Shown here in pieces: positions 1 through 64,000 of a stretch of 64,000 bases of DNA (the stretch's first letter is position 1; every line of letters begins with the position of its first letter). The notes under the pieces are model-generated. The model did no database searches and was not told where the DNA came from. It was given only the letters and a program-made list of their open reading frames with translations. This stretch comes from Heligmosomoides polygyrus polygyrus (taxonomy: Eukaryota > Nematoda > Chromadorea > Rhabditida > Heligmosomidae), in the NCBI GenBank assembly GCA_947396885.1, contig OX377201.1, positions 63,524,983 through 63,588,982 on the forward strand. The letters are read 5' to 3'. The position numbers and the translations under genes are program-made.

Positions 1-20
1 CCACCTCCACTGAACCACAA

Positions 21-233
21 GGCGCAATGTGGCTCGGGTTCACCCCCCCCCCCTACACAACGGTTTGTGCTTTTTGAAACCGGAATGTTTTTTGCAGCAC
101 TGGTGTGTTCTACCCCTACAGTGAACTGAGGTAGGCCATTTCCGATGTAATTTCACACACACGTATCCTTTACTAAGGCGGACAACCACTGAGTAGGGGG
201 TGACCCCCCCCCCCCCCCGAGCCACATTGCGCC
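21..233. repeat. Inverted repeat bounded by poly(C) tracts
   Basis: An exact 18-bp inverted repeat (GGCGCAATGTGGCTCGGG at 21-38, its complement at 216-233) brackets about 180 bp. Each copy abuts a C homopolymer (43-53, 11 C; 204-218, 15 C). The interior, about 65-200, is related in opposite orientation to 17,945-18,070 (shared stretches around GTAGAACACACCAGTGCT), so it is a dispersed repeat. It is probably a small non-autonomous element, but no target duplication is visible. Confidence 0.55.
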
Positions 234-454
234 AACCACAACGCGCTTGCCGGCGGCACAATCGCGGGCGCACAAGACATTGATCGAACGTGGCAACGTG
301 GACGCCGACGCGCGATCTCTAAGCTAGGAGGGCGCAGACAGGAAACTGCACGAGCCACATGCAAATTTACGACAGGCCGTGTAATTGCATTTGATAGCCA
401 TTAGAACTAACCACTTGCTCCGCTGGCAATATGCCAGCTCCCGCTGGACCACGC

Positions 455-1055
455 AAACTTGCACATCAATCCGTGCCGAGACTGCTTTCGTCTCTGAGGG
501 GACATCGGAGATGGGTTGTGCGCTCTTCGAGCGCACAACTCGGCTAGGGAAGGGGCTCCGGGGTGTGGGCCATCCAGGCGGCTCGTGCCAAGAATGCTTT
601 CGTCGCTGAGGGGACATCGGAGATGGGTTGTGCGCTCTTCGAGCGCACAACTCGGCTAGGGAAGGGACTCCGGGGTGTGGGCCATCCAGGTGGCTCGTGC
701 CAAGAATGCTTTCGTCGCTGAGGGGGACATCGGAGATGGGTCGTGCGCTCTTCGAGCGCACAACTCGGCTAGGGAAGGGGCTCCGGGGTGTGGGCCATCC
801 AGGCGGCTCGTGCCAAGAATGCTTTCGTCGCTGAGGGGGACATCGGAGATGGGTCGTGCGCTCTTCGAGCGCACAACTCGGCTAGGGAAGGGACTCCGGG
901 GTGTGGACCATCCAGGCGGCTCGTGCCAAGAATGCTTTCGTCGCTGAGGGGGACATCGGAGATGGATTGTGCGCTCTTCGAGCGCACAACTCGGCTAGGG
1001 AAGGGACTCCAGGGTGTAGTGCGTCCAAGGTGCTCGTGCAGAAACTGCTCCCGTC
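455..1055. repeat. 112-113 bp tandem array with a hairpin in each unit
   Basis: Unit starts (GAGGGG/GAGGGGG-ACATCGGAG) fall at 496, 608, 720, 833 and 946, giving periods of 112, 112, 113 and 113 bp, with degenerate flanking units. Each unit carries GTGCGCTC-TTC-GAGCGCAC, an 8-11 bp perfect stem with a 3-base loop. Open frames across the array exist on both strands only because the unit length is near a multiple of three. They repeat the same peptide and look like by-products, not genes. Confidence 0.85.
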
Positions 1056-1949
1056 TCCCAGTACCCTCCTGTAGCGGCGGCGGAAGAGCCGCGATCCGCC
1101 ACCGACCGCTCAACGACCCTCCTCCATATCAACTGACCATGGTGTCGGTGGATATCGAAAATGGCCACATCGATATGACGCGACATCAGGAGAATCTGGT
1201 TAGATTTAAGTAAGACCATTGCATTTCTGCAATGTAATGGAATTCCTTTTATTCAGTGGATGTGGGCCTGCGTTACTTCACTTTGTTTCTTTTAATTTAT
1301 TTATGCAACAGAAGTGCGCCAAAACAAAAAGTAACGATTTACCACTTGATAAGGATTCGATGGATGAAGAGTAGAAAATCAGAAGTAGGTGAACAACATA
1401 TTGAAAGGTAATTCCCCGCAAGGAGAAAAATGGAATGAAGAGCTCGACCTGTATGCAGGAAGCACATTTCAAATGAAGCGAGATAAAGGAAGACTGATAG
1501 CGTTGGGAAAACGCCACTCCCTACGAGCGGTATGGCGTGTGTAAAGAATACGAAAAGTCGACACTCCAACACCGGGTACCCCTTTTAACCCATCACCCTA
1601 AATAATTCTCCAGGTTAATGTTCCAAATAGAAATGTACTTCTTAGCAAAGAAACTAGTCTGCTCTTATAGAGTCAGAGTATTTGGAAGTCAACCCAATCT
1701 TGATAGGCGAACATAACCATACATTGAAGTTGAAGAAACTGTTTAACATGGAAACAATCGGATGTTGTTCAGGAAACAGATAGCCAAGTAATGGTAGGCG
1801 AGAAATGGTGCATAGCCGGAAAAGCACATGACTGGATTTAGTTCCATTCATTGGCTGCCTGGAATTGGAGAATGGATTCGAACTCGTAGTGCTCGCTCTA
1901 CATGAAGAGGCGCCGTTCCGAACAAATGGTCTCTAATTACTTTTGAACG
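1056..1949. other. Stretch with no recognisable gene
   Basis: Reading frames are short and unrecognised. The right part (1650-1950, minus strand) may still belong to the decayed LINE next to it, but I see no diagnostic motif. Nothing else can be supported here. Confidence 0.4.
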
Positions 1950-2400
1950 CTTGACCATTCTGAGACGGCAATAATCGGCAAGCAGCAAATGCAACCATTT
2001 AGAAAACAACGAAACAACACGAGATGGAACAACCTTGATCGTCTTCTTTTCTGCAGTTTCATATGATCAAGTCTAAACCCACCAGAACGTTAATTAGTTG
2101 GTCTGAAGATCCAGTACTTTCTGGGAGATAGTCTAACTTCACCGCGAGGGATACGAACACTAGATATAAGATCTGCAGCCAACCTTCTATACAGCAACGT
2201 TTTGAGACCTAGTAGCCTTATCCGCTCACCATAAGAAGGTGCAAGCCGCCAACGCGAACCGGGTTGTATTCGGCACTAAAGTAAACCACAAAACGTTTGC
2301 TACACTTTTTCAAACTTATACTTCTGTATCCTAGTGAACGGCCTTTAGACCTGGGAGCAGTATTCGAGATGTTAGAAGGCGAATGAGCATCCTCTTACAC
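1950..2400 (-). pseudogene. LINE reverse transcriptase C-terminal remnant
   Basis: Minus-strand translation between about 2360 and 2090 shows in succession LEYCSQV, a basic stretch, SYGERIRLLGLKTLLYRRLA and VRIPRGE. This is the usual order at the C-terminal end of CR1/Jockey-like LINE reverse transcriptases (conserved EYCS.VW, then ERLK.LGL.SLEYRR, then RIPRG). Stops and frame changes interrupt it. The catalytic palm and the endonuclease are absent, so it is a decayed 3' piece. The LTR element at 2479 lies just upstream of its preserved part. Confidence 0.6.
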
Positions 2401-2478
2401 AGGAGGTATTCACCGCAGTTAAACAGAGGTACAGCACGCCAACGTGCTTGGCGTTTCCAACTTCGTGCATTCCAACAT

Positions 2479-4443
2479 TGTCAAGTTTGGCGGACTTGGA
2501 TTATTATTTGATTGAGTTGCGGGAGGAAGTATGGATGATGACGAAATACTTGTCAACTCCCGACTCAGTCCGCAGGTGGAAGCAGGGTTATTTATGCCAA
2601 CTGTCCTGCCTGCTTCTCCACCCGGAGAACTTAGTCGGTGTCCTTCTGCGCCGTCGCTAGGCGAACAGGCAGAAGGGCTTCTAGAAGCACTTAAACCGTG
2701 CAGGTCTACCGACATTATGTTCTTCTTCGTTAAGCAAGCTCTTCTGAAGCTACCGGTACCTAATCCGACTTGACAACTCAGAGAAGGTCACCTAAGGTCC
2801 CCTAGTGTTTCTTTTATCTCCCCTCTAGATACCAGACGGCTGAACCGTTTGTCAGACGGTGATGACACCGTAGGTTTTATAAAGTTTATATAACAAAGTA
2901 AAAACTTCAAACACAAATGCAACGGTTCACGACAACAACAACTTCGAATGCGAAAACGACAGCAAGGTAAAATGGTATGAGAATGAAATCAATTTATCTA
3001 AAAGATGTGAATGAGTTCAACGGGAACTAAGTAGGCTCGACCGGGTTAAATGAACTCAAGATGATCAAATGTATGCCACCAAGACTTGGTTAGTATGTGA
3101 GAATTAGCTGGGGCTCGTCCGATTGTTGAGGTTTGGAATCCGACCGGCTGTCTCGCTCTTAACTCCCTCTAGGCTCCACTCACGCAACTAGGGCGGATGG
3201 GATAAGGGAGGAGCAGGGATAGGCCACCAGGTGGAGACCAACTCAGTTAGGTACTTACCTAATCCTCAAGGACAAATCTCACTTAGCAGTGAGGCCGACT
3301 ACCATGCAGCGGTAGCTGCGTAGCCCAAGCCCGGGGAAAATGCGGGGCGAAGAAGGTACGTGACGTACCAGTAAAAAGCCCACCTAGGAGGGTCAGGCTA
3401 AGGCAACACCACTAGGAGTCGCTAGCCGACTGCTAAATAGTTAGACTCTCTCTACTAGATGGAGCTACGCCCGAGAAGCACCCCCTTTATTTCTCACAGG
3501 TACTAGCGCCTACTAAAATTCAGGCTGACTACACTCGTCCCGACCAGGCTAGGAGGCGGACGCGCAACTCCTGCCGAGATTCACTGGGGAGCCTACACTA
3601 CGGGGGAGCCGGGTGCGAAGACCCTTAAGAGCTACCTAGACTCTTCCCCTGACTTAGTGGGTCTCCACCCAATGAATACCCCTACTGCGGAGGCTCAAGT
3701 TTTGGCCTACTACACAAAGAAGGGGAATTGGGCTAACAAGTGTTAGCCACGAATAGCCCGGAGCCGGCTGTGACGCTTATGGCTGGGCACACGGTTGGTA
3801 GGAGAGGTAATTTAATAATGTCAGCCGAAACAGTGGGAGAGGATGAGGGGACCGTGGGGAGTGGAGCACAGAAGAAATCAAGAGCTCTAAGGCTCCTGGT
3901 CGCCACGTTCAGCGAAACACTCACTCTCAGCGGAGGGGGAATATGCCTAACCCTACCGCTGCCTTATTCGGGGGGGACACCTGTTAGCGTCCCGGGGCTA
4001 CGAGAGGCGAAGCTAGTGTGACGGCGCCGGGTCTAACCGACGACGCAAAACCTAGCCCGTAATGATGTGCTCGTTACACTCCGAATGTCTCCGGGTGAGA
4101 TGTTGGACCCCTTTTCCCACTTGAAAACGGTTAGAGGATAAAACGAAATGAAGAAAACGAGAAGAATGCGGCTCTCAAGGCCGGACCGGCTGCTTCGCAG
4201 CGGGGAACCAAGACTACTGTTCTGGGGACCCGGGCCGCTGCGCGTGGTCCGACGCGGTGCGGCTCCCGCGGTGTCCGATCCATGTGGATCAACCCCCTTG
4301 ACCATGTTCGGACGGGCCCCGGCTATGACAGGAGGCAAGGTCCGAAGAGAGAGTACTCTGACAGAGGAGGGTGCCGACGGTAAGAGAGATATCGACACCG
4401 ATCGGCCTGGGGGATCCAATGGACGCTTGACCTGGACTTGACA
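2479..4443 (-). repeat. LTR copy 1 (3' LTR of the minus-strand element)
   Basis: It is 1965 bp, TGTCAAGT...ACTTGACA, GC-rich and unusually long. On the minus strand it contains the first 79 codons of gag (2715 down to 2479), but here that frame runs out into flanking DNA and ends at 2419 after a few unrelated residues. This is expected for a 3' LTR whose 5' counterpart is coding. Confidence 0.9.
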
Positions 4444-4457
4444 TGCCCCCCACTTTT
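4444..4457 (-). other. Polypurine tract, unit 1
   Basis: On the minus strand AAAGTGGGGGGCA lies immediately before the LTR start TGTCAAGTCC. This is the position and composition expected for the plus-strand priming site of an LTR element, and it fixes the element on the minus strand. Confidence 0.75.
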
Positions 4458-5116
4458 GAAAAGAGGCTGCTCCACTCAGCCCAAGAGTTCTTTCAGGGAC
4501 TCTATTTAAGGGGAAAAATTCAGTTTGATGGGGCTGGCGTCCATTGGTCCTATTATGCACATAATAAGTGCTACTATGCCTGAACTCCTGATATGGTTAG
4601 TACATTGGCTCTTATAACAAATCTAGAGTATCACGTGGAGCAATGTCATTAACCGACATGTATGGCGACATCAATGGCCGCTGGTGAACTACATCTAGAT
4701 AAAATCAGTGAATGGATCAGCTAGAAGAGGTTGAAGAAAGGGCCGAGGAGAACAATGGCTGATCCGCTGGCCAATGAGAATTCAGGCAGGGTACGTAACC
4801 GTATGTTTGGGAAGAATGGGCTTCAAACGGAGAAGAGAAGCAACAACCTATCAACACAAGAACTGTGGAAGGGATACGGTTACGGCTCATGTGGGTTTGA
4901 ACGGGTATGGCGAAGAGCTGAGCTCACTCTCGCACCCGAGAAGGCCTCGCCTCCGGCTTTAGCGTCGGCCAATAGATTCGGCACAGCATTTGCGGCCCCC
5001 GACAACGCCACTGCTGCACACCGCTACCATACCAACCCGGCCATATAGATTCCATCGAAACGGCTCGTGCGATAGCTGAAGGAAAAGCTTTCAAAACACA
5101 AGACTTAATGGGGCAA

Positions 5117-7996
5117 TCAGAGTACAGAAGGAATGAGAATAGTACCTGATGCTAGTCGATTGGATGGAACCTTTTGTGGTCGTTTACGCTTACGCTTACG
5201 TTTACGTGGCCTACCTCGGCGCCGGCCACGAACGGTAGTTGGTATAGGAGAATTACTGATACCAGCTGGCACTTTGGCCAGGTGGTCGCACTGAACTCGC
5301 ACGGGCTCTTCATTTTTACCTAACGGTTGTATGACCGGAACAACAGTGTCTCCGTTGGTAATGTGGCATGAACCAGGCCCTATCCGGCTGTCTTTGGAAC
5401 AGAAACTTTTATCTGTGTCCTTACCTGGATGGGTTTCATGCGTGTTAGCAACGGTGAGGGGAGCTATGGTTACCGTTGACTTTGAACGTGCTTTCCGAAC
5501 TCTACCACGTTGCCCTTTCCGGGTAGGCGGTTCATTCCTGCTCTTATGGGTCAGCTGCCAGCCCGAGTGGTTAAATTGAATACCTACTCCCAGAGCTTGT
5601 AAAGCGTTAGTACCCAAGAGAATGAGTTGCCTATCGGCTTTCTGAATATGGAACTGAACCTTTGCCTCTTTGCCTCCCGGCTGGAGCGCCACTTGGGTAT
5701 CAAGACGCATTAGAAACTTCATGCGGTTCCCGGATACATCCAAGATACTGTTATCCCTCGGCGGCCCCAGTAAGGTGACCATGGATTCCAGATCCTCTCC
5801 CTTTTCTTTCAAGGGGTACAGGAATCCCGTGGGAATGATTGAAAGCACGGATCCCGTGTCTATCAGAGCTTTCGCTGTGGTACCCATTATCCGGATAGTA
5901 CAATGGCATTGCTTGCCAAAGGGTTTTGTCGGGACACCTGGAACGGCTATCGCGGCACACCATGAATCAAGAAGCGTTGCAAGAGACTGCTTCTGGCCGC
6001 TTCTGTTTGACCTAGACGGCTCTGTCACTACCATGTTTAGTGGCCTAATGCCTCCCGGTTGTGTTGCCTGTCCATTACTGGGTCTAATAGGCTGAGGCTT
6101 GTGACGTCGTCTGTTACGTCTACGGCCATTCCGGCTTCTGTTCGACCATCCGGTTGTACTTGGTGGAGGACTACTAGTGAAGCTATCCCCTGAAGAAGCT
6201 TCATATGCCGTGGAGGGTACACCGGCTTGCCGACGATTTCCCGTGGGTGACTGGATCGCTTCCTGGGCTATGCGTACCCGCTCGAGCCGTAAAGCTACAG
6301 TTCGGACTTCTTGAAACACTTGGCCCTCCGGGGCTTCAAGTGCAGCGAGCATGTAGTACGAGTCCTTCCAATGGGCTAGGCACTCATACAGTTTGCTTCC
6401 AAGCTGGAAGTCCGTTGCCTGCTCCGGCACCATGCGCTTCGCAATCTGCCTCATGCGACACACAAAGTCCGCTACGGATTCGTCGTCCATAATCCGGAGA
6501 TTCTTCCAGTCCATTTCGGCTTGCAGACGTTCACCTGGGGTTCGACGGGCCTCCCGGAGGAATTTCACGACCGACTGATACGAAGCATTGCGGCCAATCT
6601 CCGGCGACGTATCGATTAGGGCTCTAATCGTTCCTCCTAAGTGCGTCAACAAAATCTTCTTCCTGTCTTCGTCACTCCATAGGGTGCCCGGGTATTTCAC
6701 TTCTAACCGACGAATGAAGTCGTCGAAGGATGAAGACCCATCATAAACACCTACGTCGGCTACCGACTGGGTTTTGAGCACCTCTTTTAATGCGCATAGG
6801 ACATCGTCCTTCCTCGGCGAACAATTACTACAGGTACTCTTGTTGTCAGTATATGACTGGACGCTTAGATTCTCAGCGGAGTTACCCGTCGTTCGACATC
6901 GAGAAGTAGTCTCTGACAATGTCCGCAATGACGATCCCGATCCCTGACGATGGCGGAATGTCTTGGTGGCATCTTCTCTGTCAATCGGCCGCGACCGGCT
7001 CAATCCACGGGACTGCATGGATTTCTCACATGCGTTAGGGTCCGAACTCCTTGTTTTGGTCCTGGACTTACCCGGGAGAGGGATTGGCGGCGATGCTACA
7101 GGCCTGACCGGCTCCCCATGTTTCACTCGGTCTTGATGCCCACCCGGCTGCGTCCGCAACGTCGCTACTTGGCGCTGAAGCTGTGCGATGACCGCCTCCC
7201 TCTCTGCTATGGTAGCTAGGATATGGTCGGTATCGCAGTGCAACGCACAAGCAATGACGTCAAGGCGCAAGCCACTTTCTAACAGCGCAGGAAGTTTTTG
7301 ACACAAGTCCTGGCCGGACATTCCCGAGATCTGCGTCATCTTTGCTCCTAACAGCGGGTCTTGGCCCGACTGAAGAAGCGCGTTCCTTGCCGCATTGGCT
7401 GCTTTTTGGATTTCCTCTAGTATGCTTCGGCGTTTGTGTTGCGAAAGGTGGCGAAAATGCGCGGTTAGCGCTCTGTCGCAAGTGGTTACCACGTTCTGGA
7501 TCAAGGCTGCTGCTGAGTCCATCTCATTCGGAGCCGACTCCGGCTGCACTTGGTCTGGTACTACTCCCCAGCTCCTGTGCGCCTCTGGTGCTCGTTGAGG
7601 TATCTCTAAGCCAGCCGGCTTAAGCGCATCCTGCAGGGCTTTCTGTGCCAGCTGCACGGCTGTTTGCAGCACTTGTGAGTCCCAATTTTGGTAGCTCATA
7701 TCCTGAAACATGTCCTGCTGAAGTTGTGTTCCGGTTCCTGAGGGTCGGATTGGCCCCCATGTCAAGTTTGGCGGACTTGGATTATTATTTGATTGAGTTG
7801 CGGGAGGAAGTATGGATGATGACGAAATACTTGTCAACTCCCGACTCAGTCCGCAGGTGGAAGCAGGGTTATTTATGCCAACTGTCCTGCCTGCTTCTCC
7901 ACCCGGAGAACTTAGTCGGTGTCCTTCTGCGCCGTCGCTAGGCGAACAGGCAGAAGGGCTTCTAGAAGCACTTAAACCGTGCAGGTCTACCGACAT
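5117..7996 (-). CDS. Gag-aspartic protease polyprotein, copy 1
   Basis: Intact 959-codon frame. Residues 1-79 are encoded inside the LTR, the rest in the internal region. Low-complexity Ser/Pro N-terminus; alanine-rich helical stretch about 105-215; predicted short coiled coil about 258-283 (a leucine/isoleucine heptad-like run); retrotransposon Gag-like core about 400-575 (YDGSSSFDDFIRRLEVKYPG is typical of nematode LTR-element Gag); arginine-rich segment about 618-632 in place of a CCHC zinc knuckle, which I do not find; retropepsin-like domain about 690-810 with active-site LIDTGS at 711-716 and ILLG near 792. The C-terminal tail (922-940) is strongly basic and contains GRPRK, an AT-hook-like motif. 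Gag would build particles and the protease would mature them. No pol frame follows, only about 670 bp of non-coding DNA before the polypurine tract. The start at 7996 is the first ATG of the frame and lies downstream of a TATA-like site. Confidence 0.88.
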   Translation of the reverse strand: MSVDLHGLSASRSPSACSPSDGAEGHRLSSPGGEAGRTVGINNPASTCGLSRELTSISSSSILPPATQSNNNPSPPNLTWGPIRPSGTGTQLQQDMFQDMSYQNWDSQVLQTAVQLAQKALQDALKPAGLEIPQRAPEAHRSWGVVPDQVQPESAPNEMDSAAALIQNVVTTCDRALTAHFRHLSQHKRRSILEEIQKAANAARNALLQSGQDPLLGAKMTQISGMSGQDLCQKLPALLESGLRLDVIACALHCDTDHILATIAEREAVIAQLQRQVATLRTQPGGHQDRVKHGEPVRPVASPPIPLPGKSRTKTRSSDPNACEKSMQSRGLSRSRPIDREDATKTFRHRQGSGSSLRTLSETTSRCRTTGNSAENLSVQSYTDNKSTCSNCSPRKDDVLCALKEVLKTQSVADVGVYDGSSSFDDFIRRLEVKYPGTLWSDEDRKKILLTHLGGTIRALIDTSPEIGRNASYQSVVKFLREARRTPGERLQAEMDWKNLRIMDDESVADFVCRMRQIAKRMVPEQATDFQLGSKLYECLAHWKDSYYMLAALEAPEGQVFQEVRTVALRLERVRIAQEAIQSPTGNRRQAGVPSTAYEASSGDSFTSSPPPSTTGWSNRSRNGRRRNRRRHKPQPIRPSNGQATQPGGIRPLNMVVTEPSRSNRSGQKQSLATLLDSWCAAIAVPGVPTKPFGKQCHCTIRIMGTTAKALIDTGSVLSIIPTGFLYPLKEKGEDLESMVTLLGPPRDNSILDVSGNRMKFLMRLDTQVALQPGGKEAKVQFHIQKADRQLILLGTNALQALGVGIQFNHSGWQLTHKSRNEPPTRKGQRGRVRKARSKSTVTIAPLTVANTHETHPGKDTDKSFCSKDSRIGPGSCHITNGDTVVPVIQPLGKNEEPVRVQCDHLAKVPAGISNSPIPTTVRGRRRGRPRKRKRKRKRPQKVPSNRLASGTILIPSVL
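7742..7759 (-). other. Putative primer-binding site, unit 1
   Basis: Directly after the LTR end (minus strand ...CTTGACA) comes TGGGGGCCAATCCGACCC. It begins with the TGG expected opposite a tRNA 3'-CCA end and sits with zero spacing. I cannot name the tRNA. The site is inside the gag frame because gag begins upstream in the LTR. Confidence 0.5.
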
Positions 7997-9724
7997 TATG
8001 TTCTTCTTCGTTAAGCAAGCTCTTCTGAAGCTACCGGTACCTAATCCGACTTGACAACTCAGAGAAGGTCACCTAAGGTCCCCTAGTGTTTCTTTTATCT
8101 CCCCTCTAGATACCAGACGGCTGAACCGTTTGTCAGACGGTGATGACACCGTAGGTTTTATAAAGTTTATATAACAAAGTAAAAACTTCAAACACAAATG
8201 CAACGGTTCACGACAACAACAACTTCGAATGCGAAAACGACAGCAAGGTAAAATGGTATGAGAATGAAATCAATTTATCTAAAAGATGTGAATGAGTTCA
8301 ACGGGAACTAAGTAGGCTCGACCGGGTTAAATGAACTCAAGATGATCAAATGTATGCCACCAAGACTTGGTTAGTATGTGAGAATTAGCTGGGGCTCGTC
8401 CGATTGTTGAGGTTTGGAATCCGACCGGCTGTCTCGCTCTTAACTCCCTCTAGGCTCCACTCACGCAACTAGGGCGGATGGGATAAGGGAGGAGCAGGGA
8501 TAGGCCACCAGGTGGAGACCAACTCAGTTAGGTACTTACCTAATCCTCAAGGACAAATCTCACTTAGCAGTGAGGCCGACTACCATGCAGCGGTAGCTGC
8601 GTAGCCCAAGCCCGGGGAAAATGCGGGGCGAAGAAGGTACGTGACGTACCAGTAAAAAGCCCACCTAGGAGGGTCAGGCTAAGGCAACACCACTAGGAGT
8701 CGCTAGCCGACTGCTAAATAGTTAGACTCTCTCTACTAGATGGAGCTACGCCCGAGAAGCACCCCCTTTATTTCTCACAGGTACTAGCGCCTACTAAAAT
8801 TCAGGCTGACTACACTCGTCCCGACCAGGCTAGGAGGCGGACGCGCAACTCCTGCCGAGATTCACTGGGGAGCCTACACTACGGGGGAGCCGGGTGCGAA
8901 GACCCTTAAGAGCTACCTAGACTCTTCCCCTGACTTAGTGGGTCTCCACCCAATGAATACCCCTACTGCGGAGGCTCAAGTTTTGGCCTACTACACAAAG
9001 AAGGGGAATTGGGCTAACAAGTGTTAGCCACGAATAGCCCGGAGCCGGCTGTGACGCTTATGGCTGGGCACACGGTTGGTAGGAGAGGTAATTTAATAAT
9101 GTCAGCCGAAACAGTGGGAGAGGATGAGGGGACCGTGGGGAGTGGAGCACAGAAGAAATCAAGAGCTCTAAGGCTCCTGGTCGCCACGTTCAGCGAAACA
9201 CTCACTCTCAGCGGAGGGGGAATATGCCTAACCCTACCGCTGCCTTATTCGGGGGGGACACCTGTTAGCGTCCCGGGGCTACGAGAGGCGAAGCTAGTGT
9301 GACGGCGCCGGGTCTAACCGACGACGCAAAACCTAGCCCGTAATGATGTGCTCGTTACACTCCGAATGTCTCCGGGTGAGATGTTGGACCCCTTTTCCCA
9401 CTTGAAAACGGTTAGAGGATAAAACGAAATGAAGAAAACGAGAAGAATGCGGCTCTCAAGGCCGGACCGGCTGCTTCGCAGCGGGGAACCAAGACTACTG
9501 TTCTGGGGACCCGGGCCGCTGCGCGTGGTCCGACGCGGTGCGGCTCCCGCGGTGTCCGATCCATGTGGATCAACCCCCTTGACCATGTTCGGACGGGCCC
9601 CGGCTATGACAGGAGGCAAGGTCCGAAGAGAGAGTACTCTGACAGAGGAGGGTGCCGACGGTAAGAGAGATATCGACACCGATCGGCCTGGGGGATCCAA
9701 TGGACGCTTGACCTGGACTTGACA
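7760..9724 (-). repeat. LTR copy 2 (shared middle LTR)
   Basis: It serves as the 5' LTR of the left unit and the 3' LTR of the right unit, the signature of a tandem made by LTR-LTR recombination. It supplies the start codon and first 79 codons of the gag frame at 5117-7996. Its visible features match LTR 1 and LTR 3 at the 5281-bp offset. Confidence 0.9.
8166..8175 (-). promoter_or_regulatory. Candidate TATA element in LTR (also 2885-2894 and 13447-13456)
   Basis: The minus strand reads TTATATAAAC followed by TTTATAAAACC, about 170 bases before the gag ATG at 7996. It is the only clear TATA-like cluster in the LTR near gag. If used, transcription would start roughly 140 bases before the ATG, so the start codon would lie in the R/U5 part of the LTR. 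Inferred from position only. Confidence 0.35.
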
Positions 9725-9738
9725 TGCCCCCCACTTTT
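9725..9738 (-). other. Polypurine tract, unit 2
   Basis: Same purine run (AAAGTGGGGGGCA on the minus strand) abutting the middle LTR, 5281 bp from the first copy. Confidence 0.75.
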
Positions 9739-10397
9739 GAAAAGAGGCTGCTCCACTCAGCCCAAGAGTTCTTTCAGGGACTCTATTTAAGGGGAAAAAT
9801 TCAGTTTGATGGGGCTGGCGTCCATTGGTCCTATTATGCACATAATAAGTGCTACTATGCCTGAACTCCTGATATGGTTAGTACATTGGCTCTTATAACA
9901 AATCTAGAGTATCACGTGGAGCAATGTCATTAACCGACATGTATGGCGACATCAATGGCCGCTGGTGAACTACATCTAGATAAAATCAGTGAATGGATCA
10001 GCTAGAAGAGGTTGAAGAAAGGGCCGAGGAGAACAATGGCTGATCCGCTGGCCAATGAGAATTCAGGCAGGGTACGTAACCGTATGTTTGGGAAGAATGG
10101 GCTTCAAACGGAGAAGAGAAGCAACAACCTATCAACACAAGAACTGTGGAAGGGATACGGTTACGGCTCATGTGGGTTTGAACGGGTATGGCGAAGAGCT
10201 GAGCTCACTCTCGCACCCGAGAAGGCCTCGCCTCCGGCTTTAGCGTCGGCCAATAGATTCGGCACAGCATTTGCGGCCCCCGACAACGCCACTGCTGCAC
10301 ACCGCTACCATACCAACCCGGCCATATAGATTCCATCGAAACGGCTCGTGCGATAGCTGAAGGAAAAGCTTTCAAAACACAAGACTTAATGGGGCAA

Positions 10398-13277
10398 TCA
10401 GAGTACAGAAGGAATGAGAATAGTACCTGATGCTAGTCGATTGGATGGAACCTTTTGTGGTCGTTTACGCTTACGCTTACGTTTACGTGGCCTACCTCGG
10501 CGCCGGCCACGAACGGTAGTTGGTATAGGAGAATTACTGATACCAGCTGGCACTTTGGCCAGGTGGTCGCACTGAACTCGCACGGGCTCTTCATTTTTAC
10601 CTAACGGTTGTATGACCGGAACAACAGTGTCTCCGTTGGTAATGTGGCATGAACCAGGCCCTATCCGGCTGTCTTTGGAACAGAAACTTTTATCTGTGTC
10701 CTTACCTGGATGGGTTTCATGCGTGTTAGCAACGGTGAGGGGAGCTATGGTTACCGTTGACTTTGAACGTGCTTTCCGAACTCTACCACGTTGCCCTTTC
10801 CGGGTAGGCGGTTCATTCCTGCTCTTATGGGTCAGCTGCCAGCCCGAGTGGTTAAATTGAATACCTACTCCCAGAGCTTGTAAAGCGTTAGTACCCAAGA
10901 GAATGAGTTGCCTATCGGCTTTCTGAATATGGAACTGAACCTTTGCCTCTTTGCCTCCCGGCTGGAGCGCCACTTGGGTATCAAGACGCATTAGAAACTT
11001 CATGCGGTTCCCGGATACATCCAAGATACTGTTATCCCTCGGCGGCCCCAGTAAGGTGACCATGGATTCCAGATCCTCTCCCTTTTCTTTCAAGGGGTAC
11101 AGGAATCCCGTGGGAATGATTGAAAGCACGGATCCCGTGTCTATCAGAGCTTTCGCTGTGGTACCCATTATCCGGATAGTACAATGGCATTGCTTGCCAA
11201 AGGGTTTTGTCGGGACACCTGGAACGGCTATCGCGGCACACCATGAATCAAGAAGCGTTGCAAGAGACTGCTTCTGGCCGCTTCTGTTTGACCTAGACGG
11301 CTCTGTCACTACCATGTTTAGTGGCCTAATGCCTCCCGGTTGTGTTGCCTGTCCATTACTGGGTCTAATAGGCTGAGGCTTGTGACGTCGTCTGTTACGT
11401 CTACGGCCATTCCGGCTTCTGTTCGACCATCCGGTTGTACTTGGTGGAGGACTACTAGTGAAGCTATCCCCTGAAGAAGCTTCATATGCCGTGGAGGGTA
11501 CACCGGCTTGCCGACGATTTCCCGTGGGTGACTGGATCGCTTCCTGGGCTATGCGTACCCGCTCGAGCCGTAAAGCTACAGTTCGGACTTCTTGAAACAC
11601 TTGGCCCTCCGGGGCTTCAAGTGCAGCGAGCATGTAGTACGAGTCCTTCCAATGGGCTAGGCACTCATACAGTTTGCTTCCAAGCTGGAAGTCCGTTGCC
11701 TGCTCCGGCACCATGCGCTTCGCAATCTGCCTCATGCGACACACAAAGTCCGCTACGGATTCGTCGTCCATAATCCGGAGATTCTTCCAGTCCATTTCGG
11801 CTTGCAGACGTTCACCTGGGGTTCGACGGGCCTCCCGGAGGAATTTCACGACCGACTGATACGAAGCATTGCGGCCAATCTCCGGCGACGTATCGATTAG
11901 GGCTCTAATCGTTCCTCCTAAGTGCGTCAACAAAATCTTCTTCCTGTCTTCGTCACTCCATAGGGTGCCCGGGTATTTCACTTCTAACCGACGAATGAAG
12001 TCGTCGAAGGATGAAGACCCATCATAAACACCTACGTCGGCTACCGACTGGGTTTTGAGCACCTCTTTTAATGCGCATAGGACATCGTCCTTCCTCGGCG
12101 AACAATTACTACAGGTACTCTTGTTGTCAGTATATGACTGGACGCTTAGATTCTCAGCGGAGTTACCCGTCGTTCGACATCGAGAAGTAGTCTCTGACAA
12201 TGTCCGCAATGACGATCCCGATCCCTGACGATGGCGGAATGTCTTGGTGGCATCTTCTCTGTCAATCGGCCGCGACCGGCTCAATCCACGGGACTGCATG
12301 GATTTCTCACATGCGTTAGGGTCCGAACTCCTTGTTTTGGTCCTGGACTTACCCGGGAGAGGGATTGGCGGCGATGCTACAGGCCTGACCGGCTCCCCAT
12401 GTTTCACTCGGTCTTGATGCCCACCCGGCTGCGTCCGCAACGTCGCTACTTGGCGCTGAAGCTGTGCGATGACCGCCTCCCTCTCTGCTATGGTAGCTAG
12501 GATATGGTCGGTATCGCAGTGCAACGCACAAGCAATGACGTCAAGGCGCAAGCCACTTTCTAACAGCGCAGGAAGTTTTTGACACAAGTCCTGGCCGGAC
12601 ATTCCCGAGATCTGCGTCATCTTTGCTCCTAACAGCGGGTCTTGGCCCGACTGAAGAAGCGCGTTCCTTGCCGCATTGGCTGCTTTTTGGATTTCCTCTA
12701 GTATGCTTCGGCGTTTGTGTTGCGAAAGGTGGCGAAAATGCGCGGTTAGCGCTCTGTCGCAAGTGGTTACCACGTTCTGGATCAAGGCTGCTGCTGAGTC
12801 CATCTCATTCGGAGCCGACTCCGGCTGCACTTGGTCTGGTACTACTCCCCAGCTCCTGTGCGCCTCTGGTGCTCGTTGAGGTATCTCTAAGCCAGCCGGC
12901 TTAAGCGCATCCTGCAGGGCTTTCTGTGCCAGCTGCACGGCTGTTTGCAGCACTTGTGAGTCCCAATTTTGGTAGCTCATATCCTGAAACATGTCCTGCT
13001 GAAGTTGTGTTCCGGTTCCTGAGGGTCGGATTGGCCCCCATGTCAAGTTTGGCGGACTTGGATTATTATTTGATTGAGTTGCGGGAGGAAGTATGGATGA
13101 TGACGAAATACTTGTCAACTCCCGACTCAGTCCGCAGGTGGAAGCAGGGTTATTTATGCCAACTGTCCTGCCTGCTTCTCCACCCGGAGAACTTAGTCGG
13201 TGTCCTTCTGCGCCGTCGCTAGGCGAACAGGCAGAAGGGCTTCTAGAAGCACTTAAACCGTGCAGGTCTACCGACAT
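10398..13277 (-). CDS. Gag-aspartic protease polyprotein, copy 2
   Basis: Second intact 959-codon frame, with the same translation as the frame at 5117-7996 over its full length. It starts in LTR 3 (13277) and runs through the right internal region. Domain order is the same: Ser/Pro N-terminus, helical region, Gag core about 400-575, arginine-rich linker, LIDTGS protease at 711-716, basic GRPRK tail. Two uninterrupted copies with no difference in the protein fit very recent activity or recombination, or an assembly duplication. Like copy 1 it lacks reverse transcriptase and integrase. Confidence 0.88.
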   Translation of the reverse strand: MSVDLHGLSASRSPSACSPSDGAEGHRLSSPGGEAGRTVGINNPASTCGLSRELTSISSSSILPPATQSNNNPSPPNLTWGPIRPSGTGTQLQQDMFQDMSYQNWDSQVLQTAVQLAQKALQDALKPAGLEIPQRAPEAHRSWGVVPDQVQPESAPNEMDSAAALIQNVVTTCDRALTAHFRHLSQHKRRSILEEIQKAANAARNALLQSGQDPLLGAKMTQISGMSGQDLCQKLPALLESGLRLDVIACALHCDTDHILATIAEREAVIAQLQRQVATLRTQPGGHQDRVKHGEPVRPVASPPIPLPGKSRTKTRSSDPNACEKSMQSRGLSRSRPIDREDATKTFRHRQGSGSSLRTLSETTSRCRTTGNSAENLSVQSYTDNKSTCSNCSPRKDDVLCALKEVLKTQSVADVGVYDGSSSFDDFIRRLEVKYPGTLWSDEDRKKILLTHLGGTIRALIDTSPEIGRNASYQSVVKFLREARRTPGERLQAEMDWKNLRIMDDESVADFVCRMRQIAKRMVPEQATDFQLGSKLYECLAHWKDSYYMLAALEAPEGQVFQEVRTVALRLERVRIAQEAIQSPTGNRRQAGVPSTAYEASSGDSFTSSPPPSTTGWSNRSRNGRRRNRRRHKPQPIRPSNGQATQPGGIRPLNMVVTEPSRSNRSGQKQSLATLLDSWCAAIAVPGVPTKPFGKQCHCTIRIMGTTAKALIDTGSVLSIIPTGFLYPLKEKGEDLESMVTLLGPPRDNSILDVSGNRMKFLMRLDTQVALQPGGKEAKVQFHIQKADRQLILLGTNALQALGVGIQFNHSGWQLTHKSRNEPPTRKGQRGRVRKARSKSTVTIAPLTVANTHETHPGKDTDKSFCSKDSRIGPGSCHITNGDTVVPVIQPLGKNEEPVRVQCDHLAKVPAGISNSPIPTTVRGRRRGRPRKRKRKRKRPQKVPSNRLASGTILIPSVL
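13023..13040 (-). other. Putative primer-binding site, unit 2
   Basis: TGGGGGCCAATCCGACCC on the minus strand immediately after the LTR 3 boundary, identical in position and sequence to unit 1. Confidence 0.5.
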
Positions 13278-15005
13278 TATGTTCTTCTTCGTTAAGCAAG
13301 CTCTTCTGAAGCTACCGGTACCTAATCCGACTTGACAACTCAGAGAAGGTCACCTAAGGTCCCCTAGTGTTTCTTTTATCTCCCCTCTAGATACCAGACG
13401 GCTGAACCGTTTGTCAGACGGTGATGACACCGTAGGTTTTATAAAGTTTATATAACAAAGTAAAAACTTCAAACACAAATGCAACGGTTCACGACAACAA
13501 CAACTTCGAATGCGAAAACGACAGCAAGGTAAAATGGTATGAGAATGAAATCAATTTATCTAAAAGATGTGAATGAGTTCAACGGGAACTAAGTAGGCTC
13601 GACCGGGTTAAATGAACTCAAGATGATCAAATGTATGCCACCAAGACTTGGTTAGTATGTGAGAATTAGCTGGGGCTCGTCCGATTGTTGAGGTTTGGAA
13701 TCCGACCGGCTGTCTCGCTCTTAACTCCCTCTAGGCTCCACTCACGCAACTAGGGCGGATGGGATAAGGGAGGAGCAGGGATAGGCCACCAGGTGGAGAC
13801 CAACTCAGTTAGGTACTTACCTAATCCTCAAGGACAAATCTCACTTAGCAGTGAGGCCGACTACCATGCAGCGGTAGCTGCGTAGCCCAAGCCCGGGGAA
13901 AATGCGGGGCGAAGAAGGTACGTGACGTACCAGTAAAAAGCCCACCTAGGAGGGTCAGGCTAAGGCAACACCACTAGGAGTCGCTAGCCGACTGCTAAAT
14001 AGTTAGACTCTCTCTACTAGATGGAGCTACGCCCGAGAAGCACCCCCTTTATTTCTCACAGGTACTAGCGCCTACTAAAATTCAGGCTGACTACACTCGT
14101 CCCGACCAGGCTAGGAGGCGGACGCGCAACTCCTGCCGAGATTCACTGGGGAGCCTACACTACGGGGGAGCCGGGTGCGAAGACCCTTAAGAGCTACCTA
14201 GACTCTTCCCCTGACTTAGTGGGTCTCCACCCAATGAATACCCCTACTGCGGAGGCTCAAGTTTTGGCCTACTACACAAAGAAGGGGAATTGGGCTAACA
14301 AGTGTTAGCCACGAATAGCCCGGAGCCGGCTGTGACGCTTATGGCTGGGCACACGGTTGGTAGGAGAGGTAATTTAATAATGTCAGCCGAAACAGTGGGA
14401 GAGGATGAGGGGACCGTGGGGAGTGGAGCACAGAAGAAATCAAGAGCTCTAAGGCTCCTGGTCGCCACGTTCAGCGAAACACTCACTCTCAGCGGAGGGG
14501 GAATATGCCTAACCCTACCGCTGCCTTATTCGGGGGGGACACCTGTTAGCGTCCCGGGGCTACGAGAGGCGAAGCTAGTGTGACGGCGCCGGGTCTAACC
14601 GACGACGCAAAACCTAGCCCGTAATGATGTGCTCGTTACACTCCGAATGTCTCCGGGTGAGATGTTGGACCCCTTTTCCCACTTGAAAACGGTTAGAGGA
14701 TAAAACGAAATGAAGAAAACGAGAAGAATGCGGCTCTCAAGGCCGGACCGGCTGCTTCGCAGCGGGGAACCAAGACTACTGTTCTGGGGACCCGGGCCGC
14801 TGCGCGTGGTCCGACGCGGTGCGGCTCCCGCGGTGTCCGATCCATGTGGATCAACCCCCTTGACCATGTTCGGACGGGCCCCGGCTATGACAGGAGGCAA
14901 GGTCCGAAGAGAGAGTACTCTGACAGAGGAGGGTGCCGACGGTAAGAGAGATATCGACACCGATCGGCCTGGGGGATCCAATGGACGCTTGACCTGGACT
15001 TGACA
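13041..15005 (-). repeat. LTR copy 3 (outer 5' LTR)
   Basis: Rightmost LTR, ending ACTTGACA at 15005 and followed by the ACAT target duplication. The flank then diverges from the sequence that follows LTR 1 and LTR 2, which fixes the boundary. Confidence 0.9.
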
Positions 15006-15009
15006 ACAT

Positions 15010-17560
15010 GCCATATATAGGTGTTTTATATTGTAACGTATTGTGCTTTGAAATGATCTTGTTTAAAGCTGTATAATTCCTAATATTAACCGAGTGGCCT
15101 CTTATGACTTTTTAGTTTCCTGGGCGAATCAAAATGTGCAACCAAACACGGTTGGATAAGCAAAATGTGTGCGACTTAGTTTTTAGTTGTTCGTTGAAAA
15201 GTTTTTCCTACAACCTCGAAGCTAAGATCTGTGAATGTGAACTTCGTGCAACGTGCAACTCATCCTTGACGATGAGAGCGAATCGAAAGTGTCAGTCACG
15301 CGCTTTAGCAGTTTTCGAGTTTAATGAAGGCCCCAGGCAAGCGTTCGCTATCAGTTAACTGCGGGAATAGAAGGGGTTCGAGAGAAGGCTTCGTTGGCCT
15401 GGGAATACTCGGCAAAGAACGAATTTGTGGTGAACATTGCAGCCGGTGCTTCCTCCGACCGGGCTACGACTGATTACCTTTTTCGAATCTTACTGACGCG
15501 TTTTCTCTAGAAAGAAGAACGCGAGCATAAATGCATCCTTACCTCCGGGGGAATGGGAATGGCCTCAGCTTCCCATGGAACTTTGAAGGGATGAACTTGA
15601 TCACGCGAAAGGGCTTGAAGCACGATTGCAGTTATATAGTCCAAAATTGCTAGAACCCCTGAGCGAGTTCTAGGCAGGCAAAGTTCATTTTATCGATTGC
15701 GGGACGAGGGCGTTGCGACGTAGTGTTGCGTAATCAGCACTACCGAGAGACCACTATGTCATGAGTTCGGTTTCCGTCAACGACGACACTTTTACAAAAT
15801 GTGTTTTGCCGTCGATGAGACGTTTAGTTCTCGTTTCCAGCATATCCTTAAGTAGGCGCGTGATATACATTGTCATATATGTGATTCGAGCTCTTTGAGC
15901 AAGGAGAGGGAAAAGGAACTTTTTTAAGTTCAACGTAAACTAGGGCAAGAAACGGATGAGCGATTCATGACCACCACGCCAAATAACTAAAATAGACATG
16001 CACAAGGCCTGGGCGAGATTGATGCTCACAATTTCACCTCCCTCCGTCAACCACATACTTTGCTATAATAAGCCGAAAAACAGAGGCCTATGCAGATTCG
16101 CAACGCCCTAAATAACATCTTTAGACGAAGTCTGGAAAAAACTTCTTCGACCTCGCTAGGCGGTACAGTACAGTTAGTGCAATTGTATTTTAATCTTAGA
16201 ATAGCAGAGCTGTTTCAGTATGAAAGGGCGTGGTATATGACAAATTTTAGTATTTGCGTAAAGAAAATCGAAAACGCACTCAAAATAGCTGTCGATGTAT
16301 CAACCCGTTTGAAGGAGGGAAGAACGGAAAAAATGACTGGGAGGAATAAACGCAGAGTGATCGTTTACGTTTTCTCTCTACCAGCTGTATCAAAGAAATT
16401 CAACAGAACAAAAACGATCTGCTGTCGATGACCGCCTGCATTTTCGCGTCGCTCTGCACAATTCATCGCCGCGATTCTTTCTCTGATACGGGAAGTATGT
16501 ACGACTTGGCTGCGCTGATAAAGCAGTCGCGATTCAGCAGCGCGTCCGTTCAGCAGTAGGCAAGGTGAATCTCATCCTGAATGTCCAGTTCTAAAAGCTT
16601 CAGGGAACCATCTTCCACGAATGCATGAACATTGTTGCCGCTTGAAAACGCGAGACCACTTATTTTTACTCAGTTCACATTTCACGTTTATTTCATGTGC
16701 AACCGCATGCACATACTAAACACCAGTGAAAAAATCATTCACAGTTATGAAAAACAAAAATAAGCGAGCATGCTAGTGCATTTTTCAAAGTAACACCAGC
16801 TGTTTATGGCGAAGAACAACCCAGCACGTAAGGAACACAGAGCGAATGCTTATAATTGAGCTCGCAAGTAGAGTTTGTGGTTGAAATATGAAGACAAACA
16901 AAGCAAAGAAAGCAGAAAGCAATACTGAAACACGAAGCCAACATTTCTAACGTAGCGATAATAGTTTCCTTATACTTGCTGGATTGTTTGTGCAGCGAAA
17001 AGCTTTGATACCCTTTCAGTCGAGGAAGGCGATAAGGAAACGGCAACCGAGGTTGTGCAGTCAATTTCGAAACACTCGGGATCATTCGTCTTCGAAAGGT
17101 GAGTTGTTCTCAAAGCTCTCAACAGTGGCCTATATGATGTACCATACCATTGTTCACTAAGTCCGTAATCCGTCGTTTAGCTCAAATAATGCGACATATG
17201 CTGGCCTGATTCCCGTTCCTTCCGCAGTTGCCACCGCCAAGATGGGGCCGCAAGACCATTGGCAACTGGAAAAACTTGACTGCAAGCTGGCGAGTTTGTC
17301 TTTTTATTTAATTTATCGGAAAAGTAGTTAGATTGCCCTTGAGTAGGGCTGCAGTAGCGCTAGGAGGCGGCCGTGATTTTCGTGCCGCGAGTTAGCTGGA
17401 AGAGTTGATAGGTGGTTCGTACAACATCTTGAAAGTAGCTTCTAATTCCGGAGTAGCGCGAAACCACTTTAATTTGTGATAAATTTCAACTGCGATTCTG
17501 CGAAGGTTCCCAAGCATTTTGCGAGTAGGAAGGAAGTTATTCGTTATTCTGTCTTACAAA
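15010..17560. other. Flank of the LTR element, no recognisable gene
   Basis: Several open frames exist (for example 16090-16431 plus, 113 codons; 16804-17085 minus, with a hydrophobic stretch), but none has recognisable motifs or plausible splice context. A short stretch near 15,570 (CAGCTTCCCATGGAACTT) recurs as its complement near 28,640, so part of this is dispersed repeat. Otherwise I see nothing supportable. Confidence 0.4.
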
Positions 17561-17569
17561 TTTTTTCAA

Positions 17570-18420
17570 AGAAATGCTGAGTAGCTGTCGCCGGTTGCTG
17601 CCCAGTAGACATTGGATCCGACGCCGATTTTCCGGATCATCGGATGATGCGGATAGGCCATTTTTCCAAGCCTCGGATCTTTGGATGATTCAGATGAGGG
17701 CGATTTCGAAAACCCCGGATCTTCGGATGATTGAGATGAGGGCAATTTCGAATATCCCGGATCTTCGAATGATTCAGAAAGCGCCATTTTCGGCCGAGCC
17801 GGATTTCGGATATCCGATTCGGATAGAACCGGATCAGTGATATAATAGGGGCACGCAACCTCTTAAAAATGGAATACATCAGTAACTACGCGTTTATTTC
17901 ATTGTCCAGTAGAAGTCACGAGCGCGCAAAGCAGCTTGTAGTGTGTCACCTTTAAGTGGTTATATGCCCTGGTAGGAAGACACATGAATGCCCAAATACA
18001 TCATTACTGGCCTAGCTCAATTCACCACTGGAGTAGAACACACCAGTGCTACGTAAAAGATGTCGGGTTTGGCTGCCTTACAAGGGGAGCCCTCCCCAGA
18101 GTTACTTTGTGCCTACAGAACAAACAAAAAAGAGCATTAAAACGCCAACGAGCCACTACCCACTGACAGTGAGTTGGCAATGCACAGTGAAGCAAAAAAA
18201 AGAATGAAACGATTACGAAACGTCTCGCAGGAAATTTCTTAAGCTCTGAAAAGTGAAGGGTCTGAAACATATGTCTGAACAAGGAGAGCGAGTCATATAG
18301 GAAGAATTATCACCCCTCAATTAGTGTAAAGAAGTGTTTATTTTTTGATAAGTCGTTAAACCCAAGGAGTTGTGGGGGGGGTCCCTGAATTTACAATGAA
18401 ATCGTACCTCACGTGTTTAG
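17570..18420 (-). repeat. Composite dispersed repeat, copy A
   Basis: From 18,420 down to 17,945 this matches, in opposite orientation, the region flanking the mariner at 23.6 and 24.9-25.0 kb (shared runs ATATGACTCGCTCTCC and TTGAGGGGTG) and the interior of the inverted repeat at 1-233. The left end carries degenerate units of about 42 bp built on GGATCTTCGGATGATTCAGA (17,640-17,790), also found at 25,100-25,290. The short open frames on both strands are by-products of these units. Confidence 0.6.
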
Positions 18421-18620
18421 AGGTCTTGTACGCTCGCGATGCCGCAGGCGGGTAGCAGCTCGGAGCGCAGTAGATAGCGACATTGCTCCATGAGGGGGAG
18501 GTCGGGAGTTCGACTTTTCTGCGCTGCTGCGTTTTTGCATTTCAACTGGTTGGTTGAGATTTGAGGAATTCTGACGTCTTTACCATTTTAGATGTTTTCT
18601 GCGCAATTTTTCCAGATGTA
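18418..18620 (+). repeat. tRNA-derived SINE-like repeat, copy 1
   Basis: A tRNA-like head (GCAGCTCGGAGCGCAGTAGA resembling an A box, then GGGAGTTCGAC resembling a B box about 45 bases on) is followed by a shared tail, TTTTTGCATTT then GGTTGAGATTTGAGGAATTC. The head recurs in reverse at 23,452-23,580. The tail recurs at 42,486-42,535 and, reversed, near 21,690-21,715. Internal pol III promoter boxes plus a common tail are the hallmark of tRNA-derived SINEs. Confidence 0.6.
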
Positions 18621-18933
18621 TGTCGTGGAGAGTAGCTTTGTTTATTACTGACCGGTTTTTTAACCAAAAGGCAATGAGAGAGCTGATCAACATAATGATG
18701 TATAAACGTGTATAACATCAGTGATAGGCAGGCACAAAGTGCATGAAACAGAAGCACTGGTCACATTACAGATAGCGTATAAAGGCTGCAGGCTCCTCAC
18801 AGTTTGCTTCCATGCATGGACCAATGACATTGGCTCCATAGACGAAATCAAATTGAAGACGTACCTATTCCTCCGAAACAAGAGTTCCACCCAAAAATGA
18901 TGTCATATGTCCACTGCTTGCTTGCCTTTCCAC

Positions 18934-21078
18934 CAGGGGTGTGCGTAATTACGATTTACGATTTACGATTTTACGATTTACGGCGATTTTGGAGGAATTT
19001 TTTACGATTTAAGATTTACGACATTTGGGGTCGTAAATCGTAAATTTTCGTAAATGTGATCTTTGATCAACAGACACTCACATCCAGCGCGCTCCAGTTT
19101 GAGCATACATAGAATAATTTTTGACAGTAGACCCTCCCGTAGGCGTTCAGAATCTGTGTGTAGAATATTTCATGGTCTTGCTTTCATCAACTTTTTGGAG
19201 TCTAGATAAGTGATACTGCAGAAAGGTGCTCGAGCAAGATAGTTCGATTCCTTGGGTGGCCCAACGAAGGTCTCCTTCAACCATTTCTGGGTAAATTATT
19301 GACAGATTTGCTTACAACGAATAAAGGACAAACATGTCTTTGAATGGTGCGGGAAAATGCATCACGAATGCTGTCAAATGTAGGAAAGTGAGTCTTGCAT
19401 GGTGCATCTCGAGTCAACGATCGCCATCTTGTGATGATTCCGTGGAAATGCGGAAATTCTTCAAGGAGCTGCGAAATGCCAGCTCTGGTACGCTCCGAAA
19501 TTTAGTTTCGATTGAAAGGCATTACTCCGCGATCATTCAAAAATTCGCTTGCATACCGTCGAAGATGTGACAGTTTAAAGAAAGCGTGCAAAAATAGTTA
19601 TTAAGCCTTTGCATAATTCATGATTCTCTGCTGCGGTTCAATGCTATGAGGCGGTTTGAGGTAGGAAACCCCACCCATTTCAATTTTTATTTTTTATCAA
19701 AGCTTCTGCGCAATACGGCTCTGGGGTCACCTTATACTGAGTGGTTATCCGTCTTGATAGGAAGTTTCGCACAACGCAAAACCTTGTGTAGGGCTGAACT
19801 ACACTGTAACCTTTTCGGGGACACTCTGTATTTATAGGTCAATATATAATAGATTGTAGTAGCACTTCTAGTACCAAAGCTTATCTAGAACATTGGAGAT
19901 TGCCATTTTTTCATTTTCTTCGTGCGCACTCTCTTTATTTTTGGTTCAGCGCGGCTAGTAGTGCCAAGTATCGTCTGGTTTTACGCTTTTTGCAACATTT
20001 GCACTTTAATTTTTATCAGGAAATCAGTTTTGACATCGAGTCACAACGAGTGGTATTTTTTTAGTTTAGAGGTGGCAAAATGTCGAAAAGATAGGATACA
20101 GTACCGGGTTCGTACGTTAGGTGTCTCCCTGAGTTACGGTAGCACGCCGCTCCCCCCCCCCCCCCCGACTACTGTAGCGTGACGGGTTGTTGAGCCCTCC
20201 TCGGACAAGGTATAGCGGATAAACAGGAACCACTATGCGCCGCGAGGCAGACTTTCTGTAATTCAAGAGTGAAGACTTTACTCGTTTTTCACCCTTCTTT
20301 CTCGTTGATATTCTAATTCTCATATGCTTTGGGAAGCTGAGTGACTCCTGCGCCTTATCCTTATAATACACTTTAACGAAGGCAATAAATTTCGTACTAA
20401 CCACATTCGCATGCAAATAAGGACTGCACTCAACTAACAAACTATGAAACAAGCAAAGGAAAATGGCCTGAGCGAAACCTATGAAACCGTCGAAGAGTAA
20501 GGAAATGTAGAAAATCAAGGAGGGCGGCATGTGGTCGGACCCTCAACTTGCACAAAAGAAATGAGAAAATGCGAGTTCTGCTCAACTTGCCTAATTTCGT
20601 AGTGAAATCTCGTCCGAAGCGGGCGCGGAACCCGGTCAGCCTGCAGTAATCGAGCGCGTCGCTTCGCCTCCTACAGTAGTGGAAGGTACCTAACGTAACG
20701 CACCTTATGTCGAATCTCAGGACAAAAATTTGAAGCTACATGCTATAGAACCTCTTTGTGATGAGCTAAACATTTTATGTGGTCGCTTGTGATTTTCTAA
20801 TTCACAAGGTTAACCAATAAGCAAGAATTTTCTTCACTGAAAGCCATGATTCAATTTATATACTGAAAAGGGGCGATGGTGTTTGTTTGGTACGAAGCAC
20901 AAAAATAACGCCTCTTGCAAACATGGTGGCGTAATGCAGAGACCGTTTTCTCTGAGACCAACTTTGAAGCTCTAGTCTAGTTACGATTTACGGTTTACGA
21001 TTTACGATTTACGGCTGTTTTGTCGTAATTACGATGTACGATTTACGAAGTTTCGGATTTCATTTACGCACGCCCCTG
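18934..21078. mobile_element. Non-autonomous hAT-like element (2145 bp) with 8-bp target duplication
   Basis: The ends are CAGGGGTGTGCGTAA and its imperfect complement TTACGCACGCCCCTG. They are flanked by a perfect 8-bp duplication CTTTCCAC (18,926-18,933 and 21,079-21,086). An 8-bp duplication and a CAGGG start are characteristic of the hAT superfamily. Both subterminal regions carry runs of TTACGATTTACG (18,947-19,060; 20,981-21,055), probably transposase-binding sites. The interior has no recognisable transposase (no BED finger or dimerisation motif in any frame) and holds a 15-C tract at 20,152-20,166. A sister element with the same first 12 bases lies at 62,583. Confidence 0.85.
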
Positions 21079-21086
21079 CTTTCCAC

Positions 21087-21865
21087 GTCTATCAGTTCAT
21101 CTTGCGGATCCCAACCCTCTTCTTGTTTTCCACCACTTCCAGCTGTTCGTCTTCGTCAATTTCAAGTTGACGTGCTTGGAAGTCCTTAAGCATGCTGGCC
21201 ATCCGTTCGGTCAGCTTAATTTCTTCCCTCGAAAGTTTCTTGTCTAAAGGTGAGCCACCCTTCAGCGTGAGCAGGTGGATCACCACTCGAGCATCGGCGG
21301 AAATTGTTGGTGTTAGGTTCTGGAAAACCAGCGGACCTCTGATTTCCAGGTGACAGGCAAAGATGAGTGAAAGATTGTATCGATGGCCGTTTAAGTCAAT
21401 TTTCGAAATCCACAGACTTTCCTTCACATCTCAACCATCTGTGACGTCACATCCTGGTCTCTTTTGAGAAGCAAGACGGTTTTACCCGAGGTCATTGGTC
21501 GATGTAGGACAGCAAACTGTGAGGAACCTGTAGCTTTTATATGCTGCCCGTGTTGTGCCCAGAGCTGCTTCAAGCACTTTGACCTGTGTATCATTGGTGC
21601 TGAACATTTATACATCATCATGTTGAATACCATACCATGCAGCTGGAAAGTGCGCAGAAAACTTCTGAAAATGATATAGACGTCAGAATAAAAAATAAAT
21701 TCCTCAAATCTCAACCAATCCCCCATATATAAAAGAGGAAGGGTTTTTTGTCCGATGTTAGCCACCCGCAATTCGTACACTGGCCAGCCGGCCGGTTTAA
21801 TCACCCAAGTTTGCGGTGCGGTTGCCAGTTGTCCAAACGAAGACGCTTGACAGTTGTCCACCAAT
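21087..21865 (-). other. Open region of uncertain coding status
   Basis: Two adjoining minus-strand frames (146 codons ending at 21,424; about 111 codons ending with TGA at 21,092-21,094) look long. The second has no ATG at its start. The first contains a segment (21,640-21,715) homologous to the SINE tail at 18,549-18,620. I do not recognise either product. The C-terminal frame is rich in charged residues. It could be an exon with the hAT-like element inserted just after the stop, but repeat content makes this doubtful. Confidence 0.2.
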
Positions 21866-22014
21866 GTTGTTTACCATCGCCTGCCATCGACTGCCTGACG
21901 TAGCGTGATTTCGAAAGAGGTCTCTTCCCAACCACCACTGTTGTTTACCATCGACTACCATCGACTGCCTGACGTAGGGTGATTTCGAAAGAGGTCTCTT
22001 CCCAATACGTGTCT
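21866..22014. repeat. Two-copy tandem repeat, period about 74 bp
   Basis: Units beginning GTTGTTTACCATCG start at 21,866 and 21,940, each ending with GGTCTCTTCCCAA. The copies differ at a few positions. Confidence 0.75.
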
Positions 22015-22029
22015 AGTGGTCATACCTCA

Positions 22030-22490
22030 GTGTTCCTTCCCAGCTCTCCTGTGTGGTGCAACCTTCCACTATTTTTACCGCCATACTTCTACCACTACCC
22101 CACTACCAGGCTTGCTGCTACTACAGAAATTGTCCTCTTCCACTGTTCAGTATGACAACGTGTTGCTCTGTCCTGCACTTTTTTGCTATTTTGCCTCACA
22201 TAAGCCGTTTTTGTTTCAATTTACCTCTATGTTTGCCGCCATACTTTTACCACTACCCCACTACCAGGGAAGCTACGACTCCATAATAAATTGAATCCTT
22301 TTCCACTGTGCAGTATGACAACCGGCTGCTCTTTTTTGCACATTTTTACTATTATTTTGCATCGCAGATGGCATTTTTTCCGTTCAATTTTCCTCTATGT
22401 CTACAGCCCTACCTTGACCATTACCCTGTTGTCTGTTGACGAATCTGTCCTCAAATACCGAATCTCTCTCCATTGTGCACAATGACGGCC
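22030..22490. repeat. Tandem repeat, period about 160-165 bp, about 2.5 copies
   Basis: The phrase CCGCCATACTT followed by TACCACTACCCCACTACCAG occurs near 22,078 and 22,240, with a degraded third copy near 22,405. TCAGTATGACAAC recurs in step. Confidence 0.65.
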
Positions 22491-23455
22491 GGCTACGACG
22501 GGCAAAGCCCGCAACCGACGATGGGTTGTGGCGACCCTAGCAGGCTCTCGGTTGGGTTGGGTTTCTGTCCCCACATGGCTCACCACACACAACGCCGGCG
22601 AAGCCGGCTAGCCTAGCGTGGCCCGCCCGGCCAGAGTCGGGTGCGGGCGAAGCCCGCAACCGACGCTGGGTTGTGGGGACCCTAGCAGGCTCTCGGTTGG
22701 GTTGGGTTTCTGACCCCACATGGCTCACCACACACGACGCCGGCGAAGCCCGACTCTGGCCGGGCTAGCCTAGCGTGGCCCGCCCGGCCAGAGTCAGGTG
22801 CGGGCGAAGCCCGCAACCGAAGCTGGGTTGTGGGGACCCTGGCAGGCTCTCGGTTGGGTTGGGTTTCTGACCCCACATGGCTCACCATACACGACGCCGG
22901 CGAAGCCCGCAACCGACGCTGGGTTGTGGGGACCCTAGCGGGCTCGAGGTTGGGTTGGGTTTCTGATCCCACATGGCTCACCACACACGACGCCGGCGAA
23001 GCCGGCTAGCCTAGCGTGGCCCGCCCGGCCAGAGTCGGGTGCGGGCGAAGCCCGCAACCGACGCTGGGTTGTGGGGACCCTAGCAGGCTCTCGGTTGGGT
23101 TGGGTTTCTGACCCCACATGGCTCACCACACACGACGCCGGCGAAGCCGGCTAGCCTAGCGTGTCCCGCCCGGCCAGAGTCGGGTGTGAGCGAAGCCCGC
23201 AACCGACGCTGGGTTGTGGGGACCCTGGCAGGCTCTCGGTTGGGTTGGGTTTCTGACCCCACATGGCTCACCACACACGACGCCGGCGAAGCCCGCAACC
23301 GACGCTGGGTTGTGGGGACCCTAGCGGGCTCGAGGTTGGGTTGGGTTTCTGATCCCACATGGCTCACCACACACGACGCCGGCGAAGCCGGCTAGCCTAG
23401 CGTGGCCCGCCCGGCCAGAGTCGGGTGCGGGCGAAGCCCGCAACCGACGCTGGTC
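22490..23455. repeat. Higher-order minisatellite with two unit lengths
   Basis: GC-rich array. The landmark CCACATGGCTCACCA recurs at spacings of about 145 or 97 bp. The long form carries an extra segment of about 48 bp (GGCTAGCCTAGCGTGGCCCG and following). The units contain CGGCGAAGCC palindromic pieces and GGTTGGGTTGGG. Repetitive peptides appear in several frames but vary with the array and are not a credible protein. Confidence 0.8.
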
Positions 23456-23580
23456 AGTTAAAATGCAACAATACAGCGCATGAGAATTGAACGCCCGACC
23501 TCCCTCCCATGAAGCAACTACCCATTGCACTCCGAGCTGCTTGCCATCAGAGGCATCGCGGGCGTACAAGACCCCCGAGT
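23452..23580 (-). repeat. tRNA-derived SINE-like repeat, copy 2
   Basis: Reversed copy of the head at 18,418. On the minus strand TCTTGTACGCCCGCGATGCC is followed by GCAGCTCGGAGTGCAATGGG and GAGGTCGGGCGTTCAATTCT, corresponding to A- and B-box regions. It forms one side of composite repeat copy B. Confidence 0.6.
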
Positions 23581-23661
23581 TCGTCAGGCGCCGATTCCAT
23601 TATAACTTCAAGGACCCCCTACTTCTCGGGTTTAACGGCTGGTCAAAAAGAAACATTTTTA

Positions 23662-24909
23662 TTAGGTTGAGTCATAAATTTTGCAACATTTCTGTTTTTC
23701 CAAGAATTTAAAGTAGACCTACTAAAGTGTTATATTTTGTTTGAAATCTGTTTCCTCACGATCATTTTGAGTTATGAGTCGTTAATTTTCCTTGCGTTGT
23801 TGAAAAGGTTAATTCTCTAGAACGATGGCCACTCAAAGTGAAAAAGTGGGTGATTTCATTTTCAATTAGTTCAAGCACGGCAGCAACACTGCGACGGGGG
23901 TCAAGTATATTCAGGAAGTTACCGGCAAGTTCATTCCTAACCGAATAAATTATTGGAGATGGTATCAGAAGTTCCTTTCCGCCCCCCCCCCCCCCCGAAG
24001 GGCAACAAAGACGAACTACTCCTGGGAATACCAACCGCTGTAAACAAAGGGTGCCTGCGCCAACCCATCGTCCAATTCTCAAACCACAGTAGGACTGACC
24101 GCTGATCTCCACACCTCCCAGCGAACCATCGCTCATCAGCTGAAGAAGGTCACCAAAATCGCCTTCGCCAGTGCCTCACGCGTTGAAGGAAACCCAAGTA
24201 AATCGCTGTGCTTCCGACTGCCGAGAGCTCCTGCATCGGTTCAAGCGAGGAGGCTTGGATCGAATCTTTACCAGCGGTGAGAAGTGGATGCTTTACGACA
24301 ACCGTGAAGCCGAAAGCAATAGCAGGAAAGCAACGAGCTTTGGGTTTTGACGTCAAAACCGGAGCTCCACCGAAAGAAGGTCCTGCTGTGCGTTTGGTGG
24401 ATGTGAAAGGGTCCAGTGCACCAGGAGCTGCTCCACGTAGTCAAACCATCCAAGACGCTCGCTTTTGCCAACAACTCGACTAGTTCCAGCAAAAATCGGT
24501 AGGCAAAGAAGTCGATATGAGTCAATGTTCCATCCACCAGAACAACAGCCGACCGCTTACGGCACTTTAAACGCTGAAAAAAAAATCTAGGAATTGGGCT
24601 GAACCAAAATCAAGCAACTACCACAGACATTCCGTTGTCTGACTGCCTTCTGCTTCGGTCGATGGAGCACTTCCTCCGTGTTAGGCGCTTCGCCGAAGTC
24701 GATGAGGTTACGGCGGTCGTACATGAATTCTTTAGGTCGAAACCGACCAAATTCTTCAGAGATGTGATTCACTCACTGCATGAAAAGCTGAAGAAACTTA
24801 TTGGAAATAACGGTAATTACCTTGTTTAAGTCAATCATTCTTCGTTTTTGTTATAGTATTGCCTTTACTGGAAGACAATTTTTGTTGCAAAATTTATGAC
24901 TCAACCTAA
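23662..24909 (+). mobile_element. Decayed mariner element
   Basis: It is 1248 bp. The terminal inverted repeats begin TTAGGTTGAGTCATAAATTT (left) with the complement at the right end (matching about 27 bp), and each end is flanked by the TA target dinucleotide (23,660-23,661; 24,910-24,911). Length, TTAGGTTG ends and TA duplication fit the mariner branch of Tc1/mariner. The host sequence is a repeat whose uninterrupted copy survives at 18,220-18,420. Confidence 0.9.
23825..24828 (+). pseudogene. mariner transposase pseudogene
   Basis: The frame can be followed from ATGGCCACTCAAAGTGAAAA (23,825) to GGTAATTACCTTGTTTAA. Recognisable pieces are LHRKKVLLCVWW (about 24,366), the start of the catalytic DD34D region, and the C-terminal SMEHFLRVRRF...EVTAVVHEFF...SKPTKFF (24,661-24,760). 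Many stops and frame changes, plus a 15-C tract at 23,982-23,996, break it. The second catalytic motif (HDNARPH type) is not legible. It encoded a cut-and-paste DNA transposase and is now dead. Confidence 0.82.
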
Positions 24910-25290
24910 TATAATAATTGAGGGGTGGGGATTATTCCTATATGACTCGCTCTCCCCGTTCAGACATACGCTACAGATCCTTCACTTGTGAAAGAATTCC
25001 CGCCAAATAATTGCAAAATCTTCCCGAAAACGTCAGGTTTTCAGCGGCGCAGAGTTCGGCAGCACGGCTCGCTAACCTCTGATTATCCGATTTTATCCGA
25101 ATCATTGCGTTTTTCAAAACCCTGAATCTTCGGATGATTCAGGTGAGGGCAATTTTGAAAACCCCTGATTTTCGGATGATTCAGATACCGCCATTTTCAG
25201 TCGAGCCGGATTTCGGGTAATTCGAAACCGGATAAATCCGGCCGGATATCCGAAAATGCATGATTCGGATCCCATGTCTACTGCCCAGTG
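24910..25290 (+). repeat. Composite dispersed repeat, copy B (right part)
   Basis: Continues the repeat interrupted by the mariner: AATTGAGGGGTGG and TCCTATATGACTCGCTCTCC match copy A reversed. From 25,100 the GGATGATTCAG units reappear, ending CGGATCCCATGTCTACTG, the inverse of copy A's left end (CAGTAGACATTGGATCCG). The interior units run in the same direction in both copies while the flanks are inverted. Confidence 0.55.
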
Positions 25291-25299
25291 TTCATGAAC

Positions 25300-25945
25300 T
25301 CGTATGAATAAGATCACAAATTGTACTGCTATAAGCGTTCTCATTGATTAACCTACTAATAGAGAAGAGGATTAAAATTAACAGTTAATTGTATCTTCTA
25401 ATTATGCGAATATTTTTTTCCTTCTTTTGTTTCTTATTCTATTTTATTTTCAAGCTGCTATTTGTTGCTTTTGGGAAAAGTTCCGCAGGTTTAGAAGCCC
25501 TGTATTGCTATGCACTCCCGATAAAAGGTCATTTGCTCGTTGCTCGTCCTTCGATTCACACGTATGAGCAAGAGAATGCTTGGCTTTGCGTTTTTGTATT
25601 TCTGTCACTTATTCATTCCGCTATTTCTGATGCATTGCCCGTTCCGAAACCTCAGTAGTAACTGCTAGTGCTACAGCGTTCGAACAGTTAATATTTGGTC
25701 ACGCACTTGCAGTATTTCTTGTTAGGGTTGCTCTTGCTTACATTAGAAAGTTAATCGAAATGTTTAGGAGACGTTGCTGAGCAGCTCGCCTTCGAAGAGG
25801 ATTCGCAATATTACGATCCCTGTGTGGAAGACCGCCAAACGTCGCGATCGGAAATACGAGGTAGGTACGACGTTACTAATAAAACGCGCCTATTCAGATC
25901 TCTTGAGATGGTTTACTTGTAAACGTGTAAAATTACATGAATATA
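25300..25945. other. Stretch with no recognisable gene
   Basis: An AT-rich plus-strand frame (25,389-25,658) encodes a hydrophobic N-terminus that could be a signal or membrane segment. The rest is unrecognised, and I see neither splice context nor motifs. Confidence 0.35.
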
Positions 25946-25951
25946 CTATAG

Positions 25952-26130
25952 TTGTGCCCGATTGAATATTCGAACATTCGAATTAGAATAATCGTATTCG
26001 AATGTTCGAGAAACGCGATTTTCGAATGTATTCGAATTCGATCGCTCGAAAAATCGCGTTTTTCGAACATATTCGACTTTCGAATATTCGTCGCTATTCG
26101 AGTATATTCGAATAGCGACGATTATTCGCT
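25952..26130. repeat. TTCGAATA-rich subterminal repeat of a TIR element end
   Basis: Begins TATAGTTGTGCCCGATTGAA, close to the TIR of the 55,522-59,175 element (TATACTTGTGCTCGAATAAT), then about 150 bp of overlapping ATTCGAAT/CGATTATTCG motifs. It is probably one end of a related element whose other end I cannot find in the window. A weaker patch of the same motif is at 46,086-46,200. Confidence 0.5.
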
Positions 26131-26422
26131 GCCCGGAAAGCAGAAGAAGTATAGCGGGAAATGTGGGGCAGAATCGTCGAAGCTGCTCCTATGAAGCCTG
26201 TTCATCCTTTATCGCACGTATGCAATATTTATTTATTTAGACGTGCAAATAGATACAATTACACGCAGTGAAAGTACAAAACACTCAACAACAAGAAAAA
26301 CAACACTACAACACAACGCATAGTAACTACTTAGGTACTCTAGGACACAATCGGATTGGACGACCGGTCGATACCGTTTACTTGTATAGGGAGACTACAT
26401 GACAGGGATACTGACTGCATGA

Positions 26423-27623
26423 CAGGATACTATCTCAACGGTAGGTCGGAACGGCGCAAGTGTTGTATAGAACGGCCTCTCCCTGGGAAGTAACAAACTG
26501 CAGGTATCTCGACCCTAATACAACTCGCGCCCGCAGAGTTAGGGGCGACGGAAGTCGCCTGTTGGCGCCCTGTTGATTCACGTGGTCCACAGCTGACGGG
26601 CGCGCGCGGGATGAGGACTCGTATCGGAACTGAGCGCAGTGCACAGGTGGCCTAGTAGGGAAGCGCTCGGGCTCGTGAGTGAGGGGTCGGGGGTTCGGAT
26701 CCCGCAGACAGCGTTTGTTCTGCAATTTTGCAAAATCCATGTTTATCATATAGGTAATCCACCTAGGGGTATTATAGTGTGTTATAGAGCATGTTTACAT
26801 ATAACATACCACCTATACCGTTAACAAGAGGGGTCCAGGCAGGGTCACCGATTTCGCTGAAACTTCGTCTAGGGGTTATTTGAGGTACTGATCACGAATC
26901 TGATATCCGTTCTTCACGATTCGGACGGAGGCCACCCATACCGTCAACAAGGGTGGTCCAGGCAGGGTCACCGATTTCGCTGAAACTTCGTCTAGGGGGT
27001 TATTTGAGGTGCTGGTCACGAATCTGATATCCGTTCTTCACGATTCGGCCGGATAATATAGATACAGGAAGGCACAGGATTACATTCTTAAAGTTTCTGC
27101 CAGTGACGGCAGGTAGAGACAGAATCGTGAAGAACGGATATCAGATTCGTGATCAGCACCTCAAATAACCCCCTAGACGAAGTTTCAGCGAAATCGGTGA
27201 CCTCCCTGGACACCCTTGTTAACGGTATGGGTGGTATGTTATATGTAAACATGCTCTATAACACACTACAATACCCCTAGCTGGATTACCTATATGATAA
27301 ACATGGATTTTGCAAAAGTGCAAAAGAAACACAGTCTGCGGGATCCAAACCCCCGACCCCTCGCTCACGAGCCCGAGCGCTTCCCTACTACGCCTCCTGT
27401 GCACTGCGCTGAGTCGCGATACGAGCCCTCATCCCGCGGGCGCCCGTCAACTGTGGAGCACGTGAATCAACAGGGCGCCAACAGGCGAATTCCGTCACCC
27501 TTAACTCTGCGCAGAGTTGTATTGGGGTCGAGATACCTGCAGCTTGTTACTACCCAGAGAGAGGCGGTTCTGCCCATATACAACATTTGCGCCGTTCCGA
27601 CCTACCGTTGAGATAGTATCCTG
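26423..27623. mobile_element. Foldback element 1 with convergent tRNA-like modules
   Basis: Long inverted repeat: the left arm begins CAGGATACTATCTCAACGGT (26,423) and the right arm ends with its complement (27,623). Arms are about 500-620 bp around a loop of about 65 bp (27,053-27,117). The left arm contains a tandem duplication of about 117 bp (26,819-26,935 and 26,936-27,052) that is single in the right arm (27,120-27,222). Each arm carries a tRNA-like segment pointing to the centre. Peptides seen in matching frames of the two arms reflect the inverted repeat and not a gene. Confidence 0.75.
26641..26712 (+). repeat. tRNA-like module, left arm of foldback 1
   Basis: TGGCCTAGTAGG (26,648-26,659) fits the pol III A box and GGTTCGGATCC (26,692-26,702) fits the B box, 32 bases apart, followed by a CCCGC 3' half-stem. 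A matching reversed module lies at about 27,338-27,405. It is not a functional tRNA as far as I can fold it. Confidence 0.55.
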
Positions 27624-27729
27624 GTCAGTCTCCGTGACTGACAGTGGACCCACGGATTAACTGAATTATATTTAATAGGATAAGATGAGGCCTCCATAGC
27701 ATAAGAGTTGGGTGTCGCTGCAGTGTTAC

Positions 27730-28085
27730 AGACGGTTCTGATAGCACGCTTAGCCATGTGATATACTTCAGCGACGCTGCGACGCTCTGTCGCCGATAGC
27801 GCGAGAGCTCCGGCATGACGAGGTAGAGAGCGCGCGTGCACTCTGTTTCTCTCGCGCTGAGTGCGGAACGAGAAACAGAGTGCACGCGAGAGAGTGCCGC
27901 TGACGCTTCCCCCCCCCCCCCCCCCCCCACTCTGCGGCCAGAGGGACCTCCAGCGCTCCGCATTGCGACAAGCTGTGGTCGGCGCTGTCGACGAAAGCGT
28001 CGGCGACGTCGTCGACGGCAGTGGGGGTGTAGCACCCCTGCGACGCTGTCGGAAACAGCGTTGACGACAATGTTACACTGGTTGC
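27730..28085. repeat. GACGC-rich miniature element, copy 1
   Basis: Related to 46,481-46,866: TATACTTCAGCGACGC at the left, then CTCTGTTTCTCTCGC, GCGGCCAGAGGG, GCGACAAGCTGT and a GTCGACG-rich right part occur in the same order. It contains a strong hairpin (CACTCTGTTTCTC/GAGAAACAGAGTG, 27,839-27,882) and a 20-C tract (27,909-27,928). The long minus-strand frame across it runs through the poly(C) and is not credible as a gene. Confidence 0.55.
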
Positions 28086-28089
28086 TACG

Positions 28090-29535
28090 CGCTGCATGTG
28101 AAAGAGCTTGAAAAGCTGATCACATATATGCCTTCCATGTTTGTTAAATGGATCACCTGAGCGACTACTGGCTGGTGGAGGTCGAGTTAACAACTGTGTG
28201 TGGACTGCGCTGATGAAGCGATAGGTAGAGCGTTGTGTAATCAGCGTAGCCATTAGCAAGAGTGACAATTGCGACGGCGGTGATGTTAATGTGGTAATGT
28301 TTTCGCCTTGCAGGAAGACGGTGACGGCTTTGGTCGCCGTCGATGCTGGTGTTTTTACATTTTGTGAGTTACGGTCAGAGACACCCTTTATCTTCACTCC
28401 AAACCCATTTTTAAACTAACACCTGGCAACAGCTATTACATACCTTTTCCGAGCTCTTCGAAGTGGAATGATAACAAATTTTGATTATCACGTACGGCGC
28501 AGGCGACACACAGTTGCCAACTCGATCTTTCGCTAGCCAGTACTCGCTTATAAGATCCATTTAGAAAATTTGGAGTGTATGTTAGTAATCAGCGTTTCAA
28601 GTTCTTTCACATGGCATAGGTCTCGTCCCGAAGTTCCATGGGAAGCTGAAGGCATTCCCTGGTTGGACTAGCCTGTCGGCGTTCTCGCACTTGCGCGCTT
28701 CGCGCGATTTCATAGTGTCATTAAGCGAAGGTCCTTCGCTTCAAGCTATCTGCTCTGCGTGTGCAGTTTTTTTCCCTCCTTAGCAGTACAAAAGGAAAGA
28801 TTTGAAAGCCTTAGTATGTTCCAATCTTACTCTACCTTCCTTGCGAAGACCAAGTGAGCAGTGAGTGAGTAGTTTTTCGGTATGAGGACCTCAACCCCTC
28901 CCCCCACGCTTACGTTAAACATCGGCATCATCTCCAGACGATTCATTGACGTCGTTGCTTGTGCAATTTAGTGCTTTCGATCTTTATGTTGTTCGAAAAC
29001 CCTCCTGATGTCTCACAGCACGGTCCGTGGTCATACGACGAACCGCTATAGCAGTGACGGATTGCCTAAACGTCAGCGAACAACAATTACACAAAGGAGC
29101 GTCATATTCATGCTCAAATAAGCAACATCGATGGATATTGGCCTTCCGGTAGAAACTTCCCACTTCCTGCGAAGTACTTCAGTCAGCCACGCGGGGAATG
29201 TCTTCCACCTTGTCGGTTATTTTAAGAGGAAATAGATAATATGAAGAATAACTATGATAAAGGTACGTTGCTACAGGAGTTGTCACAAGTAGTAGTTAAC
29301 TTAGCCATATGGTAATTAATGAGGTATTAAGGTTTCCAGTGTTAATGTGGTTGAACGTTCGTTTTACTGTTGCTTTTGACGGCTGTTTTGTTTCTTCGAA
29401 GTTTTCGTTGACGCTGTAGTGCAACCTCGAGTGCATTTAAATAAATAAACAATATTGATATAGTATTGATTGCCTGACCCATATGTGACACGTCTTGTGG
29501 TTGACATCTGTGAGACGTCTTCAAAATCCTGATGC
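28090..29535. other. Stretch with no recognisable gene
   Basis: No motif-bearing frame on either strand. A complement of the 15,570 repeat (AAGTTCCATGGGAAGCTGAA) is at about 28,632-28,651. Otherwise nothing to report. Confidence 0.4.
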
Positions 29536-29549
29536 ACGTTGAACGACGT

Positions 29550-29825
29550 CCCCCCCCCCCCCCCCCCACCCCTCCCCTTTACCGGTTCCATTTCTGGTCT
29601 TCCCCCTTTACTAGTCCCGCTTACCGATCCCCTCCCTTTACTGGTTCCCTTTACTATTCTTCCCTTTACGGTTCCCATTACTGGTCTCCCCTTTACTGGC
29701 CATCCCTTACAGGTCCCCTTAATGGTTTCGCTTAATGGTTTCGCTTAATGGGTCTCCTTACTGTCCTCCTTACTGGTACTCTTTATACTGGTCTGGTCCT
29801 ACTTAGTGGTTCTCCCTTTACGAGT
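29550..29825. repeat. Poly(C) tract followed by CCCTTTACTGGT minisatellite
   Basis: An 18-C run (29,550-29,567) leads into about 18 degenerate units of 12-16 bp with the core CCCTTTACTGGT, drifting to CTTAATGGTTTCG at the right. Proline/threonine-rich frames here are low-complexity by-products. Confidence 0.75.
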
Positions 29826-29829
29826 GTTG

Positions 29830-30684
29830 AATTATAACGTAAGTTTGACGACGTCATTGACACGTCATCTGAATCACGATCAAGGATTTGCGGAATTCGC
29901 TTCCGTGTTCCGAATACCGGTTTCCCGCCGTTTTAGTCGTTCCGTTCCGTTCCATGTTCCGCTCTTTTGATCCTGAAGACGGAAGTGATAGCTCATCACC
30001 CATTGATTATTTTGCACTGCACTTCTTGAACATAAACAAAGGGCTGAAGAAAGAGATTAACTATGCGTCGCCTTTTTGTGATTGTGGTGCTTTCAAACCA
30101 GTGATGCATCCTGGTGTCGAAACAGTATGATAACCAAATTGGATCGGTTTTTCTTTTCTTGGAACGAGTTAATATCGAATAGTGAAGGTCCACAAAGGTT
30201 TCATGAGTGATTGAATCAAGAATCAAATCCCTTATCCGGGGCATGCTTTTTTCGAATAATCTTAGGCCTGTCCTGGAACACCAATTCTAAATCAGAGCTA
30301 TAAGCGCTCTTAGGTGTCTTGGGATGTCTGGTGCTTCGCCCCAGAAATTCAATATAATCGATCGATATTGTTAGTCACCACGTTCGCGTGATTTTTCTCA
30401 AATGCCAAACCTGAGCAAAATGTCGATTGATGTCCATTAGCCGACCAAAGTCGCTCGGCATTAGAACGTTACTGTCTGAAGTTGGCATTTGCCAAGTTCA
30501 GACAGCCATGTTCAGAGACGACTTTGATGCTGAAATGCGAAATAGAACATTGTTTATTGAATTTGATCGCGGAGCCTACCGTTTGGGATAGACTGCGCTA
30601 GGTATAGTTTGACTTCAGTGAGTTGACTTGAGTTTCAGCCTACTCCCAACTGCCTTAGATCTCCTTTGAATACTATTCATGCAG
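29830..30684. other. Unresolved region upstream of candidate exons
   Basis: Might contain 5' exons of the gene whose candidate exons begin at 30,685. A short frame at 30,510-30,590 starting ATGTTCAGAGACGACTTTGA looks protein-like but I could not connect it by a phase-consistent splice. No other feature seen. Confidence 0.25.
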
Positions 30685-31568
30685 GTCTTGAACGTGAAGC
30701 GTGAAGCTAGGGTGGAAGACGTGGCGATAGAAGATGGAATATTCTCCTGGACCACGTTCGCGAACCTTGTTAAACCCCAGTTCGCTGGAATGGAACCGAA
30801 CGCAAGGTAGTTTTGGTTTGCGGTGGTCTACGTTCGCTTGCTAAATGCAGACTCACTTTAGGCTGGCGGCGGCCAAGCATTTTACCGACTTCCTCAAGGC
30901 TGATCTCTCTACTACCTCAGACGCATGAAATGGCCGACGAGTTGCAGCGGTTGTTGTTTACATTGTCTGTTCATGCTACTTTTGCAGGGATGTTCTCGTT
31001 AGTGTTCTGAACTCCTGAATCAAGTAGTGTTCCTCCATTTCATCTCAGCATTACATTGGTTGGTGAATTGGTGCTTGGCTCTGAGTAGCCAGGCACGATG
31101 ATTCCACCATTTGTGTTGATACTTATTGTAAGTGAGCCAGCAGTAACAGTTTGTTGTGCCCTGCCTAACCAATATTCTGGGGGCTTTTTCTCTCTGACGT
31201 AAGTGTTTATTTTGATAATTATTTTTCTGTGGTTATTAAAACCTTTTGATGCATTATGTATGTTCACGACACCGATTTCTAGAGCAAGTTGAAAATTCGC
31301 TACACAGCCTTCATAGTTCTTTCAAAGTGTGGGAGCTTCACAAAACTCCACAACCAATCGTGTTGTTTAAATTCTCAGATTGCAAGGGAAGGCTCTGAAG
31401 CGTGTGGCTGAAGAGGATGTAGGTAGAGTATATACCCATCAGGTATTATAAAGTTATGCTTTCTTTTGCCAGTTCTTTAGACCAAACGAGAAGTTGTTCT
31501 TCAATGTTTCCCCGGCGGCGCTAAGGCGAGTCACCAGGGGGACTCATCAACGACTTACACAACTTTAA
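30685..31568 (+). CDS. Candidate spliced host gene fragment (three exons), unknown product
   Basis: Three segments have good splice borders and agree in phase: 30,685-30,806 (acceptor ATTCATGCAG, donor AAG|GTAG), 31,379-31,418 (acceptor TTCTCAG, donor GAT|GTAGGT) and 31,473-31,568 (acceptor TTTTGCCAG, ending TAA). The first encodes VEDVAIEDGIFSWTTF and the middle a charged helix-like LQGKALKRVAEED, joined to FFRPNEKLFFNV; no stops occur inside. The last roughly 9 codons lie in a dispersed repeat (from about 31,541), so the natural C-terminus may have been replaced. I do not recognise the family. Upstream exons are missing. This is the best host-gene candidate in the window, but it rests on splice-site reading alone. 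Confidence 0.4.
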
Positions 31569-31875
31569 CAGAGAATTACAGCGGAAAACTCACCAGGGAA
31601 GTCTCTCAGGGGTATGTCTGATTTGCGAAAACGAATACCACTGTGGGATTCTCCATTCGTCACATGGTAGGAAGGGATGTCCCACTTTTGCAAAGTCCTT
31701 GAACCCAAGGAGCTAGGGACCCTCAAAGTTTACTAAGGAGTCGCTTGTACTTCGCACCTAGGTTTTTGGCAAAAACGAATACCACAGGCAGATTCTCCAT
31801 CCTTCAATTTAGGAAGGGATGTTCCATTTTTGCAAAATCCTTGAACCCAAGGAAATAGGGGCCCCTGAACACCCA
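31541..31875 (+). repeat. Dispersed repeat with internal duplication
   Basis: The core CGAATACCAC...GGAAGGGATGT(C/T)CCA...TTGCAAA(G/A)TCCTTGAACCCAAGGA occurs twice in tandem here, and once in reverse at 42,130-42,400. The last part also resembles 18,350 and 23,610. Confidence 0.7.
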
Positions 31876-31969
31876 GGAATGTATTGCACTGTCAACATCT
31901 AACACGCACACGTACGTGCGTGTTGCACGTGGAGATAAGAGAAATGGTGAAATACATCTGGCTCCGTCG

Positions 31970-32085
31970 TTAAATCAAGCAGCTCGGCGACTCAGTGGTA
32001 GTTGCCGGCGCGTCGTAAGCACAGGGTCGGATGCTCGATCCCTTGAACTCGAAGTAATTTTGCATTTTTAGTGTTCATTCCTTTT
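31970..32085 (+). repeat. tRNA-derived SINE-like repeat, copy 3
   Basis: GCAGCTCGGCGACTCAGTGG (A-box region) and GATGCTCGATCCC (B-box region) about 45 bases later, then a TTTTGCATTTTTAGTG tail resembling the other SINE-like copies. Confidence 0.5.
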
Positions 32086-32192
32086 TGGTATCATTCACCT
32101 TCCCAACTTTTCCTATGCATGTATTCCACTATACGCTGAGCAGTGCGTGTTTAGTGAGATATTTTCATCAGCTGCCCCCCTATATGCGACAC

Positions 32193-32515
32193 TGTCCTGG
32201 TTAAGAGCGTATGGTGGCGCTCTGACGTGCAATAGGAGTATTCTGGCTCCTTATGCGTACCTCTGTGAGTATGATGGCTCCACAAGAAGGTTTATTACAG
32301 AACCGTAGTGGTCAGTGGTAGAATATGTTGATATATGTCACCAATCCTACAGACACAGGCGTGGCCTCTTTTTATCAGGCGAGGTCACGCCAAACAAACA
32401 TTTATGACAGACTTCTCGTCATGGAGTGTCAGATAAGCACCCATGGAGAAGAGATAAGTACCTCTGGAATAGGATGAAGAGAGGGGGCCGACAGTTCTGG
32501 CGGAATGCCAGAACA
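32193..32515 (-). repeat. BEL/Pao 3' LTR
   Basis: 323 bp, matching 41,143-41,456 with few substitutions. It differs by an extra CCGACAGTT near its inner end. The minus strand starts TGTTCTGGCATTCC and ends CCAGGACA. Confidence 0.9.
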
Positions 32516-32919
32516 CTCCGGGGCAACAAAAGGAAAGAAAAACGAGGTGAACACAATGGATATGTAATGGGGAAGCTATGGTAATATAATGGCATACAAG
32601 GAGCGAAACACTAGTTTGTAGATACATGACAAAATTAGCAAAAATTGCTGTAGACCATCGTAAAAGGTTATGGAAGGCCCATGGTTGTTCCCATGGCTTC
32701 GCTTCTGCCATTGGTTCGAGTTGATCGTCCATCGTCCTTGTTGTGTGTTCGGCTTAGAGGTGATATGAGTGGTGAATGACGTTGATAGAATTGAGGTGTC
32801 GATTGATGGGCGATACTAGAGATAAAAATTACAGAAAACATAGTTAAGGTGGAAAGCAAAGCACAGTGAGGAGTTGTGCACGGATGCGTACAACTAATCC
32901 TGTGCGAAGATGGAGTCCG
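32516..32919 (-). other. BEL/Pao 3' untranslated region
   Basis: Between the end of the envelope frame and the 3' LTR. No convincing purine tract abuts the LTR on the coding strand (the adjacent bases are pyrimidine-rich), so the plus-strand primer site is lost or elsewhere. Confidence 0.5.
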
Positions 32920-35110
32920 TTATTGGCTTTCGTGCTCCTTCAGGTTACGGAGACTTTTCGTGGACCTCCATATCATTGAAAATACCCGGAGTAGTAAATG
33001 AATGGTTGTCTTACAAAGAGCAAACGCCACTTTTGCCAGTGTAATCAGGATAACTGGACCGAACAAGTACGATATCACTGACAGTACTAATGTTACGGTC
33101 ACAGCTCTAAGAGCCGACTTCCAGTGAGCGCGAGCGATCTCGACCAAGGGATGGAGATCCGGCAATTGTATACTTGCCAATGACTCCATCCAGGTTGGTT
33201 CACGATAACTGTCGTGGTTGAAGTGAAATACCGATTCATACGATAGAGTATGGTATTTTAGGGTACCATTTGGGCTCAGCATGACCTTCTCGCTTCCACA
33301 GTAGGTGAAGCAGTTATGTTTGACCACTGCTGTGTCAAAGCTGAACTTCACCTTGGTTTCTGGGTTTGAGGGTCCACATTCTATGGAGAATGAGTGATGA
33401 ACGCACCGTGATCGTTGTAGGATCTTTCGTTTCACAATGAGATATCGTTACCGCACCTTGAATGCAGCTGTAGCATCCAGCTAGCTGGTCAAGTGACGCA
33501 TAACATTTCTCCTCTTGGGTGAAACTAGTGCTACCCAACAAGAGTTTTGACTGGACCGTGATTATGGTCTCGATGTCTGTCATGAAAGCGACTATGCCAT
33601 CTTCAGTGCTGTGAATTTCCACAGATGGTGTAATTAGCGGCAATTTGTGACCATCATCCATAGCAACTTTCCGAAGCGTGTTGTCAGGACAGTGGCAATG
33701 GTGTTTAGTCCAACCAGTATTGCAGTCACATATTACCTTATTTGCGCAGTTGCGGAAATTATTCACCGCGTCGAGGCGTGTAGGACATTCAACCGGTACG
33801 ACAAACTGGTCCGGAAGAAGGACTGACGTGTTTCTTGACACAGCAAACCTTCTGGTAAGTATTGCCAGTGAAGGTTTTTGTACGGAGACAGCCGTAATGC
33901 TGAAGTTATGGAACGTACTTGTCATATATGGTTCCAGGAGTAGAGTTTCCTCCTTATTTTCTTTCATGAGGGTGCTTTCTAGCTCCACCTGGATATCAGG
34001 TATCCGCTCTCTGCATTCGATAACTTCGAATACAGCCCTTGAAATGGGGATGTGAGCCACCTTATAGAATGTGCAGGCAGGCGAGAGCAGGAAACATCCA
34101 CAGCTAACACCACCGCATGTGTACTGGCATCCGGAATACCCTGGGTACTTTCACGCCCTAGATAATTCAGGAACGGTATCATTTCGTCCGAGTGTGTCAC
34201 ACACATTCCCGGTACAGGATCCTGCCTGTGCGCATCTCACGCCGGTGTACACTTTGTGTTCCATGCTCTTTGTAAAGAATGTGGACACTTTAGCACACTT
34301 GAGGGTGGTTGATCTAACCCTCATTTTGAGCAGTCCCACAGGTCTGTTTTCGTGACGGATTTCAATGCACTGTTCGTTTTGAATCCTGTTGAACAGGAGT
34401 TCTCTACTGAACTCGTAGGTGCAGACACCGCATTGGCTACAAACAATGTCAGCTGCATGTCTTGTAAACCCGTGTTGGCAGCTCTCAACCGGCCCACATG
34501 TGATAATCGCTATGCACAGTGTGATAAGGATACCACCGTCCAGTGGGGAAGGATTCCAGGAATGAAGTCCAATATTTTCCACGTGGTCACCACTGATACA
34601 GTTTATCTGGACAGCTGGTGCAGCCACACTACTCCTGCTCTTGATAAGGTATATGATGATACCAACGAGAGTAAACATGAATAGCGCTAGCAGATACGTG
34701 ATAACGGCTACGCTTGCAATTGCTCCAACCGGCCAACAGTGTGGATTTCCTAGCAATGATATGCTAAGTAACGTGTTGGATCTCGAACAGAAATCGGGAT
34801 TAGCACAGATTGTGACAAATGTGCCCTTTCCATGCTTCAACTTAACGTCAGTTGTGCTGTATAGCGGGGAGATTGGAAGCTTGTAAGTCTTTCCAAGTCC
34901 ATCGCCTTGGAATATTTTGAACTCTTCATTGAAGCATAGTTCAAAAGTGGCATTCCTTCCAGGTATTTTCACTATGCCATTCTCACAACTAGCGTAAGTT
35001 GCGTCTGTCTTAGCTAGCAGAGCAGCAAATGTGATTATCATAAGCATTATATTTGCTTTTGCTCCTTTTATGAAGGAAAGTGGATTTCCCCTTTGCTTTG
35101 ACGTCAATGT
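32920..35110 (-). pseudogene. env: Phlebovirus Gc-like envelope (class II fusion protein) pseudogene
   Basis: The envelope begins in the same open frame as integrase, at about 35,070, with a hydrophobic leader, followed by a short Cys-containing ectodomain, a transmembrane segment around 34,700, a second hydrophobic segment around 34,530, and then a cysteine-rich domain. The spacing of CSQCGVC, a later GVRCAQAGSC and, in the next frame, GCYSCIQGA (near 33,470) follows the Phlebo_G2 family. The chain passes through three frames (35,110-34,151; 34,060-33,335; 33,435-32,920), so this copy cannot make a full protein. A C-terminal membrane anchor lies near 33,080-32,990 with a short basic tail. 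In intact relatives this glycoprotein would mediate membrane fusion. The assignment rests on cysteine pattern and context. Confidence 0.75.
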
Positions 35111-36544
35111 GATGATGTCAAGTGAGTCAGGCACCTGCTCGCATGCCACGAGCTGAGTGGAGCTAGGCTCTTCTAAGCTGTTCTCGAACTCTCTGATAAC
35201 TTCGTATGCCTTGGTTTTTGCCGACCTCGGCGGAAGTGTTCGGATTTGTTCAGATGTGTTCTCACGTGATGGTGATGCTTGTACATCATTGTCCGATGTA
35301 TTTTCACTACATCGAACTTCAAGGGCATATAGCTTGTTTAGAGGTCTCTGCAGGACATGTCCGTTTGGAGTAAGGACTTTAGCTGACCTCACCAGGCCAT
35401 CGTGACTGACGGTTAGATCAACCACTTTCCCATACACCCAGCATCCTTGGGGCAACAGCTCTTGTTCTATAAGGACGATTTCACCCTTTTCTGGGATCGA
35501 CCTTGATATGTGCCTACGCTGTTTTAGATAAAGCTTTTGCCGTTCTCTAAGCAAGGTGAGGTACTCGCAACTCCATTCTGCCCAAAATTTGTTGGCAATC
35601 TGTTCAGAGTAGCTTAGCGCTTCCAAGGCTTGCTGCCTTGTTTTTATGTACTCCGTCTCATATAATGGGTCATCCGGGTCATTCAATGTTTTAGAATCTT
35701 GTACGGCAAATTTTACGTTTCCTTGAAGGATATCGACCGGTCTTAATGGGATCTCCATTAAATCGGTAGTGCTTATCTTTGTAAGTGGTCGTGTATTGAT
35801 AGTTGCTTCGATAGTAGCAACGACCGTGCACATTTGGCCGAAATTTAGTTTCTTTCGACCGATTGATTTGCGCATGCACCGTTTTACGGAACCGACCAGT
35901 CTTTCCCAGACACCGCCCATCCATGGACTAGCGGGAGGATTGAAAACCCACTGTATACCGTTATCGGCAATATAGCTCATTACGGAATGCCCTGAGCTGT
36001 TGGAACTTGATAGTTCTTCGATTATCTTTGAGCCTAATCGAAAATTGGTTCCACAATCAGAACGAATTAAGTGAGGAACACCTCTTCTAGAAATAAACCG
36101 CACGAAGCAGTTCAGAAAGGCTCCAGCGGACATGTCTTCCACTACTTCTAGGTGAAACGCTCTGGTCGTTAAGCATGTGTACAGACAGATTCGTCAGATT
36201 TCGCTTTCGTCCGAACTTGATGTGAACGGACCGATAAAGTCACATCTCACATTTCGGAATGGTTTTGTTATCACCACCCTATCTGCCGGTAGCGATGGCA
36301 TAGCGGGGGGACCAAATGGTAGTCCTTGCCATCTTTTACAGACCATGCAATTTCTTAGGTAGGTCTTGAAGGATCCAGACGCACGAGGGATCCAGTACTT
36401 TTGCCTGGCCAGTGATAAGGTCTGATCTTTGCCACAGTGAAAGTTATCATTGTGAATGGCTGTTAATACGAGCCTTGTTGCATCTCCTCTGTTTGGGAGA
36501 TAGATTGGGGACTTCGAGTCCGCTGGAATGCATGCGTGCTGCAT
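35110..36544 (-). pseudogene. pol: BEL/Pao integrase (zinc-binding, catalytic core, DUF5641)
   Basis: The H2C2 zinc-binding part is at about 36,470-36,330 (HNDNFHCGKDQT, then NCMVCKRW). The catalytic core follows: first Asp in CDFIGPF (about 36,230), second in SDCGTNF (about 36,060), catalytic Glu in GGVWERLVG (about 35,910). Then TINTRPLT and the DUF5641 C-terminal domain (RPVDILQGNVKF, then GEIVLIEQ). All DDE residues are present, but an in-frame TGA at 36,191-36,193 separates the first Asp from the rest. The frame continues without a stop into the envelope. The enzyme would insert element cDNA into chromosomes. Confidence 0.85.
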
Positions 36545-36558
36545 TCGCGATATATGCC

Positions 36559-38390
36559 TTATAACGCATTTATAACGTATTTGTCGCGGACAATTTGCAT
36601 ATTGCGGAACCTGTTGTTGAGTTCCTTCTCATTAATGTTCCTGTGAACATCAGCATGGAGCAGTGTTGCATCAAAATTCATGTCATTAGCGTCAATTTCA
36701 GTTTGGAGCCCAAACTTTGCGATCACCCCGATTAGGAGTGGCGATTGCCTTTTCTCATTCACTTTCGAAATGAGGTGGTGAAGGAAATTCCCAACACGTG
36801 CTATTGAGCGTAGGGCTGTAGACAACCGGGAGAACCGTGAAAGGTCAAAGACATGCTCAACTGTGTGAGTACTGCTAGCGTGTGGAAGGCTAATTATTAC
36901 TGGTCTGTCGCATTCCTCATCACTTCCGCGAGATTGAATCACGTCTATGGGTTTCAAAAGTTTGGACTTGAGTTCACCTTCTAACCAACGTGGGCCTTGG
37001 AGCCAGCTGTGGTCGAAAATTTGTTCATTTGACGATCCTCTTGTGCCAGCATCAGCTGGATTGTATGCCGTGGGTACGTGGTAAAATTGTACCCTCACGT
37101 TGTTTGTCTCAAGTTGCCCCTTTAGCTTGCGTATTCGCATACACTGATTGGCAACGAACGCAGGAAGCATTCGTGAGGACTTTATCCAACACAGTGCTAC
37201 TTCACTGTCTGTGACTACGTTAACTGTAGCTATTTTGGTGTTGACAGTTTTCTCAATGCTGACGGCTAATCTCATTGCTATCAGGATACCAAGAAGTTCC
37301 AAACGAGGAATTGTTTGCTTGTTCTTTTTTGGAGTCAGTCGACTCTTCCCGCACATGATTTGTGATACGGTATCACATTCTTGTGATTGGATGAAGGCGC
37401 ACGCTGATAACGCCACTTTACCAAAGGCGAGCGGTTCTGCTGTTGGTAAGAATGGTGATAACAGTCGCGGTACACTTAATACAGTGTTGTTGACTTCACT
37501 GCATTGCCTATTCCATTTATCACGCAATTCGTGAGGAACTCGGCTGCTCCAGTCAAGATTAGATGAGAGGATCTCTCTCATTGTTGACTTCAAATGGATG
37601 AAAAGCGGGCTGATAATTCCCAACGGATCATAAATGGAGTTCAGCTGGCTGACTATATCACGCTTCGTAGGATCTTGTTTTAATGGAAACGTTGCCTTCA
37701 CAATGAACCGGTCGGTTATGGTATCATAGTCCACACCAAGATATGTTATCGACTCAGAAGGTAACCGATCATAGGAGGGGATCCTTGCATTAACGAGCTC
37801 AGAGTTCGAAACGTACTCTCTGAGATTCATTCCTATCCGAGCGAATAATGCTTTGGATAGTTCGTACTTCTGCAAAGTTTCCTCTACAGTGTTTGCAACT
37901 AACAAAATATTGTCAACGTAGAGATTTGAAGCTATCTCTGTTGCTAAGCTGCATTTTTGTGACTGCAAGTACGCAAAGATCGCCATGTTCAATATGTTTG
38001 GCGAAGCTGTGACTCCAAAAGGTAGTCTAGTGAAACGGTATTCCACTATGTTGCCCTGAGTAAGAGGTAGGCTGGGCTGTTTTACCCAAAGGAATCGACA
38101 CAGATCTTTGTGATGAGCAGGTATGCGAATTTGTGTAAACGCTGCTTCTATTCACAGCACAGCAGCACAAATTTGCTTAAACGACTTGCGATCAATATGT
38201 CGTGGATTTTGTTGACAAACGACTCGCCTTTATAAATAACGTCGTTAAGAGACTGCTCTCCTCTCTTTTTTGACGATGCGTCAAACACAATCCGTAGGGG
38301 GGTTTTCTTTGTTTCTCGCCAAATGCTTGAATGCGGCATGTAGTATTTGCCAACAGCGTTCGTGTCAAGTTCGTATGTCCTTTCGATCAC
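36559..38390 (-). pseudogene. pol: BEL/Pao reverse transcriptase and RNase H
   Basis: The N-terminal part (38,390-38,148) has LRIVFDASSKK, the Pao-type RT entry. It ends in a stop and frame change exactly where the first catalytic Asp is expected, and EAAFTQI resumes in another frame. The second frame (38,046-36,559) contains RLPFGVTASPNILN and the catalytic box LYVDNILL, i.e. YVDN and not YVDD, a variant I believe recurs in nematode Pao elements. RNase H follows: IPRLELLGIL, TDSEVALCWI and TAYNPADAGTRG carry the expected Glu and Asp residues. The frame ends at 36,559 and shifts before integrase. Confidence 0.87.
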
Positions 38391-38410
38391 ACCTTGGCTT
38401 TCGTAATCAC

Positions 38411-39506
38411 TCAGTATCTTAGAGTACCACTGTTGCTGTGCAGTGTTTGCTTGAAGCTGTTTCTGCAGCGCGGCAAGCCTTTTAACTGCGACCAGCAGTT
38501 GTCGCTCGGGTCACTTACGCTGTCCTTTAGTGGGAATGGCGCCGTGATATACCCATTAGCAAAGGTAATCAATGAGGAGTACTCCTCAAAATACTTGAAA
38601 GCGCTATCGTCTTTCGTATTCTCCATTGGTTCGGTACCTAGGCTTTCTAGTTCAAACATTCTTTGGTTGTTATCACTATCCGAAATCTCCAATACAGATG
38701 TCATTGAATGCGACATGGCTGTGGAATCGGTTGTGTCCATGATAGCGCGACCATAGATGGTTGGACCGAATACTGTTTTTGCAATATGCAGACCTGATGG
38801 AGTTCGTGTATCGGTCGTATTCGAAACTACTAGATCATAGTAGCGGTCTAGTCCAACAAGGATATGTGGCAGTTGGCGTTCTCCATGGACCTTTGAGTTC
38901 GCTATGAAGATCCCTTCATTTTGTAGAAATTCTTGATCAATTTCTGCTAACTTAACCGAAGGAAATCCTCCTGTTATGATTGGCTTAGTTTGAATAGCCA
39001 GGTTGATCTCTTTGCCGTGAGCGATACATACTTTCAGAGATACTATGTGGCTTTCAAACTTCTCCGTATAACCGCCGATTCTTGACATAATGCAGGTTTC
39101 CGTAGTGGTTTTCGGAAGGCCAAGTCTTTCTGCTAGAGACTTGTATCACTGTCTTCTGAGCTCCAGTGTCTAAGGAAAACAGTACTTTTTCAAGACTGCT
39201 GTCTTTATTATTCCACACGTTTCCTTCAGCTGTCATGAGAACTAGCTGTTCATTTCTGTTTGACAGATCAGGAAATGTAACCTCATTTCCAGTGTTCTGA
39301 TTGGAATAGAGCGGTTGGTTTCCGCTCGAATGATTACGACGTGAGTCGATACCAGCGTTAGTGCGCTCTCTATTTGGTATCTGGGGCCTTTGAGCTGCCC
39401 TGTTATTGATATTACCGTTATGGTTATCATTTCTCGGCCACCGATTTGTTTGCGGTGGGTTTAATATTCCAGGGATCTGCCTGGACCGGTCTTGTGCCGT
39501 GCACAC
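38411..39506 (-). pseudogene. BEL/Pao aspartic protease region (DUF1758/peptidase A17)
   Basis: Active-site FSLDTGAQKTVI at about 39,180-39,145, then a frame change near 39,080 into a long frame with LPHILVGLDRYYDLV and FGPTIYGRAI, both standard for the Pao-type protease/linker region. The protease would process Gag-Pol. The frame break lies between the active-site loop and the remainder of the fold. Confidence 0.8.
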
Positions 39507-39590
39507 TGAGGGATGATGTGTGCTGCCGTACGTTGTGCAGTTGGACTTTTGACAGTGACTGCTGGAATGATTTGTTTGGAAACATTTTCA

Positions 39591-40843
39591 TCAAGCCCTT
39601 TTTTCCTTCAGGACTGCCCGACGCTGTTGGCGGTCGGTCATGGTTCCGCACACCATAGAATTGTGGTTTGTCTTACCACAAAATATGCAGAGGACTGATT
39701 GACAGTGGCGCTGAGCCCTGTTGTCACGCTCTTTGTACGAGTAGGTGGAACCTAGTCGTTGTTCCACATAAGCCTTGGCGCAGATTTTGAGGGTTTCTTT
39801 TTCTAGCGCATCCAGGAGTTCCTCGATTTTGAGGGTATCGGTGCTTTGATTTTTAACGAGGATGTCTCGCACAATTTCGTATGGAAACTTCTGTAGTATA
39901 GTTTCACTCCACATGGGATCGCACGTGTCCCGAATGTCGTACCCAGCTGACCATTTGGTTGACTAGGGTTTTTATTGTGTCAAAGCATTCTTGACAACTA
40001 TGTCCTTGCTTTGACGCAGGTCGCAAATCGAATAGTTTCTGCACTATCGTTGATCTATTTGTTGGTTTGTTGCCAAACCTTTTGGCTACGGTATCCACCA
40101 TCCACTGATAATTATCGGGTATGGGTTTTATACCTCTAATCACCTTCTCTGCTGGACCTTCGAGGCTTTCTTTGAGTCGGGCGATTTTTTTCAATAGTGG
40201 AGATCTCACTATTGTCGTGTACTAGCGTTTCAAATACCGCCCAGTACTCGGGAAACTCTTCTGGGTTTCCATTAAACTCCGGTAGTTTTACTGATGGTAC
40301 CCTCACTGATCGTGAGCCCCTTGTCAGTTGTGTGGCACTACTGCCTTGATCATTGATGAAGTTGGAATCTCCATCATTGAGCTGGGATGCACCTGGATGT
40401 GATGCTGGTATTCTCAGCCTTAGCTGTACTTTTGCAGTTCACTTTTGGCATATGCTATCCGCGATTCAATGTTGCAAGCAAATGATGTCGCTTCTTTCAA
40501 CACTTCCGAATATTGAGATTTTTTTATCGAACTCTTCTATGTCTGCCAGCATTTCTTTTTGCTCAGATTTTGATTTCGTGGAGTGATAAAATTCCTCCAT
40601 GTTGTCAATTTTGCTTTGCATAGTTTCGCTCGCCAATTTTACTTGACTTAGATATGAACTAAGAAGCACTGAATTAGCTGTGCTTTCTTCTTGACGTTTC
40701 TTATCGTCATCGGGGTATACGATCTTCTGTGTGTATGCTTTATACTTATCGAAAAGCCCTTTAACGGCTTCTGCGCTAGCCAATATCGCTTTCTTGTGGA
40801 AGAAGAGCGACATTTCCTCGGCTATTTTGTTTTGTTTGAACAA
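39591..40843 (-). pseudogene. gag: BEL/Pao gag (DUF1759 region and zinc knuckle)
   Basis: The N-terminal helical segment (40,843-40,466) is rich in Lys/Glu, followed by a DUF1759-like core (40,209-39,904; for example KRFGNKPT) and a CCHC zinc knuckle CIFCGKTNHNSMVC near 39,670. The frame changes at least twice, at about 40,460-40,210 and near 39,905. Gag would package the element RNA. The first ATG at 40,843 lies about 300 bases after the 5' LTR. Confidence 0.75.
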
Positions 40844-40853
40844 AACCGGATAG

Positions 40854-41062
40854 TTTAGGGCTGTTAGAGACCCAAGGTTTCGTTAACCGAACCTCTTGTG
40901 CAGGTGCGGTAGAGCAAGGCACGATATTTAGGGCTGAATTAGCTCCAAGGACTGGCTAGGCCAACCTCTTGCGCAGCTGCTGTTGGGTAGGGTACGGAAT
41001 TTAGGGCTTATTAGCACCAAGGTATGGAAAAATCCCAACCTCTTCTCGCACAAGTGCAAGGT
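40854..41062 (-). repeat. Leader tandem repeats of the BEL/Pao element
   Basis: Three degenerate units of about 75 bp between gag and the primer site, each with TTAGGGCT, CCAAGG and AACCTCTTG(T/C)GCAG in order. They lie in the 5' leader of the genomic RNA, where packaging or dimerisation elements usually are. Confidence 0.6.
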
Positions 41063-41127
41063 GTGAAGCAAACTAGTTGCTTCGAAAAGAACAAGTTAGA
41101 CTAGGCTAACTTCTTGGCTAGATTTAG

Positions 41128-41138
41128 CCGATGCACCA
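41128..41138 (-). other. Primer-binding site for tRNA-Gly
   Basis: The plus strand here reads CCGATGCACCA, which is the 3' end of tRNA-Gly(GCC) (acceptor strand CCGATGC, discriminator A, CCA). The minus strand therefore presents TGGTGCATCGG, four bases past the 5' LTR end. Eleven bases match. Confidence 0.75.
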
Positions 41139-41142
41139 GAAA

Positions 41143-41456
41143 TGTCCTGGTTAGGAGCGTATGGTGGCGCTCTGACGTGCAATAGGAGTATTCTGGCTCC
41201 TTATGCGTACCTCTGTGAGTATGATGGTTCCACAAGAAGGTTTATTACAGAACCGTAGTGGTCAGTGGTAGAATATGTTGATATATGTCACCAATCCTAC
41301 AGACACAGGCGTGGCCTCTTTTTATCAGGCGAGGTCACGCCAAACAAACATTTATGACAGACTTCTCGTCATGGAGTGTCAGATAAGCACCCATGGAGAA
41401 GAGATAAGTACCTCTGGACTAGGATGAAGAGAGGGGGCTGGCGGAATGCCAGAACG
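41143..41456 (-). repeat. BEL/Pao 5' LTR
   Basis: 314 bp, direct repeat of 32,193-32,515 with a 9-bp deletion near the inner end and a changed terminal base (G for A at 41,456). Few differences over about 310 bp suggest a moderately young insertion. Confidence 0.9.
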
Positions 41457-41461
41457 GACAC

Positions 41462-42125
41462 TTTGTATTTTCTGCTGATTTTTGAGAGGACCCTTGGCTA
41501 CATGGGGAATGGGCCTTCCAAACCTGACATGAATAAAGCAATTGCAAGAGCATATGATGGCACCGATCCACAATCCGAGAATGGCTGCCCATTCAATCTC
41601 ATGTCATCTAGCATGTGTCCCACGTGATCAAAGAAGGGCAACCGAACATTGTACAAATCCAGTTGTACCCCACTGCCCGTCGAAAGTGTACAACTAGATA
41701 CACGAATGATAATGAGCAAGTAGCTACTGCAGTCCCGGCAGGTCAGCGAGTATAGGTCACCGCCACATCCCAACGTACACGGCGGCACTTTGGTCTTGAA
41801 ACTCCTCTGGTGAACAGACCAATTAAAAATGTTACATATAGAGAGATTTTTTATTAAATATAGGTGTGCAGAGATATCTTTCAAGAAGGTGATCACGATG
41901 GTTCGCCGTGACATGAGTGTGCGCTCATTTGAGTATGCGACTGTCAAGGGTAAATCTGAAGCGGAGCTATTGAACTTTCGCGACCCTTAGCCATTGGTCG
42001 AGGTCGAGAAGGGGCAGAAAAAATTTTTCGTCCAAACTTTGCTCATGGGGTTATCTGGGCTGCTGATCAAGAATATGATATCCTTTTTCGAAATTTCGGC
42101 AAATTACTGTAGTTTTGCACGTGTG
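41462..42125. other. Flank of BEL/Pao; uncertain minus-strand frame
   Basis: A minus-strand frame (41,947-41,498, 149 codons) is Cys-containing (CTLGCGGDLYSLTCRDC) and looks protein-like, but I recognise no family and see no splice context. From about 42,040 a stretch (GGGGTTATCTGGGCTGCTGA) resembles the repeated 117-bp unit of foldback 1. Confidence 0.25.
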
Positions 42126-42129
42126 CAAG

Positions 42130-42400
42130 TAACCCCGTGGTAAACTTTGAGGTTCCCTAGCTTCTTGGGTTTAAGGACTTTGCAAAAATGGGACATCCCT
42201 TCCTACTATTTGAAGGATGGAGATTCTCACAGTGGTATTCGTTTTTGCAGTTCAGACATACGCCTGAGAGACTTCCCTGGTCAGATAACGCGGCTTAACA
42301 AGCGATGTGGTGAGCAATAAGCCGCGTTATCTGAGTTTTCCGCTGTGAATTCTCTGCTAAAGTTATGTAAGTCGTTGATGAATACGGCCCCAGTACGGAA
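42130..42400 (-). repeat. Dispersed repeat, reversed copy of 31,541-31,700
   Basis: Complement of the 31.5-kb repeat through CGTTTTTGC, CCTTCCTACT and CATCCCTTCC. It is interrupted by a 51-bp palindromic insertion at 42,281-42,331. Confidence 0.7.
42281..42331. mobile_element. 51-bp palindromic insertion
   Basis: TCAGATAACGCGGCTTA and its perfect complement bracket an 18-base loop. The paralogous repeat at 31,600 reads straight through (AACTCACCAGGG), so the palindrome was gained here. No clear target duplication. It could be an extremely reduced TIR element. Confidence 0.55.
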
Positions 42401-42485
42401 AGCAGTGCCGTGCGGTTCACGGCACAGTGGGTTGCAGTGCGGTTTCGTGGTAGGGGTGTGGGAGGTTCCGTTCGCGCGCATTTCT

Positions 42486-42540
42486 GCGTTTTTGCATTTG
42501 CATTCTCCGGTTGAGATTTGAAGGTTCCGACTTCCACACA
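42486..42540 (+). repeat. SINE tail remnant
   Basis: TGCGTTTTTGCATTTGCATT then GGTTGAGATTTGAAGG match the tail of the SINE-like repeat at 18,528-18,575. Confidence 0.55.
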
Positions 42541-42579
42541 ACTTCAGAGTTTAGTTAATTCTGCTTTAAGGGTGCTAAT

Positions 42580-44640
42580 TCTTTAAGTATGTGTCTAGTA
42601 TATGTCTTGGTCAGAGTTTTTGAGCAAAGACAAAAAAGGTGGATGAAATATCAAACTTATCCAAGTGAGAACAATTTCAGCCGTTTCAAAGCTTCGAGCG
42701 ATAGGTTTGATCGGCTTCTGAATAGGTATCACAAATATGTTGAAAGAAAAATTCTTGAAAGACCAAATAAAACATCTCTTTATACCTTATTAAATTCTGT
42801 GCTAAAGCGACCTGAACGAATCCCATCTCTGAAGGATCCCGCTGGACTATCAGCAGTATCTGATATGTCTAAGGCTTCCATGCTCGCCAAACACTTTCAA
42901 AAATCCTTCTCGGTGTCCCTTCCAAATAATGAGGCTTTAGATACAGTGAGCCCTGTTCACAATATGGAAAGTTCGATATAGTTCTACAAGGAAGAAATCT
43001 ATGAGGCATTGTCTTCCTTACCTGCAACCTTTACCCCGGATGAAGTGCCACCTTATTTTATACAAAAAATTGCCATAGCGATATCGTACCCATTGGAGCA
43101 CATATTTAACGCGAGTTATATGTTATGAGAAGTCCCTGCTCGTTGGAAACACGCTTTTGTTACTCCGGTCCATAAGAAAGCACCTTACAATCTTGCTATC
43201 AATTATCGCCCCATAAGCATCACTTCCGTTTTTGCTAGAATATTCGAAAGGAAACTGAAATCTGCTCTCGTAACCTATTTAGAATCAAATTCTCTAATTC
43301 CAACCAATCAGCATGGTTTTCGCGCAGGAAGATCTACTGAAACATTAATGTTGTCAGCGTTAAATGACTGGACGAGAGCTCTTGATGAAAGGATCGATGT
43401 AGACTTTATTTATTTCGACTTTATGAAAGCTTTTGACAAGGTTCCGTCAAATAAGCTGATACTCCAACTGACGAAAATCGGCGTTGATCCAAGGATAACT
43501 AGCTGGATAAAAAACGTTATAACTCAGAGGTCTTTTCAGGTTAATTTCTCTTCTTTTTCCGAATCCCTTCCAGTTACTAGTGGAGTCCCTCAAGGAGGCG
43601 TACTCCCACCAGTCCTTTTTATTATCTACACTGCCGAAACTCCCTCCCTGATTGATGAATACGGTGTCACTTGCAAAATGTTTGCAGATGACTTAAAAAT
43701 ATACAAGAACATTGTTGAGGAGGACGACCACCTTGCTCTCCAAACTGCAATTAACGCAGTTGCGGATTGGTCAACAATGTGGGACCTTCCGTTATCAAGG
43801 GAGAAAACCAAAGTTTCCATCTGGGACAGCAATCCAACGGAAATACCTATAGACTTGGTGGAGTAGAACTCAATAGCACAGTTTCATTGCGTGACCTAGG
43901 TTTCATTTTAGACAATAAGCTTTCATTCAGAGAGCATTGCGAATATACAGCAAAGAGAGCTGAAAGAGTTGTGCATAATATTTTTAAATCTCTCAGAACG
44001 AACTCAGTAGTACACTTATTACGTGCATACAAGACCTATGTGAGGCCTATACTAGAGTATGGTACTACTGTGTTTAGTCCTAATAACAAGCGAGAAATCG
44101 CCAGATTGGAAGCGGTACAAAACAGTTTTACAAGAAAGCTCTGTATAAGAGTACATGGATATGACTACAATAGCATCCCCTTGGCATCTGACAGAAATAA
44201 ACTCTTTAATTTACGCTCTCTCGCCTGTCGCAGGAAAAAATATGATTTAGTCACGATTTATAAGATGATAAATACTACTGTGGGTCTTTCTATAAATGAC
44301 TTCTATTCAGTTTCTTATTCCAACACCAAAGGTGGCCCAGGGAAAATCCGAATTCCTAGAGGTAGTAGTAATATCAGATCTACTTTCTTCACAAACAGAG
44401 CAGGCACTGAATTCCTGAAATTAACAAAAAAAATTGCGCTTCCAAATTCCTTAAGGCAATATAAAACGATTATTGGCAGGTATCTGAAAGAAGTTCCTTA
44501 GTACTTTGTTTTCTTTGATCACATTGGTTCACTAAAAATGCTAGCACTTGTTCTGTTCTTGATGTTCTCAGTGTTGTGATTTGTTTTTCGTATTGTGTTG
44601 TTTTTTGGTGGGTTTCCACGTATATATAAATAAAAAATAT
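42580..44640 (+). pseudogene. 5'-truncated CR1/Jockey-like LINE: reverse transcriptase
   Basis: Translation runs from about 42,589 (pre-RT linker) through the palm: INYRPISITS (43,200), NQHGFRAGRST (43,305), YFDFMKAFDKVPS (43,410, first catalytic Asp), TSGVPQGGVL (43,575), CKMFADDLKIY (43,675, catalytic DD intact), then after a frame change near 43,825 the thumb/C-terminal part with LGFILDNKLSF, ILEYGTTVFSP and KIRIPRGSSNIRSTFF, ending at 44,501. A stop at 42,981, another near 43,128 and the frame change disable it, though the core is well preserved. The apurinic endonuclease is absent (5' truncation, usual for LINE insertions). An AT-rich 3' end lies near 44,640. Confidence 0.88.
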
Positions 44641-44649
44641 CTTCGTCTC

Positions 44650-45240
44650 ACAACGCTGAGTAGGATGAAACGAGCGGCTTGAGGAGCTTTCAAGAGCGTC
44701 GAAGAGGTCGCGAATCGAGAGGAAGAACGTCCGACTCCGTGCCCACCTATTCGACTCCACCGTTTTTCCTGCCCTGACATACGCCTCAGAGACCTGGGCT
44801 ATTCGAAAGCAGGATGAACACGCGATCAGCGTCGCGCATAGTGGAATCGAGAGGACGATGCTCGGAGTGACACGACTCACGCAAGTGAGAGAAGGCCTCC
44901 GGAGTTCCGAGCTCCGACGACGTTCGAAGATAAGAGACACTGTCGCGTGGGCCAGTTTGTCGAAAATTAGGTGGGCCGGCCACGTAATGCGTTTCGCAGA
45001 CACCCACTGGACGAGAGCCGTTACCGACTGGGTTCCGCGGGTTGTCAAGAGAACACCGGACGCCCACAAACGCGTTGGTCTGACTTCTTCGTGAAAGTCC
45101 TGAACGACCGCTATGACGCTGGTCGTGTCCCTCGAGCGAGGGGGATCCATTGGAGCACTCTAGCATGCGACAGGTACGGAAGGAGACGCTGCTGGCGCTC
45201 GTTCGAGCAAGTCGATGGTCAACGGGACGACAGATGATAC
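44650..45240 (+). pseudogene. RTE-type LINE C-terminal remnant
   Basis: The frame from about 44,700 reads LFDSTVFPALTYASETWAIR, then RTMLGVTRLTQVREG, KIRDTVAWASLSKIRWAGHV and VTDWVPR, and after a frame change near 45,060 TRWSDFFVKVLNDRYDAGRV and GQRDDR followed by a stop at 45,235-45,237. This is the typical C-terminal region of nematode RTE endonuclease/reverse-transcriptase proteins, whose catalytic parts lie upstream and are missing. It begins directly after the tail of the preceding LINE. Confidence 0.85.
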
Positions 45241-46340
45241 AGGTGATGTTGAGAAAGAGTTTCGCTGCTTTCTGTACAGGTCCAACATCAGCAAACTAGA
45301 TGTTGCCACCATCCTAGGCATATTTGTGAAAATTTGAATGAAGGCATGAATTTTGAATTAATTCTATTTTCCTGTTGCGTATTCCGAATCGCGGTCATGT
45401 TTGAGCTCTTCTGTTCCGTCTTTCGCTTTCCGTTTCTCGAAAGAAAAACAAAAACTCCTCTCCATGACGAATAGGCTGTTATCAGGCTCGGCTGCGGTAC
45501 TCTAGCTAGCTCCAGGCGGGACCGCAACCCCTACCACTTGCTATCGGGGCGGAATGGTGCGTCATCGAAAAATCGTCTCTAATTGGAAGAAGGTAATATC
45601 TGCTGTGCTTCGAGACCAATATAAGTACATATTCACGATATCTGCATCGAATTGTTGATCTCGGCCAGCGATCAAAATGGTTCCTACCGGATCTCAGAAA
45701 ACCTGCCAGTCGTAGGACGGGCTACAAAATAGATGAACAAATTCATCTACAGGCCAAGTACCAATCGATAGCTATCGATCAATTGCTCATTTGATATGAG
45801 GATCGCGGTTGTGTGACGGCCTCAGAACAAGCTTTAAACACAGGTGAAGAAAATCTGTATTGCCACATAAGGCGGTTGTTAATTTCAGGAAAATACATCA
45901 AGAATTTGCAAATTTACACCAATAAAAATTTCGAGAGATGTGGGATTCAGCAGTTTCCGGTGCATGTCAAGATTTCATTCATTACTGTTTGTCTTTGTGC
46001 TCAGCGCTATTATAGATACTATCGCAAACCATAAGCTTCTGTGAGCTTTCTCAAAACGTATGGTGACAGGAAACGTTTGCGCCATGTTCCAAAATAATTG
46101 CTTAAATGCTCGAACATTCGAATATTCGATGATTTGAAAGCCGAACAATATTCGACAAATCGAAATTAATCATCTTGAAAACGAATAATACTCGATGATT
46201 TGAGATGTGATATTACGCTTTTAAAATGCAAAAAAAAAACAGGGGAAGGCATGTTGTTTTTCCTTACTTTTCTTAGACCCTGGTCCAGAACCCTGAAAAT
46301 CAGAAGCCCTTCATGAAATTGAGTGTGCTTCTTGCCCTCC
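45241..46340. other. Stretch with no recognisable gene
   Basis: Only short unrecognised frames. 46,086-46,200 holds a degenerate TTCGAATA patch (AACATTCGAATATTCGATGA) like the ends of the TIR element at 55.5 kb. Confidence 0.4.
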
Positions 46341-46345
46341 TCTCT

Positions 46346-46866
46346 AAGGCCCCGTTTATACTTCGACACCGGGCGACGCGATGTCATTTAAAGAGACCAA
46401 TTAATCGAGCGACGCGGCCGATCGATTTGTTCATTATACGTGCCATCGCGTCGCTCAGCGTCGGAAGTATGACGAAGTCTAAGGCATATGTTATACTTCG
46501 GCGACGCGTCGCTTTCGTCAACAGCGCCGGCGACAGCTTATCGCTGGTTCTCTGGCTGCGGAGAACGCCGTCAGCGGTGCTTTCTCACGTGCCCTCTGTT
46601 TCTCTCGCTCCGAACGCGGCGAGAGAGAAAGATAGTGCACGCGAGAGAGCGTCGTTGACACGCTTCCTTCGCGGCCAGAGGGCCAGCGACAACGTGTCGC
46701 GGAGCTCCGCACTGCGACAAGCTGTCGCCGACGCTGTCGTCGACGGGAGTGTAAACACCCCTCCTGTGGCGCGGTCGATGACGCGGTCGGCGACAGTGTT
46801 GCGCGGGTAGCTACGTACTATGTAGCATCTGCCTAGCACTGTCGCCGAAGTATAACAGTATGCCTT
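46346..46866. mobile_element. GACGC-rich miniature TIR element(s)
   Basis: Outer ends AAGGCCCCGTTTATACTTCG and, at the right, CGCCGAAGTATAACAGTATG then CCTT are imperfect inverted repeats. An inner copy of the left end (AAGGCATATGTTATACTTCG, 46,481-46,500) pairs better with the right end, and the stretch before it (46,346-46,475) is itself palindromic. So either one miniature element sits beside another or one contains an internal TIR duplication. Relative: 27,730-28,085. No coding capacity. Confidence 0.6.
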
Positions 46867-46879
46867 ATATATGCCTAAC

Positions 46880-47953
46880 AAGGAAAGGCTCCCAACTCAT
46901 GGTGAGCTTTTGCGATGCTATTTTGACAGGATGTGGAGTCGTGTGAGCGGAGTCCAGAATTACCGCTAGTTTTTTCCTGAACACTTTTTCAAGGACCGGA
47001 AAAAGAGGTGTGAAAACATGCGCGCAACAATCATCAACCCCTATGACACGCCACGTGGTGTGCCTCGGTGGTGCAGTCAGTAGGAGTACCGCCTCTTAGG
47101 AGCACAACGGCGGGCTTTGGAGTTCAAGCCCGCGAGCTGCCGATGTTTTCGCACGCATTAGTTTGCTGTTTTACCCTTTCTAATGATCGCAGGAGTCAAT
47201 TTCAGATTAGCAATGTTTACAACAAACCAATGCTGTTTATTTAAGTCTTCATATGTGCTCGTTTTTCAACGACGCGTATCCGCACCACAACCATATCATA
47301 CTATCTAACTAAAAAATATCATCAATGATACCGTAACTCCACATAAATACGCATACCTTACGGTTGAATATTATGAAATCGGGCAATATCGATACATAAG
47401 TGTACTCAAAATGTCGTCCTCACCTGAACGTGTTGTCGGCCGACTACTTTCCACCTTCACACCGGATTTCACTTTTACTTATTTCATAATTTTCTGCTAC
47501 AGCTGTTGACCAAAAAGAGAGAACAATAATACTTTCTATTTCCAGAGGCATGATTTGGTGCAGAAACGCTTCGTTCAAAAACTAGCACATATGAAGTTGT
47601 AAAGCCAGGCTTGGTTTGTTGTGAGCATTGATGGTCTGAAATTGACTCCCGTTATAATGAGAAAGCGTAATAACAGCAAACTAATGTGTGCAAAAACATC
47701 GGCGGCTCGCAGACTCGAACTCCAAAACCCGCCGTTGTGTTCCTAGGAGGCGGTACTCCTACCGACTGCACCACCGAGGCACACCACCTTGTCATTGGGG
47801 TTGATGATTGTTGCGCACCCGTTTTCACACTTTTTTCCGGTTTAAAAAAGCGTTCAACGAAAACTAACTGTAGTTCTGGACTCCGTTCACAAGGCCCTAC
47901 ATCCTGTCAAAATAGCATCGCAAAAGCTCACCTTGAGTTGGGAACCTTTCCTT
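46880..47953. mobile_element. Foldback element 2 with convergent tRNA-like modules
   Basis: Arms 46,880-47,206 and 47,636-47,953 are imperfect inverted repeats (outer end AAGGAAAGGCTCCCAACTCA), with an AT-rich loop of about 430 bp that shows no gene. Each arm has a tRNA-like module pointing inward. The outer segment (CCTACATCCTGTCAAAATAG, then GCAAAAGCTCAC) also occurs at 51,330-51,380 beside foldback 3, so these belong to one family. Confidence 0.75.
47062..47137 (+). repeat. tRNA-like module, left arm of foldback 2
   Basis: TGGTGCAGTCAGTAGG (47,069-47,084) resembles an A box and GGAGTTCAAGCCC (47,119-47,131) a B box. A GCCTCGG start and a CCCGC 3' strand complete a tRNA-like outline. The right-arm counterpart is at about 47,699-47,781 on the minus strand. 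Confidence 0.5.
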
Positions 47954-48480
47954 CAAGCAAAATACTTGGACAGCACCCAGAACTTCGCGACGTTGTGTGA
48001 CCGCCGTGCGCATCGTCTCCATTGGACAATCTGGACAACTCGCCCAATCTCGTCGCGCACATTGCACGACGCCCTGCGGCGTTCGCGAGTCGCTGGAGTA
48101 ATGTCTGTCCCAGGTCACGATGCTTCGGTGGTGGTATCGTTTCCGGGCTAAAACTTAGTTCATTCACGCTTACTAGTATATCGTTGGCAAGTCTGTGGTT
48201 ATTAACGATCAGAGTCTTATGTTAGAAGGTAAGAAGTGCTACTATATCGTCCGGAAAATGTAGAGTTGAATGATGACTGGGTATCCGCATCATCTGCATC
48301 TGCTATTAACGCCAATCTTGTTTGTGCTCCTAGGCTCCGGGAAGCGTTGTTGACCACATTTAAATTTGTATTTCGGACACTATATCACATTCTCAAAAAG
48401 GAACAGAATCAATCGACGCCAGTGAAAACTTGTATCTTTATAGAGGAACAGGAGCACGTCTACAGTCGAGGAGTTGGCTT
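47954..48480. other. Stretch with no recognisable gene
   Basis: GC-rich 47,960-48,130 has open frames on both strands without recognisable motifs. The remainder is AT-rich with no feature I can support. Confidence 0.3.
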
Positions 48481-48482
48481 GC

Positions 48483-48776
48483 CTACATTTTGTCGTAGTA
48501 GAAGCTGACACTTCTCTCGTTGCCGATGGGCAATCCCGCTTCTCCAGTCACGTTTCCGGCCGATGAATACCATGAGCCGAACGGATTCTCGTCGCCAAAA
48601 CGATCCTTGTGCTCCACCTCGGCCGGCGGATCATCTGAGAATAGGAAGCTATGGTAATTCGAAACAGCGCTTTCTTGTTGTGCACGAAGCATGGGTGGTA
48701 GCGCTGATCGGTCTGTGAGAAGAAGCAAGACATCTTGGAAACCTCGCGCAGAGCGCTTGCTCGCGTTGTCCTTCAT
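48483..48776 (-). CDS. Possible host exon, unknown product
   Basis: A 97-codon minus-strand frame starting ATG and ending TAG, with balanced composition and a C-terminus SFYYDKM. The segment FSDDPPAEVEHKDRFGDENP is acidic/charged. It does not overlap any repeat seen elsewhere in the window, unlike most frames here. I recognise no family and found no splice signals that settle its limits; it may be the last exon of a gene extending to the right. Confidence 0.25.
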   Translation of the reverse strand: MKDNASKRSARGFQDVLLLLTDRSALPPMLRAQQESAVSNYHSFLFSDDPPAEVEHKDRFGDENPFGSWYSSAGNVTGEAGLPIGNERSVSFYYDKM

Positions 48777-48779
48777 GTC

Positions 48780-49340
48780 TCACTATCGGACGATGCAGAA
48801 CGTGCACACCTACCTGCACTCTGCCATTTCCTCTCCGTGTTGTGTCCGTACTGATTGAACAGCAATCCGGCGTTGTTGCAGAACTCCGGCATCACCATGA
48901 CATACCACAGTGGCTGCAGTACGCCGACGACTGTGTACAGTGGTATTCTGTAAATAGTTACTGTGCTAACGAGGGTGTTAGTGAAAATGTTATTTTAGGC
49001 CTGCCTTTTATGACCTTTTCGTTTTTATGACCTTCAGAAACCTAATGGTGGTTCGAAACTTTAATTCGTACACTGCCTGATCAAACGCTTCCACCGAGCT
49101 GCCATTTTCACATAAACCCAACAAGGCAACGTGAGAGTCCGGAATGAACAAGATGGACCACCATTGAGTTTGTTTAAAACTTCGAGCAATCTCTCTGAAG
49201 GCGACGAAAAGTCCTCCACGTGTTCCCCATGGAAACTTCTCGCTCTGCGGCTATGCTGAATGTGGACAATCGATTGCAGGCGGTAGGCCCTTGTCACAAG
49301 CCGGCCTACGAAGACCCGTGTCACATCACATGGTGTATGT
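48780..49340. other. Stretch with no recognisable gene
   Basis: No motif-bearing frame. It may include 5' sequence of the RTE remnant that follows. Confidence 0.35.
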
Positions 49341-49344
49341 CAGC

Positions 49345-50180
49345 TCAGTTATTTCGAGATGGTGCTAGGGCGTCCGCGGGTGCCGACGCGCAGTCGCAAA
49401 GCGCGGCGAGTGTAAGGAGTATGAGTGGGTCCATGATGCGAGGACGGCATCGGGCGTGGGGCAATTGAACTAGTCCGGAAGTCCGTAACGTAAGCAGAAC
49501 CGGCATGGCTACGCTGAATGTGGGTACGTTGACGGGCGCTCGAGTGAGGTGATGCATGCAGCAAAGAAAGATTTTTGTGCGGTATAGCAGACGAGGTGTT
49601 CCTACAGCAAGTCAAGGAACATAGGACGATGCTTAAGGCCGTTCTCTATGGAAGTCCCAGGAGCACCAGTGGAGTTGGATTCATCGACCCTGAACGTTTC
49701 TATGAATGGACAGTAAGCGTTGATGGATTTGGTGATGGATGGTTTAAGATAGTTGTCGCCGCGAAGGAGCGACTCTATCACTTCTTCTCTGCGTATGCTC
49801 CGCAGACTGGCTGCTACGATTAAGTAGATGGTGAGTTTTTGGGGTCTGCTTAATAGAAGGACAGCAGCGGTACCGTTGAAAGATGTCATCATAGTCACTG
49901 GTGACCTTAATAGGCGTCCGTAGGTTTTACGAAAGACGTAAAAGCTGTCATTGTGGTTTCGTATACGGTTTATTTCATTAACCGACACGCGGAATCGCAT
50001 AGCCTGAATAGCCTGACCACACTGAACGTCGAATTTCGAAAATCCGACTCCCACCTCATCTCATTCTATAGTACGAGTACCAAGACTCAGATAAATTTCG
50101 TCCTTGTGAAGACCGAAGCCTTGTCACAGATGCGAAGATCGCGTCGCATGAGATGATCGCCCCACATATTTAGGGTGCAG
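49345..50180 (+). pseudogene. RTE-type LINE endonuclease remnant
   Basis: MATLNVGTLTGARVR (49,505) is the conserved start of nematode RTE apurinic/apyrimidinic endonucleases. Later KIVVAAKERLYHFFSAYAPQ (about 49,745) and DSHLISFYSTSTKTQINFVL (about 50,043-50,102) follow in the same order as in intact copies. The catalytic Glu region (QE.RWKG) and SRNADGER are lost or garbled, and there are several stops and shifts. No reverse transcriptase follows; foldback 3 begins shortly after. Confidence 0.72.
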
Positions 50181-50429
50181 ATCATCGACCGCTGATATGG
50201 ACCCTAAGCATCGTTGCTCCGCGTTTAAAGCAGATCGATGGATGCTGTGCACTAAGAATCAAGTGGTGGCAAATAAAATAAAAAGAAGCAATTGTAATTT
50301 CTTGCGTCCGGTTAACGACAGTCACGACTGTCGATGAAACTTGGAAGACCGCCGGATCTCGGCATTGCAAAGCCTGGGCGACGCAAAGTCGACAACCATG
50401 TACGGCTGTGGGCAGACGGCGTGAAAACA

Positions 50430-51320
50430 AAAGCTCGAGAGAGTGCTGTTCTGTGGGCGAAAAAATGAGAAAGGAGAAAAAAAAGTGAAAACGTGAAACC
50501 TTCGCGAAGTTCATCACGCCCTGCCGCCGCGCCAGCAAATGTGGTCGTCTGGAGCAGTGCACTGCAATATCGTCTCTCGAGCGCACCGAGTAGGTTTTAT
50601 GGTTCGCCCCCCGGTGTTGCCAAGGGTTTTGCACACATCGGGTCGTTATTATTACGTGCTTGCGTGATCACACGAGTCAATTTGTGCACAAAAAGTCAGT
50701 TTGTAATGCTATTTATAAGTAAATATAGCCCTTTTGTGTTGAGTTACCTCTCAGTGGTTCGTATTTGCATTTAGTCATATCAACAATGCTACCGTAAATG
50801 CAGACAAACACATACAGAAACAGGTCATGAATTTGGTTTGATACCGGTAAATACTTAACACTAAAATGTCTTTTCCACCCAGACGTGTCGTCGCTGGGTG
50901 TGATATGTGATACAGCATCACCAGGAATTTGCTACACACAGCCGAGACAGCATCTTGAAAGTAAGTAAACAAATAGTATCGAAAACCATACAAACTGGAT
51001 ATCATTCGCACGCGTTTGTTCAATTGCGGATTACAGGCCAGGGCTATTCTTACTTACTAAAAGCATTAATCGTGTACAGATTGACTCCTGTGATCACACA
51101 AGCGCATAATAATAAAGACCCAATGCGTACAAAAATATGGCGACACCGGCACCGACCGAACCATAAAACCCACCCAGTGCCGAGAGGCCGCATCGCTATC
51201 CACTACGCCAACAAACCACATTCGGTGGTGTGGCAGCAGGGCGTGATGAAATTCGACTCACTTTTTCCCACGCATTCTTCCACCACAGAAGAGCATTCTG
51301 CAAAAATAACTATGGTTTTG
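50430..51320. mobile_element. Foldback element 3 with convergent tRNA-like modules
   Basis: Inverted arms of about 300 bp (50,430-50,740 and 51,040-51,320) around a loop of about 300 bp. Shared landmarks in opposite sense: GCAGGGCGTGATGAA, TTTATGGTTCG and GTGATCACA. Each arm contains a tRNA-like segment directed inward (A-box-like GGTCGTCTGGAGCAGTGCA with B-box-like GGTTCGCC at 50,545-50,608; minus-strand GGCGTAGTGGATAGCG with GGTTCGGTCGG at about 51,205-51,155). The right flank shares outer sequence with foldback 2. Confidence 0.65.
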
Positions 51321-51419
51321 GATTCCCCACACGGGACCCTACATCCTGTTGAGATTGCATGGCAAAAGCTCACTGCAAGTTTGAAGGCTCTCCTTGTTAG
51401 TTTTTTTTTCAACGCAGAG

Positions 51420-52290
51420 TTCTGCAGGTGATCTTTCTCCATCCACTGATGCGCATGGAGTGGAACTATAGCTTGAAGAAAGGTTTGCGAGATTTCCGAG
51501 AAAGTTCCTTCCCCTTTAAGCTTTAGAAGGGTCCCTTTGAATCCTTTTGAGCCTACAAAACCTTCCTCCTGCACATTGGATTGCAGATGGTACAGTGGCA
51601 AGAAGAGATGCTCAATGCCGTTTTCCATGTAGAGCTTCTTGAATCGGCAGAAGTGAACTGTGTACCATTGTCGGAGACGAGGATTTCGGGATTTTTCATA
51701 TCTGACGAAGGTCTCGCGCAGGAGAGCTATGGATATCTTCTGTTATGGTACGGCTGGTGTTGAAGATTTCAGGTCACTTTGAGTAAGCGTCCACGACTAC
51801 TAAGAAGTAGGTTCCTTCAAAGGGGCCGGCGTATTCTACGTGGATGCGGGACCATGGCCTGTCTGGCAGAGGTAATGCGATGCGGGTGTCGATATGAGTG
51901 ACAGTTTCGCGACGGATGAGCACTTTGTGCAACGGCGAACGGTGTCTTCAATGTCCTTTTCTATCCCTGGCCAATAGACATAGCTTCCGGCTAGTGCTTT
52001 CATTCGTACTATTCCGGGATCTCCTGTGTGGACCTTTCGAAGAACTCTTAGCTGCAAGTGTGCTGGGATGACTAAACGAGGGAATAGCAGGAGGCATCCG
52101 TTCAACGTTGAAAAGAAGTTGCGTCGGTTATAGTACTTCAGTAGGTCCGGATTCGTGATTGTTTTTGGCAACAATACTCTGATGTAGGTATTGCTTAGCT
52201 GCGGCTGGAATGCTGTATACGAATGAGTACGCGACTGATCAGTCTTGATCATCACACCACTTGCCTTTGGCCATCGTGCCATCGGCGGGG
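51420..52290 (-). pseudogene. Ty3-type integrase fragment
   Basis: The minus strand encodes an integrase zinc-binding domain, LRKVHTGDPGIVRMKALAGS then YVYWPGI and RRCTKC (about 52,050-51,925). The second metal-ligand position expected as His in H.GHPG is Asp here. Core-domain pieces follow, AGPFEGTYFLVVVDAYSK (51,830-51,780), and after stops NGIEHLFLPLYHLQSN (about 51,623-51,576), the region just after the catalytic Glu. It belongs to a Ty3/gypsy-like pol gene. No LTRs were identified. Confidence 0.75.
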
Positions 52291-52399
52291 TGGCAGTGTT
52301 CTCTGAATCCTAGGGAGTAGAGGGAATCGACCGTCCACCCTCCACGCGACCCAAACTCAAGAGTGGCGATCAGGACTTGACGACCACAGCCGCAGCAGT

Positions 52400-52850
52400 C
52401 ACCGCCATCGCCTCTGCCACGATATTCCATAACCGTCGACGTCACCGCCACCGGGACCACCGCAGCAATCATCGTCCGCAGTGGCTCCATCAAGACTCCC
52501 ATCTCCACTGGTTCCTGTTCTTCGACGTGCAGCTTCGGCGCCCACAAATCCACCTGGAAACAATGCCGACAATGACGAACTAGCAGTTCCTGCGGCATCT
52601 GGCGGTTCTTGCGGACGTTTTTCGTTCCGCAACAGCAGTCGCAGCAGTCGACGTCGCCAACAGTCGAGCCAGTGCGACATTTCGACCCAATCGCGGGAGG
52701 AATTGCACAATTCTCCTTCGACCCCGAAGCCGACCTAACTTTCGAAGCACGGTACCGTGGCCACGAGGTCACGATCGTCAACGAAATGACGTGGGAACTC
52801 ATGGGTAGACCTGAACTTCAACCTTCGTCGCCCATCGCTCACAGCGCATC
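52400..52850 (+). pseudogene. Ty3-type gag fragment
   Basis: The plus-strand frame contains AQFSFDPEADLTFEARYRGH (52,708-52,767), matching the start of Gag in nematode Ty3-like elements (FSFDPE..LTFEAW). It is preceded by a Ser/Gln/Pro-rich segment. It breaks off before the rest of Gag and is followed by the 5' end of the CR1-like LINE. The antisense 187-codon frame is a shadow. Confidence 0.5.
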
Positions 52851-52970
52851 TGGAGGTCGGGGTGTCCGTGGAACTAAGGGCGCAATTCTGATTGATTCTT
52901 GCGTGGTTTATCTTTCTAGGTTCTTTCTATAGTCTCGTACAATTATGTTCAGCCTAAATTTCTTACTGAA

Positions 52971-53626
52971 ATGCCTCCAAAGACTCAACGCGTTCTGAGA
53001 TCCGGTGCATCCTTGTCCCAGCCACCTTCATCAATCGATGCCGGACCGTCTGCTAGTCCTGATCCTGTGCTCCATTCTGATAGGATGTCTATTGGTTCCC
53101 TGCTTGAGAAAGCACTAGAACCCAATGTAGATCCTACTGTAGAGCAACTACTCCTTGCTCTCAAAGACAAAATCCCGGGCGAGTTTTCCGCGTTCCTGGA
53201 GCGCGAGAAGCGTGATCGCAGCGTGGTCATTAGCGAGATTGATGATGAACCGATGGATACTCGGCGCTCTGATCGGCAAAAACGGCTTGAGGAGAAGATC
53301 ACCAAGGTTCTTGATGCCATAGATGTTGAGTGCCGCCAACAATCTGAAATCTACCGCTCGGCCCTAGACGTCCACGCTTAGTTAAAGTTGTCGTTCCTTC
53401 TCAATCACGTTGGCGCATTGCTTAAGCAAATGCTCGTTTGCTTAAGGAGTCTGGATTTCCCGATGTGTACATAAGAAGAAGCATGATAGCTGAAGAACGA
53501 CAGCAGGGAGCTTCGTCAAACGGCAAGAAAACGAAACAGGGACAAAGATTTAAAGAGTGGGTTGTTTATAAAGGTAATCTTATTCGTGCTTCCGAAATGC
53601 CTCACAACTGCTCGGATAACCCATAA
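52971..53626 (+). pseudogene. LINE ORF1-like protein
   Basis: Opens MPPKTQRVLRSGASLSQPPS (52,971), then a charged, partly helical region to a stop at 53,381. A second frame with MLKESGFPDVYIRRSMIAEE and a basic GKKTKQGQRF segment runs to 53,626. Position, basic character and absence of enzymatic motifs fit the ORF1 (RNA-binding) protein of CR1-like LINEs. A frame change near 53,385 separates the halves. Confidence 0.5.
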
Positions 53627-53689
53627 ACCTGCATGGTAACGCTACTCTCAAATGCTTTTTATTTAACGCCCGTAGCATATGTAATAAAT

Positions 53690-54665
53690 CGATTATTTGC
53701 AGTCTTTCCTGCACATGAACAACACTGACTTAGTCTTCATCACAGAGACGTGGCTATCTGACAAAATTCAAGATTCTGAAGTTATAGGTGGACTCCCCTA
53801 TTTCATGTACAGGTCGGATCGTAAGCTAGAAAAAGGTGGAGGGGCTTGTTGCATTATCAGAATTAATCTATCAACATCATGTAACAATAAAAGCGGATGT
53901 GTTATGCGTAGATCTATTTATTCCTGTATCTTTCTCCCGCATCCGTTTTATCGATTTTTTCACTGACCACCAAATTCAACCGACGACATCTTGCCTCTAG
54001 ATCTGCTCCGCGTGCTTTCTTCCTTCCATTCCTCTATTGTTTTGATGGGCGACTTTCACTTATAATAAATTGATCTACTATTACTCCACTATGTTCTAGA
54101 GCGAGTCTATTCCTTGACTTCTTTCTGAATACAGAGTACTCACAATATGTTAAAACCCCACTTTTGGAAACAGATCCTTGATGTCGTTATTTCGTCCACC
54201 CATAATTTATGTAATTTTTTCACAGTGCCTCCATCAGCCGATTCTGACCGTACTGTTGTTGCCTTTGATATTTGTTGCGCTTTTAGCAGAGCTATGAGTT
54301 TTCCAATCCCGGATTACGCCAACATCGATTTTTCCTCTCTAAATCAATACTTGTTGACCATTGATTGGTTTGAAGTTCTCGATCAATATCCAATGTTACT
54401 GAAGCTTGTTAACGATCTTATGCAATCCTTTACAAAACTATTGCAATGTTTGTTCCTTTGAAGTTCCCGAATTACTCGCACATCAACTACCCGCCTCAGA
54501 TTAGGAATCTCTTGAAGCAGAGAACTAGGATTTATCAGCAATTATGTGATCCACTATCCAACTGGTTTTATAAGAAGATCTGTTCTGATCTCAATTTTCA
54601 CCCAAGAAATATTTGGCCAATTATGAACGCCGTTTGGCTAAAAGTTCGTCTTGGATACAGTTTCA
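53690..54665 (+). pseudogene. LINE apurinic endonuclease and linker
   Basis: NNTDLVFITETWLSDKIQD (53,718) holds the catalytic Glu of the exonuclease/endonuclease/phosphatase fold, followed by GGLPYFMYRSDR and GGGACCII. Later pieces are degraded and the terminal SDH motif cannot be read. The linker (54,147-54,676) includes RIYQQLCDPLSNW. Confidence 0.65.
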
Positions 54666-54721
54666 TCAATATTTGAGGAACATGATGAGACCTAAGGCCT
54701 CCCCGCCAATTGTAACTGATC

Positions 54722-55521
54722 ATGCTGGAAATCGGTACTTCGTATTTTGCAAATGTCTTCACTACCGATTGTCTTCCATCTGACCTTCTTTCTGAAGACA
54801 CCACTACTCAGAATAAGCTTGCTGATATCTACTTCTATCCCGAAGACGTCTCTGCCGCACTCAAAAGACTTAAACCTTCAACGGGCAAACCCTATAATGG
54901 TCTTCCTCAAATAATTTACGAGAAATGCTATCGTGCCTTGTGTAAGCCGCTTGCACACTTGTTTAACCTCTCCTTCATGTTGGGTGAGATTCCACACTTG
55001 TGGGAGCATGCTCTTGTCACACCTATACCAAAGTCTCCAAAGAGCTGTTTGTTAGCAATTTTCGACCAATAAGTATTACACTCGCTCTTTGGAGACTTTG
55101 GTATAGGTGTGACAAGAGCATGCTCCCACAAGTGTGGAATCTCACCCAACATGAAGGAGAGGTTAAACAAGTGTGCAAGCGGCTTACACAAGGCAAGCAA
55201 TTTTCGACCAATAAGTATTACACTTGCTAAGGTGAAGGCGATGAAAAGAGTAATTACAGACAAAATGATTGAATGATTTAATAAGGTCTCTATTATTCCC
55301 AACGACCTATTTCCAACACGGTTTTCTACCTGGAGCTTCTACTACAACGAATATTCTCGACTGTTTTCATAGTTGGGTTAAAGCAGTCAACAGCAGAAAT
55401 TCAGTTGATGTCATATACTTTTCCAAGGCTTTCGATAAGATCTGTTATAGTAAACTAATTGAAAAGCTTAGCTCTGTAGGCACATCTGGTAAACTATGCG
55501 CTTGGTTTGAGTCCTACCTAG
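54722..55521 (+). pseudogene. LINE reverse transcriptase, N-terminal half
   Basis: From 54,722 TSYFANVFTTDCLP, PEDVSAALKRLKPSTGKPYN and HLWEHALVTPIPKS are the fingers region. After a 260-bp disturbed zone (the inverted duplication at 54,936-55,194), HGFLPGASTTTNILD and DVIYFSKAFDKICY appear. The latter lacks the two residues (normally FD-type) that include the first catalytic Asp, so the enzyme is inactive. The frame then runs into the inserted TIR element after WFESYL. Confidence 0.8.
54936..55229. repeat. Inverted duplication inside the LINE RT
   Basis: About 110 bp (54,936-55,045) recur as a near-perfect reverse complement (55,084-55,194). A 34-bp spacer (GCAATTTTCGACCAATAAGT...) occurs between the arms and again, in direct orientation, just after the second arm (55,197-55,229). 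Confidence 0.85.
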
Positions 55522-56159
55522 TATACTTGTGCTTTTTTTAAATTTTTCGAATGAACGAATTATCGAATAACCACCCCATTTTTTCGGTTATTCGAATTTC
55601 CGAATAATCGAACAACTCCATTTTTCGAAAATTCGAATAAGCGAATAATCGAATAACACCATTTTTTAGTTATTCGAATTTCCGAATAATCGAATAACCC
55701 CATTTTTCGTTTATTCGAATTTCCGAATAATCGAATAACCCCATTTTTTGGTTATTCGAATTTCCGAATAATCGAATAACCCCATTTTTTGGTTATTCGA
55801 ATTTCCGAATAATCGAATATTCGAAAAAATCGAATAATCGAATAAACTTTATTAAAACTTAATACACCCGGTGCAAAATAGGTTCACCCCTGGTTTGTCC
55901 ACTGTTACCCGAAGAACCCGCTGCCGAGGTTCAGTAATGTTACCATCGTATTCCTCACTATGGAAAACTTCTATAGGAGAATTCTAAGCAGTTTATCTTA
56001 TCAGTGCAGGATACCACGAACTTTAACTGAAAATTTAAGAAATGGAGACCGGTGCAAAATATAAGTTCGCTTCACAGAAAATCTGATTAATCACAAAAGT
56101 ACCTACAAACAAGGTAAGATTAGTACTTCGTCACATCACCTTTGTTGCAGCCATATCGA

Positions 56160-56600
56160 AAATTCTATTTTGCATGCTACTGATTAGGTTATCAATAACA
56201 GTTCGCTCAAAATTGGCCCATGCATTAAGTATGGCGTTCTTCAGATCAGAAACCGATGTCTCAGCGGTTCCATTTTTGTACACTGTGTACAACAATGTCC
56301 TACAAGCTTTCTAGTTTTCGGGTTGAGATCTGAAGAACAGCTAGGCCACTTCAAATGTTGAGTTCTGTTGGAGTTGAGCCAACCTGTAGTTGACTGCGAT
56401 ACGTGTATGGATGCATTATTTTGTTGGAAAATAAGGTTGTGCTTACGAAATCTTCTGAAATATGACAGAAGGTAATCTCCGAGCAATTTCTGGTAGTCTT
56501 CGTTGTTCATCCTACGCGAGACGAACTCCAAGGCAACAAGTTCGTATCCAGAAAACGCAGCCGAAACCATGAGACTTCCACCGACAAAGTAGTACCTGTA
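56160..56600 (-). pseudogene. Tc1-like transposase, reversed half
   Basis: The minus-strand frame has VSAAFSGYELVALEFVSRRM, NNEDYQKLLGDYLL, LIFQQNNASIHVSQ and WPSCSSDLNPK. These are the Tc1 second-Asp block (FQQDNAPIH type, here Asn in place of the catalytic Asp) and the WPAQSPDLNPIE block, which breaks off after LNPK before the catalytic Glu. Confidence 0.75.
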
Positions 56601-56719
56601 GAATGCTCGCTTCTCTCTCTCCTCAAATCTCTCGAATTGTGTCTGTACCCGTCGGGCCCATCAAGATTCTACTTCTTTTACACTACTGGAGAGATCTGAG
56701 AGAAGAGGTCGAGTATCCC

Positions 56720-57600
56720 TTAGGCGCAACTTTGACGGTGAAAGTCTCATGGTTAGGCTGCCTTTTCTGGATGCGGACTTGTCTCGTTCGATTCGGAAGT
56801 TCGTCTCGTGTTGGATGAACAGTGAAGACTACCAGAAATTGCTCCGAGATCACCTTTTGCCATATTTAAGGAGACTTCCTAGGCACAACCTCATTTTCCA
56901 ACAAGATAATGCATTCACAAACGTATCGCAGTCAAGTGCAGGTTTATTTATTTATTTATTTATTTATTCACTTATTCAATACGCTCGCGATAAGCGCAAG
57001 CGCCAGAAAAAAGTGTTACAACAACACAACAACATGAAGACACACCTAGAGCGAGTCAAACCACAATGTCCTATGAGGAGAAAGGGCCACCTTCAGCTTA
57101 CTCCTAGGTCGACAGATAGGAAGCTTCTCAGGCTCCCCTTTTGTTTGAGACGCACGCAGATCAAAGAATTTGGAGCCTACAAAGCGCGAAAAGTGGATTA
57201 ACTTATAAACCCGGCAAATATCAAAGAATTTCCTGCGAGAAGCCAATGTGTGAAAACACAGGTATTTGTTCCTTATCGATGCTTTAGGTACCATAGAGTA
57301 AAGGAACCCGCCAATGCGAATAAGAACCTTGTAGTTAATTATTCTGTACCTTTTCCACAAGATTTATAAGAGGTTGGCTCAACTCCAATACAATTCAACT
57401 TTTGCAGCAGTCTAGTTTTCCTCCAGATCTCACCGCTGATAGAGAACTTGTGGGGCATCCTTGTACATAAAGTGTACAAAAATGGCTGCACTGATGAGAT
57501 AACCTGCTTAAAATTCTTCTATAAAGGCTTTCGATAGTGTGGAATACGACGGTAACCGCTGAGCATAGGCGGCGGATCCTTCGGGTACTAATGGACAAAT
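56720..57600 (+). pseudogene. Tc1-like transposase, forward copy, split by a LINE
   Basis: The forward counterpart has MNSEDYQKLLRDHLLPYLRR and NLIFQQDNAFTNVSQSS (catalytic Asp retained), then is interrupted at 56,945-57,370 by a LINE fragment and resumes with GWLNS-type sequence. Stops follow. The N-terminal DNA-binding region is absent. Confidence 0.75.
56945..57370 (-). mobile_element. 5'-truncated LINE fragment inserted in Tc1
   Basis: The minus-strand frame (57,360-57,046) reads IRNKYLCFHTLASRRKFFDI, then CRVYKLIHF, the C-terminal end of a CR1-like RT. The 3' end is a run of AAATA units (56,945-56,972 as TTTAT on the plus strand). A 5-bp target duplication AGGTT flanks it (56,940-56,944; 57,371-57,375), and the undisturbed site can be read in the reversed Tc1 half. 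Confidence 0.82.
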
Positions 57601-57639
57601 CGGGGTTATCTACAATTTTGCACCGGGGTGTATTAATAG

Positions 57640-58840
57640 GGACGATGCGTTTTTTGTGTTAGCCAATTTCGTTTGATACCGTTTACTCACTCCAAAAGCG
57701 CATTGTGTAGGCTCAAGTAAATGTAGTAAAGTAAGTTCAACGACAACATTCGCCAGAGACAAAATAAAAGATTTGAATTCTTAAAGCAAATAATGAAGAT
57801 ATTCAATATCTTCTCAGAACCGTTGACAATACTCGTTAAATAGCAAGACATGAAAATTTTTTTCCTGCAAACAAAATGCTACAAAAAAATTCCTACAGAA
57901 ATACGGTGCAAAACATCTACGCACAAGTGCAAACCTTTGCGAAAAAAAACCGTTCACTCCATTCGTTCATTTCATTATCTCACAGGAATCGTCAGCCAAT
58001 CAAATTGTAGAGTTATACGGCATTTTCAGTCGAAATTCAACGTTTTTGAAATAAATTTCAACGTTCTTCTGGAATCTTCCCCGTGTAACAACGTTGAATT
58101 TGATTTGAAAAACTTTGAATTTCAACTGAAAATGGTATATAGTCGTGTCATATATGCAAACTGTGAGCTTCAGTCCCGAAGTAATCAAGGTCGCTGAACA
58201 CGAATCTTAAGTTAGTTTTTGCAGTAACGGTTGCCATCAAGAGATATTAATCAAATTAACTATTTTTCGTAAATATTACTCAACAAGATCGAAACTTCAG
58301 GCCTGAGGTAATCGACGTCACTGAACACGAATCTGAATTTATTTTTTAATGTTCCGTCGAAATTTCTGTATATTGTGCAAATTCCTTAGAGTATTCAAGT
58401 GTATGACATCGATGACAGTCGTGCTCGCAGAGAACGCAAATGTGAAGTTAGATTTTGAAAATATCGACGAAGACCGGTCATATAATTGATTCACCTCAAC
58501 GACTTCCCCATAGAAAATCAATAGCTCGATCAACTTCAACCGATAATTTCATAAACGAACTTCAAATTTGTGTTCAGCGAGATCGACTACCCCAACGGCT
58601 GAAGCTTGGGACCGCAGTCGATCGCCATCAAATGCGGTCAGTATCGCCAATACGCCATTTCCCCACGCCAGTTGTGATGGACTGATGGAAGCACGCACGC
58701 GCACACACACACTACCCTTCTATGTATAGTAGGATATTGAATGCGTTTTCGTTACGGTGAGCTCCTCGACAGTGTGCTATCGAAAACAATCGTCACCGAA
58801 ATGAACCCCGCTCACAAAAATCATCATTATGCCACATTCG
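57640..58840. other. Interior of the TIR element, no gene recognised
   Basis: Contains a small palindromic patch (58,005-58,165, arms around CATTTTCAGT/ACTGAAAATG), a two-copy repeat of about 122 bp with CACTGAACACGAATCT-type sequence (58,190; 58,317) and a CA microsatellite (58,693-58,712). Short frames are unrecognised. A lost transposase may once have been here. Confidence 0.4.
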
Positions 58841-59183
58841 AAACAACCACGTATTCGAAATTCGAATATTATTCGAATTTTCGCACCTCGAATAATCGAA
58901 TTCGAATAATTATTCGAATTTTGGAACCTCGAATAATCGAATTTGAATAATTATTCGAATTTTCAAACCTCGAATAATCGAATTCGAATAATTATTCGAA
59001 ATTGCAAACCTCGAGTAATTGAATTCGAATAATTATTCGAATTTGCTAAACTCGAATAATCGAATTCGAATAATTATTCGAATTTACGAAACTCGAATAA
59101 TCAAATAATCGAAAATCAAATTCGAATAAATTATTCGAATAATTATTCGAATTCGATTATTCGAGCACAAGTATACTACCTAG

Positions 59184-60200
59184 ATGATCGGCGTATGACG
59201 GTCTAAGTTAGACAATCTTATTCTGCAAGCTATATTTGCTCTAGTCGGATACCTCAAGGTGCTGTCTTATCAACTCTTCTCTTCTTGATATATATCCATG
59301 GTCTGCCTGAAATCCTGAAGGTTGATCCACGAATTCATGTTAAGGCTTGTGCCGATGGAATTAAAATATATGGCATATACGATGAGTCGAATAAGGCAGT
59401 GGTATAAGCAGCTCTTCTAGCCTCAGCTCAAAAATTGATCAATGGGTTACTTGCTGGAATATTCCTCTAAATTTAGGTAAGAGCATGGTTCTGCATATAG
59501 GCAATTCTGATCCCATCGATTTTTATATCAATGGCCTAGCTTTGCGGAATTGCGCTTCTGTCAAAGGCCTTGGAGTTATTATTGACCAGCAACTCAAGTT
59601 TTCGAAACACATTGATTTTTCGACTAAAAAAGCTTATACCGTACTTTTTATGTTTGCGTAATATTAAGTGCTCGGATGCGGCAATACAGATACGTCTTTA
59701 CAATGTGTACGTACTGCCACATCTTAAATACTGCAGGCAAGTCTAGAAGTCTCAAAAAGAATGTGGTAAAAGTCGAAAGAATCCAACAAGTTTTTACTCG
59801 AGTCTATGGTACAAAACAACTGGCTGTCCCGATCGCACTGCCTTGCCTAGCTACAAAGACCGATTAAGAATTGTTTTCTTTGCGTTGCCTACAATGCAGA
59901 AAACCCTTTCCGGAATAGTATTTTGCTACCATATTCTAAGGCGGGAGGTTAAGCTACTCTCGAGCAAGCACTGGATCTATAGACCTATTAGCCCTAGAAC
60001 AAATAGCCTAAATATCCATTGCAGGAAGATTAATTGAAAACATTACTCGAATGTTTTTCACTTTTTTCTATCGATGTGCTAGGTGGATGAGTCTTCTTCC
60101 TGTTGAAACATGTCAAGCAGACACAGCGAAAACGTTTAAAGGAAGCCTTATGAGGTTGGATCCTTCGCAGTTATTAAACTGCCAGCATTTTTGCTAATCC
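59184..60200 (+). pseudogene. LINE reverse transcriptase, C-terminal half
   Basis: Continues the RT after the insertion: SRIPQGAVLSTLLFLIYIHG (59,252), then KACADGIKIYG (59,345) where the catalytic FADD box has become CADG, NIPLNLGKSMVLHIGN (59,460) and VKGLGVIIDQQLKFSKHIDF (59,560). The terminal part is fragmented over several frames to about 60,200. Confidence 0.8.
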
Positions 60201-60985
60201 TGAATTATTCTAGGCTATCTTCCTTCGCGTTTTCTTACTGTCAGTTGACTACAGATCTACCTCTCCATTAGCATATGCTCTGCGGGTCGCGAGTTCCTGA
60301 GATGTTGTGCCGTCATACTAACATTTTATTACTTGTTTGTGTTTTTTCCTTAATAGTCATTATGCCTGCTTTGTTGGCTGACTTAAGCGGTTATCCAGAA
60401 CTTAAGTGCAGAGAAGTCTTTGCAACCTACCATAGATTTTCCCTACTTTCATATTATTTTTGCTTTATATATAATGCTCAGCTCTTTTCTTTACATTGGG
60501 ACAGTTACTACTGCAAGTTCGGTTTGATTATTTCAGCTCCTATGGAAGCAGCATTAATGGAAGCGTAATGAAGGCCTAGGTATGGCGGGACTTAAGACCA
60601 GACTCCTAGGTGCTTCCATTTGTCTAAGCTGCTCGAAAGTGATTTCATTACACCATTGAAATCACGCCATAGCTATACTGATTTTCAAACCGATCTCTGC
60701 ACTAATTTTGAAATGAAGCTAATTGCTTAATTCCTGTTTAGTTAATTTGACGTAATACCTCATAGTCTTATTTGTGCGATTTTCTTTATTATGCGCTTAG
60801 TTTTCGTTGCAGTCTCCTTTGTATTTTGGCTTTTGAATTGGTGCAAAACTAACCTTATCTAGCTGCAGTGCACACTGTATCGTGCTTTACCTTGGCTCGC
60901 CAGTGTGAATTTTTTACATCGTTTTGTTTGTTAATTGTTTATGGAGCAGTTTCTGCATAATAAATAAATAAGTAAATAAATATCG
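60200..60985 (+). other. LINE 3' untranslated region and tail
   Basis: No motif-bearing frame; ends in AATAAATAAATAAGTAAATA, a short-repeat tail typical of CR1/Jockey-like 3' ends. A frame at 60,275-60,568 with a hydrophobic N-terminus is not recognised. Ty3-type sequence starts at once after the tail. Confidence 0.55.
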
Positions 60986-61500
60986 TCGTCGCTGCCGACG
61001 CTTCAAATCACGGCTTGGGCTCTGTCATTTTACATCGATACAAGGATCCGAAAGGGCTATTGCTAGCGCTTTCCGCTCATTGCTTCCTGCCAAAAATAAC
61101 TACAGCCTTGCCCTTATATCTGCATTCCAGAAGTTTCATGGGATGCAGCATGGTCACAGACTCACTCTTCTGACGGACCATAAACCACTTCTTTCTATTT
61201 TCGGATCTAAGAAAGGAGTCTCTGCCTACACTGGGAACAGACTACAACGATGGACAACAACGCTGCTGGCTTATAACGTTAATATCCAGTACAGATCAAC
61301 AACCAGCTTCGGCCAAGCGAACGCCCTTTCAAGACTTATTGCCGCAAATTCGCCTCAATATGAAGATATAGTGATTGGAGCCATCGTTGTGGATGCCGAC
61401 ATCACGAACATTTTCGCGAGTGCATTTCGAGCCCTACCAGTAACCGCGAACGAAATCAAAAGTCAACAGCAAAGAACCGTCCACCCTTTACGCGTCACAA
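60986..61500 (+). pseudogene. Ty3-type RNase H fragment
   Basis: IVVAADASNHGLGSVILH (60,986) is the RNase H start with its first catalytic Asp. After a frame change near 61,075, NNYSLALISAFQKFHG, LLTDHKPLLSIFGSKKGV (catalytic Asp in TDHK), NRLQRWTTTLLAYN and QANALSRLI follow. This is the standard Ty3/gypsy RNase H and its linker. No LTR is found. The catalytic Glu of the YSQ.EKEALA motif is replaced (YSLALISA). Confidence 0.82.
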
Positions 61501-61509
61501 ACATAACAT

Positions 61510-62582
61510 GGCACAACAGTACGACGCTCCAATTTGTAAGAAGAAGGGCAGTCCAGCAGGCGGCCCTTGCTTTCGCACAGCTCGAAGGTCTTTGAGCGAA
61601 TTGTAGATGAACGAATTCAGGACACTGTCCAGCTTTCCAGCAATCAGCGTGGCTTCGTAGCTGGCTGTGGCACCATTAATGTTAAACATTCCGCCTGCCT
61701 CCTGTTAAAGGAACACAGTGAGAAACGGAAGCCAGTACATACTTCCTCGACTTAGAGATGGCTTTTGATCGCCTATCGCGTGGAGTGATATGGTACGCCT
61801 GCGACACCATGGAATCCTTGATGATCTCATAGAGTGGATGCGAGTTCTCTATTCTTGCCCAAGGAGTCGAGTTTAAGCTGCAGCCGGGATCTTGATGGAG
61901 TTCCCCATCTCTGTTGAGGTACACAAGGGTTCGGCGCTTTTCCCCTCCTCTTTGTTGTCGTCATGAATGCCATCACACGAGATCTTCCCGTCCCCTGGAC
62001 GGTGCTTTATGCCGATGAGTGATGTTCGCTAGCAAAGATAAAGGTGAACTCGAGCGAGAGGTGCATGCTTGGTGTGATCGCTTCGAGCAGTTTGGACTCC
62101 AACTGGACGTGAAGAAAAACAGTATATAACGACGGACGACTTTACTGATCGTGATTTCAGCTCCATCAAGGGTAGCGCATCGAGTTTCCACGCACTGCTG
62201 TCTCTAAGTACCTGGAATCAGCAGTTGCGTCTGACGGCAAACTTACGGTTGAAGTGAATTCGCGCGTGATTGCAGCTTGGTCCAAATGGGGCTCGTTGAG
62301 TGGTATGCTCTGCGATAGCAAGATACCAGAGCGCTTGAAGTCGAAGATTTACAGAGCAGCAGCATGGTGCTGAGCCTCAGCTCATGGAGACAAAGATGCT
62401 GCGCTGGACGGCTGGAGTCACGCGTATGGACCGCATTCGAAACGATGCCATTCGGCAGAAGTTCGGTGTCGCGCCGATTGCTGACAAGATGCGCGAAGCT
62501 CGCTTGCGTTGATACGGCCACGTTCTGCGTGAAATGAAGACAGCGTCTGCAAGATAGGCCTTAACTTCGAGGTCATTGGAAA
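61510..62582 (+). pseudogene. RTE-type LINE reverse transcriptase, main part
   Basis: APICKKKGSPAG, SKVFERIVDERIQDTVQLSS, NQRGFVAGCGTI (61,640), then after frame changes FPLLFVVVMNAITRDLPVPW, VLYADE followed by a stop where YADD is expected (61,999-62,024), a C-terminal segment WTAGVTRMDRIRNDAIRQKF (62,410) and APIADKMREARL. Order and wording are those of nematode RTE proteins. The endonuclease is missing. The sequence is cut at NFEVIG by a hAT-like insertion and continues at 63,483. Confidence 0.85.
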
Positions 62583-63482
62583 CAGGGGTGTGCGCTGACT
62601 TGCCGCCGGTAATTTTTTTACCGCAAATTTTTATCGCGACAATTTGCCGGTAAATTCAGTAACTCCGTTAATTTTTTTAAAATTTACAATTCCTTTAAAA
62701 ACAGCTGGTTTTAAGCGGCGGTAATGTAAAAAAGCGTAAAGCTTTTCAACGAAACATCATCGCGTTCAGAAAAACCATATCATCTTCATTTTATCAGGCA
62801 TACCTCATCCTAAAGCAAACAAAGTGAGCGGAAGTTCAACAATGCACAAGGTAATGATTTATATTGTGAGTGCTTCAAAAAAGAGAAAAGCTTAATTAAA
62901 TCTAAAACATTTCTGGAACATCCGACATTCAATCGAATACTGCATTATTTCTTTTTGGATTAACAGTTTAATTGCTTTTATCGTTATCACAATTATCATC
63001 GTTTCATTCGATTAAGAAATGATTTACACCTTACGCTACCACTTTTTTGAACTATTAAGCTTCCTCTGGCGATCGTCTATTCTAAGAGCTTCAGTACCTC
63101 TAACCCAAATCGTCTCATGCCGTGTGGGGAATGTCAGCGCGAGGTACTATTCCAGTGGAGCGCGCTTTCACACTGGAGCACACCATCTCCGCCTCCTGAT
63201 ATGGGCACTGGAGCACACCATCTCCGCCTCCTGATATGGGATGTTTTAATGAGGTTGAGGACCACAAACGCTAATAGCATGCTATCAGAGAAGATAGAAG
63301 CAATCACTTCTAAACTGAGATCGGTAGTGTGTTTCCTTCTCCATTCGATAGATAGGAACATGATTTTGTATGAAAAAGTCGTTAAATTTTCTGGTAAATT
63401 TGGGAATTTACCGAAAATTTTCGTTTAAAGAATTTATCCGGAAAATGCCGGTAAATCGTTAACCTGTAAACGCACACCCCTG
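62583..63482. mobile_element. Non-autonomous hAT-like element (900 bp) inside the RTE
   Basis: The ends CAGGGGTGTGCG and CGCACACCCCTG are perfect 12-bp inverted repeats. They are flanked by the perfect 8-bp duplication ATTGGAAA (62,575-62,582; 63,483-63,490). Subterminal runs of GCCGGTAAATT/AATTTACCG motifs. No transposase. It contains a 31-bp direct duplication (CACTGGAGCACACCATCTCC...) near 63,172-63,240. Confidence 0.88.
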
Positions 63483-63700
63483 ATTGGAAAGCGGTCTAAG
63501 AGGGTGCCCGATTCAGGGATGGTCTGATACGTTACATATGGAGTGGAAGGGAGCTGGTGTCCACCCTGATCTAGCGCGGGATCGGTACAGGTGGCGTCAT
63601 GACTCAGAATGGCGGATCCCGCTACGAAGCGGGACAGTCGCTGGAGAAGAAAGAGATGATGATGAACAACAAAAAGCCATGTGTAACAAAGTGTTTTGAG
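63483..63700 (+). pseudogene. RTE-type LINE, C-terminal end
   Basis: Resumes the RTE after the insertion: GWSDTLHMEWKGAGVHPDLA then RDRYRWRHDSEWR, ADP-type tail and GATGATGA-rich 3' end, as in nematode RTE elements. The first duplication copy plus this segment read through as NFEVIGKRSK, then a frame change enters the CPIQGWSD frame. Confidence 0.82.
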
Positions 63701-64000
63701 TGTTAACTGCTAAAGCGGACTTATGTGCTCTCTCTACATCAGGGAGTGAAATTGCACCGTGTAAAATTTCAAGCCTTAAATATTAACAGTAAAAAAGCCA
63801 AGTAAGTTTCACCGCGGCGTGGTGATCCTCGATATGATTAGATATCGGTCTATGATCGTATTCGAAATTCTGGGGTTTCTCGAGAAATCAATTATTTTCT
63901 ACCTGAGGCAGACCACTTATACACTGCTGGACATAATGAAAGATCCACTCGAAAATATAATTTTTTTCAAAACCTGCAAAGGCCTCGTGAGTATCGTTTA
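63701..64000. other. Stretch with no recognisable gene
   Basis: AT-rich, no long frame or repeat seen. Confidence 0.4.

What the first reader, a model, noticed from the sequence alone, without database searches (positions are those of the whole stretch)
5117..7996. LTR element that encodes only Gag plus protease and no polymerase
The internal region is 3316 bp and is almost filled by one intact gag-protease frame. No RT, RNase H or integrase is present, yet the frame, primer site, polypurine tract and LTR ends are intact. This implies selection for supplying its own particle protein while borrowing enzymes, a design reminiscent of plant TR-GAG elements. I know of no nematode counterpart.
Basis: partly seen in the sequence, partly recalled or inferred. 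Interest (0 to 1): 0.75.

Follow-up and report, generated by a model that had tools for sequence, protein, structure and literature searches.

The report
Pol-less nematode retrotransposon with helper
A jumping element in a parasitic-worm genome has lost its copying enzymes but kept its particle-shell and protease gene, has spread as its own family, and shares its ends with a related element that still carries the enzymes; the lifestyle is known from plants and mice, and the evidence of swapped ends makes this a clear animal case.

Summary
Window 2479-15005 (minus strand) is a tandem dimer with three identical 1965-bp LTRs, two identical 3316-bp internal regions and one 4-bp target duplication. 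Each unit encodes a 959-aa Gag-protease frame that starts 79 codons inside the LTR and runs through the primer site. No RT, RNase H or integrase core is encoded.
It is a deletion derivative, but an amplified one. In the host (a nematode, probably Heligmosomoides) 17 loci, picked by a query across the junction, share the same in-frame pol deletion. The nearest pol-bearing relatives found are three elements plus fragments; two have an intact 1951-aa gag-pro-pol frame (P1).
LTR and gag trees conflict: the window group's LTRs match P1 (91-94% where alignable), its gag-pro matches other pol-less copies (93-99%) and P1 only at 75% (dS 0.9). LTRs were exchanged, implying co-packaging. Purifying selection is supported between window and other pol-less groups (omega 0.34-0.47 outside recombinant blocks) but unresolved within the window group.
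Best reading: a semi-autonomous Ty3 element supplying Gag-Pro, probably in cis, and borrowing enzymes from P1-like helpers, as in wheat Sabrina_SA, Arabidopsis Athila and mouse IAP-I-delta-1.

The parts
2479..4443 (-). LTR (3' LTR of unit 1), 1965 bp, TGTCAAGT...ACTTGACA ends
   Evidence: 100% identical to 7760-9724 and 13041-15005
4444..7759 (-). internal region, unit 1 (3316 bp)
5117..7996 (-). gag-protease frame, 959 aa, unit 1; ends in a tail homologous to the C-terminal end of the helper's integrase
7760..7996 (-). LTR-encoded first 79 codons of the frame
7742..7759 (-). primer-binding site TGGGGGCCAATCCGACCC, translated in frame as WGPIRP; identical in helper P1
6386..6649 (-). capsid-like stretch (Retrotrans_gag, weak)
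   Evidence: P1's frame scores E 2.6e-4, also below the cut-off
5579..5908 (-). retropepsin domain with ALIDTGS and ILLGTNAL motifs
5316..5330 (-). junction of the in-frame deletions: 36 nt and the RT-RNaseH-integrase block (about 2.9 kb), at a TAGG..AA microhomology
4879..5058 (-). remnant (60 aa, 30% identity, E 1.7e-5) of the helper's second ORF
4444..4503 (-). 60 nt beside the polypurine tract that match helper P1 at 85%, unlike the rest of the 3' untranslated region
4444..4457 (-). polypurine tract AAAAGTGGGGGGCA
7760..9724 (-). LTR shared by the two units
9725..13040 (-). internal region, unit 2, identical to unit 1
10398..13277 (-). gag-protease frame, unit 2, 959 aa
13041..15005 (-). 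outer LTR (5' LTR of the array)
2475..2478 (.). target-site duplication ACAT (+ strand), left side
15006..15009 (.). target-site duplication ACAT (+ strand), right side

Best explanation
A semi-autonomous Ty3/gypsy LTR retrotransposon family. SHOWN: an ancestor with gag-pro-RT-RNaseH-integrase plus a second ORF lost the enzyme block in frame, keeping gag, protease and the integrase tail as one 959-aa frame. This pol-less form is present at 17 loci read. It shares LTR ends, primer site and most of its LTR with pol-bearing element P1, although its gag-pro split from P1 long before, so LTRs have been exchanged between pol-less and pol-bearing elements. INFERRED: the RNA is translated from an AUG in the LTR to Gag-Pro, enters particles together with the RNA and Gag-Pol of P1-like helpers, is reverse-transcribed by the helper's enzyme from the shared primer site, and is inserted by its integrase at 4-bp-staggered sites. 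One template switch beside the polypurine tract in a mixed particle, followed by second-strand transfer at the identical primer site, gives a pol-less body with helper LTRs, and the breakpoints sit there. The frame is kept probably because an element's own Gag favours its own RNA (cis preference); a purely shared Gag would leave each copy's frame without selection.
For: Same junction in the 16 fetched pol-less loci and the window. Nine window-group loci with LTRs; TSDs ATGT, CTGC, ACCC, GACC, TCCT, GTGT read in 6 of 9. A 959-966-aa frame from the LTR start is intact in 6 of 17 loci, counting the window. Pol-bearing P1 at C52:41.88 Mb and C39:75.55 Mb with an intact 1951-aa frame and Pfam RT, RNase H, integrase; LTR pair 98.7% over the 1493 bp readable at C52; same PBS and end motifs. 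Identity matrix: window vs P1 LTR 91-94% over the alignable U3 and U5, gag-pro 75%; window vs groups B, C, D LTR 69-84%, gag-pro 93-96%. Topology tests: pol-less monophyly rejected in U3 (delta lnL 296.5, AU p 1.3e-5) and U5 (delta lnL 51.2, KH p 1e-4); window group + P1 rejected for gag-pro (delta lnL 925, AU p 7e-5). Group D's U3 pairs with the other helper P2 at 90.9% (97% support). dS window-P1 0.92 over the gag-pro frame. Selection outside recombinant blocks: window vs B omega 0.34 and 0.40 (L016, L018; p 2e-4, 8e-4), vs D 0.36 (p 1e-5), vs C 0.47 (p 1e-4), fixed A/B differences N 10: S 14 (p 0.004); the LTR-less B copies among themselves show no constraint (omega 1.3-1.5, nonsense changes present).
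Against: No expression, particle or transposition data. Within the window group the excess of synonymous changes lies in two recombinant blocks of gag (internal nt 186-425, 800-1225) of unknown origin; outside them N 30: S 20, omega 0.64, p 0.08, and the few changes shared by two or more copies there are N 7: S 2 (omega 1.4). So recent selection is not shown, and an unsampled pol-bearing donor of those blocks is possible. The direction of LTR exchange is unresolved. The first 90 bp of the window LTR have no match in P1 at my settings. The 17 loci were found with a query across the junction, and genome searches score only the best candidates, so a pol-bearing copy with this gag could have been missed. 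The priming tRNA was not identified. Gag and protease Pfam hits of the window frame are below curated cut-offs.
Confidence: 0.76

Rival explanations
1. Plain parasite: the element is moved entirely by helper Gag-Pol and its gag-pro frame is open only because the copies are young; the protein does nothing.
For: LTR pairs of the window, L011 and L012 are 100% identical; within the window group outside recombinant blocks omega is 0.64 with p 0.08, and shared changes are N 7: S 2.
Against: Between the window group and other pol-less groups omega is 0.34-0.47 outside the blocks (p 1e-5 to 8e-4), A/B fixed differences N 10: S 14, and no nonsense variant was counted in register in the window group (though L021 reads with three stops and L011 has a frameshift), while LTR-less B copies show no constraint and carry nonsense changes.
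Confidence: 0.2
2. Interfering or host-useful Gag: the pol-less copies are kept because their Gag blocks or dampens pol-bearing relatives, to the benefit of host or element.
For: Pol-less loci outnumber close pol-bearing ones about 17 to 3, fragments apart, in searches that score only the best candidates; precedents for Gag-only restriction are recalled, from no call.
Against: Window-group copies keep the cis signals and have inserted recently, with near-identical LTRs and duplications; conservation at one site in sister species was not tested.
Confidence: 0.07
3. Simple dead-end deletion copies: each locus is an independent internal deletion of pol-bearing elements.
For: The family does descend from a pol-bearing ancestor and keeps a remnant of the second ORF.
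Against: Identical double junction in the 17 loci read, and gag-pro 25% diverged from P1 and 26% from P2.
Confidence: 0.03

Closest known systems
RLG_Sabrina_SA (wheat, 'semi-autonomous' Gypsy; PMC9744471, passages seen)
   Same: one intact gag-protease frame, no RT or integrase, thought to be moved by an autonomous Gypsy partner
   Different: plant; the Sabrina family has over ten thousand full-length copies; in barley the proposed partner has very little sequence homology, whereas here helper LTRs are 91-94% identical; here the frame also carries an integrase tail and starts inside the LTR
RLG_Quinta with helper RLG_Cereba (wheat; PMC11302176, passages seen)
   Same: pol-less element keeps gag; shares LTR ends and PBS with its helper; parts of the LTRs similar while gag has diverged; template switching invoked for its recombinants
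   Different: plant centromere element, gag plus an unknown domain; no protease mentioned for it in the passages
Pol-less Athila lineages (Arabidopsis; PMC2410132, passages and section 8 seen)
   Same: gag kept without pol, under purifying selection, with recombination between lineages
   Different: plant; env-like frames also kept; no gag-protease-integrase-tail fusion in what I saw
TR-GAG (plants; PMC8704663, passages seen)
   Same: LTR element with a single Gag frame and a related autonomous element; one shown to move
   Different: GAG only, Copia example; plants
IAP I-delta-1 (mouse; PMC6466679, passages seen)
   Same: deletion giving a fused gag-pol frame; non-autonomous yet responsible for most new IAP insertion mutations; the fusion protein acts in cis
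   Different: endogenous retrovirus of mouse, 1.9-kb deletion that removes part of gag and pol; needs both gag and pol in trans
Cer1 (C. elegans Ty3/gypsy; PMC10309623, passages seen)
   Different: autonomous; zinc-finger Gag; no homology of P1's ORF to CERV was tested

Membership tests
Semi-autonomous gag-pro LTR retrotransposon (as Sabrina_SA) | paired LTRs, PBS and PPT present | tested here: met
Semi-autonomous gag-pro LTR retrotransposon (as Sabrina_SA) | one intact gag-protease frame, no RT, RNase H or integrase core | tested here: met
   absence shown against the helper frame
Semi-autonomous gag-pro LTR retrotransposon (as Sabrina_SA) | amplified as a family rather than a lone deletion | tested here: met
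Semi-autonomous gag-pro LTR retrotransposon (as Sabrina_SA) | an autonomous partner with the same PBS and LTR ends | tested here: met
Semi-autonomous gag-pro LTR retrotransposon (as Sabrina_SA) | mobilisation by the partner in living cells | not testable with these tools
   LTR exchange implies co-packaging but is indirect
Ty3/gypsy | helper domain order protease-RT-RNase H-integrase | tested here: met
   residues 720-820 (protease, below cut-off), 1063-1222, 1285-1420, 1549-1716
TR-GAG | encodes GAG only | tested here: not met
   protease domain present
IAP I-delta-1 | endogenous retrovirus of mouse | tested here: not met
   helper has Ty3-type domain order, host carries nematode SL1
Pol-less Athila type | gag under purifying selection while pol-less | tested here: inconclusive
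   met between groups outside recombinant blocks; not resolved within the window group

The most novel reading that the evidence does not exclude
Pol-less Gag-Pro elements can be a long-lived lineage that outlives particular helpers: the gag-pro body stays its own clade while the LTRs, and with them the LTR-encoded first 79 residues of Gag, are repeatedly swapped with whichever pol-bearing lineage shares the particle (window group with P1, group D's U3 with P2). Starting the Gag frame inside the LTR would make each such swap also match the N-terminus of Gag to the helper.
Probability: 0.4. Interest if true: 0.65.

Novelty: new member of a known kind. Interest (0 to 1): 0.5.

Why it matters
Non-autonomous elements are usually seen as coding-dead hitchhikers. 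Here an animal Ty3 family keeps its capsid-protease gene after losing all replication enzymes, beside candidate helpers with intact frames, so cis versus trans use of Gag can be tested in one genome. LTR and gag trees that conflict this strongly are a sequence-only readout of which RNAs shared a particle. There is also a lead: in Heligmosomoides bakeri, secreted exWAGO small RNAs come preferentially from non-autonomous LTR elements and families without RT (PMC13195028, abstract and passages seen); this family is of that class by structure, though whether it is a source was not tested.

Tried and rejected
Structure prediction of the capsid-like part (231 aa, no alignment) gave pLDDT 48 and was not used. 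Homologue search in the large protein set gave one protein among 7991 scored candidates, from Heligmosomoides polygyrus; by eye it is of the pol-less type, but whether pol follows on its contig is not known. A first selection test (omega 0.47, p 4e-5) looked decisive until the changes proved to be clustered in recombinant blocks; it was redone without them and the claim narrowed. The stop counts printed include gap codons and were not used; two searches were. Group B (6 loci) was first taken as an LTR family: it is not. Its element begins and ends inside the LTR (position about 1036/1035), has no LTR pair in 6 of 6 loci, and sits in a repeat whose two flanks lie 4 bp apart at 28 other loci by position (lists capped at 40 each); at the one such site whose letters were read, the 4 bp are missing from the occupied sites and no target duplication is seen. 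It spread with that repeat and serves as the unconstrained control. The primer tRNA search did not complete.
Full report
WHAT IS THERE. The window holds, on the minus strand, a tandem dimer of an LTR element: LTRs at 2479-4443, 7760-9724 and 13041-15005 (1965 bp each) and internal regions at 4444-7759 and 9725-13040 (3316 bp each), all copies 100% identical. One 4-bp duplication (ACAT on the + strand) flanks the whole array, so it is probably one insertion, either of a dimeric cDNA or followed by unequal exchange; an assembly artefact cannot be excluded. Each unit has one frame of 959 aa (5117-7996 and 10398-13277). Its first 79 codons are in the LTR and it reads through the primer site, so the start lies in the LTR, as in yeast Ty1 (recalled). 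Pfam finds a retropepsin and a Retrotrans_gag stretch, both weak; a profile of four relatives matches retroviral-like aspartic protease structures at E 8e-5, and DTGS and ILLGTNAL motifs are present. No RT, RNase H or integrase core is encoded.

HOST. The host genome (656 Mb, 1130 contigs) has 2235 exact copies of the nematode SL1 leader and none of the reversed control. The only protein relative found is named Heligmosomoides polygyrus, and its sequence is of the pol-less type by eye. So: nematode, probably Heligmosomoides.

COPIES. A DNA search with the end of the frame, a query that spans the junction, gave 17 loci (18 units) with near-complete matches among 30 rows. Twenty stretches were fetched, of which L009-L024 are these pol-less copies. 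With the window they are group A, 9 loci (window, L009-L015, L021); group B, 6 (L016-L020, L024); C, L022; D, L023. One more copy, at C39:89.038 Mb (95% over residues 1-499), abuts an assembly gap and was not counted. In group A, LTR pairs are 99.8-100% identical in 7 of 9 loci, 95.1% in L015, and only part of the pair (869 bp, 99.1%) is seen in L021; 4-bp duplications were read in 6 of 9. Eight rows of the protein search, from 7 loci, are free of stops over all 880 residues of the internal frame (which scored 52 of 1395 candidates); 6 of 17 loci keep the whole frame from the LTR start. An LTR search shows, besides paired LTRs about 5.28-5.31 kb apart, several unpaired ones (40 of 142 candidates scored).

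HELPERS. L025 (C52) and L026 (C39) carry an intact frame of 1951 aa with the same gag-pro followed by RT, RNase H and integrase. I call this P1. Its LTR is 2023 bp with the same end motifs, its primer site is identical over the stretch read, and its LTR pair at C52 is 98.7% identical over the 1493 bp readable before an assembly gap. A third pol-bearing element, P2 (contig C931, L033, read only to base 9900 of 26158), is 91-94% identical to P1 in gag-pol; in my mapping it has an in-register stop, two insertions and 79 gap positions. With a 1.5-kb pol query the rest are one fragment at 86% (708 nt), short pieces (85-153 nt) at 74-89%, and longer matches at 64-72% (40 of 95 candidates scored). 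[quoted passage not shown] homology not tested).

ORIGIN. Aligned to P1, the pol-less frame has lost 36 nt and then the whole RT-RNase H-integrase block, the 3' edge lying near the end of the integrase, with TAGG..AA present at both edges. The 16 fetched loci show the same junction (L020 with a further 9-nt gap, L016 and L019 with a 1-nt gap beside it), as does the window. The 3' untranslated region keeps a 60-residue remnant of the second ORF (E 1.7e-5). So there was one origin, from an element with gag-pro-pol and the second ORF.

LTR EXCHANGE. Pairwise identities: window vs P1, U3 93.8%, U5 91.9%, gag-pro 75.2%; window vs group B (L017), 84.2, 81.1, 96.0%; vs D, 78.7, 79.9, 94.7%; D vs P2, U3 90.9%, gag-pro 72.6%. 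The U3 stretch of P1 leaves out the first 90 bp of the LTR, which had no match, and U5 here ends before the frame. Pol-less monophyly is strongly rejected for U3 (delta lnL 296.5) and U5 (51.2), and a window-group-plus-P1 clade is rejected for gag-pro (925); the free gag-pro tree attaches the helper branch inside group A with 47% support, no better than pol-less monophyly. Synonymous divergence window-P1 is 0.92 over the frame (1.13 in the N-terminal part of gag) but 0.21 in the LTR-encoded codons. The matching stretch extends 60 nt inside the 3' LTR (the purine-tract side) and stops at the primer site. One template switch beside the purine tract plus normal second-strand transfer at a shared primer site would do this. 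The direction of exchange is not resolved, and the LTR-encoded codons of the window are as close to group B as to P1, so that piece may have moved earlier. Within gag, too, group A copies are mosaics.

SELECTION. All group A polymorphism: N 59, S 55, no nonsense counted, omega 0.47, p 4e-5 in 7 copies; 9 loci give N 66, S 57, omega 0.50, p 1e-4; group B: N 58, S 18, 4 nonsense, omega 1.5; wrong-frame controls show no constraint. But most group A differences lie in two blocks brought in by recombination. Outside them: group A alone N 30, S 20 (omega 0.64, p 0.08), of which changes shared by two or more copies are N 7, S 2; window vs B 0.34 (L016, p 2e-4) and 0.40 (L018, p 8e-4); window vs D 0.36 (p 1e-5); window vs C 0.47 (p 1e-4); B vs D 0.52 (p 0.02), B vs C 0.56 (p 0.004), C vs D 0.63 (p 0.02); fixed A/B differences 10 N to 14 S (p 0.004); B alone N 38, S 14, 2 nonsense. 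B, C and D have decayed since insertion, which raises these values. Selection on gag-pro during pol-less life is therefore supported at the depth of the A/B/C/D splits and undecided for the last few rounds.

GROUP B AS CONTROL. These six loci are permuted copies (half LTR, internal, half LTR) inside another repeat whose flanks lie 4 bp apart at 28 other loci. They have no LTR pair and evolve without visible constraint.

COMPARISON. The design and lifestyle match plant semi-autonomous elements (Sabrina_SA, Quinta, Athila, TR-GAG) and, in mechanism, mouse IAP-I-delta-1, whose fused protein acts in cis (what I saw of each paper is listed under Closest known systems). In the listings I saw no description of such a family in nematodes (15 of 47 listed; 3 of 3; 10 of 78; 1 of 1) or of an animal gag-pro Ty3 family (12 of 12; 1 of 1; 12 of 56; 15 of 20). 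Only titles and starts of abstracts were looked at there, in a library of open-licence papers. Hence: new member of a known kind, with unusually direct evidence for helper sharing.

Noticed in passing
window 32920-38046 (-): Bel/Pao-type element in separate frames: Pao peptidase/RT piece, and two frames matching the phlebovirus-type G2 glycoprotein domain (E 1e-24, 3e-24), i.e. an env-like gene split between frames. Described only.
   Followed up: partly
L016-L020, L024 (e.g. L017 1846-7217): Group B: pol-less element opened inside the LTR (pos. ~1036/1035), no LTR pair; carried and amplified inside another abundant repeat with non-LTR RT frames nearby; no target duplication and 4 bp of target missing at the one empty site read. 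The break may mark the RNA start/end (R) or a one-LTR circle; unexplained.
   Followed up: partly
L014 (3' LTR followed by about 160 bp of internal sequence, then an assembly gap); L011 (3' LTR followed by 13 nt of primer site): Traces of tandem arrangement at other group A loci, like the window dimer.
   Followed up: no
L029 6743-7819 (-); remnant in L028 3722-4174: 358-aa ORF of helper P1 between pol and 3' LTR, no Pfam match; position like Cer1 CERV.
   Followed up: partly
L018 6129-6251, L017 2757-2875: Short tandem duplications around the primer site in group B, keeping the reading frame open in L018.
   Followed up: no
L034 3903-5378 (+): A 42%-identical related Gag-protease frame, in a stretch flanked by 970-bp repeats, has a CX2CX4HX4C zinc knuckle; the window family and P1 have none at that place, the window an arginine-rich stretch.
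   Followed up: no
window 472-1017 and 22499-23453: Tandem arrays with periods of 113 bp and about 96-386 bp.
   Followed up: no
L026 6223 / L032 1858 and 5069: P1 copy at C39 has its 5' LTR interrupted one base upstream of the gag ATG by about 3.2 kb of other DNA; the LTR resumes with a 9-bp overlap, as after a transposon insertion.
   Followed up: no
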